A DNA stretch of 64,000 bases, taken from the NCBI RefSeq assembly GCF_900215355.1, contig NZ_OBEA01000009.1, positions 62,001-126,000 on the forward strand, given 5' to 3'. Positions 1 to 64,000 of this stretch are shown here, in pieces. A model generated the notes under the pieces. It was not told where the DNA came from and did no database searches. It saw nothing but the letters and a program-made list of their open reading frames with translations. The position numbers and the translations under genes were made by a program. Within the stretch, counting starts at the first letter, position 1. Each line of letters begins with the position of its first letter. This stretch comes from Pseudooceanicola antarcticus. GTDB lineage: Bacteria > Pseudomonadota > Alphaproteobacteria > Rhodobacterales > Rhodobacteraceae.

Positions 1-210
1 CTTTGCGTCGAAAGGCAATTCCTCTCGCCCCTGAGGCAGCGAGGCGCCGCCATGGGTCCGGGTCACCGTCTTGCGGCTCTCCAGCTCCGCGATATCGCGC
101 CGGATCGTCGCCAGCGAGGCATCCAGAAGCTTCGACAGCTCCTGCGCGCTGACGGTCCCACGCCGCGCGAGCTCTGCCAGAATCCTGTCGTGTCGCTCTG
201 CACGGATCAT
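1..210 (-). CDS. DeoR-family transcriptional regulator, N-terminal part (runs off left edge)
   Basis: Reading leftward from the ATG at 208-210 gives 70 residues with no stop before the edge. They begin MIRAERHDRILAELARRG, followed by SAQELSKLLDASLATIRRDI and a TRTHGGA segment. This is the usual N-terminal winged helix-turn-helix of DeoR/GlpR-type repressors, which sense sugar phosphates through a C-terminal domain that is not in the window. The gene was shorter than usual ORF cut-offs because only its start is present. The target operon cannot be named from this fragment. The family assignment is firm; the ligand is unknown. Confidence 0.85.
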   Translation of the reverse strand, partial: MIRAERHDRILAELARRGTVSAQELSKLLDASLATIRRDIAELESRKTVTRTHGGASLPQGREELPFDAK

Positions 211-514
211 ACCGATATCCCTATGGAAACCCTGAAGAAGCCTAGATCCATATGCGCGCAGGCGGCAAGCACGCCGCGCAGGCAGAGCACAAAAAGGAAA
301 AAGAGCACGCAGGGCCATAGATAGGTTCGATCGACCCCCGGTAGTCACCGGCACAATCCAGAAAACCCAAGACACCAGCCAAGGGCGCATGCCCCGCGCC
401 AAGCTCCTTCTGATCGGCAGCGCCTGTGCCTCAAGGCCGGAAATTAGCGCCACCGGGGCCTTTGCGACCTCTGCTCGCATGAATATATCTAAGGGGAGAT
501 CAGGAGGGCTGACC
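211..514. other. Intergenic stretch, no gene seen
   Basis: About 300 bases separate the divergent DeoR-type gene and the thioredoxin gene. A weak open frame exists on the plus strand, but it starts inside the DeoR gene and has no family resemblance. The stretch should hold the two divergent promoters. No clear operator dyad or small gene was seen. Confidence 0.4.
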
Positions 515-943
515 ATGGCCGGATTGAAATTGACATGCCTGGACTGCGGCCAGGTGAACCGCGTCCCGGCAGAGCGCCTGTCGGCAGATCCGAAATGCGG
601 CACCTGCGGGGCCAGGCTGACCGGCACCAAGGTGTCCGAGGTGGACCCCGCGATCCTGCAGAAGGCCGCGCGCAACGATGACATTCCGCTGGTCGTGGAC
701 TTCTGGGCGCCCTGGTGCGGCCCCTGCAGGATGATGGCGCCCGAATTCGCCCGCGCCGCGACGCAGCTCAACGGCCAGGCGCGCCTGGTGAAGCTGAATA
801 CCCAGGACCATCAGGCCGCCGGGGCGAAATACGGCATCCGGGGCATCCCGACGATGGTCGCTTTCGCCGGGGGCAAGGAACGCCGCCGCCAGTCCGGTGC
901 GCAACGCAGCACCGATATCGTGAACTGGGCAAAGGCCGTCTGA
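515..943 (+). CDS. trxC: Thioredoxin 2 (zinc-ribbon thioredoxin TrxC)
   Basis: The product is a 142-residue cytoplasmic disulfide reductase. The N-terminus carries a zinc ribbon (CLDC near residue 9 and CGTC near residue 30), which distinguishes TrxC from TrxA. The thioredoxin fold follows, with the active site WAPWCGPCR and the cis-proline segment GIPTM. The ATG at 515 was chosen because it is preceded by an AGGAGG ribosome site at 502-507 and gives the canonical TrxC N-terminus; the longer upstream frame has no homology. It stands alone between the DeoR-type gene and the Lrp-type gene. Known TrxC proteins act in oxidative stress, but no regulatory site is visible here. Confidence 0.93.
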   Translation: MAGLKLTCLDCGQVNRVPAERLSADPKCGTCGARLTGTKVSEVDPAILQKAARNDDIPLVVDFWAPWCGPCRMMAPEFARAATQLNGQARLVKLNTQDHQAAGAKYGIRGIPTMVAFAGGKERRRQSGAQRSTDIVNWAKAV

Positions 944-1122
944 ACGCTCGGGGCACAGGCCGCGGGCACCTTGTCATCGCGGAGGCCCACAGCTTTCCCG
1001 TTCCGGCAAGCAGAGACAGCTCCCAGCGGCCCTGCCCGCCAGCCTTGGCGAAAGCCTCTACGCGCTGAAAACACCTGGTTCGCCAAAGAGGCTCTCTGGT
1101 ATCCAGCCAGGCAGCAGGCGGC

Positions 1123-1602
1123 TCAACTGCCGGAAACGGACGAGATCGGCAGCTTGCTCGACGCCTTCATCTCTTTCAGCGAGAGGTTGGAGCGGATGCT
1201 CGTCACGCCGGGCAGCCGCCTCAGCGTGCTGTCGACGAAGACACTGTAGTCGTCGAGATCCTTCGCCACCACGATCAGCAGGAAGTCGTCCGCCCCGGTC
1301 GTATTGTGGCAGGCAAGGATGTTCGGCGTGGTTTCCACGATGCGCTGGAACTCGGCGGTGGCCGCCTGGTCATGCTCGGAGCAGCGCAGCTGGACGAAGG
1401 CCATCACGCCCAGCCCCAGTTTCCGGCGGTTCAGATTGGCCTGGTAGCCTTCGATGATGCCGCTTTCCTCGAGCCGCTTCAGCCTCCGCCAGCAGGGCGT
1501 TTCGCTCATCCCGATGCGTTCGGCGAGCCTGGCATTGGTCATACGGCCGTCCTCCTGCAGCAGGGTCAGAAGTTGGGAGTTGATGCCGTCGATCTCGGGC
1601 AT
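1123..1602 (-). CDS. Lrp/AsnC-family transcriptional regulator
   Basis: A 159-residue regulator. An N-terminal winged helix (SQLLTLLQEDGRMTNARLAE, then SETPCWRRLKRLEESGII) is followed by an AsnC/RAM ligand domain ending in LPGVTSIRSNLSLKEMK. The start at 1602 is preceded by GGAAGG and matches the family length; a longer frame upstream has no such site. It is transcribed away from the alcohol dehydrogenase/aminotransferase genes that begin 144 bp away. Lrp-type proteins commonly sense an amino acid and control the divergent neighbour, so control of the amino-acid-related operon at 1746-4110 is the natural inference. Confidence 0.9.
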   Translation of the reverse strand: MPEIDGINSQLLTLLQEDGRMTNARLAERIGMSETPCWRRLKRLEESGIIEGYQANLNRRKLGLGVMAFVQLRCSEHDQAATAEFQRIVETTPNILACHNTTGADDFLLIVVAKDLDDYSVFVDSTLRRLPGVTSIRSNLSLKEMKASSKLPISSVSGS

Positions 1603-1745
1603 GGGGTAGATTCCTTCCGTAGACGTGGCAAGTATAGCAGATGCTGCCTCACAACCCCGCTCCGAAGAGGAAAAATGGCAATAGCATTTCACGTGCCGGG
1701 CGGTAATCTGCCCTTCCCAACCATCCCAGGCTGAAAGTCCCTGCC

Positions 1746-2783
1746 ATGAAAGCCGTCCTTTTCGAGAAATTCCAGGAAGCCCCGAAGCTCACGACCGTGG
1801 CCGATCCGACGCCAGAGCCGCATGGCGTGGTGCTCAGGGTGGCCGCGACCGGTGTCTGCCGCAGCGACTGGCACGGCTGGATGGGGCATGACAGCGACGT
1901 CGAGCTGCCGCATGTGCCGGGGCATGAGCTGGCGGGCGTGGTCGAGGCCGTGGGCCGGGACGTGAGGCACTGGAAGCCCGGCGACAAGGTGACGGTGCCC
2001 TTCATCTGCGGCTGCGGCAGCTGCTCGGAGTGCCACTCCGGCAACCAGCAGGTCTGCCTGCACCAGGAACAACCGGGCTTTACCCACTGGGGCTCCTTTG
2101 CGGAATACGTGCCGATCCACCAGGCCGACCTCAATCTGGTGGCGCTGCCGGAAACGATGGACTTTGCCACGGCCGCCAGCCTCGGGTGCCGTTTCGCCAC
2201 CTCGTTCCGGGCCGTCATCGACCAGGGCAAGGTCAGCGCCGGCCAATGGGTGGCGGTGCATGGCTGCGGCGGTGTCGGCCTCTCGGCGGTGATGATCGCG
2301 GCGGCGGCCGGGGCAAACGTGATCGGCGTGGACCTCGATCCGGCCAAGCTGGCCCTGGCAAAGGCGCTTGGCGCCGTGGCGGTCCTAGACGGAATGAATG
2401 CCGACGTGCCTGCCGCCATTCGGGAGATCACCAAGGGTGGCGCGCATGTCTCGCTGGACGCACTGGGGCATCCGGTCACCATGACGAATTCGATCCTCTG
2501 CCTGCGGCCGCGCGGCAAGCACGTGCAGGTGGGGTTGATGCTGGGAGAGCACGCGGCCCCCGCGATCCCCATGCCGAAGATCGTCGGACAGGAGATCGAG
2601 CTGCTCGGCTCGCACGGGATGCAGGCGCATCGCTACGGCGCGATGTTGGACATGGTTGCAAGCGGGCGGCTCGATCCGGCGCGCCTGGTGGGGCAGCAGA
2701 TCAGCCTTGCCGAGGCCCCGCAGGCGCTGATGGAGATGGACAAGTTCCGATCCGTCGGCGCCACCGTCATCACCCGGTTCTGA
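1746..2783 (+). CDS. Zinc-dependent alcohol dehydrogenase (MDR superfamily)
   Basis: A 345-residue medium-chain dehydrogenase. Catalytic zinc ligands are seen in [10 protein letters not shown] and PGHELAG. The structural zinc site is the four-cysteine run [17 protein letters not shown]. The nucleotide-binding motif is [10 protein letters not shown], followed by an acidic GVDLD end of strand two, which favours NAD. It should oxidise an alcohol or reduce an aldehyde; the substrate is not evident. The gene is followed after 3 bp by a tiny ORF and then by an aminotransferase. This arrangement, next to an Lrp-type regulator, suggests an Ehrlich-type amino acid degradation step (aminotransfer, then alcohol/aldehyde conversion). 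That role is inference. Confidence 0.92.
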
Positions 2784-2786
2784 GCC

Positions 2787-2927
2787 ATGAAGACCATCGC
2801 ACCGACCCGCGGCGGCACCGTGGCCTCCGCCCGCCTCGGCGGGCCGATTGGCCGGGGTTTTGCCCTGGCGCAGATGACCGCCTGCCAGAACCGGGCCGTC
2901 GAGCTTGAAAGGGTGACCGATGTTTGA
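2787..2927 (+). CDS. Possible 46-residue ORF between dehydrogenase and aminotransferase
   Basis: The frame opens at an ATG 3 bp after the dehydrogenase stop and ends 8 bp inside the aminotransferase, so it fills the gap with translational-coupling geometry. The product starts MKTIAPTRGGTVASARLGGP and matches no family I recognise. It could be a real small protein, a remnant of a lost gene, or only spacer sequence that happens to stay open in GC-rich DNA. No strong ribosome site is visible. It is listed because the spacing is tight; the call is weak. Confidence 0.25.
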   Translation: MKTIAPTRGGTVASARLGGPIGRGFALAQMTACQNRAVELERVTDV

Positions 2928-4110
2928 GAAGGCCGACGATTATCCCGTCGATCCGATCATGATCGGCGCAGACCTCTTTGCGCAGGACCCCCGCCGGGAC
3001 AAGCTGAACCTGACCGTCGGGATCTACCAGGATGAACACGGGCGCACGCCGGTGCTCGAGGCCGTGAAACTGGCCGAACAGCGACTGATCGAAACCCAGG
3101 CCAGCAAGTCCTACCTCGCCCTGACCGGAGATGCGGACTATTGCCGCCTGTTGGGCCATGAAATCCTTGGGGATGCCTACAATGCGGGCTGGGTGGCCGC
3201 GCAGACGTCGGGCGGCGCGGTCGCGCTGCGTGTCATGGCCGATCTTCTGGCGCAGCTGCCCGAGCCGCCGACGGTCTGGCTGCAAGCCCCGACCTACGGA
3301 AACTACGTTCCGATCCTGACGGCTGCCGGCGCGCGCCATAAAGCGCTGCCCTACTACGAAACGCTGCGCAGCGAACTCACCTTCGAGCAGATGATGGACG
3401 GCTTGCAGGCCGCCCGTCCCGGCGATGTCTTCCTGATGCAGGGCGTGTGCCACAACCCGACAGGCGCGGACATGAGCCAGGACCAGTTCGCGGCGCTTCT
3501 CGACAGGCTTGAAGCGCTTGGGGTCGTGCCCTGGATCGACCTCGCCTACCTCGGCTTCGCGCAGGACTTCGAGGCCGATTGCCTGATGGCCCGCCGCATC
3601 GCGGAGCGCTTTGACGAATGCATTGTCTGCATCACCCTGTCGAAGTCCTTCGGCATCTACCGCGACCGCGCCGGCGCGCTTTTCATCAAGACCCGCGCCA
3701 GCGACCAGGAGCGCATCACCCGCGCCGTCACGGCCATCGTCCGCTCGGGGGCATCGCATGCCCCGGACCATGGCCCGTCGGTGGTGCGGACAATCCTGCA
3801 GGATGCGGAGCTGAAGGCGCTCTGGCTGCGCGAACTCGAGCAGATGCGCCAGCGCGTCGCGCGCATGCGCGAGCGGATCGTGGTGACAGAGCAAGAGATG
3901 TTCGGCACCGACCGGCTTGCCTATCTTGGGCGGCAGGTGGGGATGTTCTCGCTTCTGCCGCTGAGTGTCGCGCAGGAAGCCGCGCTGACCAGGGATCATG
4001 GCATCCATGTCGTGCAGGGGGGCCGCATAAACGTCGCACGCCTCGGGGACGAAGATGTCCGGTGGCTGGTGGAGGCCGTCTGCCGGATCTTGTCAGACCC
4101 GTCCGGCTGA
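2920..4110 (+). CDS. Aromatic amino acid / aspartate aminotransferase (class I)
   Basis: A 396-residue PLP-dependent fold-type I aminotransferase of the AspC/TyrB branch. Visible signatures are NLTVGIYQDE near the N-terminus, QTSGGAVALR, the HNPTGADMS loop, the WIDLAYLGF segment that holds the cofactor aspartate and tyrosine, and the Schiff-base lysine in TLSKSFGIYRDRAG. The C-terminal GGRINVARL corresponds to the carboxylate-binding arginine region. It transfers amino groups between an aromatic or acidic amino acid and 2-oxoglutarate. It is the last gene of the short operon with the zinc alcohol dehydrogenase. Substrate preference cannot be decided from sequence alone. Confidence 0.9.
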   Translation: MFEKADDYPVDPIMIGADLFAQDPRRDKLNLTVGIYQDEHGRTPVLEAVKLAEQRLIETQASKSYLALTGDADYCRLLGHEILGDAYNAGWVAAQTSGGAVALRVMADLLAQLPEPPTVWLQAPTYGNYVPILTAAGARHKALPYYETLRSELTFEQMMDGLQAARPGDVFLMQGVCHNPTGADMSQDQFAALLDRLEALGVVPWIDLAYLGFAQDFEADCLMARRIAERFDECIVCITLSKSFGIYRDRAGALFIKTRASDQERITRAVTAIVRSGASHAPDHGPSVVRTILQDAELKALWLRELEQMRQRVARMRERIVVTEQEMFGTDRLAYLGRQVGMFSLLPLSVAQEAALTRDHGIHVVQGGRINVARLGDEDVRWLVEAVCRILSDPSG

Positions 4111-4234
4111 CCCCCGCGACTGCCTGTCTGCAGCGCACCCCAGGTCGGCGATGGAAGGCTCTTGGCGAGGCCCGCCAAGGGCCGGGGCGCTGACGACAGG
4201 GGCCAGAGCAGGCAGACGCCTTGCCGCCCCGCGC

Positions 4235-6595
4235 CTAGCGCCTGCCCTGGGGCGCTGGCGCTGCCTTGTTGCCATCGAAAAGTGACCGCCTGATCGTGAC
4301 GTGAACGCCAAAGTTGCCGTCTGCCACCTGCGTGACGCTGAAGTCCGCCGCGATGGACAGCAGGGCGTGGGCGTCGTCCTCGGTCAGGCCATAAACGTCC
4401 ATCAGGAAGCGGCGCCCCTGCCGGAATGCGTTGCGCAATGCGTTGTCGACCGAAGAGCGCGTATAGACGTCGGTCTGCGCGCGGCGCCCGAGGTCACGCA
4501 GGTGGTTTTCAAAACTGAAGCTCTGGATCACCCATTCCTCGGGCGTCTCGATGATCGGCGCGGTGAGACCGCGTATCTGGGGCACCAGGTCTGTTCCCGC
4601 CTTGTGCAGCCTCAGGCGGACCGTTCCCGTCAGGGACATTTCCAGGCCGGTTCCGTTGATCTCGCCATCGCCCTGGCTGAAATGGCCATCCCCGATGGAG
4701 AGCAGGGCGCCCTCGACCGCCACGGGCAGGTAGATCCGGGCCCCCGGCCCGGCGCGCCAGTTGTCCACGTTGCCGCCGAAATACCCCGGCGGAATGGAAT
4801 CCACGATATCGGCCTCGCGCGGCGCAACGCCGACGAAGCCGAAGTGGGGGCGGGCCGGCACCGTGATACCCTCGAGCGTCGCGCGGTGCTGCAACGAGCT
4901 CTGGTCGACGGGGATGCCGGGGTAGTCCATGATCGGGTGCTCGACGCCGAACGGGTCTGTCTGGGGCGTCCACTCGTATTGATAGAGCGCGCGGGCCTCG
5001 TCCGGGCGGGCCAGGTCGACCTCGAAGATCGTCACCGTTTCGTGCCGGGCCGTTCCCTGCAGGGGATCATTGTACTGATATCCCCACCAGGCCGAGGCAT
5101 TGGAGCCGAAGGCCTTGCCCTTGTAGAGCGGGTTTGCCGAGGGACGCGGCGCGATCTCCAGTATCTCAACCTCCAGCACGTCGCCTGGCTGGGCACCTGT
5201 CACATGGATCGGCCCGGTGCAGATATGAACGCCGAAGCCCTCGCCCGCACCGCGCCCGAAGACCGAGGCGTCCATCGGCCCGGCCCCGCGCCGGTCCACC
5301 CCCTTGCCGTCACGCGTCCAGCGAAAGATGCTTTCCGCACCGGGGTCGCCTTCGATGAAACGGGCATAATCGTCGCCGCCATGCTGCGTCAGCGTCTCGA
5401 CCCGGACGACCGAGCCGGAGGGAACGTAGAGAACCGGCAGTATGGAGCGGCTGATGTGCCCCCAATGCACCGTGTCGGCGCGGGCCGGCAGTATGAAATC
5501 AGCCGAGATGCCGTCGCCGGGTGTCGGTTCGGGAAGGCCCGCCGCGGGATCGGCAGGTTTCGGGCCCGGCGGTCGCGCCCGGACGCCCGCAGCCAGATCC
5601 GCCGCAACGCCCGGACTGCCTCGGAAGGCATAGGGCAGCGGCGCATGGCGGTTGTCCTCTCGCATTTCACTGGGCGAGATGCCGAAGGCCTCCCGGAACG
5701 AACGGCTGAAATGCGAGGCGCTGGCGAAGCCCCAACGATGCGCGATCTGGGAAATCCCCACGGAATCCTGGCTCATGTCGAGCAGATCGGCCCGGCTGCG
5801 CGCCAGGCGCTTCTGGCGCACGTAGCGCGAGAAACTGTCGCCGCGCAGCTCGAAAAGGCGCTGGACGTATCGCGGCGAAAGCCCTGCCAGCGCGGCAACA
5901 TCGCTCAGGGACAGGTCCGGCATCATCAGTCGCGTGTCGATCGAGGCGGCGACGCGCTGGAAGTGCGCCACCTGGACCGAGGTCATCGCCGCATCGTCAA
6001 ACTCCGCCTCGCGTGCGATGGCGCTGCAAACCACATCGAGCAGTGCGCCCTCTCCCGCGGCCAGGTCCTGCGGGGTCAGCGTGTCGAACTGCGCGCCGAG
6101 GACGGTCAGCATCGACCGCGCCATGTCGGAGGGGATCGAACTGCCAAGCACCAGCGGCCGGTTCGGCCTTTGTCGGCCCAGTCGGGCGGAGACGGCATCA
6201 TGAGGGATTTCAAGCAGGATCGCCTTGGCGTCTCCTGACCATTGCAGACGCCAGTCGCTGCCCTGGTCGAGCACGGCAATGTCATTCTGGGCGAAATACT
6301 GCAGGTGGCCGTCCATCGACACCTCGCCCCGGCTGCGCAGCGTCAGCACCACCAGCAGCGGCGAGGGCCGTGCGCGGGACAGGGCAGGAGAGATCTCCTG
6401 CGGTGGCGCCACGAGGCGCCCCAGGCGCACTCCGCTGGCAAGCGGCAGCACGCTCAGCGTGCCGTTGAGCATTGTCTGTGCGTCGGACTGGCCGGTCAGC
6501 CCGAGGTCGGCAAGCGCCGCGCTCCAGCTGTCCGCGCGCGATGCCTCTGGCAACGTGGAAAGATTCAGATGAGCCGGTCCTTGCGTCATGTCCAT
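4235..6595 (-). CDS. AraC-type regulator fused to an acetamidase/formamidase domain
   Basis: One uninterrupted 786-residue frame holds two normally separate proteins. Residues 1-200 resemble the sensor half of FeaR-like AraC regulators. Residues 212-312 are a complete AraC/XylS double helix-turn-helix (LSLSDVAALAGLSPRYVQRL and SQIAHRWGFASASHFSRSFR). A proline/alanine-rich linker follows, and residues from about 366 to the end are a full FmdA/AmdA acetamidase-formamidase domain (SADFILPARADTVHWGH, TDPFGVEHPIMDYPGIPVD, SIPPGYFGGNVDNW). The domain is clearly paralogous to the enzyme encoded divergently at 6934. I infer a regulator that senses or processes its amide ligand with an enzyme-derived domain and controls the neighbour. 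Catalytic competence of the domain is unknown. Confidence 0.9.
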   Translation of the reverse strand: MDMTQGPAHLNLSTLPEASRADSWSAALADLGLTGQSDAQTMLNGTLSVLPLASGVRLGRLVAPPQEISPALSRARPSPLLVVLTLRSRGEVSMDGHLQYFAQNDIAVLDQGSDWRLQWSGDAKAILLEIPHDAVSARLGRQRPNRPLVLGSSIPSDMARSMLTVLGAQFDTLTPQDLAAGEGALLDVVCSAIAREAEFDDAAMTSVQVAHFQRVAASIDTRLMMPDLSLSDVAALAGLSPRYVQRLFELRGDSFSRYVRQKRLARSRADLLDMSQDSVGISQIAHRWGFASASHFSRSFREAFGISPSEMREDNRHAPLPYAFRGSPGVAADLAAGVRARPPGPKPADPAAGLPEPTPGDGISADFILPARADTVHWGHISRSILPVLYVPSGSVVRVETLTQHGGDDYARFIEGDPGAESIFRWTRDGKGVDRRGAGPMDASVFGRGAGEGFGVHICTGPIHVTGAQPGDVLEVEILEIAPRPSANPLYKGKAFGSNASAWWGYQYNDPLQGTARHETVTIFEVDLARPDEARALYQYEWTPQTDPFGVEHPIMDYPGIPVDQSSLQHRATLEGITVPARPHFGFVGVAPREADIVDSIPPGYFGGNVDNWRAGPGARIYLPVAVEGALLSIGDGHFSQGDGEINGTGLEMSLTGTVRLRLHKAGTDLVPQIRGLTAPIIETPEEWVIQSFSFENHLRDLGRRAQTDVYTRSSVDNALRNAFRQGRRFLMDVYGLTEDDAHALLSIAADFSVTQVADGNFGVHVTIRRSLFDGNKAAPAPQGRR

Positions 6596-6933
6596 CCCCA
6601 GACAAGCTTAGCCTGCGACGGGAGGCCTCCCGCCGCGAATTCGGGTCTTCGCCGTGACTTTCCGCCATTGTGCCGGATTCTTGTGCGCCTGTGTCGGCGA
6701 GCGCTTTGCAGCATGTGCACAAACTATTGCCCGCATGCGCAGTCGCCGGCGGAGCGGAGGGATCACCCGCCTCGACCCCATCCCTCAACCCTCTCATTCC
6801 AAAGGATTTCTCGTCCTTTGGAAAGCCGATCTGGGCGCAACGCCCTCCTGGCGCGGCAAAGCTTGCCCCAATGCAGCCGCTGAACCCAACTGGGTGCGCC
6901 GGCACCAGAAACAAATCAACAGGAGAGACGATC
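6596..6933. promoter_or_regulatory. Divergent control region with a 27-bp dyad
   Basis: The 338-bp gap between the AraC-acetamidase fusion and the exported acetamidase has no credible gene. It contains a perfect dyad at 6797-6823: TTCCAAAGGA, seven bases, then TCCTTTGGAA. A second perfect palindrome, CGGGAGGCCTCCCG, lies at 6619-6632, 24 bp upstream of the fusion gene. The first is placed like an operator upstream of the enzyme gene and the second like an autoregulatory or leader structure. Binding by the fused regulator is inference; AraC proteins often use direct repeats, so another factor is possible. Confidence 0.5.
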
Positions 6934-8385
6934 ATGTGTCTTGGAGACGACGTGAATTGCCCCGATTTCGAGGCGCATTTCCAGAAGTTCAAGGAAGAGA
7001 TCAATCCGGGTCGACGCGGTTTTCTTGGCGCCGGCCTGATGGGCGCAGGCGGGATCGCGGCCTTCGGTGCCACGGGCGGGCTGTCGCTGGTGACCCCGGC
7101 GCTGGCAGAGACAAGTGCCAGGAACGGCCCCTCCACGCCGTCCTATCACTACCTTCCCGCCAATTCGGAGACCGTCCATTGGGGCTATTTCAGCAAGACG
7201 CTGAAGCCGCAGGTTGAGGTCGACAGCGGTGACATCGTGACCATCGAGACGTTGACGCACCACGCGGGCGACGACATGGAGCGCATGGTTCAGGGCGACG
7301 AGGGCGCAGAGAGTGTCTATCTCTGGACCAAGGACAAGAAGGGCGTCGACCGCCGTGGCGCGGGGTCGACCGACCCTTCCGTCTACAAGATCGGTTCCGG
7401 CGACGGGAAGGGCGTGCATATCCTGACCGGCCCTGTCTATGTGCGCGGCGCCGAGCCCGGCGACGTTCTGGAGGTCCGCATCCTCGACTGTGCCCCGCGG
7501 CCCTGCGCCAACCCGGAATTCACCGGCCGGAGCTTCGGCTCCAACGCGGCGGCGGCCTGGGGCTACCACTACAATGACATGCTCAATAACGCGAAGCGCG
7601 AGGTCATCACGATCTACGAGGTCGATGCGACGGGCCACAAGAGCTGGGCAGAGGCTGTCTACAACTTCAAGTGGGTGCCGCAGACCGACCCGTTCGGCGT
7701 GACCCACAAGACCATCGACTATCCGGGTGTGCCGGTCGACCACTCCCTGACCTCCCGGAACTTCGACGTGCTGAAGGGGATCCGCATCCCGATCCGGCCC
7801 CACTTCGGCACGCTCGGCGTGGCGCCGGCCGAGGCCGATTTCGTCGACTCCGTCCCCCCAAGCTATACAGGCGGCAACGTGGACAACTGGCGGATCGGCA
7901 AGGGTGCGACCATGTACTACCCGGTGTCCGTGGACGGCGCGCTGCTCTCGGTCGGCGACCCCCATGCGTCGCAGGGCGACAGCGAACTTTGCGGCACGGC
8001 CATCGAATGTTCGCTCACCGGCACCTTCCAGCTGATCCTGCACAAGAAGGCAGACCTTGGCGGCACGCCGCTGGAGGAGATGGATCACCCGATGCTCGAG
8101 ACCCAGACAGAATGGCTGGTGCACGGCTTCTCGGTGCCGAACTACCTGGACGACCTCGGCCCGACCGCCCAGTCGGACATCTACGGCAAATCCTCCATCG
8201 ACGGCGCGATGCGGGACGCCTTCCGGAAGATGCGCAAGTTCCTGATGACCACCAAGGGCCTGACCGAGGACGAGGCGCATTCGCTGATGTCGGTTGGTGT
8301 CGACTTCGGGATCACCCAGGTCGTCGACGGGAACTGGGGCGTCCATGCGATCGTGAAGAAGGACCTCTTCTCCGGCCGCGCCTAG
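6934..8385 (+). CDS. Tat-exported acetamidase/formamidase family hydrolase
   Basis: A 483-residue amide hydrolase of the FmdA/AmdA family. The N-terminus has a twin-arginine signal (NPGRRGFLGAGLMGAGG) ending in PALAETS near residue 60, so the enzyme should be folded in the cytoplasm and exported to the periplasm, which is unusual for acetamidases. Family blocks are SETVHWGYFSKTL, TDPFGVTHKTIDYPGVPVD, SVPPSYTGGNVDNW and GDPHASQGDSELCGTAIE. The ATG at 6934 follows AGGAGAG and gives the Tat signal; longer frames add unrelated residues. It would release ammonia and a carboxylate from a short amide. It is divergent from a regulator carrying a paralogous domain. Confidence 0.92.
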   Translation: MCLGDDVNCPDFEAHFQKFKEEINPGRRGFLGAGLMGAGGIAAFGATGGLSLVTPALAETSARNGPSTPSYHYLPANSETVHWGYFSKTLKPQVEVDSGDIVTIETLTHHAGDDMERMVQGDEGAESVYLWTKDKKGVDRRGAGSTDPSVYKIGSGDGKGVHILTGPVYVRGAEPGDVLEVRILDCAPRPCANPEFTGRSFGSNAAAAWGYHYNDMLNNAKREVITIYEVDATGHKSWAEAVYNFKWVPQTDPFGVTHKTIDYPGVPVDHSLTSRNFDVLKGIRIPIRPHFGTLGVAPAEADFVDSVPPSYTGGNVDNWRIGKGATMYYPVSVDGALLSVGDPHASQGDSELCGTAIECSLTGTFQLILHKKADLGGTPLEEMDHPMLETQTEWLVHGFSVPNYLDDLGPTAQSDIYGKSSIDGAMRDAFRKMRKFLMTTKGLTEDEAHSLMSVGVDFGITQVVDGNWGVHAIVKKDLFSGRA

Positions 8386-8401
8386 ATCGGCATGGCGAGC
8401 C

Positions 8402-8431
8402 CCCCGCGCGGAGCATCCGTTCCGCGCGGGG
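8402..8431 (+). terminator. GC-rich hairpin after the acetamidase gene
   Basis: An 11-bp perfect stem (CCCCGCGCGGA pairing with TCCGCGCGGGG) begins 17 bp after the acetamidase stop, and a second hairpin (GGCGCCC/GGGCGCC) follows at 8435-8455. Neither is followed by a thymine run, so these are candidate transcript-end structures rather than textbook intrinsic terminators. Confidence 0.45.
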
Positions 8432-8636
8432 ACAGGCGCCCCTTCAGAGGGCGCCCGACATGGCCCAGGAAGCAGACATCACCGATGCAAGTCTGCCGCC
8501 AGTTTTCAGGACAAAGGCACGGCAACACCGGTGCCCCTGCCCTTGCAAATGCACTGAACGGCAAACAGGTTCATGCAAACCGGAAGCGGCCATCAGCTTT
8601 ACACTGAAGCGAAACCATTGATCTATTGGAGAATAA

Positions 8637-8711
8637 TGGTGCCCGGGGGCGGAATCGAACCACCGACACGAGGATTTTCAATCCACTGCTCTACCCCTGA
8701 GCTACCCGGGC
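8637..8711 (-). tRNA. tRNA-Phe (anticodon GAA), CCA encoded
   Basis: The minus strand reads GCCCGGGTAGCTCAGGGGTA and continues to the anticodon loop ATTGAAAAT and a TTCGATT T-loop. The 7-bp acceptor GCCCGGG/CCCGGGC pairs perfectly, followed by discriminator A and an encoded CCA at 8637-8639. Anticodon GAA specifies phenylalanine. It lies just beyond yacG, the usual neighbour in Rhodobacterales. Confidence 0.96.
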
Positions 8712-8852
8712 ACGGGAACGGCATCTGCCGTTGGGTGGAGGCGTTCTAGGCGACAGGCGCGGGAGTGTCCAGAGGGTTTTTCACAAAAAGATCGGCGTCG
8801 TGGCGGCAGCTTGGGACGGCCTGAAAATCTTCCCGCAAATGCCCGGAAAGGC

Positions 8853-9053
8853 TCAGGAAAGACGGTCCGGGCGGCCGGGGCGTTCCAGCGCCTCGGCGGC
8901 GGCATCCAGGGCGGTTTCGATGTCATCCGGATCGGTCGAGGGTACCGCGTAGGTGCCGCTCAGCCAGCGGGCCAGGTCAACGTCGGCGCAGCGGGCGGAA
9001 CAGAAGGGACGGATCTCGGGATCGGACTTGCGGTTGCAGATCGGACAGCTCAT
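8853..9053 (-). CDS. yacG: DNA gyrase inhibitor YacG
   Basis: A 66-residue zinc protein with MSCPICNRK at the N-terminus and PFCSARCADVDLARWL in the middle, the four cysteines and the DLxxWL signature of YacG. E. coli YacG binds GyrB and inhibits supercoiling. The start overlaps the stop of the RNase E/G-like gene by four bases (ATGA), so the two are co-translated. It is the last protein gene of the infA-maf-RNase-yacG operon, before tRNA-Phe. Length and motifs are normal for the family. Confidence 0.95.
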   Translation of the reverse strand: MSCPICNRKSDPEIRPFCSARCADVDLARWLSGTYAVPSTDPDDIETALDAAAEALERPGRPDRLS

Positions 9054-10123
9054 CCAAGCAATTTGCCAAGAAGCGGGCCCAAAGGCAAACGGGCGCGTTT
9101 GCGTTGCAGCTCGTAGTTGCCGAGCGGTGTCCAGCCGGCCAGGACGGTCTCGGTGGAGTCGCTGCGGAAGCCGGCGCGCAGGGCGCTTTCAAACTGGCGG
9201 CGGTCCTTCTTGCCCATGGGCGCGAGGTCCAGGAAGATCTGGCCTCCGAGGCCGCGCAAGCGCAGCTGACGGGGCAGCTCCTTCGCCGTGGCGAGGTTGG
9301 CGCGCAGGCCCGCGGCGGGGCTGCCGTCGGCACCGGTATTCACGTCGACCGCGACACAGGCGCGGGTGGCCTCGATGAAGAGACTGGCACCGCCGGGCAA
9401 AGCCGCCTCGGGGCCAGAGAGCGCCTCCAGGTCACCGTCCAGGCCCATCTCGGCGAAGCGGCCTTCGCCCTCGAGCACCGGGGCCTCGGGCCAGTCGCGC
9501 CAGGCCAGCTCATGGGGGCCGGGACCGTCCAGCAGCTTCTCGGGACCGCTGCCCGCATCGGCCAGGACCTGGGAGGCGAGCTCGGCGGTGGCGGCGATAT
9601 CCTCGGCGATGGCCTCGGGGTCGGCACCTTCGCAGGCGGAGCGGAGGATGACACCGGCGGGATCTTCGCCCTGCATCAGGGGGTGGTCGTCCAGCACGTC
9701 ATGGGCCACTTCCAGCGCCGCCTCACGGGCGTCATCGTCGCGGATCGCGCGCGAGGCGTTGAGGCCGGGCGCGCCGGGGGTGACGATGCAATAGCGGCTC
9801 TTGAACAGCACCTTGGCAGTCAGCGGCAGGGCCTTGCCGGGCTCGGGGTAGCCGGTGACCTGCACCAGCAGCGACTGGCCGGGGGCCAGCCCGCGCACCT
9901 GGCGCAGGAAGCCCATGCCCTCGGGTGTCTTCACGAAGACACCCCCCTGCCCCTTCACCGGGCGATCGACCACGGCGCGGTAGATGGTGCCGGGGCGCAC
10001 GGCCTCGGGGTCATCCAGCAGCAGGTCCGAGGGACGGCCGTCTTCCAGCAGAAGTGCCGCCTCGACCGGCGCGCCGCCGGTGGGATCGGTGAGTTGGTCG
10101 AGAACGATCTGCAGACCCTTCAT
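9050..10123 (-). CDS. Ribonuclease E/G family protein (short form)
   Basis: A 357-residue protein recognisable from the catalytic-core blocks [42 protein letters not shown] and [21 protein letters not shown], which match RNase G/E metal-binding and nuclease regions. It is shorter than RNase G (about 490 residues) and lacks a clear zinc-link and C-terminal small domain, as is usual for the infA-maf-linked copy in Rhodobacterales. The ATG at 10123 overlaps the maf stop by four bases. Likely an RNA-processing endonuclease of rRNA or mRNA; whether it cuts like a full-length RNase G is not shown by the sequence. Confidence 0.85.
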
Positions 10124-10695
10124 GCGTCCCTCCAGAGCGGCCATCCTGCCGCGCTCAGCAGATGCGCCGTCTCGGCCACGGGCAGGCCCATGACGGCGGA
10201 AAAGGACCCTGAGATCCATGGAATGAAAGCGCCCGCGGGCCCCTGGATGGCATAGCCACCCGCCTTGCCCTGCCAGTCGCCGGTCGCCAGGTAGCCGTTC
10301 ACCTCGTCATCCGAGAGGCGCTTCATCTGCACGGCGGTGACCACGTCACGCTCCCAGATGCGGCCCTGGGCCTTGACGGCGATGGCGGTGATCACGCGGT
10401 GGCGACGCCCCGACAGCGCATAGAGAAATTCAGCCGCCTCTCCCGCATCCGCGGGCTTGCCGAGGATACGGCGGCCCAGGGCGACGGTGGTATCGGCGCA
10501 GAGCACGATCTCTCCATCGCCTGCCGTGACGGCAGCCGCCTTCTCGCGCGCCATGCGTTGGCAATAGGGTCGCGGCAGCTCGGCCTTCAGGGGCGTTTCA
10601 TCAATGTCGGGGGGACGGATATCGTCAGGCGTCACCCCCAGCTGAGCCAGAAGCTCCAATCGCCGGGGGCTGCCAGATCCGAGGACGAGTTTCAA
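10120..10695 (-). CDS. Maf family nucleoside triphosphate pyrophosphatase
   Basis: A roughly 191-residue house-cleaning pyrophosphatase that hydrolyses dTTP/UTP or modified NTPs. The signature [18 protein letters not shown] sits at the N-terminus, with [16 protein letters not shown] and [11 protein letters not shown] further on. I place the start at the TTG at 10695 because AGAGGG lies at the right distance and Maf proteins begin directly before the SPRR motif. A GTG at 10722 would add nine residues without a ribosome site. It overlaps the RNase gene at the 3' end. Subfamily (YhdE or YceF type) was not resolved. Confidence 0.92.
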
Positions 10696-10737
10696 ATCAG
10701 GCCCTCTTGAAGAAAGAGACACCGCGCGGGCGCGATG

Positions 10738-10956
10738 TCACTTGAAGCGGTAGTTGATCCGACCCTTGGTCAGATCATAGGGGGTCATTTCGACCTGCAC
10801 CTTGTCGCCAGCCAGAACACGGATGCGGTTCTTGCGCATCTTGCCTGCCGTATGTGCGATGATCTCATGGCCGTTCTCGAGCTCGACCCGGAATGTCGCA
10901 TTCGGCAGGAGTTCCTTCACGACGCCGGGGAATTCGAGAATGTCTTCCTTGGCCAT
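10738..10956 (-). CDS. infA: Translation initiation factor IF-1
   Basis: A 72-residue OB-fold protein, [20 protein letters not shown] to the end GRINYRFK, essentially canonical IF-1. It binds the 30S A site and supports start-codon selection. It heads the maf, RNase E/G-like and yacG genes on the minus strand. The intergenic distance to maf (about 40 bp) is consistent with one transcript. Upstream, the usual phosphatase neighbour is separated from infA by three additional genes. Confidence 0.98.
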
Positions 10957-11044
10957 GTGGTCTCCTGTAGTCAGTGGGGGACGCGACTGCGCGCGTCCGT
11001 GGCGCGTAAATGAGCGCTCTGCGTCAAATATTCAAGGAAATTCT

Positions 11045-11917
11045 CTAGCGCAGGTCGCAAGTTTCGAGAGAGCTGTCATCGGATTGCTCGTCCCAGTGCG
11101 CGAGGTTGCGCACCCGCCCCTTCTGACGCACATGGCGGATGGCCGCAAGATCAACCGCTGCGTAAGTCCAGCCCGGCTGGTTCATCTGACCCTCTGCCAG
11201 CACGCCCGTGGGCGGGAAGCCCTCGTCCGGCGGGCCGAAGATACCGCCCATGCCCCAGCTCACGTCCACCGCCTCGACAAGGGGGTATTCGCCCACGATC
11301 GAGGACATGACAGAGACGCATTGCCCCTCAAGCGCGCGGGCCATGGCGCCGATGCGGACACGCCAGTAGCCCTCGAGCGCATCGGTGGCCGAAGGCACCA
11401 GCAGCAGCTCGGCGTCGCGCTGCGCACGGGCCTGAAGGGGAAACTCGCTGTCGTAGCAGATGCTTATCGCCAGCTTGCCGATCTGGGTGTCGAAGACCTT
11501 CAGCGGCCCCGCGCCTTCCACGCCCCAGGGATCGCGCTCCCACAGGGTCATGACCTGCTTGTCCTGAAAGCCCATCTGGCCGTTCGGCGCATAGAGATGG
11601 GCGCGGTTGGTGATCCGTCCCGCCTCGATCACCGGACCCGAAGCACCGACGATATGCACCCCATGCGCCCGCGCCAGCTTCAGGTGCAGCGCGTTCACGT
11701 CGCCCCAGAGGTTCGAGATATAGCGGCTGGCGGCCTGCAGGTCGGCGCAGATCTCCTCTCCACCGATGGAGGCCAGCTCCATGGCGCCATACTCGGGGAA
11801 GACCAGCAGCGAGGCCCCCTGCCCGGCAGCTTCCGCCACCCAGGCCGAGAGCTTGGCCTCATAGGCGGTCCAGCTGGTGAAGACATCGAGCGGATAGGCG
11901 GCGGCGGCAACTTTCAT
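11045..11917 (-). CDS. Carbon-nitrogen hydrolase (nitrilase superfamily)
   Basis: A 290-residue nitrilase-fold amidase. The catalytic triad is visible: glutamate in VFPEYGAM, lysine in GFQDKQVMTLWERD and cysteine in AISICYDSEFPL. These enzymes hydrolyse amides, nitriles or carbamoyl groups; the substrate is not evident. The start overlaps the stop of the GNAT gene upstream by four bases, so both are translated together, and the NTF2-like gene overlaps further upstream. The trio looks like a compact functional cassette placed between the phosphatase and infA. A role in amide metabolism parallel to the two acetamidases is possible but unsupported. Confidence 0.9.
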   Translation of the reverse strand: MKVAAAAYPLDVFTSWTAYEAKLSAWVAEAAGQGASLLVFPEYGAMELASIGGEEICADLQAASRYISNLWGDVNALHLKLARAHGVHIVGASGPVIEAGRITNRAHLYAPNGQMGFQDKQVMTLWERDPWGVEGAGPLKVFDTQIGKLAISICYDSEFPLQARAQRDAELLLVPSATDALEGYWRVRIGAMARALEGQCVSVMSSIVGEYPLVEAVDVSWGMGGIFGPPDEGFPPTGVLAEGQMNQPGWTYAAVDLAAIRHVRQKGRVRNLAHWDEQSDDSSLETCDLR

Positions 11918-12492
11918 AGGGTTTTCATCCAGAATTGCAGCTTGTGGGGGCTTTGGTCGCTGTCCCCGATATCGGTCCAGCGGAATTCGGCCTGAACGCC
12001 CGGCAGCGGGGCATAGCCGCGCTTGCGCCAGAAGGGATCGAGCGGGCTGTACCCTTTGGGCCTGGCCGGGTGATCCTGGGGGCGGATGACGCTGCAGAAG
12101 GCCGAATATCGGCGGCCAAGCGCCTTGGCATGGGCTTCGCGGGCGTCGAAGAAGGCATTGCCGATGCCCTGGCCGCGATAGGCGGGCAGCAGGACCGACT
12201 CGGCGCAGTAGAAGATCTGCTCCAGCGGCTCGGGGCGTTCGGCGAAGGGGGCGGCGAAGTCCTCCGCATGCGCCTCCATGGCCATGCCGGTGGCGACGCC
12301 GACGATCTCGTCGCCGTCCTTTGCCGCCACGACGATGGCAGAGGGCGCCAGGTAATCGTCCAGGTACTGCCGTTCGTAGGAGATGTCGCCGTCGTAGAGA
12401 TAGGGCCAGTCGCGGAAGACCGCGATTCGCAGCCGGGCCACGTCATCCAGCGCCGCCTCCAGCGCGCCGCCCGTCAGCACCTCGATCTTCAT
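11914..12492 (-). CDS. GNAT family N-acetyltransferase
   Basis: A 192-residue GNAT protein. The acetyl-CoA loop is LLPAYRGQGIGNAFFDARE, preceded by strand IVGVATGMAM and followed by a helix holding AHAKALGR. The start at 12492 was chosen because it gives MKIEVLTGG and overlaps the upstream NTF2-like gene stop by four bases. It is the middle member of the overlapping cassette NTF2-like, GNAT, nitrilase-like. Acceptor substrate unknown. Base composition matches the flanking chromosome, so no recent transfer is indicated. Confidence 0.88.
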   Translation of the reverse strand: MKIEVLTGGALEAALDDVARLRIAVFRDWPYLYDGDISYERQYLDDYLAPSAIVVAAKDGDEIVGVATGMAMEAHAEDFAAPFAERPEPLEQIFYCAESVLLPAYRGQGIGNAFFDAREAHAKALGRRYSAFCSVIRPQDHPARPKGYSPLDPFWRKRGYAPLPGVQAEFRWTDIGDSDQSPHKLQFWMKTL

Positions 12493-12887
12493 TTCGAGAC
12501 CTGCGCCACCCAATCCGCGAGATTGTAGTAGGTCGTGACGCGGCAGATCAGCCCGTCTTCGTCGATGTCGAAGAAACTGCCTGCGGGCAGGCGATAGGTC
12601 TGACCCCTGGCCTCGGGCAGGCCCTCGTCCGTCGCAAGGTAGCTGCCATTCACCACGAATTCCGCCGCCGCCCGGCGTCCGTCGGGCGAGACGAAGATCA
12701 CCATGTCCGTCAGCAGCTCCTTGTAGCAGCGGGTCATGTGATCGTTGAACTCGGCAAACAGCGCCTTGCCGGTGCGGATCTTGCCCTCGTTGACATGGTG
12801 GGCGACGTCCTCGCTCAGGCAGTCGAGCATGGCATCGGTGTCGCCCGCGTTGAAGGCGTCGAAGTAGCGCTGGATAATCTGGGTCAT
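12489..12887 (-). CDS. NTF2-like / ketosteroid-isomerase-fold protein
   Basis: A 132-residue single-domain protein of the SnoaL/NTF2-like fold: MTQIIQRYFDAFNAGDTDAM, a conserved LSEDVAHHVNEG, and a C-terminal CRVTTYYNLADWVAQV strand pair. Such proteins act as small isomerases, hydrolases or ligand-binding subunits. It overlaps the phosphatase gene upstream and the GNAT gene downstream by four bases each, so the whole set is one translationally linked transcript. No specific function can be assigned. Confidence 0.85.
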   Translation of the reverse strand: MTQIIQRYFDAFNAGDTDAMLDCLSEDVAHHVNEGKIRTGKALFAEFNDHMTRCYKELLTDMVIFVSPDGRRAAAEFVVNGSYLATDEGLPEARGQTYRLPAGSFFDIDEDGLICRVTTYYNLADWVAQVSK

Positions 12888-13345
12888 GCGGCCTCGGAAG
12901 GGGGACCGAAACGGTCTTTGAGTTTGGAGATGATCTGGTCGCGGCTCTGCCGATAGGCGTTCAGCTTCTGCTCGCGGTTCTCGCCGATCCCGGTGGGGTC
13001 CATGATCGGCCAGTATTCCACGGTCAGGTGGAAATAGCGGGTCAGCTCCAGCGCCGAGCGCTGGCTGGCGGGCGACAGTGCTACCACCAGGTCGAACGAG
13101 GAAAGGTCATCGCCCCATTGCTGCATTTCCTCGAAGGAACGCGAGCGGTGGCGGGACAGCTCGACCCCCAGTTCCTTGCAGACGGCGATGGCGAAACCGT
13201 CGATCTCGAGGTCATTCCGGACCCCGACGGATTGCACGTAGGTGTCGGTGCCGTAGAGCTTCTTCATGATCCCTTCGGCCATGGGGGAACGCACCGCGTT
13301 GTGGTCGCAGCAGAACAAAACCGATTGCGGACGTTCCGCTGGCAA
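12884..13345 (-). CDS. Low-molecular-weight phosphatase / arsenate-reductase-like protein
   Basis: About 153 residues. The P-loop CDHNAVR fits CX5R of low-molecular-weight protein tyrosine phosphatases and ArsC-type arsenate reductases, followed by SPMAEG; a conserved WPIMDPTG near the C-terminus supplies the general-acid aspartate. No ATG is available at the right place. A TTG at 13345, 8 bp after the UPF0262 stop and preceded by GGAGGG and AGAGG purines, is the likely start. The hisD, UPF0262, phosphatase, infA order is common in alphaproteobacteria; here three genes are inserted before infA. The substrate (phosphotyrosine or arsenate) is unresolved. Confidence 0.85.
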   Translation of the reverse strand: MPAERPQSVLFCCDHNAVRSPMAEGIMKKLYGTDTYVQSVGVRNDLEIDGFAIAVCKELGVELSRHRSRSFEEMQQWGDDLSSFDLVVALSPASQRSALELTRYFHLTVEYWPIMDPTGIGENREQKLNAYRQSRDQIISKLKDRFGPPSEAA

Positions 13346-13352
13346 GACCTCT

Positions 13353-13832
13353 TTACCCTCCGAAGTGCAACACGCAGATGAGCGTGAACAGCCGCCGCGC
13401 CGTGTCATGGTCGACGATGGCTTTGCCTTCGAGTCGTTCCACCAATACACGCGCGCCCTCATCATGGATGCCACGGCGCGCCATGTCGATGGTCTCGATC
13501 TGCGCCGGGGGCAGATTCTTCACCGCATCGAAATAGCTTTTGCAGATGGCGAAGTAATCCTTCACCACCTGGCGGAACGGTCCCAGCGACAGCAGGAATT
13601 GCGCGGCCGGACCGCCGTTTTCGGTCTGCACGTCGAAAACCAGCCGCTTGTCGCGGATCGACAGCCCCAGGCGATAGGGTCCCTCGGGCACGAGCCGGTC
13701 ATCCCGCTTGGGAAGCGAGAAGGAATTCTCTTCCATGAGGTCGAAGATGGCGACCCGCCGTTCCTGCTCGATCTCCGGTGTCGGAGGCGGCAGATTTCGG
13801 TCGTCCAGCTCGATATGCGCTATTCGGGACAT
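13353..13832 (-). CDS. UPF0262 family protein
   Basis: A 159-residue conserved alphaproteobacterial protein of unknown function, starting MSRIAHIELDDRNLPPPTPE and ending LFTLICVLHFGG, the family hallmarks. It always occurs near hisD and the phosphatase, as here. The ATG at 13832 was preferred over one two codons upstream because it matches the family N-terminus; the choice changes only two residues. No catalytic motif or signal peptide is visible. Confidence 0.93.
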   Translation of the reverse strand: MSRIAHIELDDRNLPPPTPEIEQERRVAIFDLMEENSFSLPKRDDRLVPEGPYRLGLSIRDKRLVFDVQTENGGPAAQFLLSLGPFRQVVKDYFAICKSYFDAVKNLPPAQIETIDMARRGIHDEGARVLVERLEGKAIVDHDTARRLFTLICVLHFGG

Positions 13833-13967
13833 GATCATCGTTTCCCTCGTTCTCCGGACGAGCTCCCCTCGGGTAAAGGATATGCTGCATCGCAGAAAAG
13901 CGCTACAAATACTTTACAAACGATTAATCTAACGAAGCGTCAGCATGGCGCAAGCGGCCAGAGCGCA

Positions 13968-15272
13968 TCAGCCCTCGTTGAGCTTGTCCAGACGGGCGCG
14001 GACGGAAAGTCCGTGCGCCTCAAGGCTTTCCGAGATAGCCAGCCGCTCTGCCGCCGGGCCGATGGCCTTCAGGGCCGCAGGGGTCATCTGCGCGAGCGTT
14101 GTGCGTTTGAGGAAATCCATGACCGAAAGGCCCGAGGAGAATCGGGCCGAGCGCGCCGTCGGCAGCACGTGGTTCGGGCCGCCGACATAGTCGCCGATGG
14201 CCTCGGGGGTCCAGCCGCCAAGGAAGATCGCGCCCGCGTGCTGGCACTTCTGCGACAGCTCCAGCGGCGCGGCGGTGCAGATCTCGAGGTGCTCGGGCGC
14301 GATGCGGTTGGACAGGGCCGCGGCCTCGTCCAGGTCGGAGACGGTGATCACCGCCCCGTTCTCGCGCCAGCTGGCACCGGCAATCTCGCGCCGTTCCAGC
14401 GTTTCCAGCCGCTTCTCGACAGCCGCGGCGACCGCCTTGGCCAGCGCGGGGCTATCGGTGATCAGGATCGACTGGGCGCTTTCGTCGTGCTCGGCCTGGC
14501 TGAGCAGATCAAGCGCCAGCCAGTCGGGATCGTTGTCGGCATCGGCGATGACGAGGATCTCGGACGGCCCGGCGATCATGTCGATGCCCACCTTGCCGAA
14601 GACCCGGCGCTTGGCGGCCGCCACATAGGCATTGCCCGGCCCGGTGATCTTGTCGACCGGGGCCACGCTCTCGGTGCCATAGGCCAGGGCGGCAATCGCC
14701 TGGGCGCCGCCGATGCGATAGATCTCATCCACGCCGGCCAGCCGCGCGGCCATCAGCACCAGCGGGTTCACCTTGCCATCGGGCGTCGGCACCGCGATGG
14801 CCAGACGCTCGACCCCGGCCACCTTGGCGGGGATGGCGTTCATCAGCACCGACGAGGGATAGGAGGCCAGCCCGCCCGGCACATAAAGGCCCGCCGCCGA
14901 CACGGCCGTCCAGCGCCAGCCGAGAGAGGCGCCGTCGGGATCGGTCCAGAAGGCATCTTCCGGCATCTGGCGGACATGGTAGGCGCGGATGCGCTGCGCG
15001 GCGGTCTCCAGGGCCTGTTTCTCGGCCGGGGGCACGTTGGCGCAATGTGCGTCGACTTCCTCGCGGGTGAAGGCGAGGCTCTCGGGCGTCAGCTCCAGGC
15101 GGTCGAATTTCGCCGTCAGCTCGATGAGGGCGGCGTCACCGCGGGCGCGGACATCGGCGATGATCCCGGCCACCGCGTCGTCCACATCCGGCGAATCCTC
15201 ACGCTTGGCACCGAGCAGGGCGGTGAAGCGGGTTTCAAAATCGGCGTCGCTGGTGGACAGGAAATGCGGCAT
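13968..15272 (-). CDS. hisD: Histidinol dehydrogenase
   Basis: A 434-residue enzyme that converts L-histidinol to histidine with two NAD-dependent oxidations. Seen are YVPGGLASYPSSVLMNAIPA, the GPGNAYVAAAKRRVFG loop, IDMIAGPSEILVIAD, the zinc and catalytic region LLSQAEHDESAQSIL, and the C-terminal catalytic histidine region NHVLPTARSARFSSGLSV. The ATG at 15272 follows GGAGGG. It is separated by about 140 bp from the downstream UPF0262 gene and lies below DUF2948/murA in the same direction. Length is normal. Confidence 0.97.
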   Translation of the reverse strand: MPHFLSTSDADFETRFTALLGAKREDSPDVDDAVAGIIADVRARGDAALIELTAKFDRLELTPESLAFTREEVDAHCANVPPAEKQALETAAQRIRAYHVRQMPEDAFWTDPDGASLGWRWTAVSAAGLYVPGGLASYPSSVLMNAIPAKVAGVERLAIAVPTPDGKVNPLVLMAARLAGVDEIYRIGGAQAIAALAYGTESVAPVDKITGPGNAYVAAAKRRVFGKVGIDMIAGPSEILVIADADNDPDWLALDLLSQAEHDESAQSILITDSPALAKAVAAAVEKRLETLERREIAGASWRENGAVITVSDLDEAAALSNRIAPEHLEICTAAPLELSQKCQHAGAIFLGGWTPEAIGDYVGGPNHVLPTARSARFSSGLSVMDFLKRTTLAQMTPAALKAIGPAAERLAISESLEAHGLSVRARLDKLNEG

Positions 15273-15413
15273 CAGGGTCCCTCCGGGGTTCGGCACTCTG
15301 TAGACCGAAGCCAAAGGCGGGTTCAAGCGGGCATGCCGCCGCTGCCCTCCGGGATCACCGGGCCCCGCGCGCGGGGGATCACGGCCCCCTGCCTGCACTG
15401 GCCGCTGCCAGCT

Positions 15414-15887
15414 TCATTCCCCGTGGTCGGGCACCTTGCCAGAGAGCGCCTGGTAGGGACGGGTGACATCCTTCAACACCGCTTCCAGCGCCTCGACCTT
15501 CAGCCGGATCGCGCCGTCGCCGGCGAGGGTGATCAGAAGCTGCCCCGAGGGCGGCTCCTGGTCGGGGATGAACTCGAGCGAAAGCACCGACAGGATCATG
15601 TCGGGATCGGCGCGGCTGACGCCCTGGCTGGCCACGGCCTGCACGTTCTCGAAGACCAGCAGCGCCCGCACGCGCTCGGCGCCGTGGCGATCGCGCGCCC
15701 CGTCTTCCCAGCGGAACCGGTTCAGCAGCATGGCAAAGCGCTTCTCATCGCGCATGAAGCGCATCTCGGTCACCGGCAGTACCGCGTCCTGGACCAGGGC
15801 AGAGAGGACCTGCAGGTCCTCTCCGGTCAGGGCACCCAGGTTCAGCGGCGCTTCACCGCCATCCTCAAAACGTGCGTCTTCGGTCAT
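15414..15887 (-). CDS. DUF2948 family protein
   Basis: A 157-residue protein, [20 protein letters not shown], then [20 protein letters not shown] and [13 protein letters not shown]. This is the DUF2948 family found between murA and hisD in Rhodobacterales. The start codon overlaps the murA stop (ATGA), indicating translational coupling. Function unknown; no signal peptide or membrane segment. The consistent linkage to murA suggests a housekeeping role, which is inference. Confidence 0.9.
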
Positions 15888-17152
15888 TCCGTGATCCGTT
15901 CGATCTTGGCCCCGCAGGCCGACAGCTTGTCTTCGACGCTCTCGTAGCCGCGATCCAGGTGGTAGACCCGGCTGACCACGGTTTCGCCCTCGGCGGCAAG
16001 ACCGGCCAGGATCAGCGAAACCGACGCCCGCAGGTCGGTGGCCATCACCCGCGCGCCCTTCAGCCGCTCGACGCCATGCACCTTGGCCTGGCCACCATGC
16101 ACCTCGATATTCGCCCCCATGCGGGTGAGCTCGGGCGCATGCATGAAGCGGTTCTCGAAGATGGTTTCTTCCAGCACCGAGGTCCCTTCGGCGGTGCAGA
16201 GCAGCGCCATCATCTGCGCCTGCAGGTCGGTCGGGAAGCCGGGAAAGACCTCTGTCTTCACGTCCACCGCCTTGATGCGGTCGCCGCGGCGCTTGACCTT
16301 CACGCCCTTCTCGGTGGCCTCGACCGAGATCCCGGCCTCGTCCAGCTTCTCGACGAAGGCGCCCAGAAGCTCCAGCGAGCCGCCGACGCATTCGACTTCG
16401 CCACCGGCGATGGCCGGAGCCAGCATGTAGGTGCCCAGCTCGATGCGGTCGGCGACCACCTGGTGGGTGGCACCATGCAGCGCGTCGACGCCCTGGATCT
16501 CGATCCGAGAGGTGCCCTCGCCTTCGATCTGGGCGCCCATGGCGCGCAGGCATTTCACCAGGTCGACGATCTCGGGCTCGCGGGCGGCATTGGTCAGCAC
16601 CGTGGTGCCCTTGGCCAGCGTCGCCGCCATGACGATGTTCTCGGTGGCACCCACGGAGGCGAAGCGCAGCTCGAACTGCGCGCCCTTGAGCCGGCCGCCC
16701 GCGGTCTTGGCGTGCAGGTAGCCGTCGCGCAACTCGATCTCGGCGCCAAGCGCCTCGAGCCCCTCGATATGCAGATCCATCGGACGCGCGCCAATGGCGC
16801 AGCCGCCGGGCAGCGAGACCTGCGCCTGACCCGTCCGCGCCAGCAGCGGGCCCAGCACCAGGTTGGAGGCGCGCATCTTGCGCACGATATCGTAGTCGGC
16901 CCAGCTGGAGGTCAGGTCATGGCTGGACAGCGCCAGCACCTTGCCGTCCTGCATGCGAGAGACCTCACCGCCCAGGCTTTGCAGCAGCGCCGACATCGTC
17001 TTGATGTCGGAAAGGCGCGGCGCATTGGTCAGCGTCAGCGGTTCTTCCGACAGAAGTGTCGCCGGCATCAGTGCCAGGCAGGCGTTCTTGGCGCCCGCGA
17101 TGGGAATGCTGCCGCTCAGCGGGCCATTGCCCTTCACTAGGATCGAATCCAT
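15884..17152 (-). CDS. murA: UDP-N-acetylglucosamine 1-carboxyvinyltransferase
   Basis: A 422-residue first committed enzyme of peptidoglycan synthesis, transferring enolpyruvate from PEP to UDP-GlcNAc in the cytoplasm. The N-terminus is [20 protein letters not shown]; the catalytic cysteine lies in [15 protein letters not shown], so the enzyme should be fosfomycin-sensitive. [18 protein letters not shown] and [13 protein letters not shown] are further family blocks. It starts 5 bp after the stop of a 54-residue ORF and overlaps DUF2948 at the end, giving a tight operon. Length is standard. Confidence 0.98.
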
Positions 17153-17156
17153 GCCT

Positions 17157-17321
17157 CTAGTCCTTTTCCTGCTCGTCCGCCCCTTCGGGGCTTTGATTGT
17201 CTGTCGAGGCCGCCCGCGCGCGTGCCTGCGCTTTCCGTCGGGCGAGATTCGCCTTCAGGGCCGATTTCAGCCTTTCATCGCGCGTCTGCGCATCTTTTCC
17301 AACGTCCGGTTTCCTTGCCAT
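17157..17321 (-). CDS. 54-residue basic/acidic small protein upstream of murA
   Basis: A short frame from the ATG at 17321 to TAG at 17157 encodes [20 protein letters not shown], then an Arg/Ala-rich helix and an acidic tail ending EGADEQEKD. Its stop lies 5 bp before murA, so it is placed as the first gene of the murA operon. It is below most ORF length cut-offs. The highly charged, low-complexity composition suggests a disordered or nucleic-acid-binding protein. I do not recognise a named family; its position and codon use make it credible. Confidence 0.6.
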
Positions 17322-17447
17322 AGGCCTTCTGTAAAGCAGCCGGAAAAAAGCGTCCAGATTGTGCTTGCACCCCCGGCGGTTTGCGTCTAATCACCCGCCC
17401 ACGGTCGCCGGGAACGGCAGCCGGGCCCCGGCGCCGGGGCGGTGAGA

Positions 17448-19085
17448 TCACCGCGAAGGCGCATCGGAATGCCGCAGTAGCTCAGTGGTAGAGCGCACCC
17501 TTGGTAAGGGTGAGGTCGGGAGTTCAATCCTCCCCTGCGGCACCATCTCTTCTTTTTGGTTGTTGAAACCAGCTAACACCTTGAACGGAAAGGTGGTTTC
17601 TGTAGTTCGATAACCGTTTTCCCGGCTATAACGAAGTGGCTCGGAAAATGCCAATCTCAGCACAGTGCGTTTCACGGCAAGAGAACCATTTTCGTATATT
17701 TCCCAAGGCCTTGACAGGAACACAAGCGAGAGTTCGATAAACTCTTCCAACCTCCCCTTGGCCGGGATGTGGTTTTCGATCCTTTCAGCAAGCACAATCT
17801 TGTCGCGTTCCAGCCGCTCGATCCGTTTTTCATAGGCAGTGATCACAGACGGGTTTGTCGCTTCTACAATCCGATCCAGCACACCTTCGATCTGAGTCTC
17901 GACCTCTTTGAGCTGTTTAACCATTGCCTGCTTGGCGACGTGCGCTTCCGCCAAATGCATATCCCAAGCGTCGATGAACATCTGCTTTGCGAGCGCGAAG
18001 AAGCGCTTGGACGGTTGCATGTTTTTCAAAATGTCTGAGAAGCCGTCTTCGATCCGTGCACGCGGGACCGATTTGCGCTTTGACTCGCACCCCCTCGTGT
18101 CACACAGGTAATAGGCGTAACGTTTGCGGCAGCCTTTGCTCCAGGCAGCCGTCATTGGCTTGCCGCAGTCATCACAACAGACGAAGCCACGCAGCGGAAA
18201 ATCGACACTGATGTCCTTTCGCGCCGCTGGGCGCGCTCCGGCGTCGAGGTTCTTCTGGATGCGGGTGAAGGTGTCGAAGCTGATGAGTGGCTCATGATGC
18301 CCCTTGCGGAGGCTCACATTCCAGTTGGGCACTTCGATAAAGCCCGCATAGAGCGATTGTTTGAGCATCTTCGTGACCTTCCAGGCCCGTACCTCGCCAT
18401 TGGGCAGGTCTTTGGGGAAATCCGGCTTGCTTTCGAGAAAACGCTTCACCTCCGCCTGGGAGCGGAAACGGCCTATCGCATAACTTTCAAGCGCCTCCCT
18501 GACGATGGAGGCTAAGGGTTCGTCGTAAACCATCAACTTGCCATGAACGCGGTCAGACGCGTAGCGGTATCCAATCGGCGCATGGAAAACCCAATAGCCT
18601 TTCTCGACGCGGGCTTTCATCTTCTGGATCACTTGGCGGCGATTTTGTTCGCGCTCAAGTTCGCCCTGGGCTGCAATGATCGTCTCGATGAACTTGCCTT
18701 CCGGCGTATCGTCATCAAGTTTGAAGTTCAGGCATTCAATCCGTGCGCCACGCGCCTGAAATTCCCGGCGCAGCTTGATGTGAAACTCGGTGTCGCGCGC
18801 AAATCGTTTGAGATCATCGAAAACCACGATGTATTTTTCGCCCGGCTGGGCATCGAGGAAGCTGAGCAGCGCCACCATGCCGGGGCGGTTCATGAAATCA
18901 CCACCGCCGGATGCATCATCTGGAAACACTCCGACGACCTGGTAGCCCTTTGAATCGGCATATTGACGACACCGATGCTCTTGGCTTTCGAGCCCGCCAC
19001 CCTCCGTCTTTTGTCGCGTGGACGATACGCGGCAGTAGATCAGCGCCTTGGGCACAGTCTCACTTTGTATTTTAGCTTCTCCCAT
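17448..19085 (-). CDS. Large serine recombinase (integrase/excisionase of the island)
   Basis: 545 residues as read in the integrated state. Residues 1-160 are the resolvase catalytic domain: ALIYCRVSSTRQ with the nucleophilic serine, VFDDLKRFARDTEFH and EREQNRRQVIQKMKARVEKG. A recombinase domain (GYWVFHAPIGYRY, GEVRAWKVTKML), a zinc-beta-ribbon (GFVCCDDCGKPMTAAWSKGCRKRYAYYLCDTRGC, given here only as landmarks CCDDCG and CDTRGC) and a coiled coil follow. The last 30 residues (from VPQGRIELPTSP) are antisense to tRNA-Thr and chromosomal flank, so they are not native. Across the circle junction the same frame continues LLERENLNSLFEVLEE and stops 38 codons later inside mobC. It follows two small coupled ORFs. 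Confidence 0.93.
   Translation of the reverse strand: MGEAKIQSETVPKALIYCRVSSTRQKTEGGGLESQEHRCRQYADSKGYQVVGVFPDDASGGGDFMNRPGMVALLSFLDAQPGEKYIVVFDDLKRFARDTEFHIKLRREFQARGARIECLNFKLDDDTPEGKFIETIIAAQGELEREQNRRQVIQKMKARVEKGYWVFHAPIGYRYASDRVHGKLMVYDEPLASIVREALESYAIGRFRSQAEVKRFLESKPDFPKDLPNGEVRAWKVTKMLKQSLYAGFIEVPNWNVSLRKGHHEPLISFDTFTRIQKNLDAGARPAARKDISVDFPLRGFVCCDDCGKPMTAAWSKGCRKRYAYYLCDTRGCESKRKSVPRARIEDGFSDILKNMQPSKRFFALAKQMFIDAWDMHLAEAHVAKQAMVKQLKEVETQIEGVLDRIVEATNPSVITAYEKRIERLERDKIVLAERIENHIPAKGRLEEFIELSLVFLSRPWEIYENGSLAVKRTVLRLAFSEPLRYSRENGYRTTETTFPFKVLAGFNNQKEEMVPQGRIELPTSPLPRVRSTTELLRHSDAPSR
17471..17545 (+). tRNA. tRNA-Thr (anticodon GGT), CCA encoded; integration site of the island
   Basis: The sequence GCCGCAGTAGCTCAGTGGTA opens a complete cloverleaf. 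The acceptor GCCGCAG pairs with CTGCGGC, the anticodon loop is CTTGGTAAG (anticodon GGT, threonine), the T-loop is TTCAATC, and ACCA ends at 17545. The last six bases plus four more (GCACCATCTC) are repeated at 46011, so the island left the tRNA intact. The C-terminal codons of the adjacent serine recombinase are antisense to this whole gene. Confidence 0.97.
17540..17549 (+). repeat. Left attachment repeat (attL core)
   Basis: GCACCATCTC spans the last six bases of tRNA-Thr, including CCA, and four bases beyond. An identical copy in the same orientation is at 46011-46020. The bases on either side differ between the copies. For a serine recombinase the actual crossover would be a short dinucleotide inside this identity. 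Confidence 0.8.
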
Positions 19086-19109
19086 GAATCTTCCTTCCTC
19101 GCGTTGGGC

Positions 19110-19421
19110 CTAATCGACTTCCGGCGCGCTGTTGAATGTTTCTGCAATCTTTGATTTCTCTGAGTATACCCGTCCCAACTTGCCAAGTGGCCCTGGATCA
19201 GAATTTTCTTGATTCTGCCCACAGGCGAGTTGCGCTGGATGGATATCGAAGCCGAGTTTAACAAAACCGACCATGACTTCCCACATGTCTTGCAGGTAGG
19301 CTTCCTTTTGAGCCTGTGACATATCGGTTCCGTCCAGGAAGGATTGATAGCGCTCGACATCGACGGTGATTGTGGGCCGCGCCGCGCCATTGAATCTATT
19401 GCAGGTCCTGTCCTCACTCAT
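19110..19421 (-). CDS. Conserved 103-residue protein upstream of the recombinase
   Basis: An open frame of 103 residues with VDVERYQSFLDGTDMSQAQK and YLQDMWEVMVGFVKLGFDIH, then AQLACGQ. I recognise the LDGT-x-QK-x-LQ-W-x-FV-x-LGF-x-H-x-CG pattern as typical of small proteins preceding serine recombinases in alphaproteobacterial islands, but no function is known. Its ATG overlaps the stop of the preceding ORF (ATGAGTGA) and it ends 25 bp before the recombinase, so it is part of the same transcript. A recombination directionality or accessory role is a guess. Confidence 0.75.
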   Translation of the reverse strand: MSEDRTCNRFNGAARPTITVDVERYQSFLDGTDMSQAQKEAYLQDMWEVMVGFVKLGFDIHPAQLACGQNQENSDPGPLGKLGRVYSEKSKIAETFNSAPEVD

Positions 19422-19545
19422 CGCCTCTGCCTTTCCGGTTAGGGAGTTCCAATCCTCTCTCCAGGTATCTGGAAACGGTCGGCGCAGTGGGCGGTTTGGT
19501 GGCGGAACTTGACATAACTATGCGTGTATTTGGCTCCCCATTCAT
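19414..19545 (-). CDS. Small ORF heading the recombinase operon
   Basis: A 43-residue reading from ATG 19545 (MNGEPNTRIVMSSS, then TVSRYLERGLELPNRKGRGDE). The frame stays open to a TTG at 19599, and an internal ATG at 19515 is also possible; no start has a convincing ribosome site. Its stop overlaps the ATG of the 103-residue ORF by four-base geometry, the best argument that it is translated. A small basic protein of this kind would fit a directionality factor or regulator; this is inference only. Confidence 0.5.
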   Translation of the reverse strand: MNGEPNTRIVMSSSATKPPTAPTVSRYLERGLELPNRKGRGDE

Positions 19546-19603
19546 ATACCCATGATAGCATTCCACTTTGGGATCATGCAAAAAGTACTGCCTCAACAAG
19601 GGC

Positions 19604-19640
19604 TTAGGATAGGACCTATTCTAAAGTATAACAGATACTT
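19604..19640. promoter_or_regulatory. Two adjacent dyads in the divergent control region of the recombinase operon
   Basis: The first dyad has arms TTAGGATAGG (19604-19613) and CCTATTCTAA (19615-19624) around one central base, with one mismatch. The second is AAGTAT (19624-19629), five bases, ATACTT (19635-19640), perfect. They lie between the minus-strand recombinase operon and the plus-strand three-repeat protein gene, the expected place for a repressor controlling both directions. Confidence 0.55.
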
Positions 19641-19654
19641 AGTCGGGGCGGGTA

Positions 19655-20554
19655 ATGTATGTAAGTGCTGATGATTTTGCCAAAAATTCCTGTGTCATCC
19701 CGGCATACCTTGCTCAGCTCAAAAGGTCCGAAATTCATACCCATCTCAGGCCTAGCAAAATTTTCGTTTCTTTCTCAAACAAGTACAGGCACACTATTTT
19801 AGTCATGCCTACTGAATTCGATGAACAAGAAGATAATAACAACAAGCGAGTTTCGGAAAAAATCATCCTGACGGATGAAATACGAGAGCGGCTTCTTTCC
19901 TATAAGGAAAAATCGGGTAAAGGACCCGGTGCCTTGCTACGTGGTACGGCTAAGGATCGCCCAAAGGGGCTTACCAGCATCATGATTTCAACGTGGCTGA
20001 ACGGTACGCGAAGCAGTGCGAAGAAACGCCATCTGGATTATGTGATCGCAAGGTGGGAGAAGGTCATCGAGTCCGGGCATGTCATGATCGACGTTTCCGA
20101 TGAAATGCTTCAGGAATTGCGCCACCAAAATAAGCGAACCGGCGTTTCGCCGATAAAGCTCATGAGAATGACGGCGGATGTTCCGCCGGGCTTGACATCC
20201 AACCTGATCTTCACATGGCTTTCGGACTCAATAAATACGCAAAAGGCACACAAACACCACCTTGATTTTGTCTTGGCGGCATGGAGCAGCCTGCCTGACA
20301 GCAACTCTGAGAAATACGCAAGATCATCCGATGCCACCAAGATTGCAATAACGCCGGAAATCCAGCAGGAAATCCGCAGGCTTATCAGTGAGACGAATGT
20401 CACTGCTTCGCGCCTGTTGCACGAAGCTCCCGCTGTTCCAAAAGGGCTGACCGCCAGTGTAATCAATGATTGGCTTCGCGGTGACATAGAAATCGCGTAT
20501 AAACGCCATCTCGAATACACTATAAATCGCTGGAAGCGGTGGAATAATACTTAA
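19655..20554 (+). CDS. Protein with three tandem helix-rich repeats (possible DNA-binding regulator)
   Basis: 299 residues from ATG 19655; an alternative ATG at 19805 removes a non-repeat leader. Three consecutive repeats of about 70 residues are visible. Each starts with an I-x-L/V-T/S-D/P-E-I/M helix, continues with a segment like PKGLTSIMISTWLNG, PPGLTSNLIFTWLSD or PKGLTASVINDWLRG, and ends with KRHLDYVIARW, KHHLDFVLAAW or KRHLEYTINRW. The GLT-x-x-x-I-x-x-W-L block looks like a recognition helix followed by a wing. It is divergent from the recombinase operon across two dyads, so I infer a regulator. AT-rich codon use differs from the host. Confidence 0.6.
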   Translation: MYVSADDFAKNSCVIPAYLAQLKRSEIHTHLRPSKIFVSFSNKYRHTILVMPTEFDEQEDNNNKRVSEKIILTDEIRERLLSYKEKSGKGPGALLRGTAKDRPKGLTSIMISTWLNGTRSSAKKRHLDYVIARWEKVIESGHVMIDVSDEMLQELRHQNKRTGVSPIKLMRMTADVPPGLTSNLIFTWLSDSINTQKAHKHHLDFVLAAWSSLPDSNSEKYARSSDATKIAITPEIQQEIRRLISETNVTASRLLHEAPAVPKGLTASVINDWLRGDIEIAYKRHLEYTINRWKRWNNT

Positions 20555-20699
20555 CTATAAATGCATTTATTGATTGAAGATGTAAATATACAGCTTTTAA
20601 TTTTCCATAATAACAATTTATTAACCATATAACACTATTATATTATGTAAATAACTAGTGTGTTGCAAAGCACAAGTTACTCCACAAAGGGGAAATAGT

Positions 20700-21815
20700 G
20701 TGAGTTTGGGATATAAAGAGTCATTTAATGAAAGCGCCGCGCTTTCACAGCCGCATGAAGCGGCGAAAAGGTTTGTGGAGGGGCAGCTTGATGCCGAGAA
20801 CCGCCAAGACATGAATGGCGCTGACCCTGATGGCGGGTTAAACGGAAGAATGCGCACGGCTGCATCGAATGCACGCCTTGCCAACGGCAATACTGAAAGC
20901 GAAAAGAAGAAACGCGAACGGACCGCAGCATTGATGCGATCTGTCGCCGCCATTGAAGCGCAGTTGGCAAAACTGTATGAGCGCCGCGATCAGTTGATGA
21001 GCGAAATTGATCAGTTAGAGCAAGAGATCGAAAAACTGGATCAAGAACTTGATCATTTAGATGATGCGATTGCGAGATTGGAAAAGGGCGAAGAACTTGG
21101 GCTGGACGAAAACGGAGCACTAAAAGATAAGCAACTGGAGACTGCGCTACAGGAGTATGAGCGCAGAACAGGTAAAAAGGTTGATCGCTCTGACTCTGAT
21201 GCGCTGTTACAGGCATTGCGAGATATTGAAGCCAATAAATCAAACGACAGAGACGCCAAGCAAGCTGAATTGGACGGGAAACGCGCTGATCTGGACGATG
21301 TCCGTAGAGAGATTGATGGTCTGGAGGCTCAGCTCGAAGCTGTGCAAGGCAATCAAAATCAACTGTCGGGTGCTGAAGAGCAATCGCACGCCTATGATTT
21401 AGGGGGCAATCAATGGGGCGCGCGACAGCATGAAGCAGAAATTGTTAATCAAATCGCTGAGCTTGGCGATACGGGCGCTGAATCTGCTGAGGTGAGCCAA
21501 CGCTCAAACGAGTATCGGGACGAGGACGTTATTCCAGACCACATGGATATTGAAGAGTTTCAAAGCAAAAGAGAAAATCTGCAAAATTACCCAGATTCGT
21601 TAAGAGCAGACATGGAGCTGGCGCTTATACAACAGTATCCGGAAGTTGCTGAGTTTGTTGCCAAGATGGAGCCAGAAGTTGCTGAGTTAATTGAGTTGGC
21701 CAATGCGGAAGCTGAACCCCCTGCAACAGTTGCCGAAGCGAGCCCGAATGAAGAAGTGCCCACACAAACGGCATCCGCCGATGGTGGTTGGTCTATTTCC
21801 GGCGGCATGGGGTAA
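20700..21815 (+). CDS. Coiled-coil protein of unknown function
   Basis: 371 residues from GTG 20700, chosen because AAAGGGG lies just upstream; a frame 42 bp longer exists without a ribosome site. Residues from about 75 to 230 form long heptad-rich helices (QLAKLYERRDQLMSEIDQLE, QEIEKLDQELDHLDDAIARL, a second coil around DDVRREIDGLEAQLEAVQ). The C-terminal third is acidic and ends GWSISGGMG. There is no signal peptide. The gene is AT-rich and has no recognised family; it could be structural or a partitioning/mobilization accessory. It converges with a secreted-protein gene. Confidence 0.6.
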   Translation: MSLGYKESFNESAALSQPHEAAKRFVEGQLDAENRQDMNGADPDGGLNGRMRTAASNARLANGNTESEKKKRERTAALMRSVAAIEAQLAKLYERRDQLMSEIDQLEQEIEKLDQELDHLDDAIARLEKGEELGLDENGALKDKQLETALQEYERRTGKKVDRSDSDALLQALRDIEANKSNDRDAKQAELDGKRADLDDVRREIDGLEAQLEAVQGNQNQLSGAEEQSHAYDLGGNQWGARQHEAEIVNQIAELGDTGAESAEVSQRSNEYRDEDVIPDHMDIEEFQSKRENLQNYPDSLRADMELALIQQYPEVAEFVAKMEPEVAELIELANAEAEPPATVAEASPNEEVPTQTASADGGWSISGGMG

Positions 21816-21823
21816 GCGCGCTG

Positions 21824-22333
21824 TTAATTTGCATCAGCGGTTAACGCTGCCAATGTCGGATGATCCTCATCATCGTGGTCAATAACGGCGGCTTGCGCGC
21901 GTTTATTGTCAAAATACTGTTGAATAGGAGCGGCAAATGGCATTCGATTCATCACTTGCTGATCGGTTGGCGGCCACTGCATTTTTGCCCCATCAACATA
22001 AAACTCGGCCAACCCGTCAGGGCCGCCCGGTACCGCGAAGGTTGGAATTCCATTATCCGTCATTACTGCCGCCGTTATTCCGGCATTGGAGATTCCTCGG
22101 CCAAAATGAATGACTACACTGTCACGTGACAGAATGCCCAATAGAACCTTATCGTCTACCGGACCTTTAAAGCCCGGCGTGGCGCATTGATATTCACCGA
22201 CATCTTCGCAAATCAGCTGTTCTTGGGTTTGTGCCACGGGCTGTGTATCCTGCGCGTAGGCGGCAGGGGTAACCGTCATCATGGTTGCCAGTGCGGCGGC
22301 ACCAAAGCCTATTTTCAATTTTTCTAAAGCCAT
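21824..22333 (-). CDS. Secreted/periplasmic protein of unknown function
   Basis: 169 residues from the ATG at 22333, which follows GAGG six bases upstream. The N-terminus MALEKLKIGFGAAALATMMT then VTPAAYAQ is a clear Sec signal peptide cleaved after AYA. The mature part has two cysteines (LICEDVGEYQCATPGF) and no membrane segment. A much longer upstream frame exists but is low-complexity (Asn/Ile-rich) and lacks a ribosome site. I do not recognise the family. It is convergent with the coiled-coil gene, the stops being nine bases apart. Confidence 0.65.
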   Translation of the reverse strand: MALEKLKIGFGAAALATMMTVTPAAYAQDTQPVAQTQEQLICEDVGEYQCATPGFKGPVDDKVLLGILSRDSVVIHFGRGISNAGITAAVMTDNGIPTFAVPGGPDGLAEFYVDGAKMQWPPTDQQVMNRMPFAAPIQQYFDNKRAQAAVIDHDDEDHPTLAALTADAN

Positions 22334-22743
22334 TTTGAGCCTCATCATGTGTTTGTTGGAGCGCATTGCGCTTTGACGTGCCCATTTCTGAAACACGCCT
22401 TGCCCGGATTTCACGGGCCACACCACATCTGAGTACCTGTCTATTAATATCGATTTTTCGATATTCTTATTATTATTGATCAAACGAATAGCATTATTTG
22501 CAATATTTGTCAATAAATCGTGATTTAGGCTATTATTGCTTGACTTTATTTTGGAACAATATTGAGAATTCTGTTTCACGTCGCTTACACCCTTGAATTA
22601 TCACCGCTTTCGATGGGTTGCGCCTCTGGCATACGTGCGCTCTTAATGTTGGAACGGTAGCAGAATCCACGACAAACACAAGTAAAAACCATAATTCTCA
22701 ATTCTGTTCGCGTTGCTGAGTAACACTTTTGGAGGAATCATCC
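22334..22743. promoter_or_regulatory. AT-rich divergent region with paired repeats
   Basis: About 410 bases without a credible gene, the most AT-rich part of the island. ATTGAGAATT at 22561-22570 is matched in inverse by AATTCTCAAT at 22693-22702. AATTCTGTT followed by CACGTCGCT or CGCGTTGCT forms an imperfect direct repeat at 22567 and 22700. The region should hold promoters for the secreted-protein gene and the tyrosine recombinase. The repeats could be recombinase or repressor sites. Confidence 0.45.
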
Positions 22744-23367
22744 ATGTCACAAACCTCATCGCCCTTTCAGGGCATGTCCCTTTATAGTCAGCTCGGTGAG
22801 CGTAAGTATCTCACCAGCAGCGAGCGCAAGAAGTTCCTCGCCGCGCTGTGCGTGATCAAAAACCCCGCTGAGCGAACCTTCTGTGAGATGATCCACTGGA
22901 CCGGATGTCGGCCTAGTGAGGCGCTGGCACTGACCGCCATCAATATCGACCTTGATGAGAGCATGGTGATCATCCGCAGCCTTAAAAAGCGTGGTCGCCT
23001 CAAGGGTAAGCATTTCCGGCCTGTGCCTGTCCCATCGGAGTTTGCGCGAAGGCTCGACACGGTTCACGGGATAAGAGATGCGCAGGCATCTGCACGTGGC
23101 GGTGATGCATTGCCGCTCTGGCCATTTGGGCGCACGAAGGGCTGGCGTCTTGTGCGCTCGGTCATGGATGCGGCAGGGCTGAGCGGGGTCAAAAGCAATG
23201 CACGCGGGCTCCGTCATGCGCTTGGCGTTCATGCCGCTGTTATGCATGTGCCGGAAACCCGGCTGCAAACATGGCTGGGACATGCCAGCCTTGAGACGAC
23301 TTCCATCTACGTAGCCGCCTCTGGCCCTGAAGATCGCGCCATAGCGGCCCGTATGTGGGGGGTGTAA
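22744..23367 (+). CDS. Minimal tyrosine recombinase (catalytic domain only)
   Basis: 207 residues from ATG 22744, preceded by GGAGGA. Motifs in order: the first arginine in TGCRPSEALAL, the beta-hairpin lysine in LKKRGRLKGKHF, RGLRHALGVHA as box II, GHASLETTSIY with the histidine and nucleophilic tyrosine. The usual first histidine of the HxxR motif is arginine here (ARGLR). The N-terminal core-binding domain is almost absent, so it is shorter than XerC/D. It overlaps the following Cro/CI-type gene as TAATG. Resolution of multimers or cassette movement is plausible; it is not next to either island end. Confidence 0.85.
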   Translation: MSQTSSPFQGMSLYSQLGERKYLTSSERKKFLAALCVIKNPAERTFCEMIHWTGCRPSEALALTAINIDLDESMVIIRSLKKRGRLKGKHFRPVPVPSEFARRLDTVHGIRDAQASARGGDALPLWPFGRTKGWRLVRSVMDAAGLSGVKSNARGLRHALGVHAAVMHVPETRLQTWLGHASLETTSIYVAASGPEDRAIAARMWGV

Positions 23368-23597
23368 TGCCGAGAATTCCCATCACTAAAATCGACAGGA
23401 TGATCGGCAGGCGCATCCGGCAAAGACGAACGGAGCTGGGCTTGACCCAGCCGGACCTTGCCGAGGTGCTGAATGTCAGTTGTGCGCAGGTGCAGAAATA
23501 CGAAAACGGCTCCAACAAGATCGCAGCCTCAACCATGTCTCAGCTGGCCGGGCATTTAGAGGTCTCGGTGGGTTATTTTTTTGAAGACGGTACGTAG
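23367..23597 (+). CDS. Cro/CI-type helix-turn-helix regulator
   Basis: 76 residues, MPRIPITKIDRMIGRRIRQR, then RTELGLTQPDLAEVLNVSCA and QVQKYENGSNKI: a complete XRE helix-turn-helix with almost nothing else. The ATG shares bases with the recombinase stop (TAATG), so the two are co-expressed. It may repress its own operon. Length is typical for single-domain XRE proteins. Confidence 0.88.
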   Translation: MPRIPITKIDRMIGRRIRQRRTELGLTQPDLAEVLNVSCAQVQKYENGSNKIAASTMSQLAGHLEVSVGYFFEDGT

Positions 23598-23623
23598 CGG
23601 AAATTTTCTTCGTTTGGGGGCGC

Positions 23624-24088
23624 TCAATTCTCCCTTGTTGGCCCTTTACGCTCATAGCTTTGGCCAAAGGCACGCTTTGCCGCCTGGGTGGGTGCGTCAC
23701 GTTCACGGATGGCTTCGCGCAGGGCGTTCAACTGATCCGTTTCGTCTTTATAGATTGCATCAATTCGCGCGTCATGATCCCGATGCACGCGGGCATCGGC
23801 CATTTTGTCGAGTGCTGTCGTATCCGATACATGCGGCATACCGGGCGGTGACGGATGCTCAAGCCTGTAACCTGTCCTTTCTCGGAGGACGGCCTGACGC
23901 GCTTCATTCATGCGCTCATCGTATTCGCGGGCGAATGCCTGGTTTTCAGCTTGGATGCGCGCATGGGTTTCTTTCCGGATTTTGCCATACCGCTCAAAAT
24001 CCTCCGCAGTACGCAAGCGCTTTGTCATGTCTTGATGGGTGGCGGCTCTGAATAGCTCGCGAACCGTTCTATCTTTCTCAAAAGACAC
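23624..24088 (-). CDS. Charged hypothetical protein
   Basis: 154 residues from a GTG at 24088 preceded by AGGAAA. The protein is helical and highly charged (KRLRTAEDFERYGKIRKETH, then REYDERMNEARQAVLRERTG) with no signal peptide or membrane segment. It ends 27 bp from the convergent XRE gene. No family recognised; likely a coiled-coil or nucleic-acid-binding accessory protein of the island. Confidence 0.55.
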   Translation of the reverse strand: MSFEKDRTVRELFRAATHQDMTKRLRTAEDFERYGKIRKETHARIQAENQAFAREYDERMNEARQAVLRERTGYRLEHPSPPGMPHVSDTTALDKMADARVHRDHDARIDAIYKDETDQLNALREAIRERDAPTQAAKRAFGQSYERKGPTREN

Positions 24089-24140
24089 GATTTTTCCTCA
24101 AAGTTTGCTTTCGGGATATCAAGTTTGATAGGCTGATATC

Positions 24141-24410
24141 ATGGTTGTTTTCGATGACATTCAGGATGTGCGGGACTGGCTCGAACCGTTGAGCTATGAA
24201 GAACTATTTGAGGCAACTGAGCCGTTCGGTGGCTTCGACAAAAAGACCCGCAAACACTATGACCGCATCATTGCAAAGGGTGAGGTGGACCCCGAATTGG
24301 TGTTGTATTGCCTCAAGCAATCCGTGCAGCAAATTCTGACTGACATGTTTGGGCTGCGTGAGCGGGTGTACGCGCCCCCGCCCGAAAAACGCAGCATTCA
24401 CGTTCACTGA
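24141..24410 (+). CDS. Small hypothetical protein
   Basis: 89 residues, MVVFDDIQDVRDWLEPLSYE and so on, acidic N-terminal half and a tail ending PPPEKRSIHVH. No clear ribosome site and no known family. It overlaps the 3' end of the convergent membrane-protein gene by seven bases. The codon pattern and lack of a better frame support it moderately. Confidence 0.5.
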   Translation: MVVFDDIQDVRDWLEPLSYEELFEATEPFGGFDKKTRKHYDRIIAKGEVDPELVLYCLKQSVQQILTDMFGLRERVYAPPPEKRSIHVH

Positions 24411-24652
24411 TTTTCTTCCGGTTTGAACAACCGTATCCAGAGACACCGACCCTGTTGGGCGGAAGTGACATGCTTTCCGGTCCAGCCGATATAGGTGCAG
24501 TTGATGTAGTAGCGCTTGGCGGTTACGCCGTAGCCATTACCGCTGCTGTGGAAGGTGTAAGACCAGACGACATGGGGCGTTCCCCAATATGTGACGGCAC
24601 CCCAAAACCCAAGCGGCGCGATCATCCAGAGAAAGAGCGCGGCGATCTTCAT
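24404..24652 (-). CDS. Small membrane/secreted protein downstream of the coupling ATPase
   Basis: 82 residues; the N-terminus MKIAALFLWMIAPLGFWGAV is a single hydrophobic segment or uncleaved signal, followed by an aromatic-rich region with two cysteines (NCTYIGW and GRCLW). The ATG overlaps the coupling-protein stop (ATGA) and has GGAGG upstream, so it is the last gene of the mobilization operon. Function unknown. Confidence 0.65.
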   Translation of the reverse strand: MKIAALFLWMIAPLGFWGAVTYWGTPHVVWSYTFHSSGNGYGVTAKRYYINCTYIGWTGKHVTSAQQGRCLWIRLFKPEENQ

Positions 24653-26058
24653 GACTTCCTCCCAGGTATTACCAGCTTGACTTTAGGATCAGGTGGCAGG
24701 CGTTTGCCCTCAAGCGGATTGTCCGCGATCAAATTGCAATAGGGCGCGATCTGGTTCTGATAGACGGCCCAATGCCTGAAAAAACCGACCCCCTGAATAT
24801 GCGTGAGCACCTGACCGCGCGGCAGGGCCATGAGTTCGGCGGGAGACATCTGCGGCTGCTTGATGAGGCTCATGTTGGTCTGTGTTTTCAGACCTGGGCG
24901 CTCACCGTTTAGACCCTCGGCAACCGCATGCTGTTCGCCCATGGCCTTGGACACGCGCTCAGCTTCTTCAAATGAGAAACTGAGCCAGTGTTTGGTGATG
25001 CTGTTATCTTCAATCGTTTCGGCTTCGCGCGCGCCGAACTTTCGGATCACTTCGGATCGACTTTGGCTGATCATATGCGCTTCGCCACCAAATGCACGCA
25101 GGGTGGTGAGGGCAGAAACCATTGACGCTAGGGGAGAATTCGTAAATTCGTCGGCCAAAATCCGCAAAGCGCCCGCACCATTATATAGAGCATCGCAGAA
25201 GGCGAGGATGTGAAGTGCATAATAGGGCCCGAGGCTGTTCATAAAACGCTGTGGTCCCACGAGGAAAATGATGTAACCTTCTCGGATCAAATCCTCATGC
25301 GAAATTGATGCATTGATCCCGGCATCGTGCAATCGGGTGCCGGGTGAAAATAGGTAAAGCGACCGCCTTGCTTCGGATACATGCTGAGGCCAACTCTCAT
25401 GGCTGGCGGCCTCCAATACAGTGCGGGCTAACGCTTGAAGCATCGGATGGCCCTCTGTGGCTTCGATTTCGGCCAAACCTTTGAGCATGGCCGGATCGCA
25501 CAAGATATCGGACAGAGAACCCGGCGTAGCCAGAGCCGTACTGTTCTTGAGAAGAACCGCAATTCCGAACCGGTTGATGTCCCTTGGAACATCTCGGAAC
25601 CATTTGTTTTTTGCATCTCCGCCAGCCGGTTCCGGAATGAGTGCGTTGACGATTGTATCGAGGGTAAACACCAAATCGCGCTGATCATGCCGGTATGTCG
25701 CAACTGCCGCCCCAAAGGGGTTTAAATTCACGCGTAAGTGGGCAAATTCGGGATGGACGCCCATATCGTCGATGACGGCAACTTTTCTGCCCTGCTTGTC
25801 GAGCATGTTGGCGACCTGCGCGGCAATTTCTTCTTTGCTGTCAAACATGAAGATGGCCTTGCGTGGCTCAGAACTCGCCAAAGAAAGCAGGCCAGGGACG
25901 CCGATGCATGTAGTTTTGCCTGTGCCGTTGGCAGCATAAGTCGAGCTATGCCCTTTCGGGGCGAAAATAGGCTCTCGGTCTTCAAACGTGAAACCGATCA
26001 GCCGTCGCCCCTCTGGATCAATGGCGCGGCCTGGGAGTTTGTTAAATGGGAAGCTCAT
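24649..26058 (-). CDS. VirD4/TraG-like coupling ATPase lacking its own membrane domain
   Basis: 469 residues. Walker A is STYAANGTGKTTC (residues 39-51), Walker B ALRILADEFTN, followed by MISQSRSEV, the layout of type IV coupling proteins that bring relaxase-bound DNA to a secretion channel. The protein begins MSFPFNKLPGRAIDPEGRRL with no transmembrane helices, whereas most VirD4/TraG proteins have two at the N-terminus. The gene directly upstream, overlapping by four bases, supplies a two-helix membrane protein. No secretion channel genes are in the island, so it probably docks onto a helper system. Confidence 0.85.
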   Translation of the reverse strand: MSFPFNKLPGRAIDPEGRRLIGFTFEDREPIFAPKGHSSTYAANGTGKTTCIGVPGLLSLASSEPRKAIFMFDSKEEIAAQVANMLDKQGRKVAVIDDMGVHPEFAHLRVNLNPFGAAVATYRHDQRDLVFTLDTIVNALIPEPAGGDAKNKWFRDVPRDINRFGIAVLLKNSTALATPGSLSDILCDPAMLKGLAEIEATEGHPMLQALARTVLEAASHESWPQHVSEARRSLYLFSPGTRLHDAGINASISHEDLIREGYIIFLVGPQRFMNSLGPYYALHILAFCDALYNGAGALRILADEFTNSPLASMVSALTTLRAFGGEAHMISQSRSEVIRKFGAREAETIEDNSITKHWLSFSFEEAERVSKAMGEQHAVAEGLNGERPGLKTQTNMSLIKQPQMSPAELMALPRGQVLTHIQGVGFFRHWAVYQNQIAPYCNLIADNPLEGKRLPPDPKVKLVIPGRKS

Positions 26059-26360
26059 TTGATCAGCCCCTTCGCCCGAAGGTCGTTTTTGCTTGCCAGC
26101 TTATCCGCCTTGGGGGCGGCCCCTTGCGCCTTGAACTTCGCCCACTTGCGCAGCGCGCGGATGTATTTGAATGCGTGCCAGGTTCCCTTGAGTGCTGAGA
26201 TCGCACCGGCCAGCGCGAAGACTCCGGCAATGAAGTGGAGCGGGCTCGGCTCCGATGGGGCCTTTTCCCAAAACATCCAGGCCACGCCAAAACCAAGGCA
26301 GGAACGAAGAAAGTGAGCATTGACCGTCCAGACTGGGCTAGAGTTCGGTTTGCCGGTCAT
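26055..26360 (-). CDS. Two-helix membrane protein, probable separate anchor of the coupling ATPase
   Basis: 101 residues from ATG 26360 (GTG 26369 would add three). Two hydrophobic segments are seen, SCLGFGVAWMFW and LHFIAGVFALAGAISALKG, followed by a basic tail FKYIRALRKWAKFKAQG. Its stop overlaps the coupling ATPase start as ATGA. The topology and size match the N-terminal membrane domain missing from that ATPase, so I infer a split coupling protein. The alternative is an unrelated accessory protein. Confidence 0.7.
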   Translation of the reverse strand: MTGKPNSSPVWTVNAHFLRSCLGFGVAWMFWEKAPSEPSPLHFIAGVFALAGAISALKGTWHAFKYIRALRKWAKFKAQGAAPKADKLASKNDLRAKGLIK

Positions 26361-26480
26361 AGGCTCCACCCTGATGTGTATGGTTGGTGCACAGGCTGCG
26401 CAGACATGTGTGTCCAGCCCCGTCGAGGGCTGGACTTGATAGTGTGAAAAGGGACGGAGTGATTGATCATCGCTGTTCCC

Positions 26481-27401
26481 TCACTGGCTAGAAACATGCG
26501 CGCCCATGCGGAGGCGGATGATTTCGACCGAAGATGCACCCGCATCTTCGAAATAGGCGCGGTAGAAATCCGTCAGCTCGTCTTCCGAGCAGAAGGGAAG
26601 GTATTCGCCGCCATAGCCACTGCGAATGAGCATGTAGACCGTGACGCGCACGCCGCGCAGTGAATTTGGCTTTATCCGATCAAAATACTCAGTCGTCTTG
26701 AAATGCTCGAAAGACGGCAAATCCCCTTGTCGCACACACGCCTGCATCTCTACCGTTGACTGAAGCAGGTCACTAACAAGGATCAAATGGCGTTCCTGAA
26801 CATCCTCACGGAATTCAGTCATCCGGGATACCGATTGAATTTGTTCCAGGATCGGGCTTTCCCGCTCCTGACGACGTGCGGCATTCTCGGGGCTCGGATC
26901 AAGCACAGCGGTCAGCACCGGTTCAATAACAGTTTCGCGAAAATGCGCAGCTTGCTTTTGGACGAATGCCAGTGTCGCGGATTTCGCGCCAACGCGCGCC
27001 AGGTCAGCGGGCGTGGTCGCGGGCTGGCAAAGGCTCGCGACGGGATGGGCGACGGCACCGATCTGGCCCTCTTCCGTTGTGACGATGGAAAGCCGCTCGT
27101 TGAAGCGCATACCACCGCTGAGAAGGTTGTCGAACACAGCGTTGAGATCACGCGTTTGAGCCGCGTCCCAACGCGGCTCTGATGAGTCAATCAGAGCCAC
27201 CGTATGGGCCTGAACGCCAGGGTAGCACCCGTTTGCATCTGCCTGAACATAGCTGGCATCTTTCATGGCCAGAAAGCCAACAGTGCCGACCGTTCCAGCG
27301 GTCGCGACGCCAGCGGCTGCGATTTTGAACCAAGTCCTCGAACCATTCCGACTGGCGCGACCGCGTTTGTTCCGGCCTCTGCGCTTTTTGTTGATGCTCA
27401 T
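26481..27401 (-). CDS. Membrane-anchored VWA-like protein
   Basis: 306 residues from ATG 27401, which follows AGGAGG. A very basic N-terminus (MSINKKRRGRNKRGRASRNG) precedes one transmembrane helix (FKIAAAGVATAGTVGTVGFLA), so the bulk should be periplasmic. The rest has the strand order of a von Willebrand A domain: HTVALIDSSEPRW at the metal site position, then RHLILVSDLLQ. The DxSxS metal motif is degenerate. It is coupled to the upstream four-helix protein gene. Its operon place next to the coupling ATPase suggests a mobilization role; this is inference. Confidence 0.65.
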   Translation of the reverse strand: MSINKKRRGRNKRGRASRNGSRTWFKIAAAGVATAGTVGTVGFLAMKDASYVQADANGCYPGVQAHTVALIDSSEPRWDAAQTRDLNAVFDNLLSGGMRFNERLSIVTTEEGQIGAVAHPVASLCQPATTPADLARVGAKSATLAFVQKQAAHFRETVIEPVLTAVLDPSPENAARRQERESPILEQIQSVSRMTEFREDVQERHLILVSDLLQSTVEMQACVRQGDLPSFEHFKTTEYFDRIKPNSLRGVRVTVYMLIRSGYGGEYLPFCSEDELTDFYRAYFEDAGASSVEIIRLRMGAHVSSQ

Positions 27402-27412
27402 TGTGGCCTCCT

Positions 27413-28693
27413 TCACTTAAGGGATTGCTGATAGGCAGTATTGACCGCTTCAATGCTCTTGCTGCGCGTAGCGGACAGAACCGCGACAGCCTGCTTTCGA
27501 CTATCGGCGGAACCGGAATTCCGATTGGGCGTATCTTTGGGAATTTCCGGCAACAAAGCGGTCAGCTTTGCGGTATCGATGGGAGCCATATTCACATCGG
27601 CTGGTTTTCTGCCGGTGATGGCTTCGTACTGGCCGATTTGTTCGGCGCGAAACGCCAGGAAGTCATCGGCAAGACCGGAAATCTTGCCGATCAGGTGTTC
27701 GCGTTCGTGAACAAGGGCACGCCGCTCTTCACGACGGCCTGCGCGCGCATCGTTAATGTCATCGCCAATTTCTGCGATTTTCTCGATGGCTTCTTCGTAA
27801 ACGGTATCGATTTCTGAGAGGCCATTGTGATGAAGAAGCTTTGTCTCTTCGGTGGCCGTTGAGACGGCTTTGGATGCGGCGCTGAAGCCCGGATAGGCAT
27901 CTGAAAACGCCGTCATCCCCTTTTTCCAGGAGAGGATGGCGAAGCAAGCACCGATTGCCCAAAGCATCAGGGAATGAAAGTTGGTTGCAGCCGCGCCGAT
28001 GGCTTCCAGAGAAAAGCTCAGGTGGTCAGTCTCGCCGGTTGCGCGCACAATCCCGGACGCGATGAGCAAACCGCCTATCGCGCAAACAGTGAGGATAGCG
28101 CCGACACGCGCCGTCCAACGCTTGATTGCCATCGCGGCGTCCGGTTCGCGGCACTTCAGCCCGTAGTTCCAGTACCGCCCGCAAACAAAGCCCCCAATGC
28201 CCGCTGAGGTCAGGGTGTTCACCCCGCTGATAGTCAGGCCGATCACCAAGGCTTCGCCTGCACCGGCCACGAAGCCACCACCGAGAAAGAAAGCTGCCGT
28301 TGCAATTCCTTCAATAAGGATCGCAAGCAAAAGCAGAATGACGCTGTTTACGATATCCGGCACTTGCGGCGGGCGCGGTAAATTGTGCTGGAGCTGGAAG
28401 ACGGCCTGATACTGTCGTGCTTGGCTGCGCTCCTTTCCTTTTGAGAGAATGTTGGCGGCAGCTGTGTCTGCTTCTGCCGCTATTTCGGCGGTGGCGCGTT
28501 CGGCGACATCGGACGCGGAAAGCACCGCCATTTCCTCAGCACTGGTGCTAAGGTCGTCAACCCGTGCCCTGAGGTCGCTGATCATTTCGGTTAGCTCCTG
28601 AGAGCGGGGCCTGATCCACTCCTGCAGCGCACTTTCGATACCACTGCCAAGCACGGTGTCGGTAGTAGATTTCGTCAGCGTGTCGATGCCCAT
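27413..28693 (-). CDS. Multi-pass membrane protein with coiled-coil ends
   Basis: 427 residues from ATG 28693, chosen for GGAGG eight bases upstream; a longer frame without a ribosome site exists. The N-terminal 110 residues are helical and Ala/Glu-rich (SDLRARVDDLSTSAEEMAVL). Four hydrophobic segments follow (NSVILLLLAILIEGIATAAF, GEALVIGLTISG, VGAILTVCAIGGLLIAS, LMLWAIGACFAILSW). The C-terminal half is again coiled coil. It is the first gene of the operon leading to VWA-like, anchor and coupling ATPase. No family recognised. Confidence 0.65.
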   Translation of the reverse strand: MGIDTLTKSTTDTVLGSGIESALQEWIRPRSQELTEMISDLRARVDDLSTSAEEMAVLSASDVAERATAEIAAEADTAAANILSKGKERSQARQYQAVFQLQHNLPRPPQVPDIVNSVILLLLAILIEGIATAAFFLGGGFVAGAGEALVIGLTISGVNTLTSAGIGGFVCGRYWNYGLKCREPDAAMAIKRWTARVGAILTVCAIGGLLIASGIVRATGETDHLSFSLEAIGAAATNFHSLMLWAIGACFAILSWKKGMTAFSDAYPGFSAASKAVSTATEETKLLHHNGLSEIDTVYEEAIEKIAEIGDDINDARAGRREERRALVHEREHLIGKISGLADDFLAFRAEQIGQYEAITGRKPADVNMAPIDTAKLTALLPEIPKDTPNRNSGSADSRKQAVAVLSATRSKSIEAVNTAYQQSLK

Positions 28694-28807
28694 ACAATGC
28701 CTCCATTGGTTGGATGCACGGGGAATCCGTGCAGTGGTATGAGACAGGAGGGCTTGACCGATGGCGGGTGAGAGCGTGGCCTTAGGCTGGGCGGAAGTTT
28801 TCCGGGC

Positions 28808-28838
28808 ACAAAAAAACCGGCCCATTTCTGGGCCGGTT
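28808..28838 (-). terminator. Intrinsic terminator after the 133-residue ORF
   Basis: On the minus strand a perfect 10-bp stem (AACCGGCCCA, loop GAAA, TGGGCCGGTT; bases 28838-28815) is followed by a run of thymines (28816-28811 region). It lies 25 bp after the stop of the gene at 28863 and separates it from the membrane-protein operon. Confidence 0.88.
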
Positions 28839-28862
28839 GAGCGGTGATGAAATTTCGATTTG

Positions 28863-29264
28863 TCACGCGGCTTGGCTTTTCTCTCCCGTCGATTTGGGAA
28901 CGGAAACGAAGTTTTTATCGACAATTTGGAAGGCCAAATAGATGAACGTCACGCGCGCCACGCAGCGCTGCTGAAGCCGTTGCTTCGGGGGCTTGCTTGC
29001 CCATTTCTTTGTGGAATTAATCCAACGGCGTGGCTCTTCGGAAAAGCATTCGATTATGTCGTCAATGCCAATCTCTTCACCCTTGGCATCGAGCAAGACG
29101 CCGCCTTTCGACACAAAGTCGAAGATCGTCCCCAGCACAAAGTCTACGGTTTCGTCACCTGACATGCCAAGATCAACGATCCTGTGTGCGAGGGCCTGCA
29201 CAAAAGCAGGTGTTTTCATCAGGCGCTCAGGCAGCGCCTGAACAGCAAGTCCTTCGAATTCCAT
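28863..29264 (-). CDS. Hypothetical protein
   Basis: 133 residues from ATG 29264, preceded by GGAGGG; an ATG 39 bp upstream has no such site. Sequence begins MEFEGLAVQALPERLMKTPA and contains VDFVLGTIFDFVSKGGVLLD and IDDIIECFSEEPRRWINSTK. No signal peptide, membrane helix or known motif. It is monocistronic with its own terminator at 28808-28838. Function unknown. Confidence 0.65.
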   Translation of the reverse strand: MEFEGLAVQALPERLMKTPAFVQALAHRIVDLGMSGDETVDFVLGTIFDFVSKGGVLLDAKGEEIGIDDIIECFSEEPRRWINSTKKWASKPPKQRLQQRCVARVTFIYLAFQIVDKNFVSVPKSTGEKSQAA

Positions 29265-29454
29265 CTCGGAACCCTCCAACAAAATTTGATGAAGGGTGGC
29301 CACCCGAAGCCCCTTAGCGGTGGTCCGTCCAGTCGCTTGAGCTCTGAGATGGAGTAAGCCATTGGTCAGCCGACAATGGACCTACAACGAACCGACATTC
29401 GACGATTCGCAAAAATTTCTTGATAAAAAACAATTGGATGTGATATTTTAGGGA

Positions 29455-30204
29455 ATGATAGAATACAGAGTTTTCGAGACGCATGATACACAATATAGGC
29501 TTACATCGAGAAGTTGGTTGCTGGCGCCTACATCGAGAAGTCGGGGGCTGAATGCCGGATTACATCTCTTATTTCATCAAGATGGTCCTGCTTATGAAGA
29601 ATTTGATCCTGAAACTGGAGCATTAATCCATGAAGCTTGGGTAGAGGACCTGCGTTGGTCTGCACCATTGTCAACAATACCCACGCTGCCGTTCCGGCCT
29701 AACCGTCGTGAGGATACCCTTCCAGCCGAGACAAAATATGATGCAAATAGCGGTATCGTGACATTCGAGAGATATACTCGGGAGGGTAAAAAACATCGTG
29801 ATGGGGGGGAGCCTTCAGAGATTTATCGTGATGGCAAAACGGGTCATGTGACTTCATGGTTTTTCTATCAGAGGGGAAATTTTGCGCGTGACGACAATCT
29901 GCCCACAGGCCAGCACTTCTCACCTGAAACTGGCCGCTTGCTGCGTGATGAATATCTCAAGCGAGTTAATTTGGAGCCTGTGCTCGATCGAGAGGATGGC
30001 CCTGCGCTTATTGAATATGATCCAGAAAGCGGTCGAGTGGTCCGAGAAGAGTATTATAGGGAGGATGAACTCCATCGTGAAGATGGCCCTGCGATCATCG
30101 AATATGACGCTGATGGCAGCCCTATAGCATCATCATTTCAGTACTTCAGAAATGGCTACGAAGTTGCTGTCGAGCCGGAAGAGTTTTCCCCTACAGGCCC
30201 TTGA
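29455..30204 (+). CDS. Protein with HREDGPA-type repeats
   Basis: 249 residues. Several imperfect repeats of a short beta-hairpin-like unit are seen: HQDGPAYEEFDPETG, DREDGPALIEYDPESGRVV and HREDGPAIIEYDADG, plus degenerate copies between. Comparable DGPA repeats occur in many unrelated bacterial and viral proteins of unknown role and resemble MORN/YD-like strands. It lies 50 bp upstream of the STAND-like gene in the same direction and may be co-transcribed with it. The start ATG at 29455 has only a weak purine stretch upstream. Confidence 0.65.
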   Translation: MIEYRVFETHDTQYRLTSRSWLLAPTSRSRGLNAGLHLLFHQDGPAYEEFDPETGALIHEAWVEDLRWSAPLSTIPTLPFRPNRREDTLPAETKYDANSGIVTFERYTREGKKHRDGGEPSEIYRDGKTGHVTSWFFYQRGNFARDDNLPTGQHFSPETGRLLRDEYLKRVNLEPVLDREDGPALIEYDPESGRVVREEYYREDELHREDGPAIIEYDADGSPIASSFQYFRNGYEVAVEPEEFSPTGP

Positions 30205-30254
30205 CCCACTGTGTCGTAGCATAGAAGCTTCTCCCGCGTGGCGGGGAAAGTGGT

Positions 30255-33200
30255 GTGGCTCAACTTGAATTTTCGACATTTCAGGAACTACTTGAAAGGC
30301 GTGTTGCGAAACAAGCGTTGTATGACGCTGTGAAGCCAGAACTCCAACGCTATGCGGAAATAGCAAAAGGTGCCATGTCTGGTGCTGCCTACAATGAAAT
30401 ATTGGATGCCGCTTTCAAAGCCTCTGGTGGTGACGGTCGCCCCCCTGTGATCAGTGACCCGAGTGCCCTTGTTCGTCGAATGGGGAAAGGAAAAGACGGA
30501 AAAGGGACGGCGTACGGAACCGACCCGATACATGTCTACAGGATCTACTACTTCTTTCTGTTTCATGACGATGCGAGGCTTGCACCCTATGGTGAACGTA
30601 TAAGCCAGGCGCTGTTCGGTAAGAGTTTCTACGACGAATTTGAGCGCGACATGATCCGGTTGGGCATTCCGCGCCCACGCCACCTTCCAGCCGTTAAAAT
30701 TGCTCGTCTCGGCCCGATCAGTATTTCACTCGGAAATGCCGCCAATCTTCAACCGCTCGAAATCGACCAGCATTTCGAGGCAACACTGACTGAAGATGGA
30801 ATCCCAGATGTCTACGCAGCGCTTCATTGGAGCGCGCGCCTTTCAAACCTCCACGGTAGGACTGAAGAACACAAGCGACTAATGGCTTGGGCGCTTGATG
30901 ATGCATCAAATCGAGCGAAAGTCATGCTGATCAGCGGCCCAGGAGGTTCCGGTAAAACGCGCCTCGCCGCTCACGTGGTAACCAGATTGGTTCACGACAA
31001 AGACAAATTATGGCACGGCGATTTTCTTCCAAGCAATCCGGACGGAGCGATCTATAATGGCGCAGGCAACGGTGTGGCGTTGATTATTGACTATCCGGAG
31101 GAGCGCACTGCTGAGGTCAAAGCCATCTTAAAGTCTGCAGCCGAGGGTACGGAGTATGATCGTCCGATCCGAATTATTCTCGTATCGCGTCAGGATCGGC
31201 AGAGTTGGCTAAAAATCCTGAATGATCCCGGTTACCCGAACTTTGAGGAAATTCGTCTCGAAGCCAAGCCGTACCTCGATTTTGAAGATGCGGAGACCAT
31301 TGCGCACGATGTGATGGAAGATTATCCGGGGAGTATCGGACGGCGGGGGAAAATAAGGGCGAAATTTCTTCCCGACTGGCTTAATCACGACCCTGTTCAT
31401 AGACTGCCATTGAATGTCGTGGCCGCCTCGGTCCACGCGGTGCTGTTTCCGGATCGTGCTTTTTCGCTGAACGGCAAAGGCGTTCTGTCTGCGCTGGCCG
31501 ATTTCGAACTGAGGCGGGTGCGCTCATATTCTGAGCGAGATTTGGGGGCGCGCAACGCGCTCGAAAAGCTCTTGGCGCTATCGCTTCTCACTCCGACCGG
31601 CCTCGGAAAAGATACCATTCACGAGTTGGGTGAGAGTGGCATTTGTGAAGGAAAGACTGGCAACCACCTCTTGGAGGCCGTTCAGGCCACGCCGTTTTGG
31701 CGAAAACGAACAGCCACGCAGCCTGGGCATCTAGTACGGATCGAGCCGGATTTGCCCGCGGCTGCGTTCTTGACGAAGGCGTTGAAATTGGATGACCCAC
31801 CGCCAGGGCTTGCCGGGTGGATGGCACCTGCGGCGGCAGAGGCCAAGGAGGATTTTGGAGATATCCTAGCGCGCGTGATCGCGGACATTGCGTCTTTTGA
31901 CGTTGAGGCAGGTCGGGCGGTTGAACAAGTTTCGATAGCAATGTTGGACACGCGACCCAAGCTTTTAACTCCGCTCTACAGGATTGCGTATCGGCCCACA
32001 TCGACATTCTCAGCAAAATTTGTAGTCGCAATATGCGATAGGCTCTTGGCGCTCAATCAACCCGACCCTACACGAGCGGCCCTGTTGCTTCGTAAAGCAA
32101 ATGCTCTGATTGCTCATGGTGCAAACTCAGACGCGCTTTCCGTTATTGAAGAGGGTATTGACAGATTTCAAGCTCTGGACGGCGACGGGAATGATGAAAT
32201 TCATGCAAATCTCGGGTTGCTCTATCGGTATCAATGCAACGCACTGTTTAAGATTGGACATCTGGAACACGCCGAATGGGCGATACATGATTCCGCTCAG
32301 TATTTTGAGCAATTGTTTCGGAATAACCCTGAGCGGTATGCGGAAGATTATGCAGCGACATTGGATACGTTCGCGGCAATCTGTTCCGAGACGGAACGTT
32401 TAGAAAAGGCAGTTTCCTACAGCGCTGAGGCAATCAGATTACTTAAGGAAGTGGATCGCCTTCGCCCAGGCACGGTGAAGGAAGCAATCGGAGTATCCAG
32501 CCTCAACCAGAGCAGGTTCTTATTACAGGCTGGCAGACATGGCCAAGCGCTTGAAGCAATCGATGGCTCAATCGAGATATTCAAGGAGCTCTCCGAGGGC
32601 AATGTGAGCCGTTACAAGCCGATGTTGATTCAGGCCCTGCTGAATAGGGGGGCGACGCTGGCTTCAACTGGATCGTACGATGAAAATCTGGTCGCACTGC
32701 AGGAGGCAGAAAAGCTCTGTGAGCCGATAGCTGCATTGCACCCCGTCGTTTTTCTACCGCAATTGGCTCTGATAGAGCTCAATCGTTCAAACGCCTTGAT
32801 GCGCTTGGAGCGGTTTCAAGAGGCCATTGTTGCCGCTGGACAGGCCGAAGAAAACTATCGTGCTGCTTTGGGTTCGAGTGGTGATGCCACAAATTCGCAA
32901 CTTGCCCAAGCAATGCACAACAAGGCCATGGCACAATACTTGGCCAACTTGCATGATGACGCGGTTCTCACTGTCAACGAAGCTTTGGAGCTTTTCCAGG
33001 AGACGCCCGATGTCTCGAAAGGCGCGCAAAATATAGTGTCTGGAATGCTTGCAGATTTTCTGCACTTGAAGGCCGTCAATCTCTTTGCCTTGACTAAGGT
33101 GGAGTCCGCCTTGGTGGCAATTGCTGAGGCGGTCGCGACGCTCGAAAAGCTGCAAGCGGCAGAGCCAGAAAGGCACATAAAGAAGCTTTGCGCGTTTCAA

Positions 33201-33515
33201 GAAAAGCAGTACGAATACTTGGTGGATTTGAACCGTGTCGGGGATGCGTACGAAATCTTAGTCAGTGTCATGGAGAATGCTCAGGCGTTTTCTTGGTTGG
33301 ACGCTGAGTGGCACCGGAAGGTATCTGACCGTCTGCACTTGAAATATATGCAGCTTTGCCAGACAATGGCCGTGCCAGCCGATCCGAAATTTCTTCGACC
33401 TCCAGCGCCCTTTTCCATTGGGCCGGTTGATGTTTCGCCGCCAACAGATGATTTTCAGCTCAGCACCTACACCTTCTCATACGACTTAAATTGGTTGGGC
33501 GATTTTAAACTTTAG
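30255..33515 (+). CDS. Large STAND-like P-loop NTPase with C-terminal TPR repeats
   Basis: 1086 residues from GTG 30255, preceded by GGGGAAAG. An N-terminal helical region of about 180 residues with no recognised domain precedes a P-loop NTPase: Walker A ISGPGGSGKTR at 227-236 and Walker B GVALIIDYPEE near 273-283, then IRIILVSRQDR. From about residue 620 to 1010 there are successive TPR-like helix pairs (AALLLRKANALIAHGANSDA, QALLNRGATLASTGSYDENL, ALIELNRSNALMRLERFQEA). This signal-transduction ATPase plan (effector, NTPase, TPR sensor) is that of antiphage STAND/Avs-type proteins. Defence function is inferred from the architecture and neighbours. Confidence 0.82.
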   Translation: MAQLEFSTFQELLERRVAKQALYDAVKPELQRYAEIAKGAMSGAAYNEILDAAFKASGGDGRPPVISDPSALVRRMGKGKDGKGTAYGTDPIHVYRIYYFFLFHDDARLAPYGERISQALFGKSFYDEFERDMIRLGIPRPRHLPAVKIARLGPISISLGNAANLQPLEIDQHFEATLTEDGIPDVYAALHWSARLSNLHGRTEEHKRLMAWALDDASNRAKVMLISGPGGSGKTRLAAHVVTRLVHDKDKLWHGDFLPSNPDGAIYNGAGNGVALIIDYPEERTAEVKAILKSAAEGTEYDRPIRIILVSRQDRQSWLKILNDPGYPNFEEIRLEAKPYLDFEDAETIAHDVMEDYPGSIGRRGKIRAKFLPDWLNHDPVHRLPLNVVAASVHAVLFPDRAFSLNGKGVLSALADFELRRVRSYSERDLGARNALEKLLALSLLTPTGLGKDTIHELGESGICEGKTGNHLLEAVQATPFWRKRTATQPGHLVRIEPDLPAAAFLTKALKLDDPPPGLAGWMAPAAAEAKEDFGDILARVIADIASFDVEAGRAVEQVSIAMLDTRPKLLTPLYRIAYRPTSTFSAKFVVAICDRLLALNQPDPTRAALLLRKANALIAHGANSDALSVIEEGIDRFQALDGDGNDEIHANLGLLYRYQCNALFKIGHLEHAEWAIHDSAQYFEQLFRNNPERYAEDYAATLDTFAAICSETERLEKAVSYSAEAIRLLKEVDRLRPGTVKEAIGVSSLNQSRFLLQAGRHGQALEAIDGSIEIFKELSEGNVSRYKPMLIQALLNRGATLASTGSYDENLVALQEAEKLCEPIAALHPVVFLPQLALIELNRSNALMRLERFQEAIVAAGQAEENYRAALGSSGDATNSQLAQAMHNKAMAQYLANLHDDAVLTVNEALELFQETPDVSKGAQNIVSGMLADFLHLKAVNLFALTKVESALVAIAEAVATLEKLQAAEPERHIKKLCAFQEKQYEYLVDLNRVGDAYEILVSVMENAQAFSWLDAEWHRKVSDRLHLKYMQLCQTMAVPADPKFLRPPAPFSIGPVDVSPPTDDFQLSTYTFSYDLNWLGDFKL

Positions 33516-33566
33516 AATCGGGTACTTCTTATCCTTAGAAGCAGAACTTAGCCAATAGCGCTGAAC

Positions 33567-34029
33567 GCAAGATGTGTGTTGTACTACAACACCAATCTTG
33601 CCAGGGAGACGCTGCGCTCTCCCGTGGACCCTCTAGCCGTGGCTCTTCCAGGGTATCGAACCCATTTCAGAGCCAGTAGACCGTATCGCCGGTCAATCGC
33701 TCGCAGGCCTTGGAGACGTGCCTCTCCACCTGCACCGAACCATGCCCGAAACGTCTGACCGTTCGATCACCAATCAGGGGAGCGTTCCTGCTCCCACCGA
33801 TACCCCCATGACCATTTCATGGAGACGATTTCATCGAGAGCAAAGGGCGTTCCGGCCCTTGTGCAATCCTGACCAAGAAGAGAGCTTTCGCGCTGCCCTT
33901 CCTTGGAACCATCCCATCGAACAGGAGCCTTCGCGCCCCTTGAATCCCAGACCATGCGTGTACCGACTAGATTCCATCACCGCATTGACGCTGAACCGCA
34001 CTGTGGGCCGCGCCGCCCTGTTCCCACAG
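33567..34029. other. Hairpin-dense non-coding stretch (candidate structured RNA)
   Basis: Between the STAND-like gene and herA lie 518 bp without a credible gene. It starts with a nested dyad (GCAAGAT ... ATCTTGC enclosing GTGTTGTA-C-TACAACAC, 33567-33601). Further stems follow in series: GGGAGA/TCTCCC, GACCG/CGGTC, GCAGG/CCTGC enclosing GGAGA/TCTCC, GGGAGC/GCTCCC, CCATGA/TCATGG, AAGGGC/GCCCTT and CTGTGGG/CCCACAG. Two of the loops start GTTCC. The run of non-overlapping stems is more than I expect by chance. It could be a non-coding RNA, or only a set of transcript-end structures for two convergent genes. Confidence 0.4.
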
Positions 34030-34033
34030 GCAG

Positions 34034-35737
34034 CTACGTGCCTTCGCCATCATCAGTTTGCTCCGTATTCGACAGCAACGGCGGTCGCTCTTGCATCCGC
34101 CACCGCCGCACCACGTTGGTCACATGGTCAGCATCCGCACCGTCCGTTTCCCACAGAGCTGCGAACGGCACATCGGCGCTTTGCGGCATATGAGCTTTGT
34201 CAAGATCGTTGAAGCGCAGCCGTACCGGCACGACAGTGCCTTCGCCGACGACCAGAGCTTCTTGCGTGCGCAGGGTCGGCAAGATGCTCACGAGGCTCCG
34301 CACGGAATCGGGCAACGCACGCTGGACGAAATTCTGATCCTGCTCGTTGCTCATGCGCAGCGCAATCAACGTGTTGCACTGTGAAAGGATCGACTCGGCC
34401 AGCTCGGAGGGGCGCTGCGAGATCAATCCTAGCCCAACACCATATTTGCGGCCTTCCTTGGCGATCCGCGACAATGCCTGCTTGGTTGGCTGGAAAGCGG
34501 CATCGTCACGCCGAGGTGCATAGCGGTGAGCCTCTTCACAGATCAACACTACCGGCACCTGTACCGGGCGAGGGCTCCAAACCGCAAAGTCAAAGACCAT
34601 GCGGCAGAGCACAGAGACCACGACATCGACAACATCAGATGGAACCCCCGAAAGATCGATGATCGAAAGGGGTTTGTTGCCTACCGGGATCCGCAAATAC
34701 TGAGCGACGATTTCGGCGAGCTGATCGCCCACAGTTTCATCAGGACGCATCATAAAACCAAAGCGGCTGTCCTGTTGCAGTGTTTCAGCCTTATTCTTGA
34801 TCTTGAGATACGAATCCTGCCTGGAAGCCTGCGTTGGCATCGCCGCATCGATATGTGCCAACATATCACCTAGACGATATGGCACGGGGGTATCGACCGT
34901 GATCTTCTCCGTAGGAATGTCATTAGCACCGAAATCGCGCCGCGCTGCCAAGATGGCATCCTTAAGAATATTGGTCTGGCTGGTAGCGACATGCTCTGTT
35001 TTGCCGATGAATAACTCGACGCTTTCTTCAAAGTTTAGGAGCCAATGCGGCAGATTCAGCGTGGTTGGATCAATCACTTCCGCCAGATCGGGGAATGCCC
35101 GCCGGTACTCATTGTGCGGATCAAGCAATATTACATGGGCGCGCGGCGCAACTTCCAGAATAGAACGCAGCAACACCGTGACCGAACAGGATTTGCCGGA
35201 CCCAGTAGTGCCCAGGATAGCGAAATGCTTGCCAAGCAACTCGTCGGTCAGCAAATACACCGGCAGGGATGCGGCTTGCGAAAGCGCTCCAATATGTACG
35301 CTCGGCTTGTCGGGACGGTTGTATATTCGTTGAAGCTCAACGACGCTTGCTACGAAGATACCCTGTCCTGGAAGGGGGTAGGTCACAACACCCCGCTGAA
35401 ACATGAACTCATTTTCGCCGAGGCCGGTTCGTACAGCCTCACCGAACAGCTCAATTTCGAGCCACTTTGCGTCTGACGCGCCCTCACCAAGAGCGTCACG
35501 ACCGGCAATTGCAGCCCCGCCTTCAAGCATGGTTTCGGTCATCCGAAGTGCTGTCACCACGCCAAAAACAAGTTTATCGCCCGCTTCGATCTTCACAATT
35601 GAGCCGACCTGCCCAACTGCATAGCGGCGGCTCTTATAGGTCCGGTGGAGGTCTTCTACCGTTCCTTCAAGCTCGCCGATCACCTTGGAACCAGAGACCT
35701 CGACCACGCGCCCGATTTTTAGGATTGGATCGCTCAT
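34034..35737 (-). CDS. HerA-like ATPase/helicase (partner of SIR2)
   Basis: 567 residues from ATG 35737. An N-terminal HAS-barrel-like region (KIGRVVEVSGSKVIGELEGT) precedes a FtsK/HerA ATPase core with Walker A FAILGTTGSGKSCS (residues 172-185), Walker B VPVVLICEEAHRYAP and the sensor segment GLGLISQRPSELAESILSQC. HerA forms hexamers. Its start shares one base with the SIR2 stop (TGATG), so the two proteins are made together, the layout of SIR2-HerA antiphage systems in which the complex depletes NAD or degrades DNA. It is the last gene of the five-gene operon. Confidence 0.92.
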   Translation of the reverse strand: MSDPILKIGRVVEVSGSKVIGELEGTVEDLHRTYKSRRYAVGQVGSIVKIEAGDKLVFGVVTALRMTETMLEGGAAIAGRDALGEGASDAKWLEIELFGEAVRTGLGENEFMFQRGVVTYPLPGQGIFVASVVELQRIYNRPDKPSVHIGALSQAASLPVYLLTDELLGKHFAILGTTGSGKSCSVTVLLRSILEVAPRAHVILLDPHNEYRRAFPDLAEVIDPTTLNLPHWLLNFEESVELFIGKTEHVATSQTNILKDAILAARRDFGANDIPTEKITVDTPVPYRLGDMLAHIDAAMPTQASRQDSYLKIKNKAETLQQDSRFGFMMRPDETVGDQLAEIVAQYLRIPVGNKPLSIIDLSGVPSDVVDVVVSVLCRMVFDFAVWSPRPVQVPVVLICEEAHRYAPRRDDAAFQPTKQALSRIAKEGRKYGVGLGLISQRPSELAESILSQCNTLIALRMSNEQDQNFVQRALPDSVRSLVSILPTLRTQEALVVGEGTVVPVRLRFNDLDKAHMPQSADVPFAALWETDGADADHVTNVVRRWRMQERPPLLSNTEQTDDGEGT

Positions 35738-36813
35738 CAGTTCCCCCCGGCAATATATGAAACCAGATTTTCGAATTTCCACAGATCGGCTTCTAAGACG
35801 CCGAGGGACGATTCCACATCAAGGGCATGTCCGATAAACCCGCCATTGTCCTTGCCGCCAATGAAGACGCTAAAGCGAGAATCGCAGCGGTCACAGAACG
35901 CTTGCAAACGCTGATCCTGCTTATCGCGATCCTGCTCTGGTCCCACGAAGGCGATGACGGTGAGATTGCTTTGCGGAGAATTTATTGCATCGCAAATGGC
36001 TTCGTTGATGTGCTCGTCATTAAAGCTGTAGCCGAGCACGACGAGGTGATTATTGACACCGGTTCGCCGCAACCGGTTCCGAAAGCGGCCAATCAGTGTT
36101 TCATATACCCCATACTGGGTTTGTATGTATTTTTGCTCAGAGGGATACACCACCACCGGCTCATCCGCAGCATCTTCGTTTGCGTTGCGTCCACGCCGGA
36201 CATGACCATCGGCATCGCGTGTCCAGTTGATGGAGCCGTGGAGCTTGTGAATCCGATATGCGATCCCTGGCCCAGCCTCATCAAAGGTTTGCGGATCGAA
36301 CCAGGCGCGATTGGTGCCGCGAAAGCCGTCAGAGTATGGCAATCGAAGAGAATCCAGACTAGCCTCAAGCAGCGTATCGTAATTTAGGCTGAATACATCG
36401 CGAGGACCGCGTTCACGAGCACCGCGCAGGCGCTGTAAGAACCGCTCGTGATGACCGCTCGAACTCCAGTCATCAGCCACTTCGCTTACAACGCGTTTCT
36501 TGATTTCGGCAAGCCATCCATCAATCTCATCGACGGTAATTTCATGCGCATCGCCGGTCATGATCGTGTTCAGAATCTCGCGGTAACGGACGAGATAGTT
36601 GATTAAGTCCTCAATTGTTGGGGGGCGGTCACCCGCAGGCTTTAGTCCGGCAAAATGATCGAGTAGCTTTTGATCGAGACCGTTCAAAACGCTCTCCGTG
36701 AGTTTGCCGATTAGTGGCTTGCCTGCGCAAGCGCTGCAACCTGCACCGATCAGAAAGCAGGTGTCGTTTCCGGTGAGCCATTCGGTGATTTGTTCACGGA
36801 CATCGCTACTCAT
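35737..36813 (-). CDS. SIR2-domain NADase of a SIR2-HerA defence pair
   Basis: 358 residues. The NAD-binding SIR2 motif is FLIGAGCSACAGKP (residues 20-33), followed by VFSLNYDTLLEASL with the conserved asparagine-aspartate and YRIHKLHGSINW with the catalytic histidine; VVLGYSFNDEHINEAI closes the fold. Such prokaryotic SIR2 proteins hydrolyse NAD rather than deacetylate. The start has GAGGAGG and lies 34 bp after the restriction-modification gene stop, across an AT-rich spacer that could hold a secondary promoter. It is coupled to herA. Confidence 0.92.
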   Translation of the reverse strand: MSSDVREQITEWLTGNDTCFLIGAGCSACAGKPLIGKLTESVLNGLDQKLLDHFAGLKPAGDRPPTIEDLINYLVRYREILNTIMTGDAHEITVDEIDGWLAEIKKRVVSEVADDWSSSGHHERFLQRLRGARERGPRDVFSLNYDTLLEASLDSLRLPYSDGFRGTNRAWFDPQTFDEAGPGIAYRIHKLHGSINWTRDADGHVRRGRNANEDAADEPVVVYPSEQKYIQTQYGVYETLIGRFRNRLRRTGVNNHLVVLGYSFNDEHINEAICDAINSPQSNLTVIAFVGPEQDRDKQDQRLQAFCDRCDSRFSVFIGGKDNGGFIGHALDVESSLGVLEADLWKFENLVSYIAGGN

Positions 36814-36847
36814 GAAAGCCTCCTCATTTTACTTTTTAACACACTTT

Positions 36848-39800
36848 TCATGAGGGCACCTGTACAGCTTCAATTGTTTCTGCATCATCCTTTGATAGGC
36901 CGAATAGCGCGCTCACCTGGCGATCTAGCTGCGCCCGCGCATCCTTGGCCGTGCGCTCTCGCAGTGTCCGCTCCCGCGGCGTGCGCGCGGCAGTCAATGC
37001 TGCTGCCGTCTTTACAACCTTTTCTGCCTGCTGCTCGATTGCTGCCTTCGTTGCATCATCTTCCGGGACGGGGATTGGCAGGTCTTTGATAAATTGCTTG
37101 CCGTGAGAATAATAACCGCCCCGGAATACGCTGGTGTTCGTTCGGATCATCGCTTCACAAAGCGGATGGTTCAGGACGGCAAGTAAATAGAGCGTTGAGA
37201 TCGGAGCGTCATCCTTGGCACGGATCATGTAATATGGGCCGTTGCCGCCTCCAGTGATAATCGTGTTCGTCGTATCATAGGCGTAACGCGGCTCACGGGA
37301 GAGAACGGGCAGTATGATTTTCGGGCTGTCGAACTTCGTCAGGCTTTGTGAGCGTCCATACTGATAGAATTGCCGCTCGTCAGCCGCGCCGCCGACAATA
37401 TTGCGTACTTCGAGCGTTTCGCGCTGCGCGCTCAAATATTCCAGACAGTGCGGGTAATTTTCCGCCATTTCATCGGGCTGCAATAGCCGGGCGCGCAGCT
37501 TGCCTTTTGGTGTGGTCACCAACTCGTAAGGAAAGATCATCCAGGCGTTGGCCTCAGGCTGGCCAAACGCATGAAGCGGCGCATCATGCAAACATGGGCG
37601 AAGGATGCCCCGCTCGATCCTCCATTCGCGGTCCTGCCACTCAATCCAGACATAATCATCGTCGGAGCGCGTGGGGCACAGGAAATAGATTTCATCTTTG
37701 CTGGTCTGAACGCCGACCTCGATGTTCGAGAGCGCGTGCAGCCTCCCCGGAACCTCGTTTTTGATCCGCGCAAAGAGTGCGCGCACGTCCTCTTGTCCGA
37801 ACGCCCAGGGGGCTTCGCTCATTTCAGAGGCAGGCACCGATGTTACCGTGCCCGTCCGGCCATAGCGCCATTCTTCCAACGGACAGGCTTGCTCTACACT
37901 GACCGCCTCGCGGCCAGCGCGGTCCATGACCAGAATGCAGGTATAGTTGGACGTGCCGCGCCCAAAGACCGGTTTCACCCCGAAGTTGACGATCTCTTCC
38001 AGAACCGGCGAGTGGGTCAGAAGTCCGCGCAGCGCCCGGCCTGAGCGGATCGTCATGAACTTGTTCGGGACAATAACGCCAATGCGTCCTGTTTCCTTGA
38101 TCAGGCCGAGGGAGCGCTCGATGAACAAGGCATATTTATCAAAATTATCCTGACGCGCCGTGCTATAGGGGGATTCTGTTGCGTGATAAAACGCGGCCTC
38201 CTCAGGCGAGTAGGCGACCATGTTCTGAATACGAATATAAGGTGGGTTGCCAACGATGACATCGAAACCGCCTGCGACCATTTCGTCGGCAAACTCGTCC
38301 TGCCAACGGAATGGCTTGATCACGTCATACAGCGCCGCTGGCAGCGGACCACACGCAGCCTCCCACTCCTGCGTACTCACAAGCGAATTGCCGCAGCGAA
38401 TGCGGCTATCGAGCGCGGGCAGCGCCGCATGCCTCTTGCGGCGCACATAATCTTTCAGCGCTGCCTCGCTTTCCTCCTCGATAAGCTTGAGTAGCAGACT
38501 GAATTGTGCGACCTCAACGGCATTGGCATCGATATCGACGCCGCGCAGATGTGCCAGCAGTATGCGGCGCTTTTCGTCAAAGGTCAGCCGCCAGGAATTT
38601 TCGCCGATCTGATAGATCGTGGTGCCCGCATGCGTCTCCGGGCCGGTTGCGACATACCAATCCAGATAATGGCCGAGCAGGAAGTCGTAGGCGGAGAGCA
38701 AAAAGATACCGGAGCCACAGCATGTATCGGCTAGCGTGAAGGCCGCTAGTTCTTGTGGAGAACGGCCAGTAAGGAGCGGACCGAGCGCGCGGGCAACAAT
38801 AGCATCGGCGATAAATCTGGGCGTAGGCACCACGCCGCCACTTTCGCGGATTTCCGGCTTGCTGGTGATGGTGACAGCGCCATCCTGCACCACGATCACT
38901 TCACCGAGGAATTGCTCATAGATTTCGCCCAGCACCTCGGTTTCAATCACCGCAAATGTGTAGGGGCTGAGCGGGTAATACAGCTCGTCGATGATGCTTT
39001 GCAGCACCTCGTCACTGATCCGTATACCCAGCGGGTCATCGTCTATCAGGTGGAACAGCCCCGAGTTGTAAAATTCATCGGCGCGACGCAGGACATCCAT
39101 CAAGGCATCAAAAGTTGCGCTGCCATCGAGGTTCTTGAGCGTCTCGTATTTCTCTATCTCACGGTCTTCGCAAATTCGAAGGAAGACGATCCGCGAGAGA
39201 AAAAGCTGCACCGCGTAGGTCAACTCTTCCGAGCTGAGGCCAGGCGTGTTTGCGTGGATATCGGCGGCGAGGCGCGCACGCCAATTGCGAACCTGATTGA
39301 GAAAGAAGTCATCGAATTGCTGCGAGCCATGTCGCGTCGTATCGATGGCAAAACGTCTGTCGAATGCGCCGGAGAGCACGCTTTCCCGTGAGAGCAATGA
39401 CCACAGCTCATCAAACCGGGCATCAAAGTCCCGGTATCCGAACTGATGCAGCCGTGCGACGTGCACTTCGTCGGTTTCAACCGGCACCGGCTTGCAATCA
39501 TAGATGACTAGCTGGTGAAAATTGGTGACAACCGATATTGGTAAGCTTGCCGAATACCCGTAGCGCCGTGCCTGGAACGCGGGGGCGCGGTCACGATCAA
39601 TTCGAACGCTAGGCTTTTTCGCCTCTATGAAAAGCTTGCGCTGCCGCGCAAGCCGAAGCTCATAATCTGGCCGTTTTGACAGGCGCTCTTCCCCAACTTC
39701 GACAGTCGCCTCTTCAATAACCTCACGGTAGATCAACGGCTGGGCGCGCCTATTATGTACGTCCCAGCCAAAAGCTTCGAGCAGCGGTGTTATGAATTCC

Positions 39801-39952
39801 GTACGGGCCTGAGTCTCATTATAGTTTGTATCGCGGTAATCCGCTTCGTTGAGTCGGAAGCGTTCAACAAGCTCAGCCACCCGAGCGCGGGCGTGTTCCT
39901 TCGCCTCATTGCTATCGGTAGCCACGGTTCCGGCTTGCGAAGCGTTACTCAT
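36848..39952 (-). CDS. Type IIG (Eco57I-like) restriction-modification enzyme
   Basis: 1034 residues combining nuclease, adenine methyltransferase and specificity domains. An N-terminal PD-(E/D)xK site is seen as SKRPDYELR and KLFIEAKKPS (D96, E110, K112). The methyltransferase has motif I DTCCGSGIFLLSAYDF (409-424) and motif IV VIVGNPPYIRI (565-575), so it methylates N6-adenine. The C-terminal third (ALSNIEVGVQTSKDEIYFLC onward) is a TaqI/Eco57I-type target-recognition domain. Its ATG overlaps the stop of a separate methyltransferase by four bases, as in Eco57I systems where a second enzyme protects the site. Recognition sequence unknown. Confidence 0.92.
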   Translation of the reverse strand: MSNASQAGTVATDSNEAKEHARARVAELVERFRLNEADYRDTNYNETQARTEFITPLLEAFGWDVHNRRAQPLIYREVIEEATVEVGEERLSKRPDYELRLARQRKLFIEAKKPSVRIDRDRAPAFQARRYGYSASLPISVVTNFHQLVIYDCKPVPVETDEVHVARLHQFGYRDFDARFDELWSLLSRESVLSGAFDRRFAIDTTRHGSQQFDDFFLNQVRNWRARLAADIHANTPGLSSEELTYAVQLFLSRIVFLRICEDREIEKYETLKNLDGSATFDALMDVLRRADEFYNSGLFHLIDDDPLGIRISDEVLQSIIDELYYPLSPYTFAVIETEVLGEIYEQFLGEVIVVQDGAVTITSKPEIRESGGVVPTPRFIADAIVARALGPLLTGRSPQELAAFTLADTCCGSGIFLLSAYDFLLGHYLDWYVATGPETHAGTTIYQIGENSWRLTFDEKRRILLAHLRGVDIDANAVEVAQFSLLLKLIEEESEAALKDYVRRKRHAALPALDSRIRCGNSLVSTQEWEAACGPLPAALYDVIKPFRWQDEFADEMVAGGFDVIVGNPPYIRIQNMVAYSPEEAAFYHATESPYSTARQDNFDKYALFIERSLGLIKETGRIGVIVPNKFMTIRSGRALRGLLTHSPVLEEIVNFGVKPVFGRGTSNYTCILVMDRAGREAVSVEQACPLEEWRYGRTGTVTSVPASEMSEAPWAFGQEDVRALFARIKNEVPGRLHALSNIEVGVQTSKDEIYFLCPTRSDDDYVWIEWQDREWRIERGILRPCLHDAPLHAFGQPEANAWMIFPYELVTTPKGKLRARLLQPDEMAENYPHCLEYLSAQRETLEVRNIVGGAADERQFYQYGRSQSLTKFDSPKIILPVLSREPRYAYDTTNTIITGGGNGPYYMIRAKDDAPISTLYLLAVLNHPLCEAMIRTNTSVFRGGYYSHGKQFIKDLPIPVPEDDATKAAIEQQAEKVVKTAAALTAARTPRERTLRERTAKDARAQLDRQVSALFGLSKDDAETIEAVQVPS

Positions 39953-41706
39953 GCCTGGCTCCGTGTTTTCTTACCGGCGCGGCGGCGTCCAAGTCGCCGG
40001 TTCCGCATCTTCTCCCAGATGTCGCGTAGCATCGCGCATTCGGTCTTTGAAAGCCCCATTCGCCGCATCAAAATGCGGCGATTGTTTTCTTCAAGTACGG
40101 TCTCAAGCCGACCGGCCCGAATTAATGCGTCACACTCTTCGAGCGGCAGGGCGTCGCCAAGAGTCGATGGCATAAGCAGCTTTTGCGCTTCGCTTGGCTC
40201 CAGTTCGAGAACGCCGCCTCCATAGCTACGCCCTTCGATTTCTGCAGAAGCAGCCGTCAAATAGCTGTAGCTATTAGCGACAATCTCGCGCGGATCCGCG
40301 CCATGGCTTCGCATGCGGTGAATTGTATCGGTCGCCGTCGCTTCGGCCTCATTGAGAACGATGCGAGGAAAGTCATATATCTGGCGAAAAACAAAAGCAT
40401 CTGGCACATAGACAGAAGGCACGGCGTACCAGGGCGTACGCACCGAGCACTTATAGCCCTTATTCACGTCTTGGTTTTCGCCTAGCTGGATATAGTTAGC
40501 AAGAGCCCCTTTGGGCTTTGTGCCGTTGATTGGTGCCAGATGTAAAAGGTGCACCCGCTGCTCCTCGCTGGCGAGCGTACGCCAGCCAGCCTTATCAATC
40601 TTCGCGCCTATCAGATGGGAAGAGCGCCCGATCAGCGGGATTGTATAGCCTTGTAGACCAAGCTCTGCGACTTCGCTTTCGCGCAGTACAAAAAACTGGT
40701 TCTTTCCCGTGACCACCCCGACGTTCACCGAAGCATAAGTGCCAAGCTCTACGGTATTTTCACCGGCGCGCAGAGCGCGCATGAAGGAAATTTCTTCTGC
40801 GTTTAGGAAATATTTGAGCCATTTTTCGCTATCATGGCAGACCGTTTTGGGTGATGCGCCCCTCAAAACCTCGTGCGGCGTGCGTCTGACGATATCGGCG
40901 ACCGAGTCGCTTTCCGTCAAATTAACCTTGCAGGGATTGCTGGCCGAAGGCGCAGGGCGGGCCTCATCGGCGAGCAGGAGCAACACTTCTTGCTCAGCCT
41001 TTTCAAAGAACAGCTCGTTGCAGGCAATTAGATCGACGCGGCCAAACCTGTCGGTCAAAAATGAGCGCAACTGGGCTGCGTAACTTACTTGCAAAAGCTC
41101 TGCGGGAAGGACCAACGCCATGCGCCCGCCTTCCTTTAGCGCCGCTGCCGCCGCGACCACAAACGGCACCCAGATATTTGTTAGGCGGTTCGGAGAAAGA
41201 CCTTGCCCATGCATGATATCCATCGCACGGCTGCGATGGGGCTCCGGAAAACTTTGATAGCGGATGAAGGGTGGATTGCCGACCACAACGTCAAATTCCG
41301 GACGCCTTGGTTGGTTCCACCACGCAAAAAAATCGCTGTTTACTACAACATCATTAGCACGCATGCCCAAGCCATCCTTGAGGCGCATGCGGGCTTTATC
41401 AGCCTCATCCGGTATGATTTCGATTCCACGCAGATGGTTCGCACGAGCAGGGCCCTTTGCCCCCAAAGCTTCCAGGCGCATACTTGCAGCTTCTAGGAAT
41501 GTGCCATCACCGCAGCTCGGTTCCAGTACAGTTTCGCCCGCTCCCCGGATCGCCCAAGCGCACAGCCAGCGCGCCAACTCAAACGATGTATAGTAGCCAC
41601 CGCGCAGCTTGTCGGCGTCAAGCGCTGTGAAGCGTCCGCTATGGGTGCGCTGCGGCGTTTCCCTGGTCGCAGAATCCACCCCAACGCTACTTAGGTGCTT
41701 GTTCAT
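39949..41706 (-). CDS. N6-adenine DNA methyltransferase
   Basis: 585 residues from ATG 41706. Motif I is VLEPSCGDGTFLEAA (residues 60-74) and motif IV VVVGNPPFIRY (140-150). The central part (LGTYASVNVGVVTGKNQFFV) is a TaqI-like specificity region. No nuclease motif is visible, so it is a stand-alone methylase paired with the fused enzyme downstream. Its start overlaps the ribbon-helix-helix gene and its stop overlaps the type IIG gene, both by ATGA. The basic C-terminus (MRNRRLGRRRAGKKTRSQA) may bind DNA. Confidence 0.9.
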   Translation of the reverse strand: MNKHLSSVGVDSATRETPQRTHSGRFTALDADKLRGGYYTSFELARWLCAWAIRGAGETVLEPSCGDGTFLEAASMRLEALGAKGPARANHLRGIEIIPDEADKARMRLKDGLGMRANDVVVNSDFFAWWNQPRRPEFDVVVGNPPFIRYQSFPEPHRSRAMDIMHGQGLSPNRLTNIWVPFVVAAAAALKEGGRMALVLPAELLQVSYAAQLRSFLTDRFGRVDLIACNELFFEKAEQEVLLLLADEARPAPSASNPCKVNLTESDSVADIVRRTPHEVLRGASPKTVCHDSEKWLKYFLNAEEISFMRALRAGENTVELGTYASVNVGVVTGKNQFFVLRESEVAELGLQGYTIPLIGRSSHLIGAKIDKAGWRTLASEEQRVHLLHLAPINGTKPKGALANYIQLGENQDVNKGYKCSVRTPWYAVPSVYVPDAFVFRQIYDFPRIVLNEAEATATDTIHRMRSHGADPREIVANSYSYLTAASAEIEGRSYGGGVLELEPSEAQKLLMPSTLGDALPLEECDALIRAGRLETVLEENNRRILMRRMGLSKTECAMLRDIWEKMRNRRLGRRRAGKKTRSQA

Positions 41707-41894
41707 CGCTCTTGCCCCACGTGGAACAAAGGCTGTTCGTCGCGAAGCAAGCGCTCTATAGCCTCTCGCACCACCCACGCCACCGAGACCTTATTTTTGT
41801 CTGCAATTTCGAGCAATTCCGTATGTTGCTCTTCGGTCAAGCTGACAGACAAGCGGTGCGATGCTTTGGGCGTGTTCTTTTTCTTTGCTGGCAT
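41703..41894 (-). CDS. Ribbon-helix-helix protein heading the defence operon
   Basis: 63 residues: a lysine-rich start MPAKKKNTPKASHRLSVSLT, the RHH strand RLSVSLTEEQ, and helices LLEIADKNKVSVAWVVREAI then ERLL. This is the CopG/Arc-type fold. As the first gene of a restriction-modification operon it probably acts as a controller that represses or times expression. Its own start codon lies inside the first of four CACCA/TGGTG boxes (41892-41936), which supports autoregulation. It overlaps the methyltransferase start by ATGA. Confidence 0.85.
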   Translation of the reverse strand: MPAKKKNTPKASHRLSVSLTEEQHTELLEIADKNKVSVAWVVREAIERLLRDEQPLFHVGQER

Positions 41895-41936
41895 GGTGCC
41901 GAATCCTCTTTTGCACCATGATACACCACTGTGGTG
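41892..41936. promoter_or_regulatory. Four CACCA/TGGTG boxes at the head of the defence operon
   Basis: CATGGTGC (41892-41899) and GCACCATG (41913-41920) form an 8-bp inverted pair; CACCAC-T-GTGGTG follows at 41924-41936. Together they give four alternating copies of CACCA/TGGTG at and just upstream of the ribbon-helix-helix start. Such arrays of short inverted half sites are what RHH dimers bind. Function as the operon operator is inference. Confidence 0.6.
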
Positions 41937-42407
41937 AAAGCTGAAACCATCGTTTGTGTAGTCTCACCCACAAACTCGTCGTGTCTTTCTCCTAGAGGCG
42001 GACGTACGTTGGTACGTATAGTGAACATATGGCGGAAACTGGGCTAAGACAATGATAAGGGATGCGCACCTTTGCAGGTCGGGCTGTCGTGAACCGAGCC
42101 TGCCGTTTGCCGTCTCTGCCGTTCGGCTTCCATCCCTTGCGCTGAAGCGGCCAGCCTCAAGCGGCTGACTTTCTCTTTCCATTTATTTGGGGCCTGCGGC
42201 CCCCTTGCCGTCAAGACCTGAACGCCCTTTGGGCGCGGTTGGCCTGTATCCCCGCTCTTCCGCCCATCCTTCTTCGAAGGTTTAGCCATGGTCGTGCAGA
42301 GCGGGTGATCCCCCTCAGGCCAACCGGGTCCTGACAGCATTCCCCCGCTCATTGGCGCTGGCCTAGTCCGGTTGCATGCGCAACCGACTATCCAAGAGGG
42401 AAAGCAA
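41937..42407. promoter_or_regulatory. Long leader upstream of the ArdC-like gene
   Basis: About 470 bases without a credible gene. A dyad ACGTAC-GTTG-GTACGT lies at 42002-42017. Toward ardC several hairpins occur: CAGCC/GGCTG, GGGGCC-TGC-GGCCCC and CGCCC-TTT-GGGCG. The last is CGGTTGC-ATGC-GCAACCG at 42369-42386, 21 bp before the ArdC start. A basic minus-strand frame here (42044-42352) has no ribosome site and was not called. The leader may control ArdC expression on entry as single-stranded DNA. Confidence 0.45.
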
Positions 42408-43307
42408 ATGAAAACTGATATTTACACCAAAGTTACTGACAAGATCATTGCCGATCTTGAGAAGGGCGAACTCACATGGTTGAAGCCATGGAGCGCCGGA
42501 CATGCCGAGGGACGGATTACACGTCCGATGCGGCACAACGGTCTGCCTTATAGCGGCATCAATGTTCTGATGCTTTGGGGAGCCGCACTGGATGCTGGCT
42601 TTTTGTCCCCTTGCTGGATGACCTTCAAACAAGCCAGAGAATTGGGTGCCCATGTGACGAAGGGCGAAAAGGGCAATCAGGTTGTCTATGCCAACACGCT
42701 CACCAAGACCGAAGAGGCCGAGGACGGCAGCGAGGAAGAACGCCGAATTCCTTATATGAAAGCCTATACCGTCTTCAATGTTGAGCAACTCGAAGGCCTG
42801 CCTGAGCACTACTATGTTCAACCTGAGCCGGTGATTGATCCGGTGGGGCGGATGGACCATGCGGAGGGGTTCTTTACTGCGACGGGTGCGGATATTCGCC
42901 ATGGCGGCAATCGTGCCTTTTACAGCAGTGCAAGCGATCATGTGCAAATGCCGCATTTCGAAATGTTTCGTGCGCCGGAAGCCTACTATGCAACCTTGGC
43001 GCACGAGGTCACACATTGGACAAAACATCGCAAACGGCTGGAACGTGATTTCGGTCGCAAACGCTGGGGGGATGAAGGCTATGCGATGGAGGAGCTTGTT
43101 GCGGAATTGGGCGCAGCATTCCTTTGCGCCGATCTGACACTGACACCGGAACCCGGCACAGACCACGCAGCCTATATTCAAAGCTGGCTGAAAGTTTTGA
43201 AGAATAACAAGCGCGCTATCTTCAGCGCAGCGGCTCATGCCCAGCGGGCGGCGGACTTTCTGCATGACTTGCAGCCGCAGGCGAAAGTGGTGCAGGCGGC
43301 AGAATGA
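42408..43307 (+). CDS. ArdC-like antirestriction protein (ssDNA-binding domain plus zincin)
   Basis: 299 residues from ATG 42408, after AGAGGGAAAG. The N-terminal domain MKTDIYTKVTDKIIADLEKG and LTWLKPWSAG with NGLPYSGINVLMLW is the ArdC single-stranded DNA-binding fold. The C-terminal domain is a metallopeptidase with YATLAHEVTHWT (HEVTH at 199-203) and MEELVAELGAAFLC for the third ligand. ArdC of plasmid pSa protects incoming single-stranded DNA from host restriction, which fits a mobilizable element. It stands alone on the plus strand after a structured leader. Confidence 0.92.
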   Translation: MKTDIYTKVTDKIIADLEKGELTWLKPWSAGHAEGRITRPMRHNGLPYSGINVLMLWGAALDAGFLSPCWMTFKQARELGAHVTKGEKGNQVVYANTLTKTEEAEDGSEEERRIPYMKAYTVFNVEQLEGLPEHYYVQPEPVIDPVGRMDHAEGFFTATGADIRHGGNRAFYSSASDHVQMPHFEMFRAPEAYYATLAHEVTHWTKHRKRLERDFGRKRWGDEGYAMEELVAELGAAFLCADLTLTPEPGTDHAAYIQSWLKVLKNNKRAIFSAAAHAQRAADFLHDLQPQAKVVQAAE

Positions 43308-43339
43308 AAAATTGCGGTCAAGCCTGATGGCTTGACCGC
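43306..43339 (-). terminator. Intrinsic terminator of the 60-residue ORF, overlapping the ardC stop
   Basis: On the minus strand GCGGTCAAGCC-ATCA-GGCTTGACCGC (43339-43314) is a perfect 11-bp stem followed by AATTTTTC. It ends the minus-strand gene at 43345. The same stem could slow plus-strand transcripts leaving ardC. Confidence 0.85.
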
Positions 43340-43344
43340 CTGAG

Positions 43345-43527
43345 TTAAGGCCCGCAGGGCGGGCGCAGTGCCAGTTCGGCTTCGATGTTGTGCATCGACG
43401 CGAGCGCGTCTTGATGATTTTGCGATCCTGGCAGTGCCAAGGCTTGCGCGTTGAACGCTTGGCGGTAGAGGCCGCGCAGTTCTTTCGTTGGCAGCGCTGC
43501 GGCTTCAAATCGTGTGACGAGTTTCAT
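43345..43527 (-). CDS. Small hypothetical protein (60 residues)
   Basis: MKLVTRFEAAALPTKELRGL, then YRQAFNAQALAL and a helix HNIEAELALRPPCGP. An AGGAGG site lies seven bases before the ATG and a strong terminator follows, which together make the gene credible despite its length. The family is common next to ArdC in alphaproteobacterial plasmids as I recall, but no function is known to me. Confidence 0.7.
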   Translation of the reverse strand: MKLVTRFEAAALPTKELRGLYRQAFNAQALALPGSQNHQDALASMHNIEAELALRPPCGP

Positions 43528-43770
43528 GTCTTTTCCTCCTTTTGATCGGAGGCCCCGAACCGTTCAGGGCCTTTCGGCCCTCACGTCATCCTCGACTCAA
43601 GGAAGGCCTGGATGGTTCGGCGGTTGAACGGCAATTAAGGAAAAGGAGAAATCGTCGTCACCCTTGAAGAAACGATCAGAATAGGACTGCACGGACGACG
43701 CTCAATCTGTGAGCTTTGGTATCTGGCGCACAAATGTGAGACCATGAAGAAAGAGGGAAAGGAGGCTGCT

Positions 43771-43938
43771 ATGGCCGACATGCACAAGACCAAGTCCGCG
43801 AGGCGACCTGAACCGGTCGCGTTTGCGGTTGATGTCAGGGAAGCCCAGTCGATGTTGGCCCAGTCACTTCGGGAAAATGATTATCAGAAACTGAGCGCCG
43901 ACGACTTCGCAGAAGCTCGACGGGTTGCGTGTGAATAG
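43771..43938 (+). CDS. Small hypothetical protein (55 residues)
   Basis: MADMHKTKSARRPEPVAFAV, then DVREAQSMLAQSLRENDYQK and DDFAEARRVACE. The ATG at 43771 is chosen because AAAGGAGG lies eight bases upstream; an upstream ATG at 43744 would cover that site. Helical, acidic C-terminal half; no known motif. It lies alone between the 60-residue ORF and the region downstream of the relaxase. Confidence 0.55.
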   Translation: MADMHKTKSARRPEPVAFAVDVREAQSMLAQSLRENDYQKLSADDFAEARRVACE

Positions 43939-44208
43939 GTGATGTTGGCCTGTTCGTTATGTTGGTTTCATTACCAAATTTTCAGAAAAACCACCGCTGC
44001 TCGTGCGCCGTGGTTTGAGGCGGAATGACTGCTGAAGTCGCCGCCAGAGTCAAGGCAACCACGGAGGGGCACTAAGCCCCTCCCACCTCTTGAAATTTGC
44101 TGCATTTAAAATTTTTGGGGCATCTATAAATGATCCAATCATCACGGAAAGGGTATATATAGATACTCTTGTGGTTCGTCAGATGTCCGGTTAAAGAACC
44201 GCTTCTCC
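43939..44208. other. Non-coding AT-rich region with inverted repeats (possible oriT)
   Basis: The 270-bp gap after the relaxase stop contains AAACCAC/GTGGTTT arms around a loop with GTGCGCC (43988-44016), the perfect stem GGAGGGGC-ACTAA-GCCCCTCC (44063-44083), and GGTT-AAAG-AACC near the relaxase stop. An AT-rich tract with TATATATAGATA follows the stems. Transfer origins of mobilizable elements usually combine such repeats with AT-rich DNA beside the relaxase gene. No known nic consensus is recognised, so the call is tentative. Confidence 0.3.
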
Positions 44209-45495
44209 CTACATCTCCAACTTCGGCCCATGGTCACGCTTGATGTCCTGTTCTTGACGCTTCTGCACGAGTTCGCGGGCTTCCTCACCCATGGCAAGGT
44301 ACTCCATCACATCCCGGCTGAGCCGCGAGAGCATCTTTTGTTCATGCTTGCGGCGCAGGACGATCAGAGCTTGCAGCGCTCGGCGTTCGGCAAGCTGCTT
44401 TTCAATGATGGCCTGCCGTTCCTGGCGGTCGCGTTTCTGAGCTTCCGCTGCTTCTTTCTCGTTCTGGGCACGGATTTTACGGCTGTTGCCGGTGACCCAA
44501 CTCCACAGGCCTTTCAGACCGCGTGGCAGACGGGCGGCGCGGTTGCATTCTTCGTTTTGCCAGCGTTCGGTGTGTCTCTGCTTGAGTTCAGCGCGTAGGG
44601 CGCGATGCCGGTCCACCATATCCTTGCGCCGGAAGGTGAGCGACAGACCCTGCTTGCGATATTTCTCCTCCAGCTCATGCACATAAGACTGCACCTGCTT
44701 GGTCATCTTTGCGGCGATCCATTGCCGGGTTTCATCGACGGACAGAAGCTCCGGCGCGTCGCCAAGGCGGTTTTTGACGTCTTTGTTCTTCACGCCCGCA
44801 AAACGGGACAATGAAAAGACCTCACCGCGATAATCCAGCACCACAAAGCCGCGTCGGTCGCCATGTGCCAGAAAATAGCCATGCTCGAACAGTGCATTGC
44901 GCAGGGAGGAGGCAGAGTCCGACTTGGCCCAGCACTCCTGTATGATCTCCTTCAACCGCTTCGGATCATGGCCCAGCCGTTTGGCCTGCTGCCATTCAGC
45001 CAGCGTGAAGTTGAGCGGGCTGGGATTCCGCCCCCGTTTGAAGCCCTCCGGCATGTCCCAACCATGCTCGATATAAAGTTCACGGGCAATGCCGTTCAGC
45101 TTGTTCTTGTAATGCGGCAGGTTGATCGCCTTTAGCTCTCGAACATCGATCCGCGACCAAACGGCATGCGCATGCCGCCGTCCTTCCTTCTCATGAAAGA
45201 CGATGGCGCGGGGCTGGCCTTCCAGCCCAAGCTGTTTTTCGATCCGGTTCACCGCAGCCTCAAAGATGTCGATGGGCACATTTTCGGTCTCAGGGGGGCT
45301 GAGTGAGACCGAGAACAGGAAATTCTTGCACCGCGTCCCCTTGGCGATAGCCTGCACTTCTTGCAAAGCGCCGTGCAGCGTATCGGCGGCAAACCCACTC
45401 AGCTCGTGCAGTTCCACATGCTCGTTATCCCTCGTGTTCATCAGATGTCGCGCCAGATTGGCGGCATTCGCTCTTTCGCTGGCTTTGAGGATCAT
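44209..45495 (-). CDS. MOBP-type relaxase (mobilization nuclease)
   Basis: 428 residues. The N-terminal relaxase domain shows MILKASERANAANLARHLMN, GTRCKNFLFSVSLSPPE and the metal-binding histidines in FHEKEGRRHAHAVWSRID, the three-histidine motif of Relaxase (PF03432) enzymes; the catalytic tyrosine is not obvious in the first residues. Arg/Glu-rich coiled coil fills the C-terminus (KEAAEAQKRDRQERQAIIEK). It nicks oriT and leads the strand into the recipient. Its start overlaps the mobC stop (ATGA). In the integrated state the pair has no element promoter directly upstream. Confidence 0.9.
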   Translation of the reverse strand: MILKASERANAANLARHLMNTRDNEHVELHELSGFAADTLHGALQEVQAIAKGTRCKNFLFSVSLSPPETENVPIDIFEAAVNRIEKQLGLEGQPRAIVFHEKEGRRHAHAVWSRIDVRELKAINLPHYKNKLNGIARELYIEHGWDMPEGFKRGRNPSPLNFTLAEWQQAKRLGHDPKRLKEIIQECWAKSDSASSLRNALFEHGYFLAHGDRRGFVVLDYRGEVFSLSRFAGVKNKDVKNRLGDAPELLSVDETRQWIAAKMTKQVQSYVHELEEKYRKQGLSLTFRRKDMVDRHRALRAELKQRHTERWQNEECNRAARLPRGLKGLWSWVTGNSRKIRAQNEKEAAEAQKRDRQERQAIIEKQLAERRALQALIVLRRKHEQKMLSRLSRDVMEYLAMGEEARELVQKRQEQDIKRDHGPKLEM

Positions 45496-45914
45496 GGCCC
45501 CTCGCTTTCCAGCCCAAGGGCAACGATCAGCATTGAGCGCATCGCCGCGATATCCGCGCAGGCCGAGCGCAACTCGCTTTCGGTATCCGGATTTACCGGC
45601 AAGGAGCCGGTATGCACCGCCTTGGCAAGCTGGTTGACGTTGTTGCTGAGCCGGGAAGAACCGAGGGCCGATAAGACCCGCGCCAACTCCCGATGGTCGG
45701 CAACTGGGTGCGTGCCGCGCCGCCGGACCTTTTTCAAGTCCTTCTGAAACAGTACCGCCTTGATATAGGTGCCCAACGGAACCCCGTTGGCAGCGTCAGC
45801 CAGCTTGGCACGTTCCTCGAAGGTAAAGCGCAGGGAGAACGGCGTTGGCGTCTTGGTCGCCGATGTCTGAGAATCGCCGGAATGTTGATTGAAATCAAGG
45901 TGTTGGTTCGTCAT
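45492..45914 (-). CDS. MobC-like mobilization accessory protein
   Basis: 140 residues from ATG 45914 (a frame nine codons longer exists). The MobC pattern is clear: FSLRFTFEERAKLADAANGV, PLGTYIKAVLF, RRRGTHPVADHRELARVLSA and LGSSRLSNNVNQLAKAVHTG. MobC binds oriT and helps strand opening for the relaxase encoded downstream with a four-base overlap. GGGGTGCGG lies before the start. In the circular form the recombinase frame would end 20 bp inside this gene, coupling the two; in the integrated form the 5' side is cut off at 46011-46020. Confidence 0.9.
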   Translation of the reverse strand: MTNQHLDFNQHSGDSQTSATKTPTPFSLRFTFEERAKLADAANGVPLGTYIKAVLFQKDLKKVRRRGTHPVADHRELARVLSALGSSRLSNNVNQLAKAVHTGSLPVNPDTESELRSACADIAAMRSMLIVALGLESEGP

Positions 45915-46017
45915 CACCGCACCCCAGATCGTGAAGATCACAGTCTGCGAGATGGACTTCCCATTCTTCCAGGACTTCGAAGAGAGAGTTCAAGTTCTCT
46001 CTCTCCAGCAGCACCAT
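45895..46017 (-). other. Detached native 3' end of the serine recombinase frame
   Basis: Reading leftward from ATG at 46015-46017 (the same M-V codons as residues 514-515 of the recombinase), the frame gives MVLLERENLNSLFEVLEE and continues to TGA at 45895-45897, 38 residues after the shared M-V. The frame phase across GCACCATCTC is identical at both ends of the island. The segment has an amphipathic, leucine/glutamate-rich look typical of a protein tail, and it contains the dyad AGAGAGAG/CTCTCTCT (45981-46004). I interpret it as the part of the recombinase gene separated by integration. Confidence 0.75.
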
Positions 46018-46020
46018 CTC
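46011..46020 (+). repeat. Right attachment repeat (attR core)
   Basis: GCACCATCTC, identical to 17540-17549 and in the same orientation. To its left is island DNA (mobC), to its right GC-rich chromosomal DNA leading to katG. Before insertion, tRNA-Thr would have been followed directly by the sequence now at 46021. Confidence 0.8.
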
Positions 46021-48643
<2,623 letters not shown>

Positions 48644-48707
48644 GGAGCCCTGTCGTCCGGCCCTTCGGGGCCGGGCAACGCCCCCTCGGAGGGGCCTGAA
48701 AAGATAG

Positions 48708-48741
48708 CCGGGAGCCGTTGGGGGACGGCTCCCGGTTTCTT
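48708..48741 (+). terminator. Intrinsic terminator of katG
   Basis: CCGGGAGCCGT, six-base loop, ACGGCTCCCGG (48708-48735) followed by TTTCTT. It lies 65 bp after the katG stop; a weaker GC-rich stem (GCCCCTCGGAGGGGC-like) precedes it. Confidence 0.9.
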
Positions 48742-49148
48742 AATGAAAAGGGTTTGGTGCTGAAATATCCGGGCCACGACGACCACTCACTTCTGTCGGG
48801 ATGGGACCGGCCGTCTGAGAACGTGGCACCGGATGCCTTTGGCGATCGCAGCGTGAGAACGCGGCACACAGGGCGAAAATTGCCGCTGCGAGAAGCCGCG
48901 CTCACTGGAAAACCGATCACCGAAAACTGTCCCTTTGACCGGCGTCCCCCCCACATGGGCGATTCCGATCATGTGCCGACTATTTCCTGCTGCGCCCGCT
49001 CGGTCTGCCCCCCGATCAGGGGGTTCCGGACCCGTTAACGAAACTGTGATCAGCCATCCCGAAACCTCCCTCGTTCAGGGGGAGACATCGGCTCCCAAAC
49101 GCGCTTTCGTGGCAGCCGGGGGCCTGAAAAGAAGACCGACACGTAGGG
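48742..49148. other. Intergenic stretch, no gene seen
   Basis: About 400 bases between the katG terminator and the histidine kinase gene. No open frame with family resemblance or ribosome site was found on either strand. The promoter of the kinase/regulator operon should lie here. No distinct dyad stands out. Confidence 0.4.
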
Positions 49149-51371
49149 ATGAGAAGATTTGCAACGCCTGTTCTGCTGACCCTCGCGGTCGGTATGATCA
49201 CCATTTGCATCGCGCTTGCCGCGGTGTCTGCTGCGCTGCAACATCCTCACCTCGGTCTGCGGCTGGCGATCCCCGATGCGGGACCCGGCCTGCTGATCCG
49301 GCAAAGCGACATCCCCGACGCCGAAATTCCCGCGGGCAGCAGGCTGCTGGCCATCGGCTCGGCCAGGGATCCTTCGGTGCCGGTCTCGGGCGTGACGCTG
49401 ATCGAAGAGCCGGACACGCTCAGCGATTACGAGACCATGCAGGCCTTCCGCGCCGACCAGCACAGGCTGTCCCAGGTGCTGCGCGACGGCAAGGTGACCC
49501 TGCACCTGCTCCTGCCCGAGGGCCAGATCGAGCAGGTCAGCCTGCAACCCGCACCGCGGCGCAGCCTGTCCAGCCTGCCGCCGGTGTTCTGGGTGCAGAT
49601 ACTCACCGGCGTCTTCGCCGTCGGCTTCGGCGGCTGGGTCTGGGCCCTGCACCCACGCCGGCTGCCGCAGCTGATGCTGCTGACCGTCGGGGTCGGGCTG
49701 CAGATGGCGGCCAATGCCGCGGCGATCTACAGCACCAGAGAGCTTGCCCTGCCGCAGAACTACCTGGCCTGGCTCGGTGGCACCAACCAGATTGGCGCGC
49801 AAATCTTCGGCGCCGGCATCCTCGGGCTCTTCCTGTGCTATCCGCGCCGCATCGCGCCCCGCTGGGTGGTGCTGGGCCAGCTGCCGCTGGTGGTGGGCTG
49901 GGCGCTGGTCAACCAGGCCGGGCTGATCCATTCCAACGCCATCGGCTTCCAGCTACCCACGATCCTGATCCTGCTGGGAGCGATCCTCTGCACCTTCTGC
50001 CAGATCCGGGCAACACGCGGAGACCTTCCGGCCCGCGCCGCCCTCTGGATCATCGGCATCTGCACCGGGCTGGGGACCGGAAGCTTCGTGCTGACCCGCT
50101 CCCTGCCCGCACTGCTGGGGCTGCCGCTTGCTTTCCCGCAGGGCTATGCCTTTGCCCTGCTCGGCATCGTCTACCTGGGCTTCGCCCGCGCCGTGCTGCG
50201 CCACCGCCTCTTTGATGTCGAGCGCCTGGCGCTGCATACGCTGTTCTACTTCACCGGCGCGGCGCTGCTCTTGCTGATCGATGCGGCGCTGGTGCTGCTG
50301 CTGTCGCTCGACCAGGTGCCCGCTCTGGGGATCTCGCTGTTCTTCGTCGGCATCTTCTACCTGCCACTGCGGGACGCCACGGCGCGGGCCCTGCTCAAAC
50401 GCCGCCGCAAGGCGCAGCCGATCAGCGAGCTTGTCCGCGCCGCCGACGAGGTGGCCTTCGCCCGCGACGATGAATGCCGCCGCAAGCGCTACGAGAAGCT
50501 GCTGGCGCTGGAGTTCGGCTCTCTCTCCATCGAGCCGCTGCCGGAGGGAGAGGCGGTAACCCTGCCGCGCATCACCCAGGAGGGCATCGCGCTGCTGCTG
50601 CCCGCCGTGCCGCCCCTGCCCGCCTACCGGCTGCGCTGGCGGGATGACGGGCGGCGGCTCTTCTCTCCCATGGATCTGTCGCGGGCAGAGGTGATCTGCA
50701 CCGTGTTGCAGCAGCTTCTGGAAGGCCGCCGCGCCTATCGCACCGGCGCCAATGACGAACGCACCCGCATCGCGCGCGATGTGCATGACAATATCGCGGT
50801 CCATCTGCTGGGCGCCCTGCACAGCCCGCTCAGCAGCCGCAAGGACGAGCTGATCCGCGAGACCCTCGCCGATCTGCGACGCATCATCGAGGACGGCGAC
50901 AGGCAGCCCGATGCGGAGCTGTCGGAGATCCTGGGCGAATTGCGTCACGACCTGGCAGAGCTGCTGGCGGTGACGGGCATCGCGCTCGACTGGCCGACCA
51001 CGCCCGATACGGGGCTGCGCCTGCCCGATCCGATGGCCCATGCCCTGCGCTCGATCCTGCGCGAGGCGGTGAACAACGCCCGCCGACACTCAGGCTGCAG
51101 CCGTGTCACGGTGCGGATCGAGCCCCGTCCCGAAATGATCCGCGTCAGCATCGCCGATGATGGCCGGGGCATCCCCGCCGAGGTGCTGCGCGGTTTCAGG
51201 GCCGGGGTGACCAGCAACGACGCGCCCGGCCACGGGCTTTGCAACATGCGCGCCCGCGTCGCCCGTCTTGGCGGCACGCTGGAGCTCAGCCAGGCCCCCG
51301 GCGGCGGGGTGCTGATCGAGGCTCTCCTGCCGCGGGCCGATACCGAGGTCCAGCAGCGGGCCGCGGAATAG
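49149..51371 (+). CDS. NarL-type membrane sensor histidine kinase
   Basis: 740 residues. A first membrane helix at the N-terminus (TPVLLTLAVGMITICIALAA) is followed by an extracytoplasmic domain of about 130 residues and then a block of seven or more hydrophobic segments. The kinase core is of the HisKA_3 class: ERTRIARDVHDNIAVHLL with the phospho-acceptor H546, REAVNNARRHSGC as the N-box, IADDGRGIPAEV and GHGLCNMRARV as ATP-lid motifs. The partner LuxR-type regulator begins 11 bp downstream. The stimulus is unknown. Confidence 0.92.
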   Translation: MRRFATPVLLTLAVGMITICIALAAVSAALQHPHLGLRLAIPDAGPGLLIRQSDIPDAEIPAGSRLLAIGSARDPSVPVSGVTLIEEPDTLSDYETMQAFRADQHRLSQVLRDGKVTLHLLLPEGQIEQVSLQPAPRRSLSSLPPVFWVQILTGVFAVGFGGWVWALHPRRLPQLMLLTVGVGLQMAANAAAIYSTRELALPQNYLAWLGGTNQIGAQIFGAGILGLFLCYPRRIAPRWVVLGQLPLVVGWALVNQAGLIHSNAIGFQLPTILILLGAILCTFCQIRATRGDLPARAALWIIGICTGLGTGSFVLTRSLPALLGLPLAFPQGYAFALLGIVYLGFARAVLRHRLFDVERLALHTLFYFTGAALLLLIDAALVLLLSLDQVPALGISLFFVGIFYLPLRDATARALLKRRRKAQPISELVRAADEVAFARDDECRRKRYEKLLALEFGSLSIEPLPEGEAVTLPRITQEGIALLLPAVPPLPAYRLRWRDDGRRLFSPMDLSRAEVICTVLQQLLEGRRAYRTGANDERTRIARDVHDNIAVHLLGALHSPLSSRKDELIRETLADLRRIIEDGDRQPDAELSEILGELRHDLAELLAVTGIALDWPTTPDTGLRLPDPMAHALRSILREAVNNARRHSGCSRVTVRIEPRPEMIRVSIADDGRGIPAEVLRGFRAGVTSNDAPGHGLCNMRARVARLGGTLELSQAPGGGVLIEALLPRADTEVQQRAAE

Positions 51372-51382
51372 GAAGGAAGACC

Positions 51383-52024
51383 ATGCAACGCGCCCTTGTC
51401 CTAGAGGATGTTCCCGAAACCCGCAGCTGGCTGGCCCAGATCGCCCGCGACGCCTTCCCCGGCACAGAGGTCAGCGAGGCCGCGACCCTGCGCAGCGGGC
51501 GCGAGGCGCTGCGACGCGGGCCGGTGGATCTGGCACTGATCGACCTCGGCCTGCCGGATGGCTCGGGCCTGGAGCTGCTGACCGAGATCCTCCAGGACTA
51601 CCCGGAGGCCACCTGCGTCATCGCCACGACCTCCGCCGATGATGCCAATGTGGTGGCGGCCCTGGCTGCCGGGGCACAGGGCTACCTGCTGAAGGACCAC
51701 CCGGCCGAGCTGCTGGCCTCGCAGCTGCGCCAGATCAGCCACGGCATACCCGCGCTTTCGCCGGTGATCGCGCGCCGCATCATGAGCCATTTCCGCAATA
51801 CCGGCCCGGTCGACAGCGCGGCCCGGCTGACGCCGCGCGAAAGCGATGTCCTGGCGCTGATCGCCCGTGGGCTGCGCAACGCGGAAGTGGCGCAGAACCT
51901 CGACATCGCCGAGACCACGGTGGCCGGCTACATCAAGACGATCTACCGCAAGCTCGGCATCTCGTCGCGCGCCGAGGCCGCCTGGCATGCCACCCGCATG
52001 GGCCTGGCCCCGCAGCGCGACTGA
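51383..52024 (+). CDS. LuxR/NarL-family response regulator
   Basis: 213 residues from ATG 51383 with GGAAGGAAG upstream. The receiver domain has acidic residues ALVLEDV and the phospho-acceptor aspartate D54 in LALIDLGLPDGSG, with a lysine in YLLKDHPAELL. The C-terminal LuxR helix-turn-helix is LTPRESDVLALIARGLRNAE and IAETTVAGYIKTIYRKLGIS. It is the cognate partner of the kinase just upstream. Targets unknown. A symmetrical terminator follows at 52032-52058. Confidence 0.94.
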   Translation: MQRALVLEDVPETRSWLAQIARDAFPGTEVSEAATLRSGREALRRGPVDLALIDLGLPDGSGLELLTEILQDYPEATCVIATTSADDANVVAALAAGAQGYLLKDHPAELLASQLRQISHGIPALSPVIARRIMSHFRNTGPVDSAARLTPRESDVLALIARGLRNAEVAQNLDIAETTVAGYIKTIYRKLGISSRAEAAWHATRMGLAPQRD

Positions 52025-52031
52025 GAATGCG

Positions 52032-52058
52032 AAAGGCCCCGGCGATACCGGGGCCTTT
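52032..52058. terminator. Bidirectional terminator between convergent genes
   Basis: AAAGGCCCCGG-CGATA-CCGGGGCCTTT is a perfect 11-bp stem with adenines on one side and thymines on the other, 8 bp after the response regulator stop and 26 bp before the end of the convergent acyl-CoA synthetase gene. It can serve both transcripts. Confidence 0.88.
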
Positions 52059-52083
52059 CGGTCAACTGGCGCTGGCCGGATGA

Positions 52084-53982
52084 TCAGGCGGGTTCGACGG
52101 CCTCGGCCCACTCCCAGGGGTTGGCAAAGTTGCCCAAAAGCGTTCTGAGCGCGACCTCGTCGACCTCTCCGCGCCGCGCCACCTGGGCGGTCAGCCCGCG
52201 CTTCTTGTCATCTACGACCGAGACCACCTCGGCGGGCAGACCGGCCTCTGCCAGTGCCGCATTGAAGACGCGGGCGATGGCCATCTTGCGCAGTTCAGGC
52301 TTGAAGACCTTGCCCACGGCAGTCTTCGGCAGCTCGTCCATCACCTCGAGATACTTGGGGATGGCGGCGCGTTCGTGCACATGGACCTTGCAATGGGCCA
52401 GCAGCTCTTCGGTGGTGGCGCTGGAGCCGTCCACCAGCTCGACATAGACGCAGGGCAGCTCGCCCGCGCGAGTATCGGGCTGGCCGATGGCGCCGGCGAA
52501 GGCCACCGCGCTATGCGACAGCAGGGCCTCTTCGATCTCGGCAGGGTCGATGTTGTGACCACCGCGGATGATCAGGTCCTTGGCGCGGCCGGTGATGAAG
52601 AGATAGCCATCCGCATCGAGGCGTCCGAGGTCCCCGGTGCGCAGGTAGCGGTCGTAGTGGAAGAGGTCGCGGTTCTTGGCCTCCTCGGTATAGGTCGAGC
52701 CGGCAAAGACACCGGGGTTTGCGACGCAGATCTCGCCCACCTCGTCGACCCCGCATTCACGCGGCTCACCGCTGGAGTTGTCGAGGATGCGCACGTCCGT
52801 ATAGGGGAAGGGCACGCCCACGGAGCCATGCTTGCGCTCGCCCTGGTCGGGGTTGCAGGAGACCAGGCAGGTGGCCTCGGTCAGCCCGTATCCCTCCAGG
52901 ATGGTCAGCCCGGCGGCGGCCTCGAAACGCTTGTAAAGCTCCACCGGCAGCGGCGCCGAGCCCGAGAAGCAGAGCTTCACCGAAGAGACATCGGCATTCA
53001 CCGGGCGCTGCATCAGCGCCGAGATGGCGGTCGGCACCGAAACGATGAAGGTGGTGCGGTAGCGTTCGCAGAGCTTCCAGAAGTTGTCGAAGACCCCGTC
53101 GCCGCGATAGCCGGCGGGCGTCGGGAAGACCACGTGGGCGCCGGACATGCAGGCCCCCATCAGCATCACGTGGCTGGCGAAGACATGGAACATGGGCAGC
53201 GGGCACATGATGCTGTCGTCTTCGGCAAAGAGCAGCGTGGCCCCGATCCAGGCATTGTAGACCAGCCCCGAATGCAGATGCCGCGCCACCTTGGGCATGC
53301 CCGTGGTGCCGCCGGTGTGGAAATAGGCGCCAATCCGGTCGGTCTCGCTGTCGGCGAAGGTGAGCTCGGTCGGCTGCTTCGCCATCTCCTGGTTGAAGTT
53401 CTTGATATCCGCGTGGTGCCGCCCCGGCACCTTGGGCCGGATGAAGGGCACGATCCAGGACTTGGGCGGGCTCAGGTAGCGGTTCAGGTCGATCTCGAGC
53501 ACCGTGTGCACGCCTGTCGCATGGCGCACCGCCTCGTAGACCTTCTGGGCCACATCGGTCTTGGGGAAGGCCTTCAGCGTCACCACCACCTTGGCCCCGG
53601 TCTCGCGCAGGATGGCCGAGATCTGCTCGGCCTCCAGCAGCGGGTTGATCGGGTTGACGATCCCGGCGGTCATGCCCCCCAGCGTCGCCACCACGGTCTC
53701 GAGCGAATTGGGCAGCACCAGCGCCACGACGTCGCTTTCGCCGATCCCCAGGGAGCGGAAGAGGTTGGCCGCCTGCCCCATCTGGGCGTGAAGCTCGGTC
53801 CAGGTGAGGGTCTGGGCAGGGTCCTTGGGGCCGGATTCCAGCTGGAACGTCACTGCCTTGTTGTTGGGATAGGATGCAGCGGTCCGCCCCACCATCTGGT
53901 AGACCGTCGTCGGAACATCCCTGGCTTCCCAGGGCATTTCCTCGGTTATCCGCTTGGCATCAGCCACACCGCCGAAGCTCAT
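52084..53982 (-). CDS. Acyl-CoA synthetase (AMP-forming)
   Basis: 632 residues from ATG 53982, which follows GGGAGGAG. The ANL-superfamily P-loop motif is AYFHTGGTTGMPKVARHLH, then ILEGYGLTEATCLVSCNPDQ (A5) and YLRTGDLGRLDADGYLFITG (A8) with RAKDLIIRGGHNIDP, and the catalytic lysine in PKTAVGKVFKPEL. It activates a carboxylic acid as acyl-AMP and then acyl-CoA; length and motifs suit a medium/long-chain or aromatic substrate. It converges with the response regulator gene. Position 64-250 bp from an ABC exporter does not suggest a shared pathway. Confidence 0.92.
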   Translation of the reverse strand: MSFGGVADAKRITEEMPWEARDVPTTVYQMVGRTAASYPNNKAVTFQLESGPKDPAQTLTWTELHAQMGQAANLFRSLGIGESDVVALVLPNSLETVVATLGGMTAGIVNPINPLLEAEQISAILRETGAKVVVTLKAFPKTDVAQKVYEAVRHATGVHTVLEIDLNRYLSPPKSWIVPFIRPKVPGRHHADIKNFNQEMAKQPTELTFADSETDRIGAYFHTGGTTGMPKVARHLHSGLVYNAWIGATLLFAEDDSIMCPLPMFHVFASHVMLMGACMSGAHVVFPTPAGYRGDGVFDNFWKLCERYRTTFIVSVPTAISALMQRPVNADVSSVKLCFSGSAPLPVELYKRFEAAAGLTILEGYGLTEATCLVSCNPDQGERKHGSVGVPFPYTDVRILDNSSGEPRECGVDEVGEICVANPGVFAGSTYTEEAKNRDLFHYDRYLRTGDLGRLDADGYLFITGRAKDLIIRGGHNIDPAEIEEALLSHSAVAFAGAIGQPDTRAGELPCVYVELVDGSSATTEELLAHCKVHVHERAAIPKYLEVMDELPKTAVGKVFKPELRKMAIARVFNAALAEAGLPAEVVSVVDDKKRGLTAQVARRGEVDEVALRTLLGNFANPWEWAEAVEPA

Positions 53983-54228
53983 CTTTTCTCCTCCCATCTG
54001 CTTGCGCGCCTCCCTGCGCTTCCCGCTAGATTTTCCGGCGCTTGCCCGATGGCAAGCGTGACGCTGCGTTGACCTCCCAGAACGCCGCGTCGCCCGAAGC
54101 CTAGCATGGCGACAGGAAAAACAAGACAGAATGTCGGAGGCGGGGCCGGAATTTACCTGCCGTAACGTAAGGGAATCCAAGGTGATGGGCCCCGGCCGGA
54201 GAAGCGGCGGGCCCCGGAGCAGCGGCGG

Positions 54229-56028
54229 TCAGGCCGCGTCGGATCCGTCGGTGAACTGCAGGCGCGCCAGCCGGGCATAGAGCCCGCCCTCGGCCACCAG
54301 CTCGTCGTGGCGGCCCTGGGCGACGATGCGCCCCTCCTCCATGACGATGATGCGGTCGGCCTGCTTCACGGTCGCCAGGCGATGCGCGATGATCAGCGTG
54401 GTCCGCCCCTGCGAGACCGTCTCGATCGCGCCCTGCACCAGCTTCTCGCTTTCCGCGTCAAGCGCGCTGGTCGCCTCGTCCAGCAGCAGCACCGGCGCGT
54501 CGCGCAGGATGGCGCGGGCGATGGCGATGCGCTGCTTCTGCCCGCCCGAGAGCATGACGCCGCGCTCGCCCACGGGGCTGTCCCAGCCCTCGGGCAGCGC
54601 CTCGATGAAGCTTTCGGCGGCGGCGGCACGGGCGGCCTCGGTCACCTCTTCGTCGCTGGCACCGGGCCAGCCGAAACGGATGTTCTCACGGGCGGAGGCG
54701 GCAAAGATCACCGGGTCCTGGGGCACCAGCGCGATGGAGCGGCGGAAGTCCACCCGCGCCATGTCGCGCAGATCCACCCCGTCCAGCAGCACCCGGCCCG
54801 AGACCGGGTCGAAGAAGCGCAGGATCAACTGGATCAGCGTCGACTTGCCCGCCCCCGAGGGGCCGACCACGGCCACGGTCTCGCCCGGCTTGATCGTCAG
54901 GTTGATCTGGTCGAGCGCCGCGGCCGCCGGGCGTGAGGGATAGAAGAAAGAGATATCCTCGAAGGTGATCTCTCCGCGAGCGGGTTCTGCGGGGGCTGAG
55001 GGTTCTGCCGGGTCGCGCACCGCGTCCTCGATCTGCAGCAGTTCGACCAGCCGCTCGGTGGCGCCCGCGGCGCGTTGCAGTTCGGACCAGATTTCCGACA
55101 GGGCGGCGACCGAGCCCGCGACCATCACCGCGTAGATGACGAATTGCACCAGCCCGCCGGTGGACATGCCGCCGCCGCGCACGTCATTTGCACCGATCCA
55201 GAGCACGCCCACGACGCCGGCAAAGACGAGGAAGATGACGATCACCGTCAGCACGGCGCGGGTCAGGATGCGGCGCAGGGCCGAGCGGTAGCTTTCTTCG
55301 GTGACCCGGTTGAAGGCGGCGCGGCTCTGGGCCTCGTGGGTGAAGGCCTGCACCGTCTGCACCGACAGAAGCGCCTCGGAGGCATTGCCCGAGGAGGCGG
55401 CGATCCAGTCCTGGTTCTCGCGGCTGAGGCTGCGCAGGCGACGGCCCAGCGTCAGGATCGGCACCACCACCAGCGGCACGATGAGCAGCGCCAGCCCGGT
55501 CAGCTTGGCCGAGGTGAGCATCATCATCACGAAGCCGCCGAAGAAGATCAGCATGTTGCGCAGCGCGACAGAGACCGAAGAGCCGATCACAGACTGGATC
55601 AGCGTCGTGTCGGTCGTGATCCGGCTGAGGACCTCGCCGGTCATGGTCTTCTCGTAGAAGGCCGGGCTGAGCCCGATGACCCGGCCGAAGACCGCCATGC
55701 GGATATCGGCCACCACGCGCTCGCCCAGTCTGGTGACCAGCGTGTAGCGCAGCCCCGTTCCCAGGGCGAGCAGCGCCGCGATGCCGATGGCGGCGGCGAA
55801 ATACTGGTTCAGCAGCGCGGCCGAGCCGACCTCGAAGTTGTCCACCACCCGGCGCACCGCCAGCGGCAGGACCAGCGAGACCGAGGCGGTGAGCACCAGC
55901 GCCATCAGCGCTCCGGCCAACATGCCGCGATAGGGGCTGAGGAAGGGCCAAAGCTCTGCCAGGGCGCCGACACGGCGCGAAGTCTCGCGCTCTTGCTGGC
56001 TGGGGTCGGTCACGGGGCTACGGGCCAC
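54229..56028 (-). CDS. ABC transporter, fused permease and ATP-binding protein (MsbA/LmrA type)
   Basis: 599 residues from a GTG at 56028 with GAAGGAG; an ATG at 56043 is an alternative. Six membrane helices (LAGALMALVLTASVSLVLPL and others) precede the nucleotide-binding domain: Walker A VAVVGPSGAGKSTLIQLILR, signature VMLSGGQKQRIAIARAIL, Walker B VLLLDEATSALD and the switch IIAHRLATV. Such half-transporters act as homodimers exporting lipids, peptides or drugs. It is divergent from the molybdenum hydroxylase operon. Substrate cannot be predicted. Confidence 0.93.
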   Translation of the reverse strand: MARSPVTDPSQQERETSRRVGALAELWPFLSPYRGMLAGALMALVLTASVSLVLPLAVRRVVDNFEVGSAALLNQYFAAAIGIAALLALGTGLRYTLVTRLGERVVADIRMAVFGRVIGLSPAFYEKTMTGEVLSRITTDTTLIQSVIGSSVSVALRNMLIFFGGFVMMMLTSAKLTGLALLIVPLVVVPILTLGRRLRSLSRENQDWIAASSGNASEALLSVQTVQAFTHEAQSRAAFNRVTEESYRSALRRILTRAVLTVIVIFLVFAGVVGVLWIGANDVRGGGMSTGGLVQFVIYAVMVAGSVAALSEIWSELQRAAGATERLVELLQIEDAVRDPAEPSAPAEPARGEITFEDISFFYPSRPAAAALDQINLTIKPGETVAVVGPSGAGKSTLIQLILRFFDPVSGRVLLDGVDLRDMARVDFRRSIALVPQDPVIFAASARENIRFGWPGASDEEVTEAARAAAAESFIEALPEGWDSPVGERGVMLSGGQKQRIAIARAILRDAPVLLLDEATSALDAESEKLVQGAIETVSQGRTTLIIAHRLATVKQADRIIVMEEGRIVAQGRHDELVAEGGLYARLARLQFTDGSDAA

Positions 56029-56371
56029 GGCTGCTCCTTCCATCTCGCCCGCGGAGGGAAAGAAACCGGGGCCACAGGCTTCATGCCGCCCCCATGCCCG
56101 GTGGTCAAGGCGGGCCACCCGGCGACAGGCTGAAATGCCGCGCCCCGGGTGCCGGCGCAAGGCCCGCCCCCCTGCGCCCTTCGCGCCCTCCCCGCCTGCC
56201 TTCCCGCTACGCAGTGCCAGAGGAAACTTGAGATGATCGCACTTTGGTGGCTCACTGCCTCTGGCGCTTTCGTCGAAACCGTTACATTGTTCGTGCGCAA
56301 GCGAATTTACCGGGACTGCCGCGCAGCCTCGGGCAAGCAGAGAGAGGCGCCCGAAGGCGTCCGGGGACGGG
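56029..56371. promoter_or_regulatory. Divergent promoter region between ABC exporter and hydroxylase operon
   Basis: About 340 bases without a credible gene. Frames extend through it on both strands because of high GC, but none shows family resemblance. Promoters for the two divergent transcripts should lie here; no convincing dyad was seen. Confidence 0.4.
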
Positions 56372-56866
56372 ATGGTGCAAGACGAGCTCACGCTCACGCT
56401 CAATGGCCGCGCGGTGACATGCCGGGGGACAGAGGGGCTGTCGCTGCTGGATCTTCTGCGCGAAGACCTGGGGCTGAACGGGCCGAAGTACGGCTGTGGA
56501 CTGGCGCAATGCGGGGCCTGCACGGTGCTGGTCGACGGCGCCCCCGCCCGCGCCTGCGTGCTGCGCGCCGAGAAGGTCGCGGGTCGCGCCGTCACCACGC
56601 TGGAAGGGCTGGCCGATCCCGAGACCGGCGCCCTGCATCCGCTGCAACAGGCCTTCCTGACCCGCGAGGGTGCCCAGTGCGGCTACTGCCTGAACGGCAT
56701 GGTGATGTCCGCCCGCGCGCTGCTGGACCGCAACCCCGACCCCTCAGAGGACGAGATCCACCAAGCCCTGCGGCACAATCTCTGCCGCTGTGGCGCACAT
56801 CTCGAGATCGTGGCCTCGGTCCGCGAAGCCGCCCGGCTGATGCGTCAGGGGGGAGACCGCACATGA
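56372..56866 (+). CDS. 2Fe-2S subunit of a molybdenum hydroxylase (NicA/IorA-like)
   Basis: 164 residues. The plant-type ferredoxin cluster is YGCGLAQCGACTVLVDG with a fourth cysteine at RACVL, and the second cluster is GAQCGYCLNGMVM with HNLCRCGAH. This is the small subunit of xanthine-dehydrogenase-family enzymes such as isoquinoline 1-oxidoreductase and nicotinate dehydrogenase. It passes electrons from the molybdenum subunit encoded next, whose start overlaps its stop by ATGA. No FAD subunit gene is adjacent, consistent with the cytochrome-coupled type. Confidence 0.93.
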   Translation: MVQDELTLTLNGRAVTCRGTEGLSLLDLLREDLGLNGPKYGCGLAQCGACTVLVDGAPARACVLRAEKVAGRAVTTLEGLADPETGALHPLQQAFLTREGAQCGYCLNGMVMSARALLDRNPDPSEDEIHQALRHNLCRCGAHLEIVASVREAARLMRQGGDRT

Positions 56867-59800
56867 CCCGCCACGCGCTTTCCGTCGGCAAGGGGGATGA
56901 CCTCTATGTCACGCTGACGCCCGAGGGTCAGGCCACGGGCTACAACGGTCACGTGGACCTCGGCACCGGCATCGAGATCGCCCTGGCCCAGATTGTCGCC
57001 GAAGAGCTGGACCTGCCGCTTTCTGCCGTCTCGATCCGTCTGGGGGATACCGCCGAGACCCCGAACCAGGGTCCGACCATCGCCTCGGAGACGATCCAGA
57101 TCGCCGCCCGGCCGCTGCGCCTGGCCGCCGCCCAGGCCCGTCGCTGGCTGGTGGAGCAGGCCGCGCTGCGCCTCGGCGCAGCTGTCGCAGAGGTCGAGAC
57201 CCGCGACGGCGCCTGCCACTGGTCGGGTCAGACGGTGCCCTATGCCGCCCTGCTGGAGAACCATGCCGACCGGCTGGAGCTGGACGAAGAGCACCCCGTG
57301 AAGGACCCCGCCGATTACCGTGTCGTGGGCCAGCCCGCCGGGCGCCGCGACCTGGAAGCCAAGCTGCGCGGAGAGCATGAGTTCATCCAGGATGTGCGCA
57401 TCCCCGGCATGATCCACGGCCACGTGATCCGCCCGCCCTACGCAGGCCGCGACTCGGGCGATTTCATCGGTCGTTCGCTGGCAGGCTACGACGAGAGCTC
57501 GGTCAGCCACATGCCCGGCTTCCTCGGCATCCATCGAGAGGCCGATTTCCTCGCCGTCCTGGCCGAAAGCGCGCCCCAGGCGCGCGCCATCGCCGAGGCG
57601 CTGAAGGTGGACTGGCACCTGCCTCCGCCCCTGCCTGAGATGGAGCAGGTTGCTCAGACGCTCAAGCAGCACCCCTCGACCCCGCGCCTTCTGGTCGAGA
57701 GTGGAGATATCGAGAAAGGCCTGGGTGAGGCCGAGACGCGGCTCGATCGCCGCTATGTCTGGCCCTGGCACATGCATGGCTCCATCGGGCCCTCCTGCGC
57801 CGTGGCCGACTGGAACGGCGGCGCGCCGGTGGTCTGGTCCGGCACCCAGAACCCGCACATGCTGCGCGGGGATCTGGCGGTGCTGGTGGAACTGCCCGAC
57901 GAGCAGATCGAGATCCGCCGCCACCAGGCCGCCGGCTGCTATGGCCGCAACTGCGCCGATGACGTGGCCGGAGATGCGCTGCTGCTGTCGCGCGCCTGCG
58001 GGCGCCCGGTCCGGGTGCAACTGACCCGCGCCCAGGAAAGCCTGTGGGAGCCCAAGGGCGCCGCCCAGCTGATGGAGATCCGGGGCGGCACCCGCGCCGG
58101 AGACCTGCATGCCTATGACTTCGCCAGCTGGTATCCCTCGAACCGGGGTCCCAACCTGGCGCTGCTGCTGACGGGCCGCATCTCGCCCGAGCCTCGGCCC
58201 GACACCATGGGCGACCGCACCGCCGTGCCGCCCTACCGCATCCCCCACAAGCGCATCCTGGCCCATGACATGGCACCCATCGTGCGCGCCTCCTGGCTGC
58301 GCGGCGTCTCGGCCCTGCCCAATACCTTCGCCCATGAGAGCTACATGGACGAGCTGGCCAATGAGGCGGGAGAGGACCCGGTGGCCTTCCGCCTGCGTCA
58401 GATGGACGATCCGCGCCAGGCCGAGCTGGTGAAGAAGACCGCCGAGGAAGCCGGCTGGGAGGCCCAATCCGGCCCCCGCCTGCGCCGCGAGGGGCGCATG
58501 GCCTACGGCCAGGGCTTCGCCTTCGCCACCTATGTGCATGGCCCCTTCCCCGGCGTGGCCGCGGCCTCTGCCGCCTGGGTTGTCGACGTGGCGGTGGATT
58601 GCGAGACCGGAGAGGTCACCCTCAGCCGCGTTTTCGTCGGCCAGGACCAGGGGCTGGTGATCAACCCCGACGGGGTGCGCCAGCAGATCCATGGCAACGT
58701 GATCCAGACGGCGGGCCGGGTGCTGACCGAAGAGGTCTCGTTCGACGAGATCCGGGTGCGCGACCAGAGCTTTGCCGATTACCCGATCACAACCTTCCCG
58801 CAGCTGCCTGACGTGCAGACGATGATCGTCGCGCGCCCCGAGGACCCGCCCCTCGGTGTCGGCGAAAGCGCCGCCGTGCCTGCGGCTGCGGCCATCGCCA
58901 ACGCGATCTTCGATGCCACCGGCGTGCGCATGCGCGAAGTGCCCTTCACGCCCGAGAAGATGCGCGCGGCCATGGGCGTCACCACGACGACCCCGACCGC
59001 CGCCCTGCCCGCCCCGCCTAAGCCTCCGCTGAAGGCGAAGCTTGTCGCCGGGGCCATCGGTCTCATGGGGCTCGCCGGGCTGGGGGTCCTGTCCTTCCCC
59101 ATGGCGCGGGCCATCGCGCCGGTGGTGCCCGCGGTGCAGAGCTCGGCGGAAGAGCTGGCGCGGGGCGAGATGTTGTTCGCGGCGGGCAACTGCGGTTCCT
59201 GCCATACCGCGCCGGGGGGCGCGCCAAACGCCGGCGGCAAACCCATCGAGACCCCCTTCGGCGTGGTGCATTCCACCAACCTGACGCCGGACCCCGAGAC
59301 CGGCCTTGGCCGCTGGTCGTTCGAGGCCTTCGCCCGCGCCATGCGGCAGGGCATCAGCCGCGACGGGCGCAACCTTTACCCGGCCTTCCCCTACAGCGCC
59401 TTCGCGGGGATGGAAGAGACGGATCTGAAAGCGCTCTACGCCTATTTGCGAAACCTCGAGCCGGTCTTTGCAAAGACCCCCGAGGCGCAGATGCAGGTGC
59501 CCCGCCCGGCCATGGCAGCCTGGAACGCCCTTGCGCCGAAGCAGGAGGTTCTGACCCCCGATCCCGCACAGGATGCGCTGTGGAACCGGGGCCGCTACCT
59601 GGTCGAGACCGTCGGCCATTGCTCGGCCTGCCACACGCCGCGCGGTGCGCTCGGGGCGCCGGATACCGCCCGCCCGCTGCAGGGCGCGATGATCCGCGAC
59701 TGGTTCGCCCCCGCGCTGGCCGGCGCCGAGCCCGGCCGCCGGGGCTGGCGCGTCGAGACCCTGACCACCTATCTCGCCAGCGGCACCGCCCCCGGTCTCT

Positions 59801-60231
59801 CTTCCGCGTCGGGCCCCATGGCCGAAGTCATCGCGGGCACCTCGCAGCTGCCTGAAGAGGACCTGCGCGCCATGGCCAGCTACCTGGCCTCGCAGATCAC
59901 CGAAACCCCCGCACCGGCGCCCGAGCAAGCCCTGCCCCCGGCGCCGGACCGTATTCACCGCATCTTCGAGAGCGCCTGTGCCACCTGTCACGAGCCCGCC
60001 TTCGAGGGCATGCTGAGCGCGGCCCAGGTGCCCCTGACCATGGCGCCCGCCCTGCGCGCGCCGGGGCCCGAGACCGTGCAATCGGTGATCCGAGACGGTC
60101 TCTCGGCGCCGCGCGGCACTGCGCTGCGTGACATGCCGGGCTTCGCCGCCGAGCTTTCCGAGACCGATATCGCTGCCATGGCGCGCTACCTGCGTGCCCG
60201 CTATGCGCCGGATCTTCCGGGCTGGCCTTAA
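56863..60231 (+). CDS. Molybdopterin subunit fused to a tri-haem cytochrome c (NicB-like)
   Basis: 1122 residues. Residues 1-700 are the molybdenum cofactor-binding chain (GYNGHVDLGTGIEIALAQIV, WSGTQNPHMLRGDLAVLVEL, GVGESAAVPAAAAIANAIFD with the catalytic glutamate). A membrane helix follows near 722-748, then three class I cytochrome c domains with CGSCH (777), CSACH (920) and CATCH (1039). This is the plan of NicB from nicotinate 6-hydroxylase and of related aldehyde/isoquinoline dehydrogenases that donate electrons to the respiratory chain. The N-heterocycle or aldehyde substrate is not determined; a maturation XdhC-type protein was not seen nearby. Confidence 0.92.
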   Translation: MTRHALSVGKGDDLYVTLTPEGQATGYNGHVDLGTGIEIALAQIVAEELDLPLSAVSIRLGDTAETPNQGPTIASETIQIAARPLRLAAAQARRWLVEQAALRLGAAVAEVETRDGACHWSGQTVPYAALLENHADRLELDEEHPVKDPADYRVVGQPAGRRDLEAKLRGEHEFIQDVRIPGMIHGHVIRPPYAGRDSGDFIGRSLAGYDESSVSHMPGFLGIHREADFLAVLAESAPQARAIAEALKVDWHLPPPLPEMEQVAQTLKQHPSTPRLLVESGDIEKGLGEAETRLDRRYVWPWHMHGSIGPSCAVADWNGGAPVVWSGTQNPHMLRGDLAVLVELPDEQIEIRRHQAAGCYGRNCADDVAGDALLLSRACGRPVRVQLTRAQESLWEPKGAAQLMEIRGGTRAGDLHAYDFASWYPSNRGPNLALLLTGRISPEPRPDTMGDRTAVPPYRIPHKRILAHDMAPIVRASWLRGVSALPNTFAHESYMDELANEAGEDPVAFRLRQMDDPRQAELVKKTAEEAGWEAQSGPRLRREGRMAYGQGFAFATYVHGPFPGVAAASAAWVVDVAVDCETGEVTLSRVFVGQDQGLVINPDGVRQQIHGNVIQTAGRVLTEEVSFDEIRVRDQSFADYPITTFPQLPDVQTMIVARPEDPPLGVGESAAVPAAAAIANAIFDATGVRMREVPFTPEKMRAAMGVTTTTPTAALPAPPKPPLKAKLVAGAIGLMGLAGLGVLSFPMARAIAPVVPAVQSSAEELARGEMLFAAGNCGSCHTAPGGAPNAGGKPIETPFGVVHSTNLTPDPETGLGRWSFEAFARAMRQGISRDGRNLYPAFPYSAFAGMEETDLKALYAYLRNLEPVFAKTPEAQMQVPRPAMAAWNALAPKQEVLTPDPAQDALWNRGRYLVETVGHCSACHTPRGALGAPDTARPLQGAMIRDWFAPALAGAEPGRRGWRVETLTTYLASGTAPGLSSASGPMAEVIAGTSQLPEEDLRAMASYLASQITETPAPAPEQALPPAPDRIHRIFESACATCHEPAFEGMLSAAQVPLTMAPALRAPGPETVQSVIRDGLSAPRGTALRDMPGFAAELSETDIAAMARYLRARYAPDLPGWP

Positions 60232-60249
60232 GCCCAGCTCCGGCCCGGC

Positions 60250-61467
60250 TCAGCTCGCGTCGACCTCGGCCAGGATCTGGGAAAGCGCCGCTCCCAGGCG
60301 CTCGATATCCTCGTCGTCGGTCAGGTAGCTGACAGACGCGCGGCAGACCGAGCCCCGCGGCGCCTCCAGCGTGGCGAAGGGCGCAACCCGCGCGCCCATG
60401 GCCTTGACCGCGATATCGCGCTTGGCCAGCGCATGTTGCAGCTTGTCGGCGCAGATCGCGGGATGGTGGAAGGTGGTGATATGGCTCTCGGCCGGTCCGG
60501 TCTCGCGCAGCACCAGGTCCGGCACCTCGCTGAGCACCCTCCGCAATGCCTCCGAGCGCTCCAGCACCCTGTGGCGGATCTCTTCCGCGCCCAGCCGGTT
60601 GGCAAGCTTCAGCGCCGCGCCGAGACCAAGACGCAGTGCGGGCGAGAACTCATCGGCCTCGAAGCGCCCGGTATCGCTGCGCAGCACCACCTTGCCGGTG
60701 ATCACATGCGCCCCGTGCAGGGTCAGGCCACGCGGTTGCAGCGCCTCCAGGAAGCCTTCGCGGACGTAGAGAAAGCCGGTGCCCTTTGGACCACGCAGGG
60801 ATTTGCGCCCCGGTGCGGTCAGCACGTCGCAGCCGATGCGGGACACGTCGATGGGCAGCACGCCGGCGGCCTGGGCCGCATCGACGAAATAGGGGATGCC
60901 ATGGGCGCGGGCGATCTTGCCGATGGCCTCGACCGGGGCCGCGTGGCCCAGGTGCGCACCGATCCAGCTCACCGCGATCAGCCGCAGCTTCGGGTCGATC
61001 ATGTCGGCCAGCCCCGAGATATCCATGCGGCCATCGGCCAGCTCGGGGATACGCTCGAGCCGCGCGCCGGTGCGGGCGCATTCCTGGATCAGAGTCAGGA
61101 CGTTGCCGCCCCATTCCCCCGCCCCGACCAGTACCCTGTCGCCGGGCCTGAGCGTGGGCATGGCGGTGAAGGCCGCGTTCCAGCCGTCGGAATTGCCGGT
61201 GGTGAAGGCGATCTCGGAGGTATCGGCCCCGATCAGCCGGGCGGCCTCTTCGCGCGCGTCCTGGATCTCTTCGGCGACAGATGCGGCGGCGGCGCTGGCA
61301 TCCTGTCGCAGCTCGCGCGCCAGGTGTTCCTGCAGGACCTCGGCCACCTCAAAGGGCAGAAGCCCGCTGCCCGCCGTGTTGAAATGCACCACACCCGGTA
61401 GGGCCGGAGTCGCCTTGCGCAGCGCCTCTACGTCCATGCCGGACGGCGCGATGAAACCAGAATACAT
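60250..61467 (-). CDS. Class V aminotransferase-fold PLP enzyme
   Basis: 405 residues. The fold-type I pattern is FNTAGSGLLPFEV, AFTTGNSDGWNAAF, the PLP aspartate in IPYFVDAAQAAGVLPIDV and the Schiff-base lysine in LTAPGRKSLRGPKGTGFLYV. It resembles cysteine desulfurases and isopenicillin N epimerase-like proteins; the mobile active-site cysteine loop of a desulfurase is not obvious. Its stop lies 19 bp from the convergent hydroxylase gene. A start at an internal ATG (61437) would remove ten residues but lacks a ribosome site. Confidence 0.88.
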   Translation of the reverse strand: MYSGFIAPSGMDVEALRKATPALPGVVHFNTAGSGLLPFEVAEVLQEHLARELRQDASAAAASVAEEIQDAREEAARLIGADTSEIAFTTGNSDGWNAAFTAMPTLRPGDRVLVGAGEWGGNVLTLIQECARTGARLERIPELADGRMDISGLADMIDPKLRLIAVSWIGAHLGHAAPVEAIGKIARAHGIPYFVDAAQAAGVLPIDVSRIGCDVLTAPGRKSLRGPKGTGFLYVREGFLEALQPRGLTLHGAHVITGKVVLRSDTGRFEADEFSPALRLGLGAALKLANRLGAEEIRHRVLERSEALRRVLSEVPDLVLRETGPAESHITTFHHPAICADKLQHALAKRDIAVKAMGARVAPFATLEAPRGSVCRASVSYLTDDEDIERLGAALSQILAEVDAS

Positions 61468-61608
61468 TCGGTACTACCCCAGGGGATCATAAACGTCACC
61501 TTACTCGGGATAGTTCACGCGATGGACCAACCGGGATCAAGAACCTTTTGGATTTATCTTTTCTTCCCGGTCGATCCAAAGCGCTTTCAGCCCTCCACGG
61601 GCCGGTTG

Positions 61609-63258
61609 TCAGCCCGCCTCGGCCAGCAGATCCGGCGCGAGCGCGCAGGCGGTTTCGGCCGCATAGAGCTCGGCATCGGCGAAATGCAGGCGGTAGCGGG
61701 CCCAGGCCGCACCCCGGTCCGAGACCCTGGCCAGCCGCGTAGCCAGCAGCGCCGTCAGCGCCGCATAGCCCGCCCGCAGGTAGCCATCGGCCTGGCCCAG
61801 ACGCTCTGCCATGGACGCATCCGAGGCCATGAGCCGCCGGGCCAGTGCCTCGAAGCGATCGAGGATGGCGGTGGCCTGCTCGGCACCGGGCGGCGCCTCG
61901 GCCAGTTCGGCGCGGGCGGCCTGCAGGAAGGCCCCGAGGCTCTGGCCGCCGTCCTTCAACAGGCGGCGGACAAGGAAGTCCTGCGCCTGCATGCCGGTGG
62001 TGCCCTCGTAGATGGTGATGATCCGCGCATCGCGCAGGTAGCGCTCGGCGGGCCATTCGCGGGTATAGCCGGCCCCGCCCAGCACCTGCACGGCACCCGA
62101 GGCGGTCTCGAAGGCGCCTTCGCCGCCGAAATTCTTGGCCAGCGGCAGCAGGAAGGCCTGGCGCAGCTCCGCGGCGGGATCACCCGCGCGGGCCTGGTCG
62201 GCGGCAACCGCCGCCTCGAGCACGAGGGCCACCAGCAAGGCGGCGCGGCTTTCGATGTCCAGCAACTGCCGGCGCACGTCGGGATGGGCAAGGATCGGCA
62301 CCGGCGGCGCGTCCGGACGCCCGCCCTGCAGCCGCTCTGCGGCGTAGCGGCGGGCCAGCGCGGCAGAGCGCAGGGCGATGCCCGCCCCCTGGCAGCCGGT
62401 CTGCAGCCGCATGAGTTCGATCATGCGGAAAAGCGTCGGCAGGCCTCGCCCCGCCTCGCCCAACATCTGCGCCTCGGCCCCCTCGAAGGAGAGCACACAG
62501 GTCGGCGAACCATGCAGCCCCAGTTTCTCTTCGATGCGTTCCAGGCGGATCGCGTTGCGGCTTCCATCGTCCAGCACATCGGGCACCAGGAAGAGCGTCA
62601 GCCCCCGCGTGCCCTCTTGCGGCGCGCCGGTGCGGGCGAGGCAGAGATGGCCGATGCGGCTGGTCATGTCCTGGTCGCCGAAGGAGATCCAGCACTTCTG
62701 GCCGGTGATCCGCCAGTGATCGCCCCGGTCCTCGGCCTTGGCGCGGATGCGGCCGACATCGGAGCCCGCGTCAGGTTCGGAAATGCAGATCGTCGCCGCC
62801 CATTCGCCCGAGGCCAGCTTCGGCGCCCAGCTCTCGGCCAGGTCCGGCGCTGCGGCCAGCAGGCAATGCGCCGCCGCGCGGGTCGAGCCCGCGAGCATCA
62901 TGAAGGGCATGGCCGCGCCCTCGAACCCCAGCGAAGCTGCGGCATGCAGGGTCGTCGGCAACCCCTGTCCGCCCACACTTTCGGGCAGGTCGGCGGCCAG
63001 CCAGCCGTCGGCACCCAGCCGGGCGAAAGCCTCGGCGTAGCCTTCGGGGGTCAGCAGACGTCCGTTCTCGATCCGGCAGCCTTCCTCGTCGGCCCTGGCC
63101 GCCATGGGATCCAGCAGGTCCTCGCCCAGGCGCCAGGCCTCGGCAAGGATCATGGCGGTGTCGTCGGGCTCGAGCCCGATGGTCTCTTCCAGCCCGGCCC
63201 AGCCCGGTGTCACCGAGAGCAGGCCCGCGATCAGCCCCGCGTCCATTTCGGCGCTCAT
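61609..63258 (-). CDS. Acyl-CoA dehydrogenase
   Basis: 549 residues, flavin-dependent dehydrogenation of an acyl-CoA in fatty or branched acid degradation. Landmarks: ATICISEPDAGSDVGRIRAK, WRITGQKCWISFGDQD, the FAD-binding GSPTCVLSFEGAEAQMLGEA, and AVQVLGGAGYTREWPAERYL with ARIITIYEGTTGMQAQDFLV near the catalytic glutamate. The C-terminal extension beyond the usual 390 residues matches the long FadE-like DUF/AidB-type branch seen with HSD10-type dehydrogenases. It overlaps the short-chain dehydrogenase stop by four bases, so both work in one beta-oxidation-like operon. Confidence 0.93.
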   Translation of the reverse strand: MSAEMDAGLIAGLLSVTPGWAGLEETIGLEPDDTAMILAEAWRLGEDLLDPMAARADEEGCRIENGRLLTPEGYAEAFARLGADGWLAADLPESVGGQGLPTTLHAAASLGFEGAAMPFMMLAGSTRAAAHCLLAAAPDLAESWAPKLASGEWAATICISEPDAGSDVGRIRAKAEDRGDHWRITGQKCWISFGDQDMTSRIGHLCLARTGAPQEGTRGLTLFLVPDVLDDGSRNAIRLERIEEKLGLHGSPTCVLSFEGAEAQMLGEAGRGLPTLFRMIELMRLQTGCQGAGIALRSAALARRYAAERLQGGRPDAPPVPILAHPDVRRQLLDIESRAALLVALVLEAAVAADQARAGDPAAELRQAFLLPLAKNFGGEGAFETASGAVQVLGGAGYTREWPAERYLRDARIITIYEGTTGMQAQDFLVRRLLKDGGQSLGAFLQAARAELAEAPPGAEQATAILDRFEALARRLMASDASMAERLGQADGYLRAGYAALTALLATRLARVSDRGAAWARYRLHFADAELYAAETACALAPDLLAEAG

Positions 63259-64000
63259 TTGGGCTGCATGCGGACCGCGCCGTCGAGACGGATCACCTCG
63301 GCGTTCAGATATGCGGTCTCGAAGATGTACTTCACCGTGGCGCCGTATTCAGCCGGATCGCCTAGGCGCTGCGGGAAGGGAATGGTGGCGGCGATGGATT
63401 TCTGCACCTCTTCGCCCAGCCCTTCCAGCAGCGGCGTCAGGAAGAGACCCGGCGCGATGGTGTTCACCCGGACACCGAACCGCGCGAGCTCGCGGGCGAT
63501 CGGCAGCGCCATGGCGACGATGCCGCCCTTGGAGGCCGAGTAGGCCGCCTGGCCGATCTGGCCGTCGAAGGCCGCCACGGAGGCGGTGTTGACGATCACG
63601 CCACGCTCGCCGTCCGCAAGCGGCTCTTCAAGGGTCATCCGCGCCGCGGCCAGCCGCAGCATGTTGAAGGAGCCCAGCAGGTTCACCCGGATGGTGCGCT
63701 CGAAGTCCTCGAAGGGCAGCGGGCCTTCCCGGCCCACGACGCGGCCCGCCTCGCCGATACCGGCGCAGTTCACCAGCCCGCGCAGGGGGCCCTGCGCCGC
63801 GATGGCCTCGTCCAGAGCGGCCTCGGCCGCGACCGGGTCGGCCACGTCGATGGCCTTGGCAACGCCCGAGAGCTCTGCCGCCACGGCTTCTGCCGCTTCG
63901 GCGTTGCGGTCGACCACGGTGATCTTTGCCCCCGCGGCGTGAAGCGCCCGCGCGGTGGCCGCACCAAGTCCGGAGCCGCCCCCGGTGACGGCGACATGCA
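63255..64000 (-). CDS. Short-chain dehydrogenase (HSD10-like 3-hydroxyacyl-CoA dehydrogenase), start codon one base off the edge
   Basis: 248 residues are readable to the right edge. The frame there reads HVAVTGGGSGLGAATARAL, the Rossmann glycine motif, with bases TG just before the histidine, so the start codon spans 63999-64001. Further motifs: NRDAEAAEAV-type strand two as VVDRNAEAAE, NCAGIGEAGRV, and the catalytic YSASKGGIVAM with serine in VNTASVAAFDG. Similar to type II 3-hydroxyacyl-CoA dehydrogenase. Coupled to the acyl-CoA dehydrogenase gene downstream, giving two successive steps of acyl-CoA oxidation. Confidence 0.92.
   Translation of the reverse strand, partial: HVAVTGGGSGLGAATARALHAAGAKITVVDRNAEAAEAVAAELSGVAKAIDVADPVAAEAALDEAIAAQGPLRGLVNCAGIGEAGRVVGREGPLPFEDFERTIRVNLLGSFNMLRLAAARMTLEEPLADGERGVIVNTASVAAFDGQIGQAAYSASKGGIVAMALPIARELARFGVRVNTIAPGLFLTPLLEGLGEEVQKSIAATIPFPQRLGDPAEYGATVKYIFETAYLNAEVIRLDGAVRMQPK

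Follow-up and report, generated by a model that had tools for sequence, protein, structure and literature searches.

Tn916 encodes a tyrosine integrase, and the joining of its ends is not known to alter the integrase protein. The transfer genes of Tn916 lie at one end of the element, are promoterless when it is integrated and are reported to be transcribed, once the element has excised, through the junction of its ends (PMC11658703, citing Celli and Trieu-Cuot 1998). The island described here may resemble Tn916 in that the mob genes at its far end would gain a promoter across the join, with which consensus scans for promoter-like sites agree; unlike in Tn916, the join falls within the coding sequence of the recombinase, which the following gene overlaps. 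An att site within the integrase gene, which is split by integration, has been described for archaeal 'suicidal' integrases of the SSV1 type, and the same account describes these as tyrosine recombinases that lose the catalytic domain on splitting and calls self-disrupting recombinases exclusively archaeal (PMC8371274). Similarly, the att site of the island family is predicted to lie inside the integrase gene, but the enzyme is a serine recombinase and would lose a C-terminal tail only. As reportedly described by Tojo et al. in 1996, the IntP protein of the Myxococcus phage Mx8 undergoes a C-terminal change on integration; Mx8 is a phage and not a mobilizable island, and it limits the claim of novelty for bacteria. 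In mycobacteriophage BPs, the attP lies in the repressor gene, and integration alters the C-terminus (33 residues) and the behavior of the repressor, the tail acting as a degradation tag (PMC4557955). Unlike in BPs, the state-dependent gene of the island would be the recombinase and not a repressor. In ICEKp1, the promoter of the integrase gene is switched according to whether the element is integrated (PMC13023037).

Integrative and mobilizable elements (IMEs) of the serine-recombinase class combine a serine recombinase with mobilization genes, and some carry their own coupling protein (PMC5704250). In table rows for serine IMEs in a 2017 review, the targets are internal sites of protein genes, with many sites for Tn4451, and rows for tRNA 3' ends hold tyrosine integrases (PMC5704250); a 2014 article stated that serine integrases were not known to specify tRNA genes (PMC4383910). 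Unlike the serine IMEs in those rows, the island's serine recombinase targets a tRNA 3' end. We found no description of an attP inside a serine integrase gene in the open-licence PMC literature, which is not proof of its absence from print. Judged from sequence comparison, what is new here is a family of serine integrases that target tRNA genes, in which the C-terminus depends on the state of the element and is coupled to the mob genes, and for which Mx8, BPs and the archaeal integrases are partial precedents.

The island and its computed circular form

The repeat GCACCATCTC occurs exactly twice in the window (the whole 64,000-nucleotide stretch of Pseudooceanicola antarcticus DNA that was analysed), at 17540-17549 and 46011-46020, compared to a mean expectation of 0.21, and two copies were present in 0 of 100 shuffles. 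The features of the island are as follows.

17546-46020: island, sitting in tRNA-Thr(GGT)
17471-17545, plus strand: tRNA-Thr(GGT), the insertion target (attB), with the T-loop GTTC at 17522-17525
17540-17549, plus strand: attL core repeat, containing the CCA end of tRNA-Thr(GGT)
17448-19085, minus strand: large serine recombinase in its integrated-state reading, 545 aa (ATG at 19085; element-coded 17550-19085)
19110-19421, minus strand: orfA, 103 aa, a small conserved gene upstream of the recombinase
24649-26058, minus strand: coupling-protein-like gene (VirD4/TraG type)
44209-45495, minus strand: relaxase, MobA/VirD2 type (Pfam Relaxase)
45492-45914, minus strand: mobC-like gene (Pfam MobC at E 7e-4, short of the curated threshold)
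45895-46011, minus strand: detached recombinase 3' end, 38 codons at 46011-45898 followed by the stop at 45897-45895; at the same time the predicted attP right arm, with a T-arm-like GAAC at 45991-45988
46011-46020, plus strand: attR core repeat

The integrated element holds both an integrase and a relaxase of its own, as an integrative and mobilizable element does, and it is probably an integrative, mobilizable-type island whose attP falls in the 3' part of the gene for its large serine recombinase. Nine loci from congeners and relatives were examined for tRNAs, and one of these, L242 from the congener genome G450, was an island-free site with the same tRNA-Thr upstream of katG. This locus was 90% identical (222/247) to the left flank of the island up to CACCAT, and katG was 91% identical over 178 bases; since the intergenic DNA at the join has mostly diverged in G450, the comparison demonstrates the insertion but not its exact base.

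The recombinase frame, on the minus strand, enters the left repeat as GAG-ATG-GTG-C, as the initial annotation had read it. When the circle was computed by joining the ends at GCACCATCTC, this frame yielded a 553-aa recombinase with a 38-residue tail, LLERENLNSLFEVLEEWEVHLADCDLHDLGCGDDEPTP, and a stop at 45897-45895. The mobC ATG lies at 45914, giving a 20-bp overlap with the rebuilt recombinase, and the mobC stop overlaps the relaxase ATG as ATGA at 45495-45492; the 38-codon continuation from the right repeat to a stop 20 bp inside mobC and the ATGA overlap were both borne out, the former also by the tails of relatives. The initial annotation had further proposed two small overlapping ORFs upstream of the recombinase and thus five overlapping genes in the circle, which overstated the case, as only orfA has relatives in the loci compared (79 loci, redundancy not removed), and orfA ends 24 bp short of the recombinase ATG with no overlap. 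Two other ORFs were rejected as genes: the 43-aa ORF before orfA, whose sole match was the window's own locus, and an overlapping-frame ORF upstream of the recombinase, with matches in four loci, one of them the window's own. The order in the circle is orfA, recombinase, mobC and relaxase, four supported genes that do run in one direction and meet at two overlapping junctions. We infer that orfA may encode a regulator or a directionality factor.

In the integrated state, the final ~30 residues of the recombinase are antisense tRNA. The Resolvase domain and the zinc ribbon scored above the Pfam cut-offs, and the Recombinase domain slightly under (20.2 vs 21.1 bits). The 512 element-coded residues were modelled with AlphaFold2 (mean pLDDT 78.5, pTM 0.47); the model showed the parts customary in such enzymes, with long helices at 360-408 and 412-439, by prediction only a coiled coil after the zinc ribbon, and its best PDB matches were serine integrase complexes, although with low TM-scores of 0.23-0.37 (top 8). 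Taken together, the domains, the model and the PDB matches indicate that the recombinase-side part is by prediction a complete enzyme to which the tail is an addition, the 512 retained residues including the predicted catalytic, zinc and coiled-coil parts. The integrated recombinase frame runs antisense through the host tRNA-Thr gene (17448-17545), and presumably the recombinase transcript does so as well, with a possible cost to, or control of, the tRNA.

Recombinase ends, tails and natural joins in relatives

A 38-codon open frame alone is weak evidence, and it is the comparison with relatives that makes a strong case for the predicted join. A search of 394 Rhodobacteraceae genomes found relatives of the recombinase (E<=1e-60) in 74, the window's own included, and 58 loci came from named genomes, titled mostly as Alphaproteobacteria. 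We counted 103 distinct recombinase 3' ends. In 93 of them the frame passes into an antisense tRNA, and the CCA of this tRNA appears as TGG at the anchor (TGGTG in 77, TGGCG in 16); the tRNAs cover 18 anticodon types, so that serine integrases of this family use the CCA ends of a wide range of tRNAs. In 92 of these 93 ends the recombinase frame stays open across the CCA anchor, the exception being L021 with a stop immediately before the anchor, and the resulting antisense-tRNA tails vary widely, some being one residue long. Insertion of this type would account for the antisense-tRNA residues with which such recombinases end in databases. No tRNA was called at the other 10 ends, which comprise two natural joins (see below), an insertion in a protein gene (L058), and others that are antisense-tRNA-like or stop at once. 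In genome G418, the recombinase end (L058) runs into one half of a protein gene and the tail end (L146) into the other half, in place of a tRNA; we take the gene to be DJ-1/PfpI-like, and the arrangement suggests an off-target insertion by the same recombinase family.

Relatives of mobC were found in 49 of the 74 recombinase-bearing genomes and in 41 of the 48 genomes that supplied 49 of the 58 named loci. Our pair set comprised 36 recombinase/mobC pairs on one contig plus this island (37 pairs); G119 contig 7, with fragments of both genes fused, was left out. In the 36 pairs mobC lies to the 5' side and shares the strand of the recombinase, usually at a distance of 14-44 kb; G270b, at 182 kb, is probably another element. 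One recombinase end is common to G270a and G270b, and another to G272a and G272b. The tRNA CCA served as anchor, in place of a longest-common-substring core search that gave too much noise in many pairs. With this anchor, the recombinase frame runs across the join and on into a related tail in 32 of the 37 pairs, 31 times at the top-ranked anchor and once (G295b) at the second. The five misses were pairs in which the cores disagree (G003a), a duplicated tRNA stretch outranks the join (G086), the recombinase match ends early with no tRNA in range (G125c), the mobC match is absent from the fetched stretch (G153), or no tRNA was called, an in-frame join being visible there in the longest-common-substring search (G349). 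The anchor is read in the phase NTG-G in 27 of the 32 crossings and NNT-GG in five, and the tail continues in the matching phase.

Viewed from the other end, the tail is present at 69 of 73 distinct mobC 5' ends. A tail motif, composed after the tails were seen, matched 66 of these ends, L094 falsely, and four more tails were seen otherwise (L175, L201 and L205 in the pair analysis, and L225); the ends lacking a tail were L094, L126 and L133, and L143 is cut by a contig end. A conserved helix-like motif, LFE-L-EW, lies within tail codons 12-28. Genome G125 has three recombinase/mobC pairs on three contigs (L166-L171), and G272 has two tailed mobC ends before a single recombinase (L195-L197). 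In two loci, L221 (G151 contig 27) and L222 (G125 contig 12), a C-terminal recombinase remnant, the tail and mobC are contiguous and in frame, with no tRNA called in the fetched stretch, showing that the predicted joint exists in nature. The recombinases of both are 5'-truncated, so that these loci may have been left behind by tandem elements or by a captured circle, and tandems or composites such as those of G125 and G272 may be the source of natural joins. Overall, the annotated order of recombinase, mobC and relaxase across an attP join is supported by the ends of relatives and by the natural joins, and many of the related islands that the initial annotation proposed to search for share the tail. 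On plasmids, no joined recombinase-mobC was found among 268 recombinase-matching records (all <60% identity) and five mobC-matching records, four of them inspected. In three of these four, no recombinase is annotated within 4 kb upstream of mobC; the fourth, unannotated, has a recombinase match ~17 kb from mobC. The lone relative on a viral contig (L220) ends in tRNA-like antisense residues and not in the native tail.

Since the C-terminus is state-dependent in all but one of the tRNA-adjoining ends and the native C-terminus is conserved, the tail might act as a directionality switch, such that the tailed enzyme of the circle favors attP x attB and the antisense-tRNA-ended enzyme does not. The zinc and coiled-coil part is described as governing direction in serine integrases (PMC3783163), but the variability of the antisense-tRNA tails gives the integrated form no constant tail. 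Such a switch, which we regard as possible though rather less than even, is compatible with the preferred explanation, namely an attP inside the recombinase gene and a tail that is the native C-terminus.

The tail as attachment arm and as coding sequence

In serine integrases, a zinc-domain motif is shifted by 5 bp between attP and attB (Rutherford et al., PMC3783163). The expected pattern of a short shared core and a zinc motif 5 bp further out in attP was found on the right arm of the island family. In all 31 pairs compared, the T-arm GAAC lies 20 bases from the anchor in attB (the tRNA) and the corresponding motif lies at +25 in the tail, being GAAC in 29 pairs and AAAC in two. Arm identity peaked at a shift of +5 (0.428, compared to a maximum of 0.308 in 500 shuffles), although a shift of -3 (0.361) and a few others were also above the shuffles, and +5 was the best single shift in 19 of the 31 pairs. 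Identity was 0.496 when each attB was paired with its own attP vs 0.469 when the pairs were permuted, a value reached by 44 of 5000 permutations. The left attachment arms gave no shift signal in the same test. The fourth and fifth bases are equal at both ends in 32/32 pairs, which is partly built in, as anchors were ranked by core match. These comparisons indicate that the DNA of the tail doubles as an attP arm, with a mimic of the tRNA T-arm 5 bp further out. This role is absent from the account in the initial annotation, and it places the predicted attP inside the recombinase gene. Since the integrases appear to read the T-arm, their att sites should be predictable from sequence, which could help integration tools.

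Over codons 1-28 of 22 gap-free tails, dN/dS was 0.40 in the predicted frame vs 0.91 and 1.27 in the shifted frames, and the observed share of third-position differences was reached by 34 of 20000 column shuffles. If the tail were merely the attP arm, with attP happening to abut the recombinase gene and the frame open because its stop has to fall somewhere past it, it would have no protein role and no part in mobC regulation. The first ~11 tail codons do hold the attP arm, and over all pairs their dN/dS (0.61) is near that of the shifted frames (0.70, 0.92), a weak signal that is as expected if DNA recognition also constrains these codons; in close pairs it was 0.35 vs 0.86 and 1.21. However, codons 12-28, which lie outside the arm and hold the LFE-L-EW motif, gave 0.26 (close pairs) and 0.28 (all pairs) vs 1.04-1.43 in shifted frames, and 0.23 in 11 non-overlapping pairs with a third-position excess (p=1.2e-4), indicating that purifying selection acts on this part of the tail. 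An arm without a protein role is thus unlikely.

We consider it less likely still that the tail is a leader peptide or uORF of mobC, with translation starting at an NTG of the core and the transcript coming from the chromosomal flank of the integrated island. This island has an in-frame ATG in its core and a promoter-like site on the chromosome side, but the flanking DNA differs in each element, the tail is continuous with the recombinase in the natural joins, and the core of the five NNT-GG (phase-2) pairs has no in-frame NTG, so that the tail there is best read as the recombinase C-terminus. A chance open frame is ruled out by the dN/dS contrast between predicted and shifted frames.

Expression in the two states and other genes of the island

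Promoters were scanned for with a sigma-70-type consensus, whose matches are promoter-like sites and no proof of promoters. Among the relatives, 22 of the 60 stretches preceding orfA carried such a site, compared to 7.2 expected, and 0 of the 64 tail intervals from core to mobC did so (2.5 expected; the window's own excluded). The same kind of scan of this island found no promoter-like site between attR and mobC, in agreement with the claim in the initial annotation that integrated mobC has no element promoter; the picture is complicated by a chromosome-side site at 46311-46282 on the minus strand, which aims at mobC and could drive it in the integrated state. Between the island and katG, a chromosomal stretch (46282-46345) is 84% identical over 50 bases in the congener G450; it is probably the katG control region and overlaps this promoter-like site. 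From the distribution of promoter-like sites in the island and its relatives, mobC and the relaxase are likely silent when integrated and, by the precedent of Tn916, likely expressed only after excision.

The explanation that we consider probable as a whole joins the attP-in-recombinase structure to circle-only expression of mobC and a function of the tail. Integration at the tRNA CCA end splits off the last 38 codons of the recombinase and leaves them ahead of mobC at the far end, the integrated frame then passing into antisense tRNA; joining of the ends would restore the conserved native C-terminus and set the recombinase stop inside mobC. A putative promoter upstream of orfA would feed mobC and the relaxase in the circle only, with putative translational coupling at the recombinase/mobC overlap, so that the mobilization genes would be switched on after excision. 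The tail would also serve a function in the protein while the element is circular, most probably in the integration step. More tentatively, and with the odds somewhat against it, the recombinases of the whole family may be state-recording integrases, the tailed enzyme existing only in the circle and the antisense-tRNA-ended one only in the chromosome, which would bias direction in a manner coupled to mobilization; a single stretch of DNA might then serve as attP arm, T-arm mimic, C-terminal domain and mobC leader. The island offers a testable bacterial case of an element that ties its transfer genes and the structure of its integrase to the inserted state.

Other genes were also observed on the island. 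A short tyrosine recombinase gene (22729-23367, 212 aa) lies within this island bounded by a serine recombinase. The gene at 30255-33515 encodes a 1086-aa protein in which, by our reading of the sequence, a P-loop-like stretch and TPR-resembling repeats are present; it had no match in PADLOC or NCBIfam and is possibly an uncharacterised defence gene. A SIR2-like and HerA-like gene pair, a known anti-phage defence type, is located at 34034-36813, and a type IIG restriction-methyltransferase-like gene with an adjoining methyltransferase gene is located at 36848-41778.
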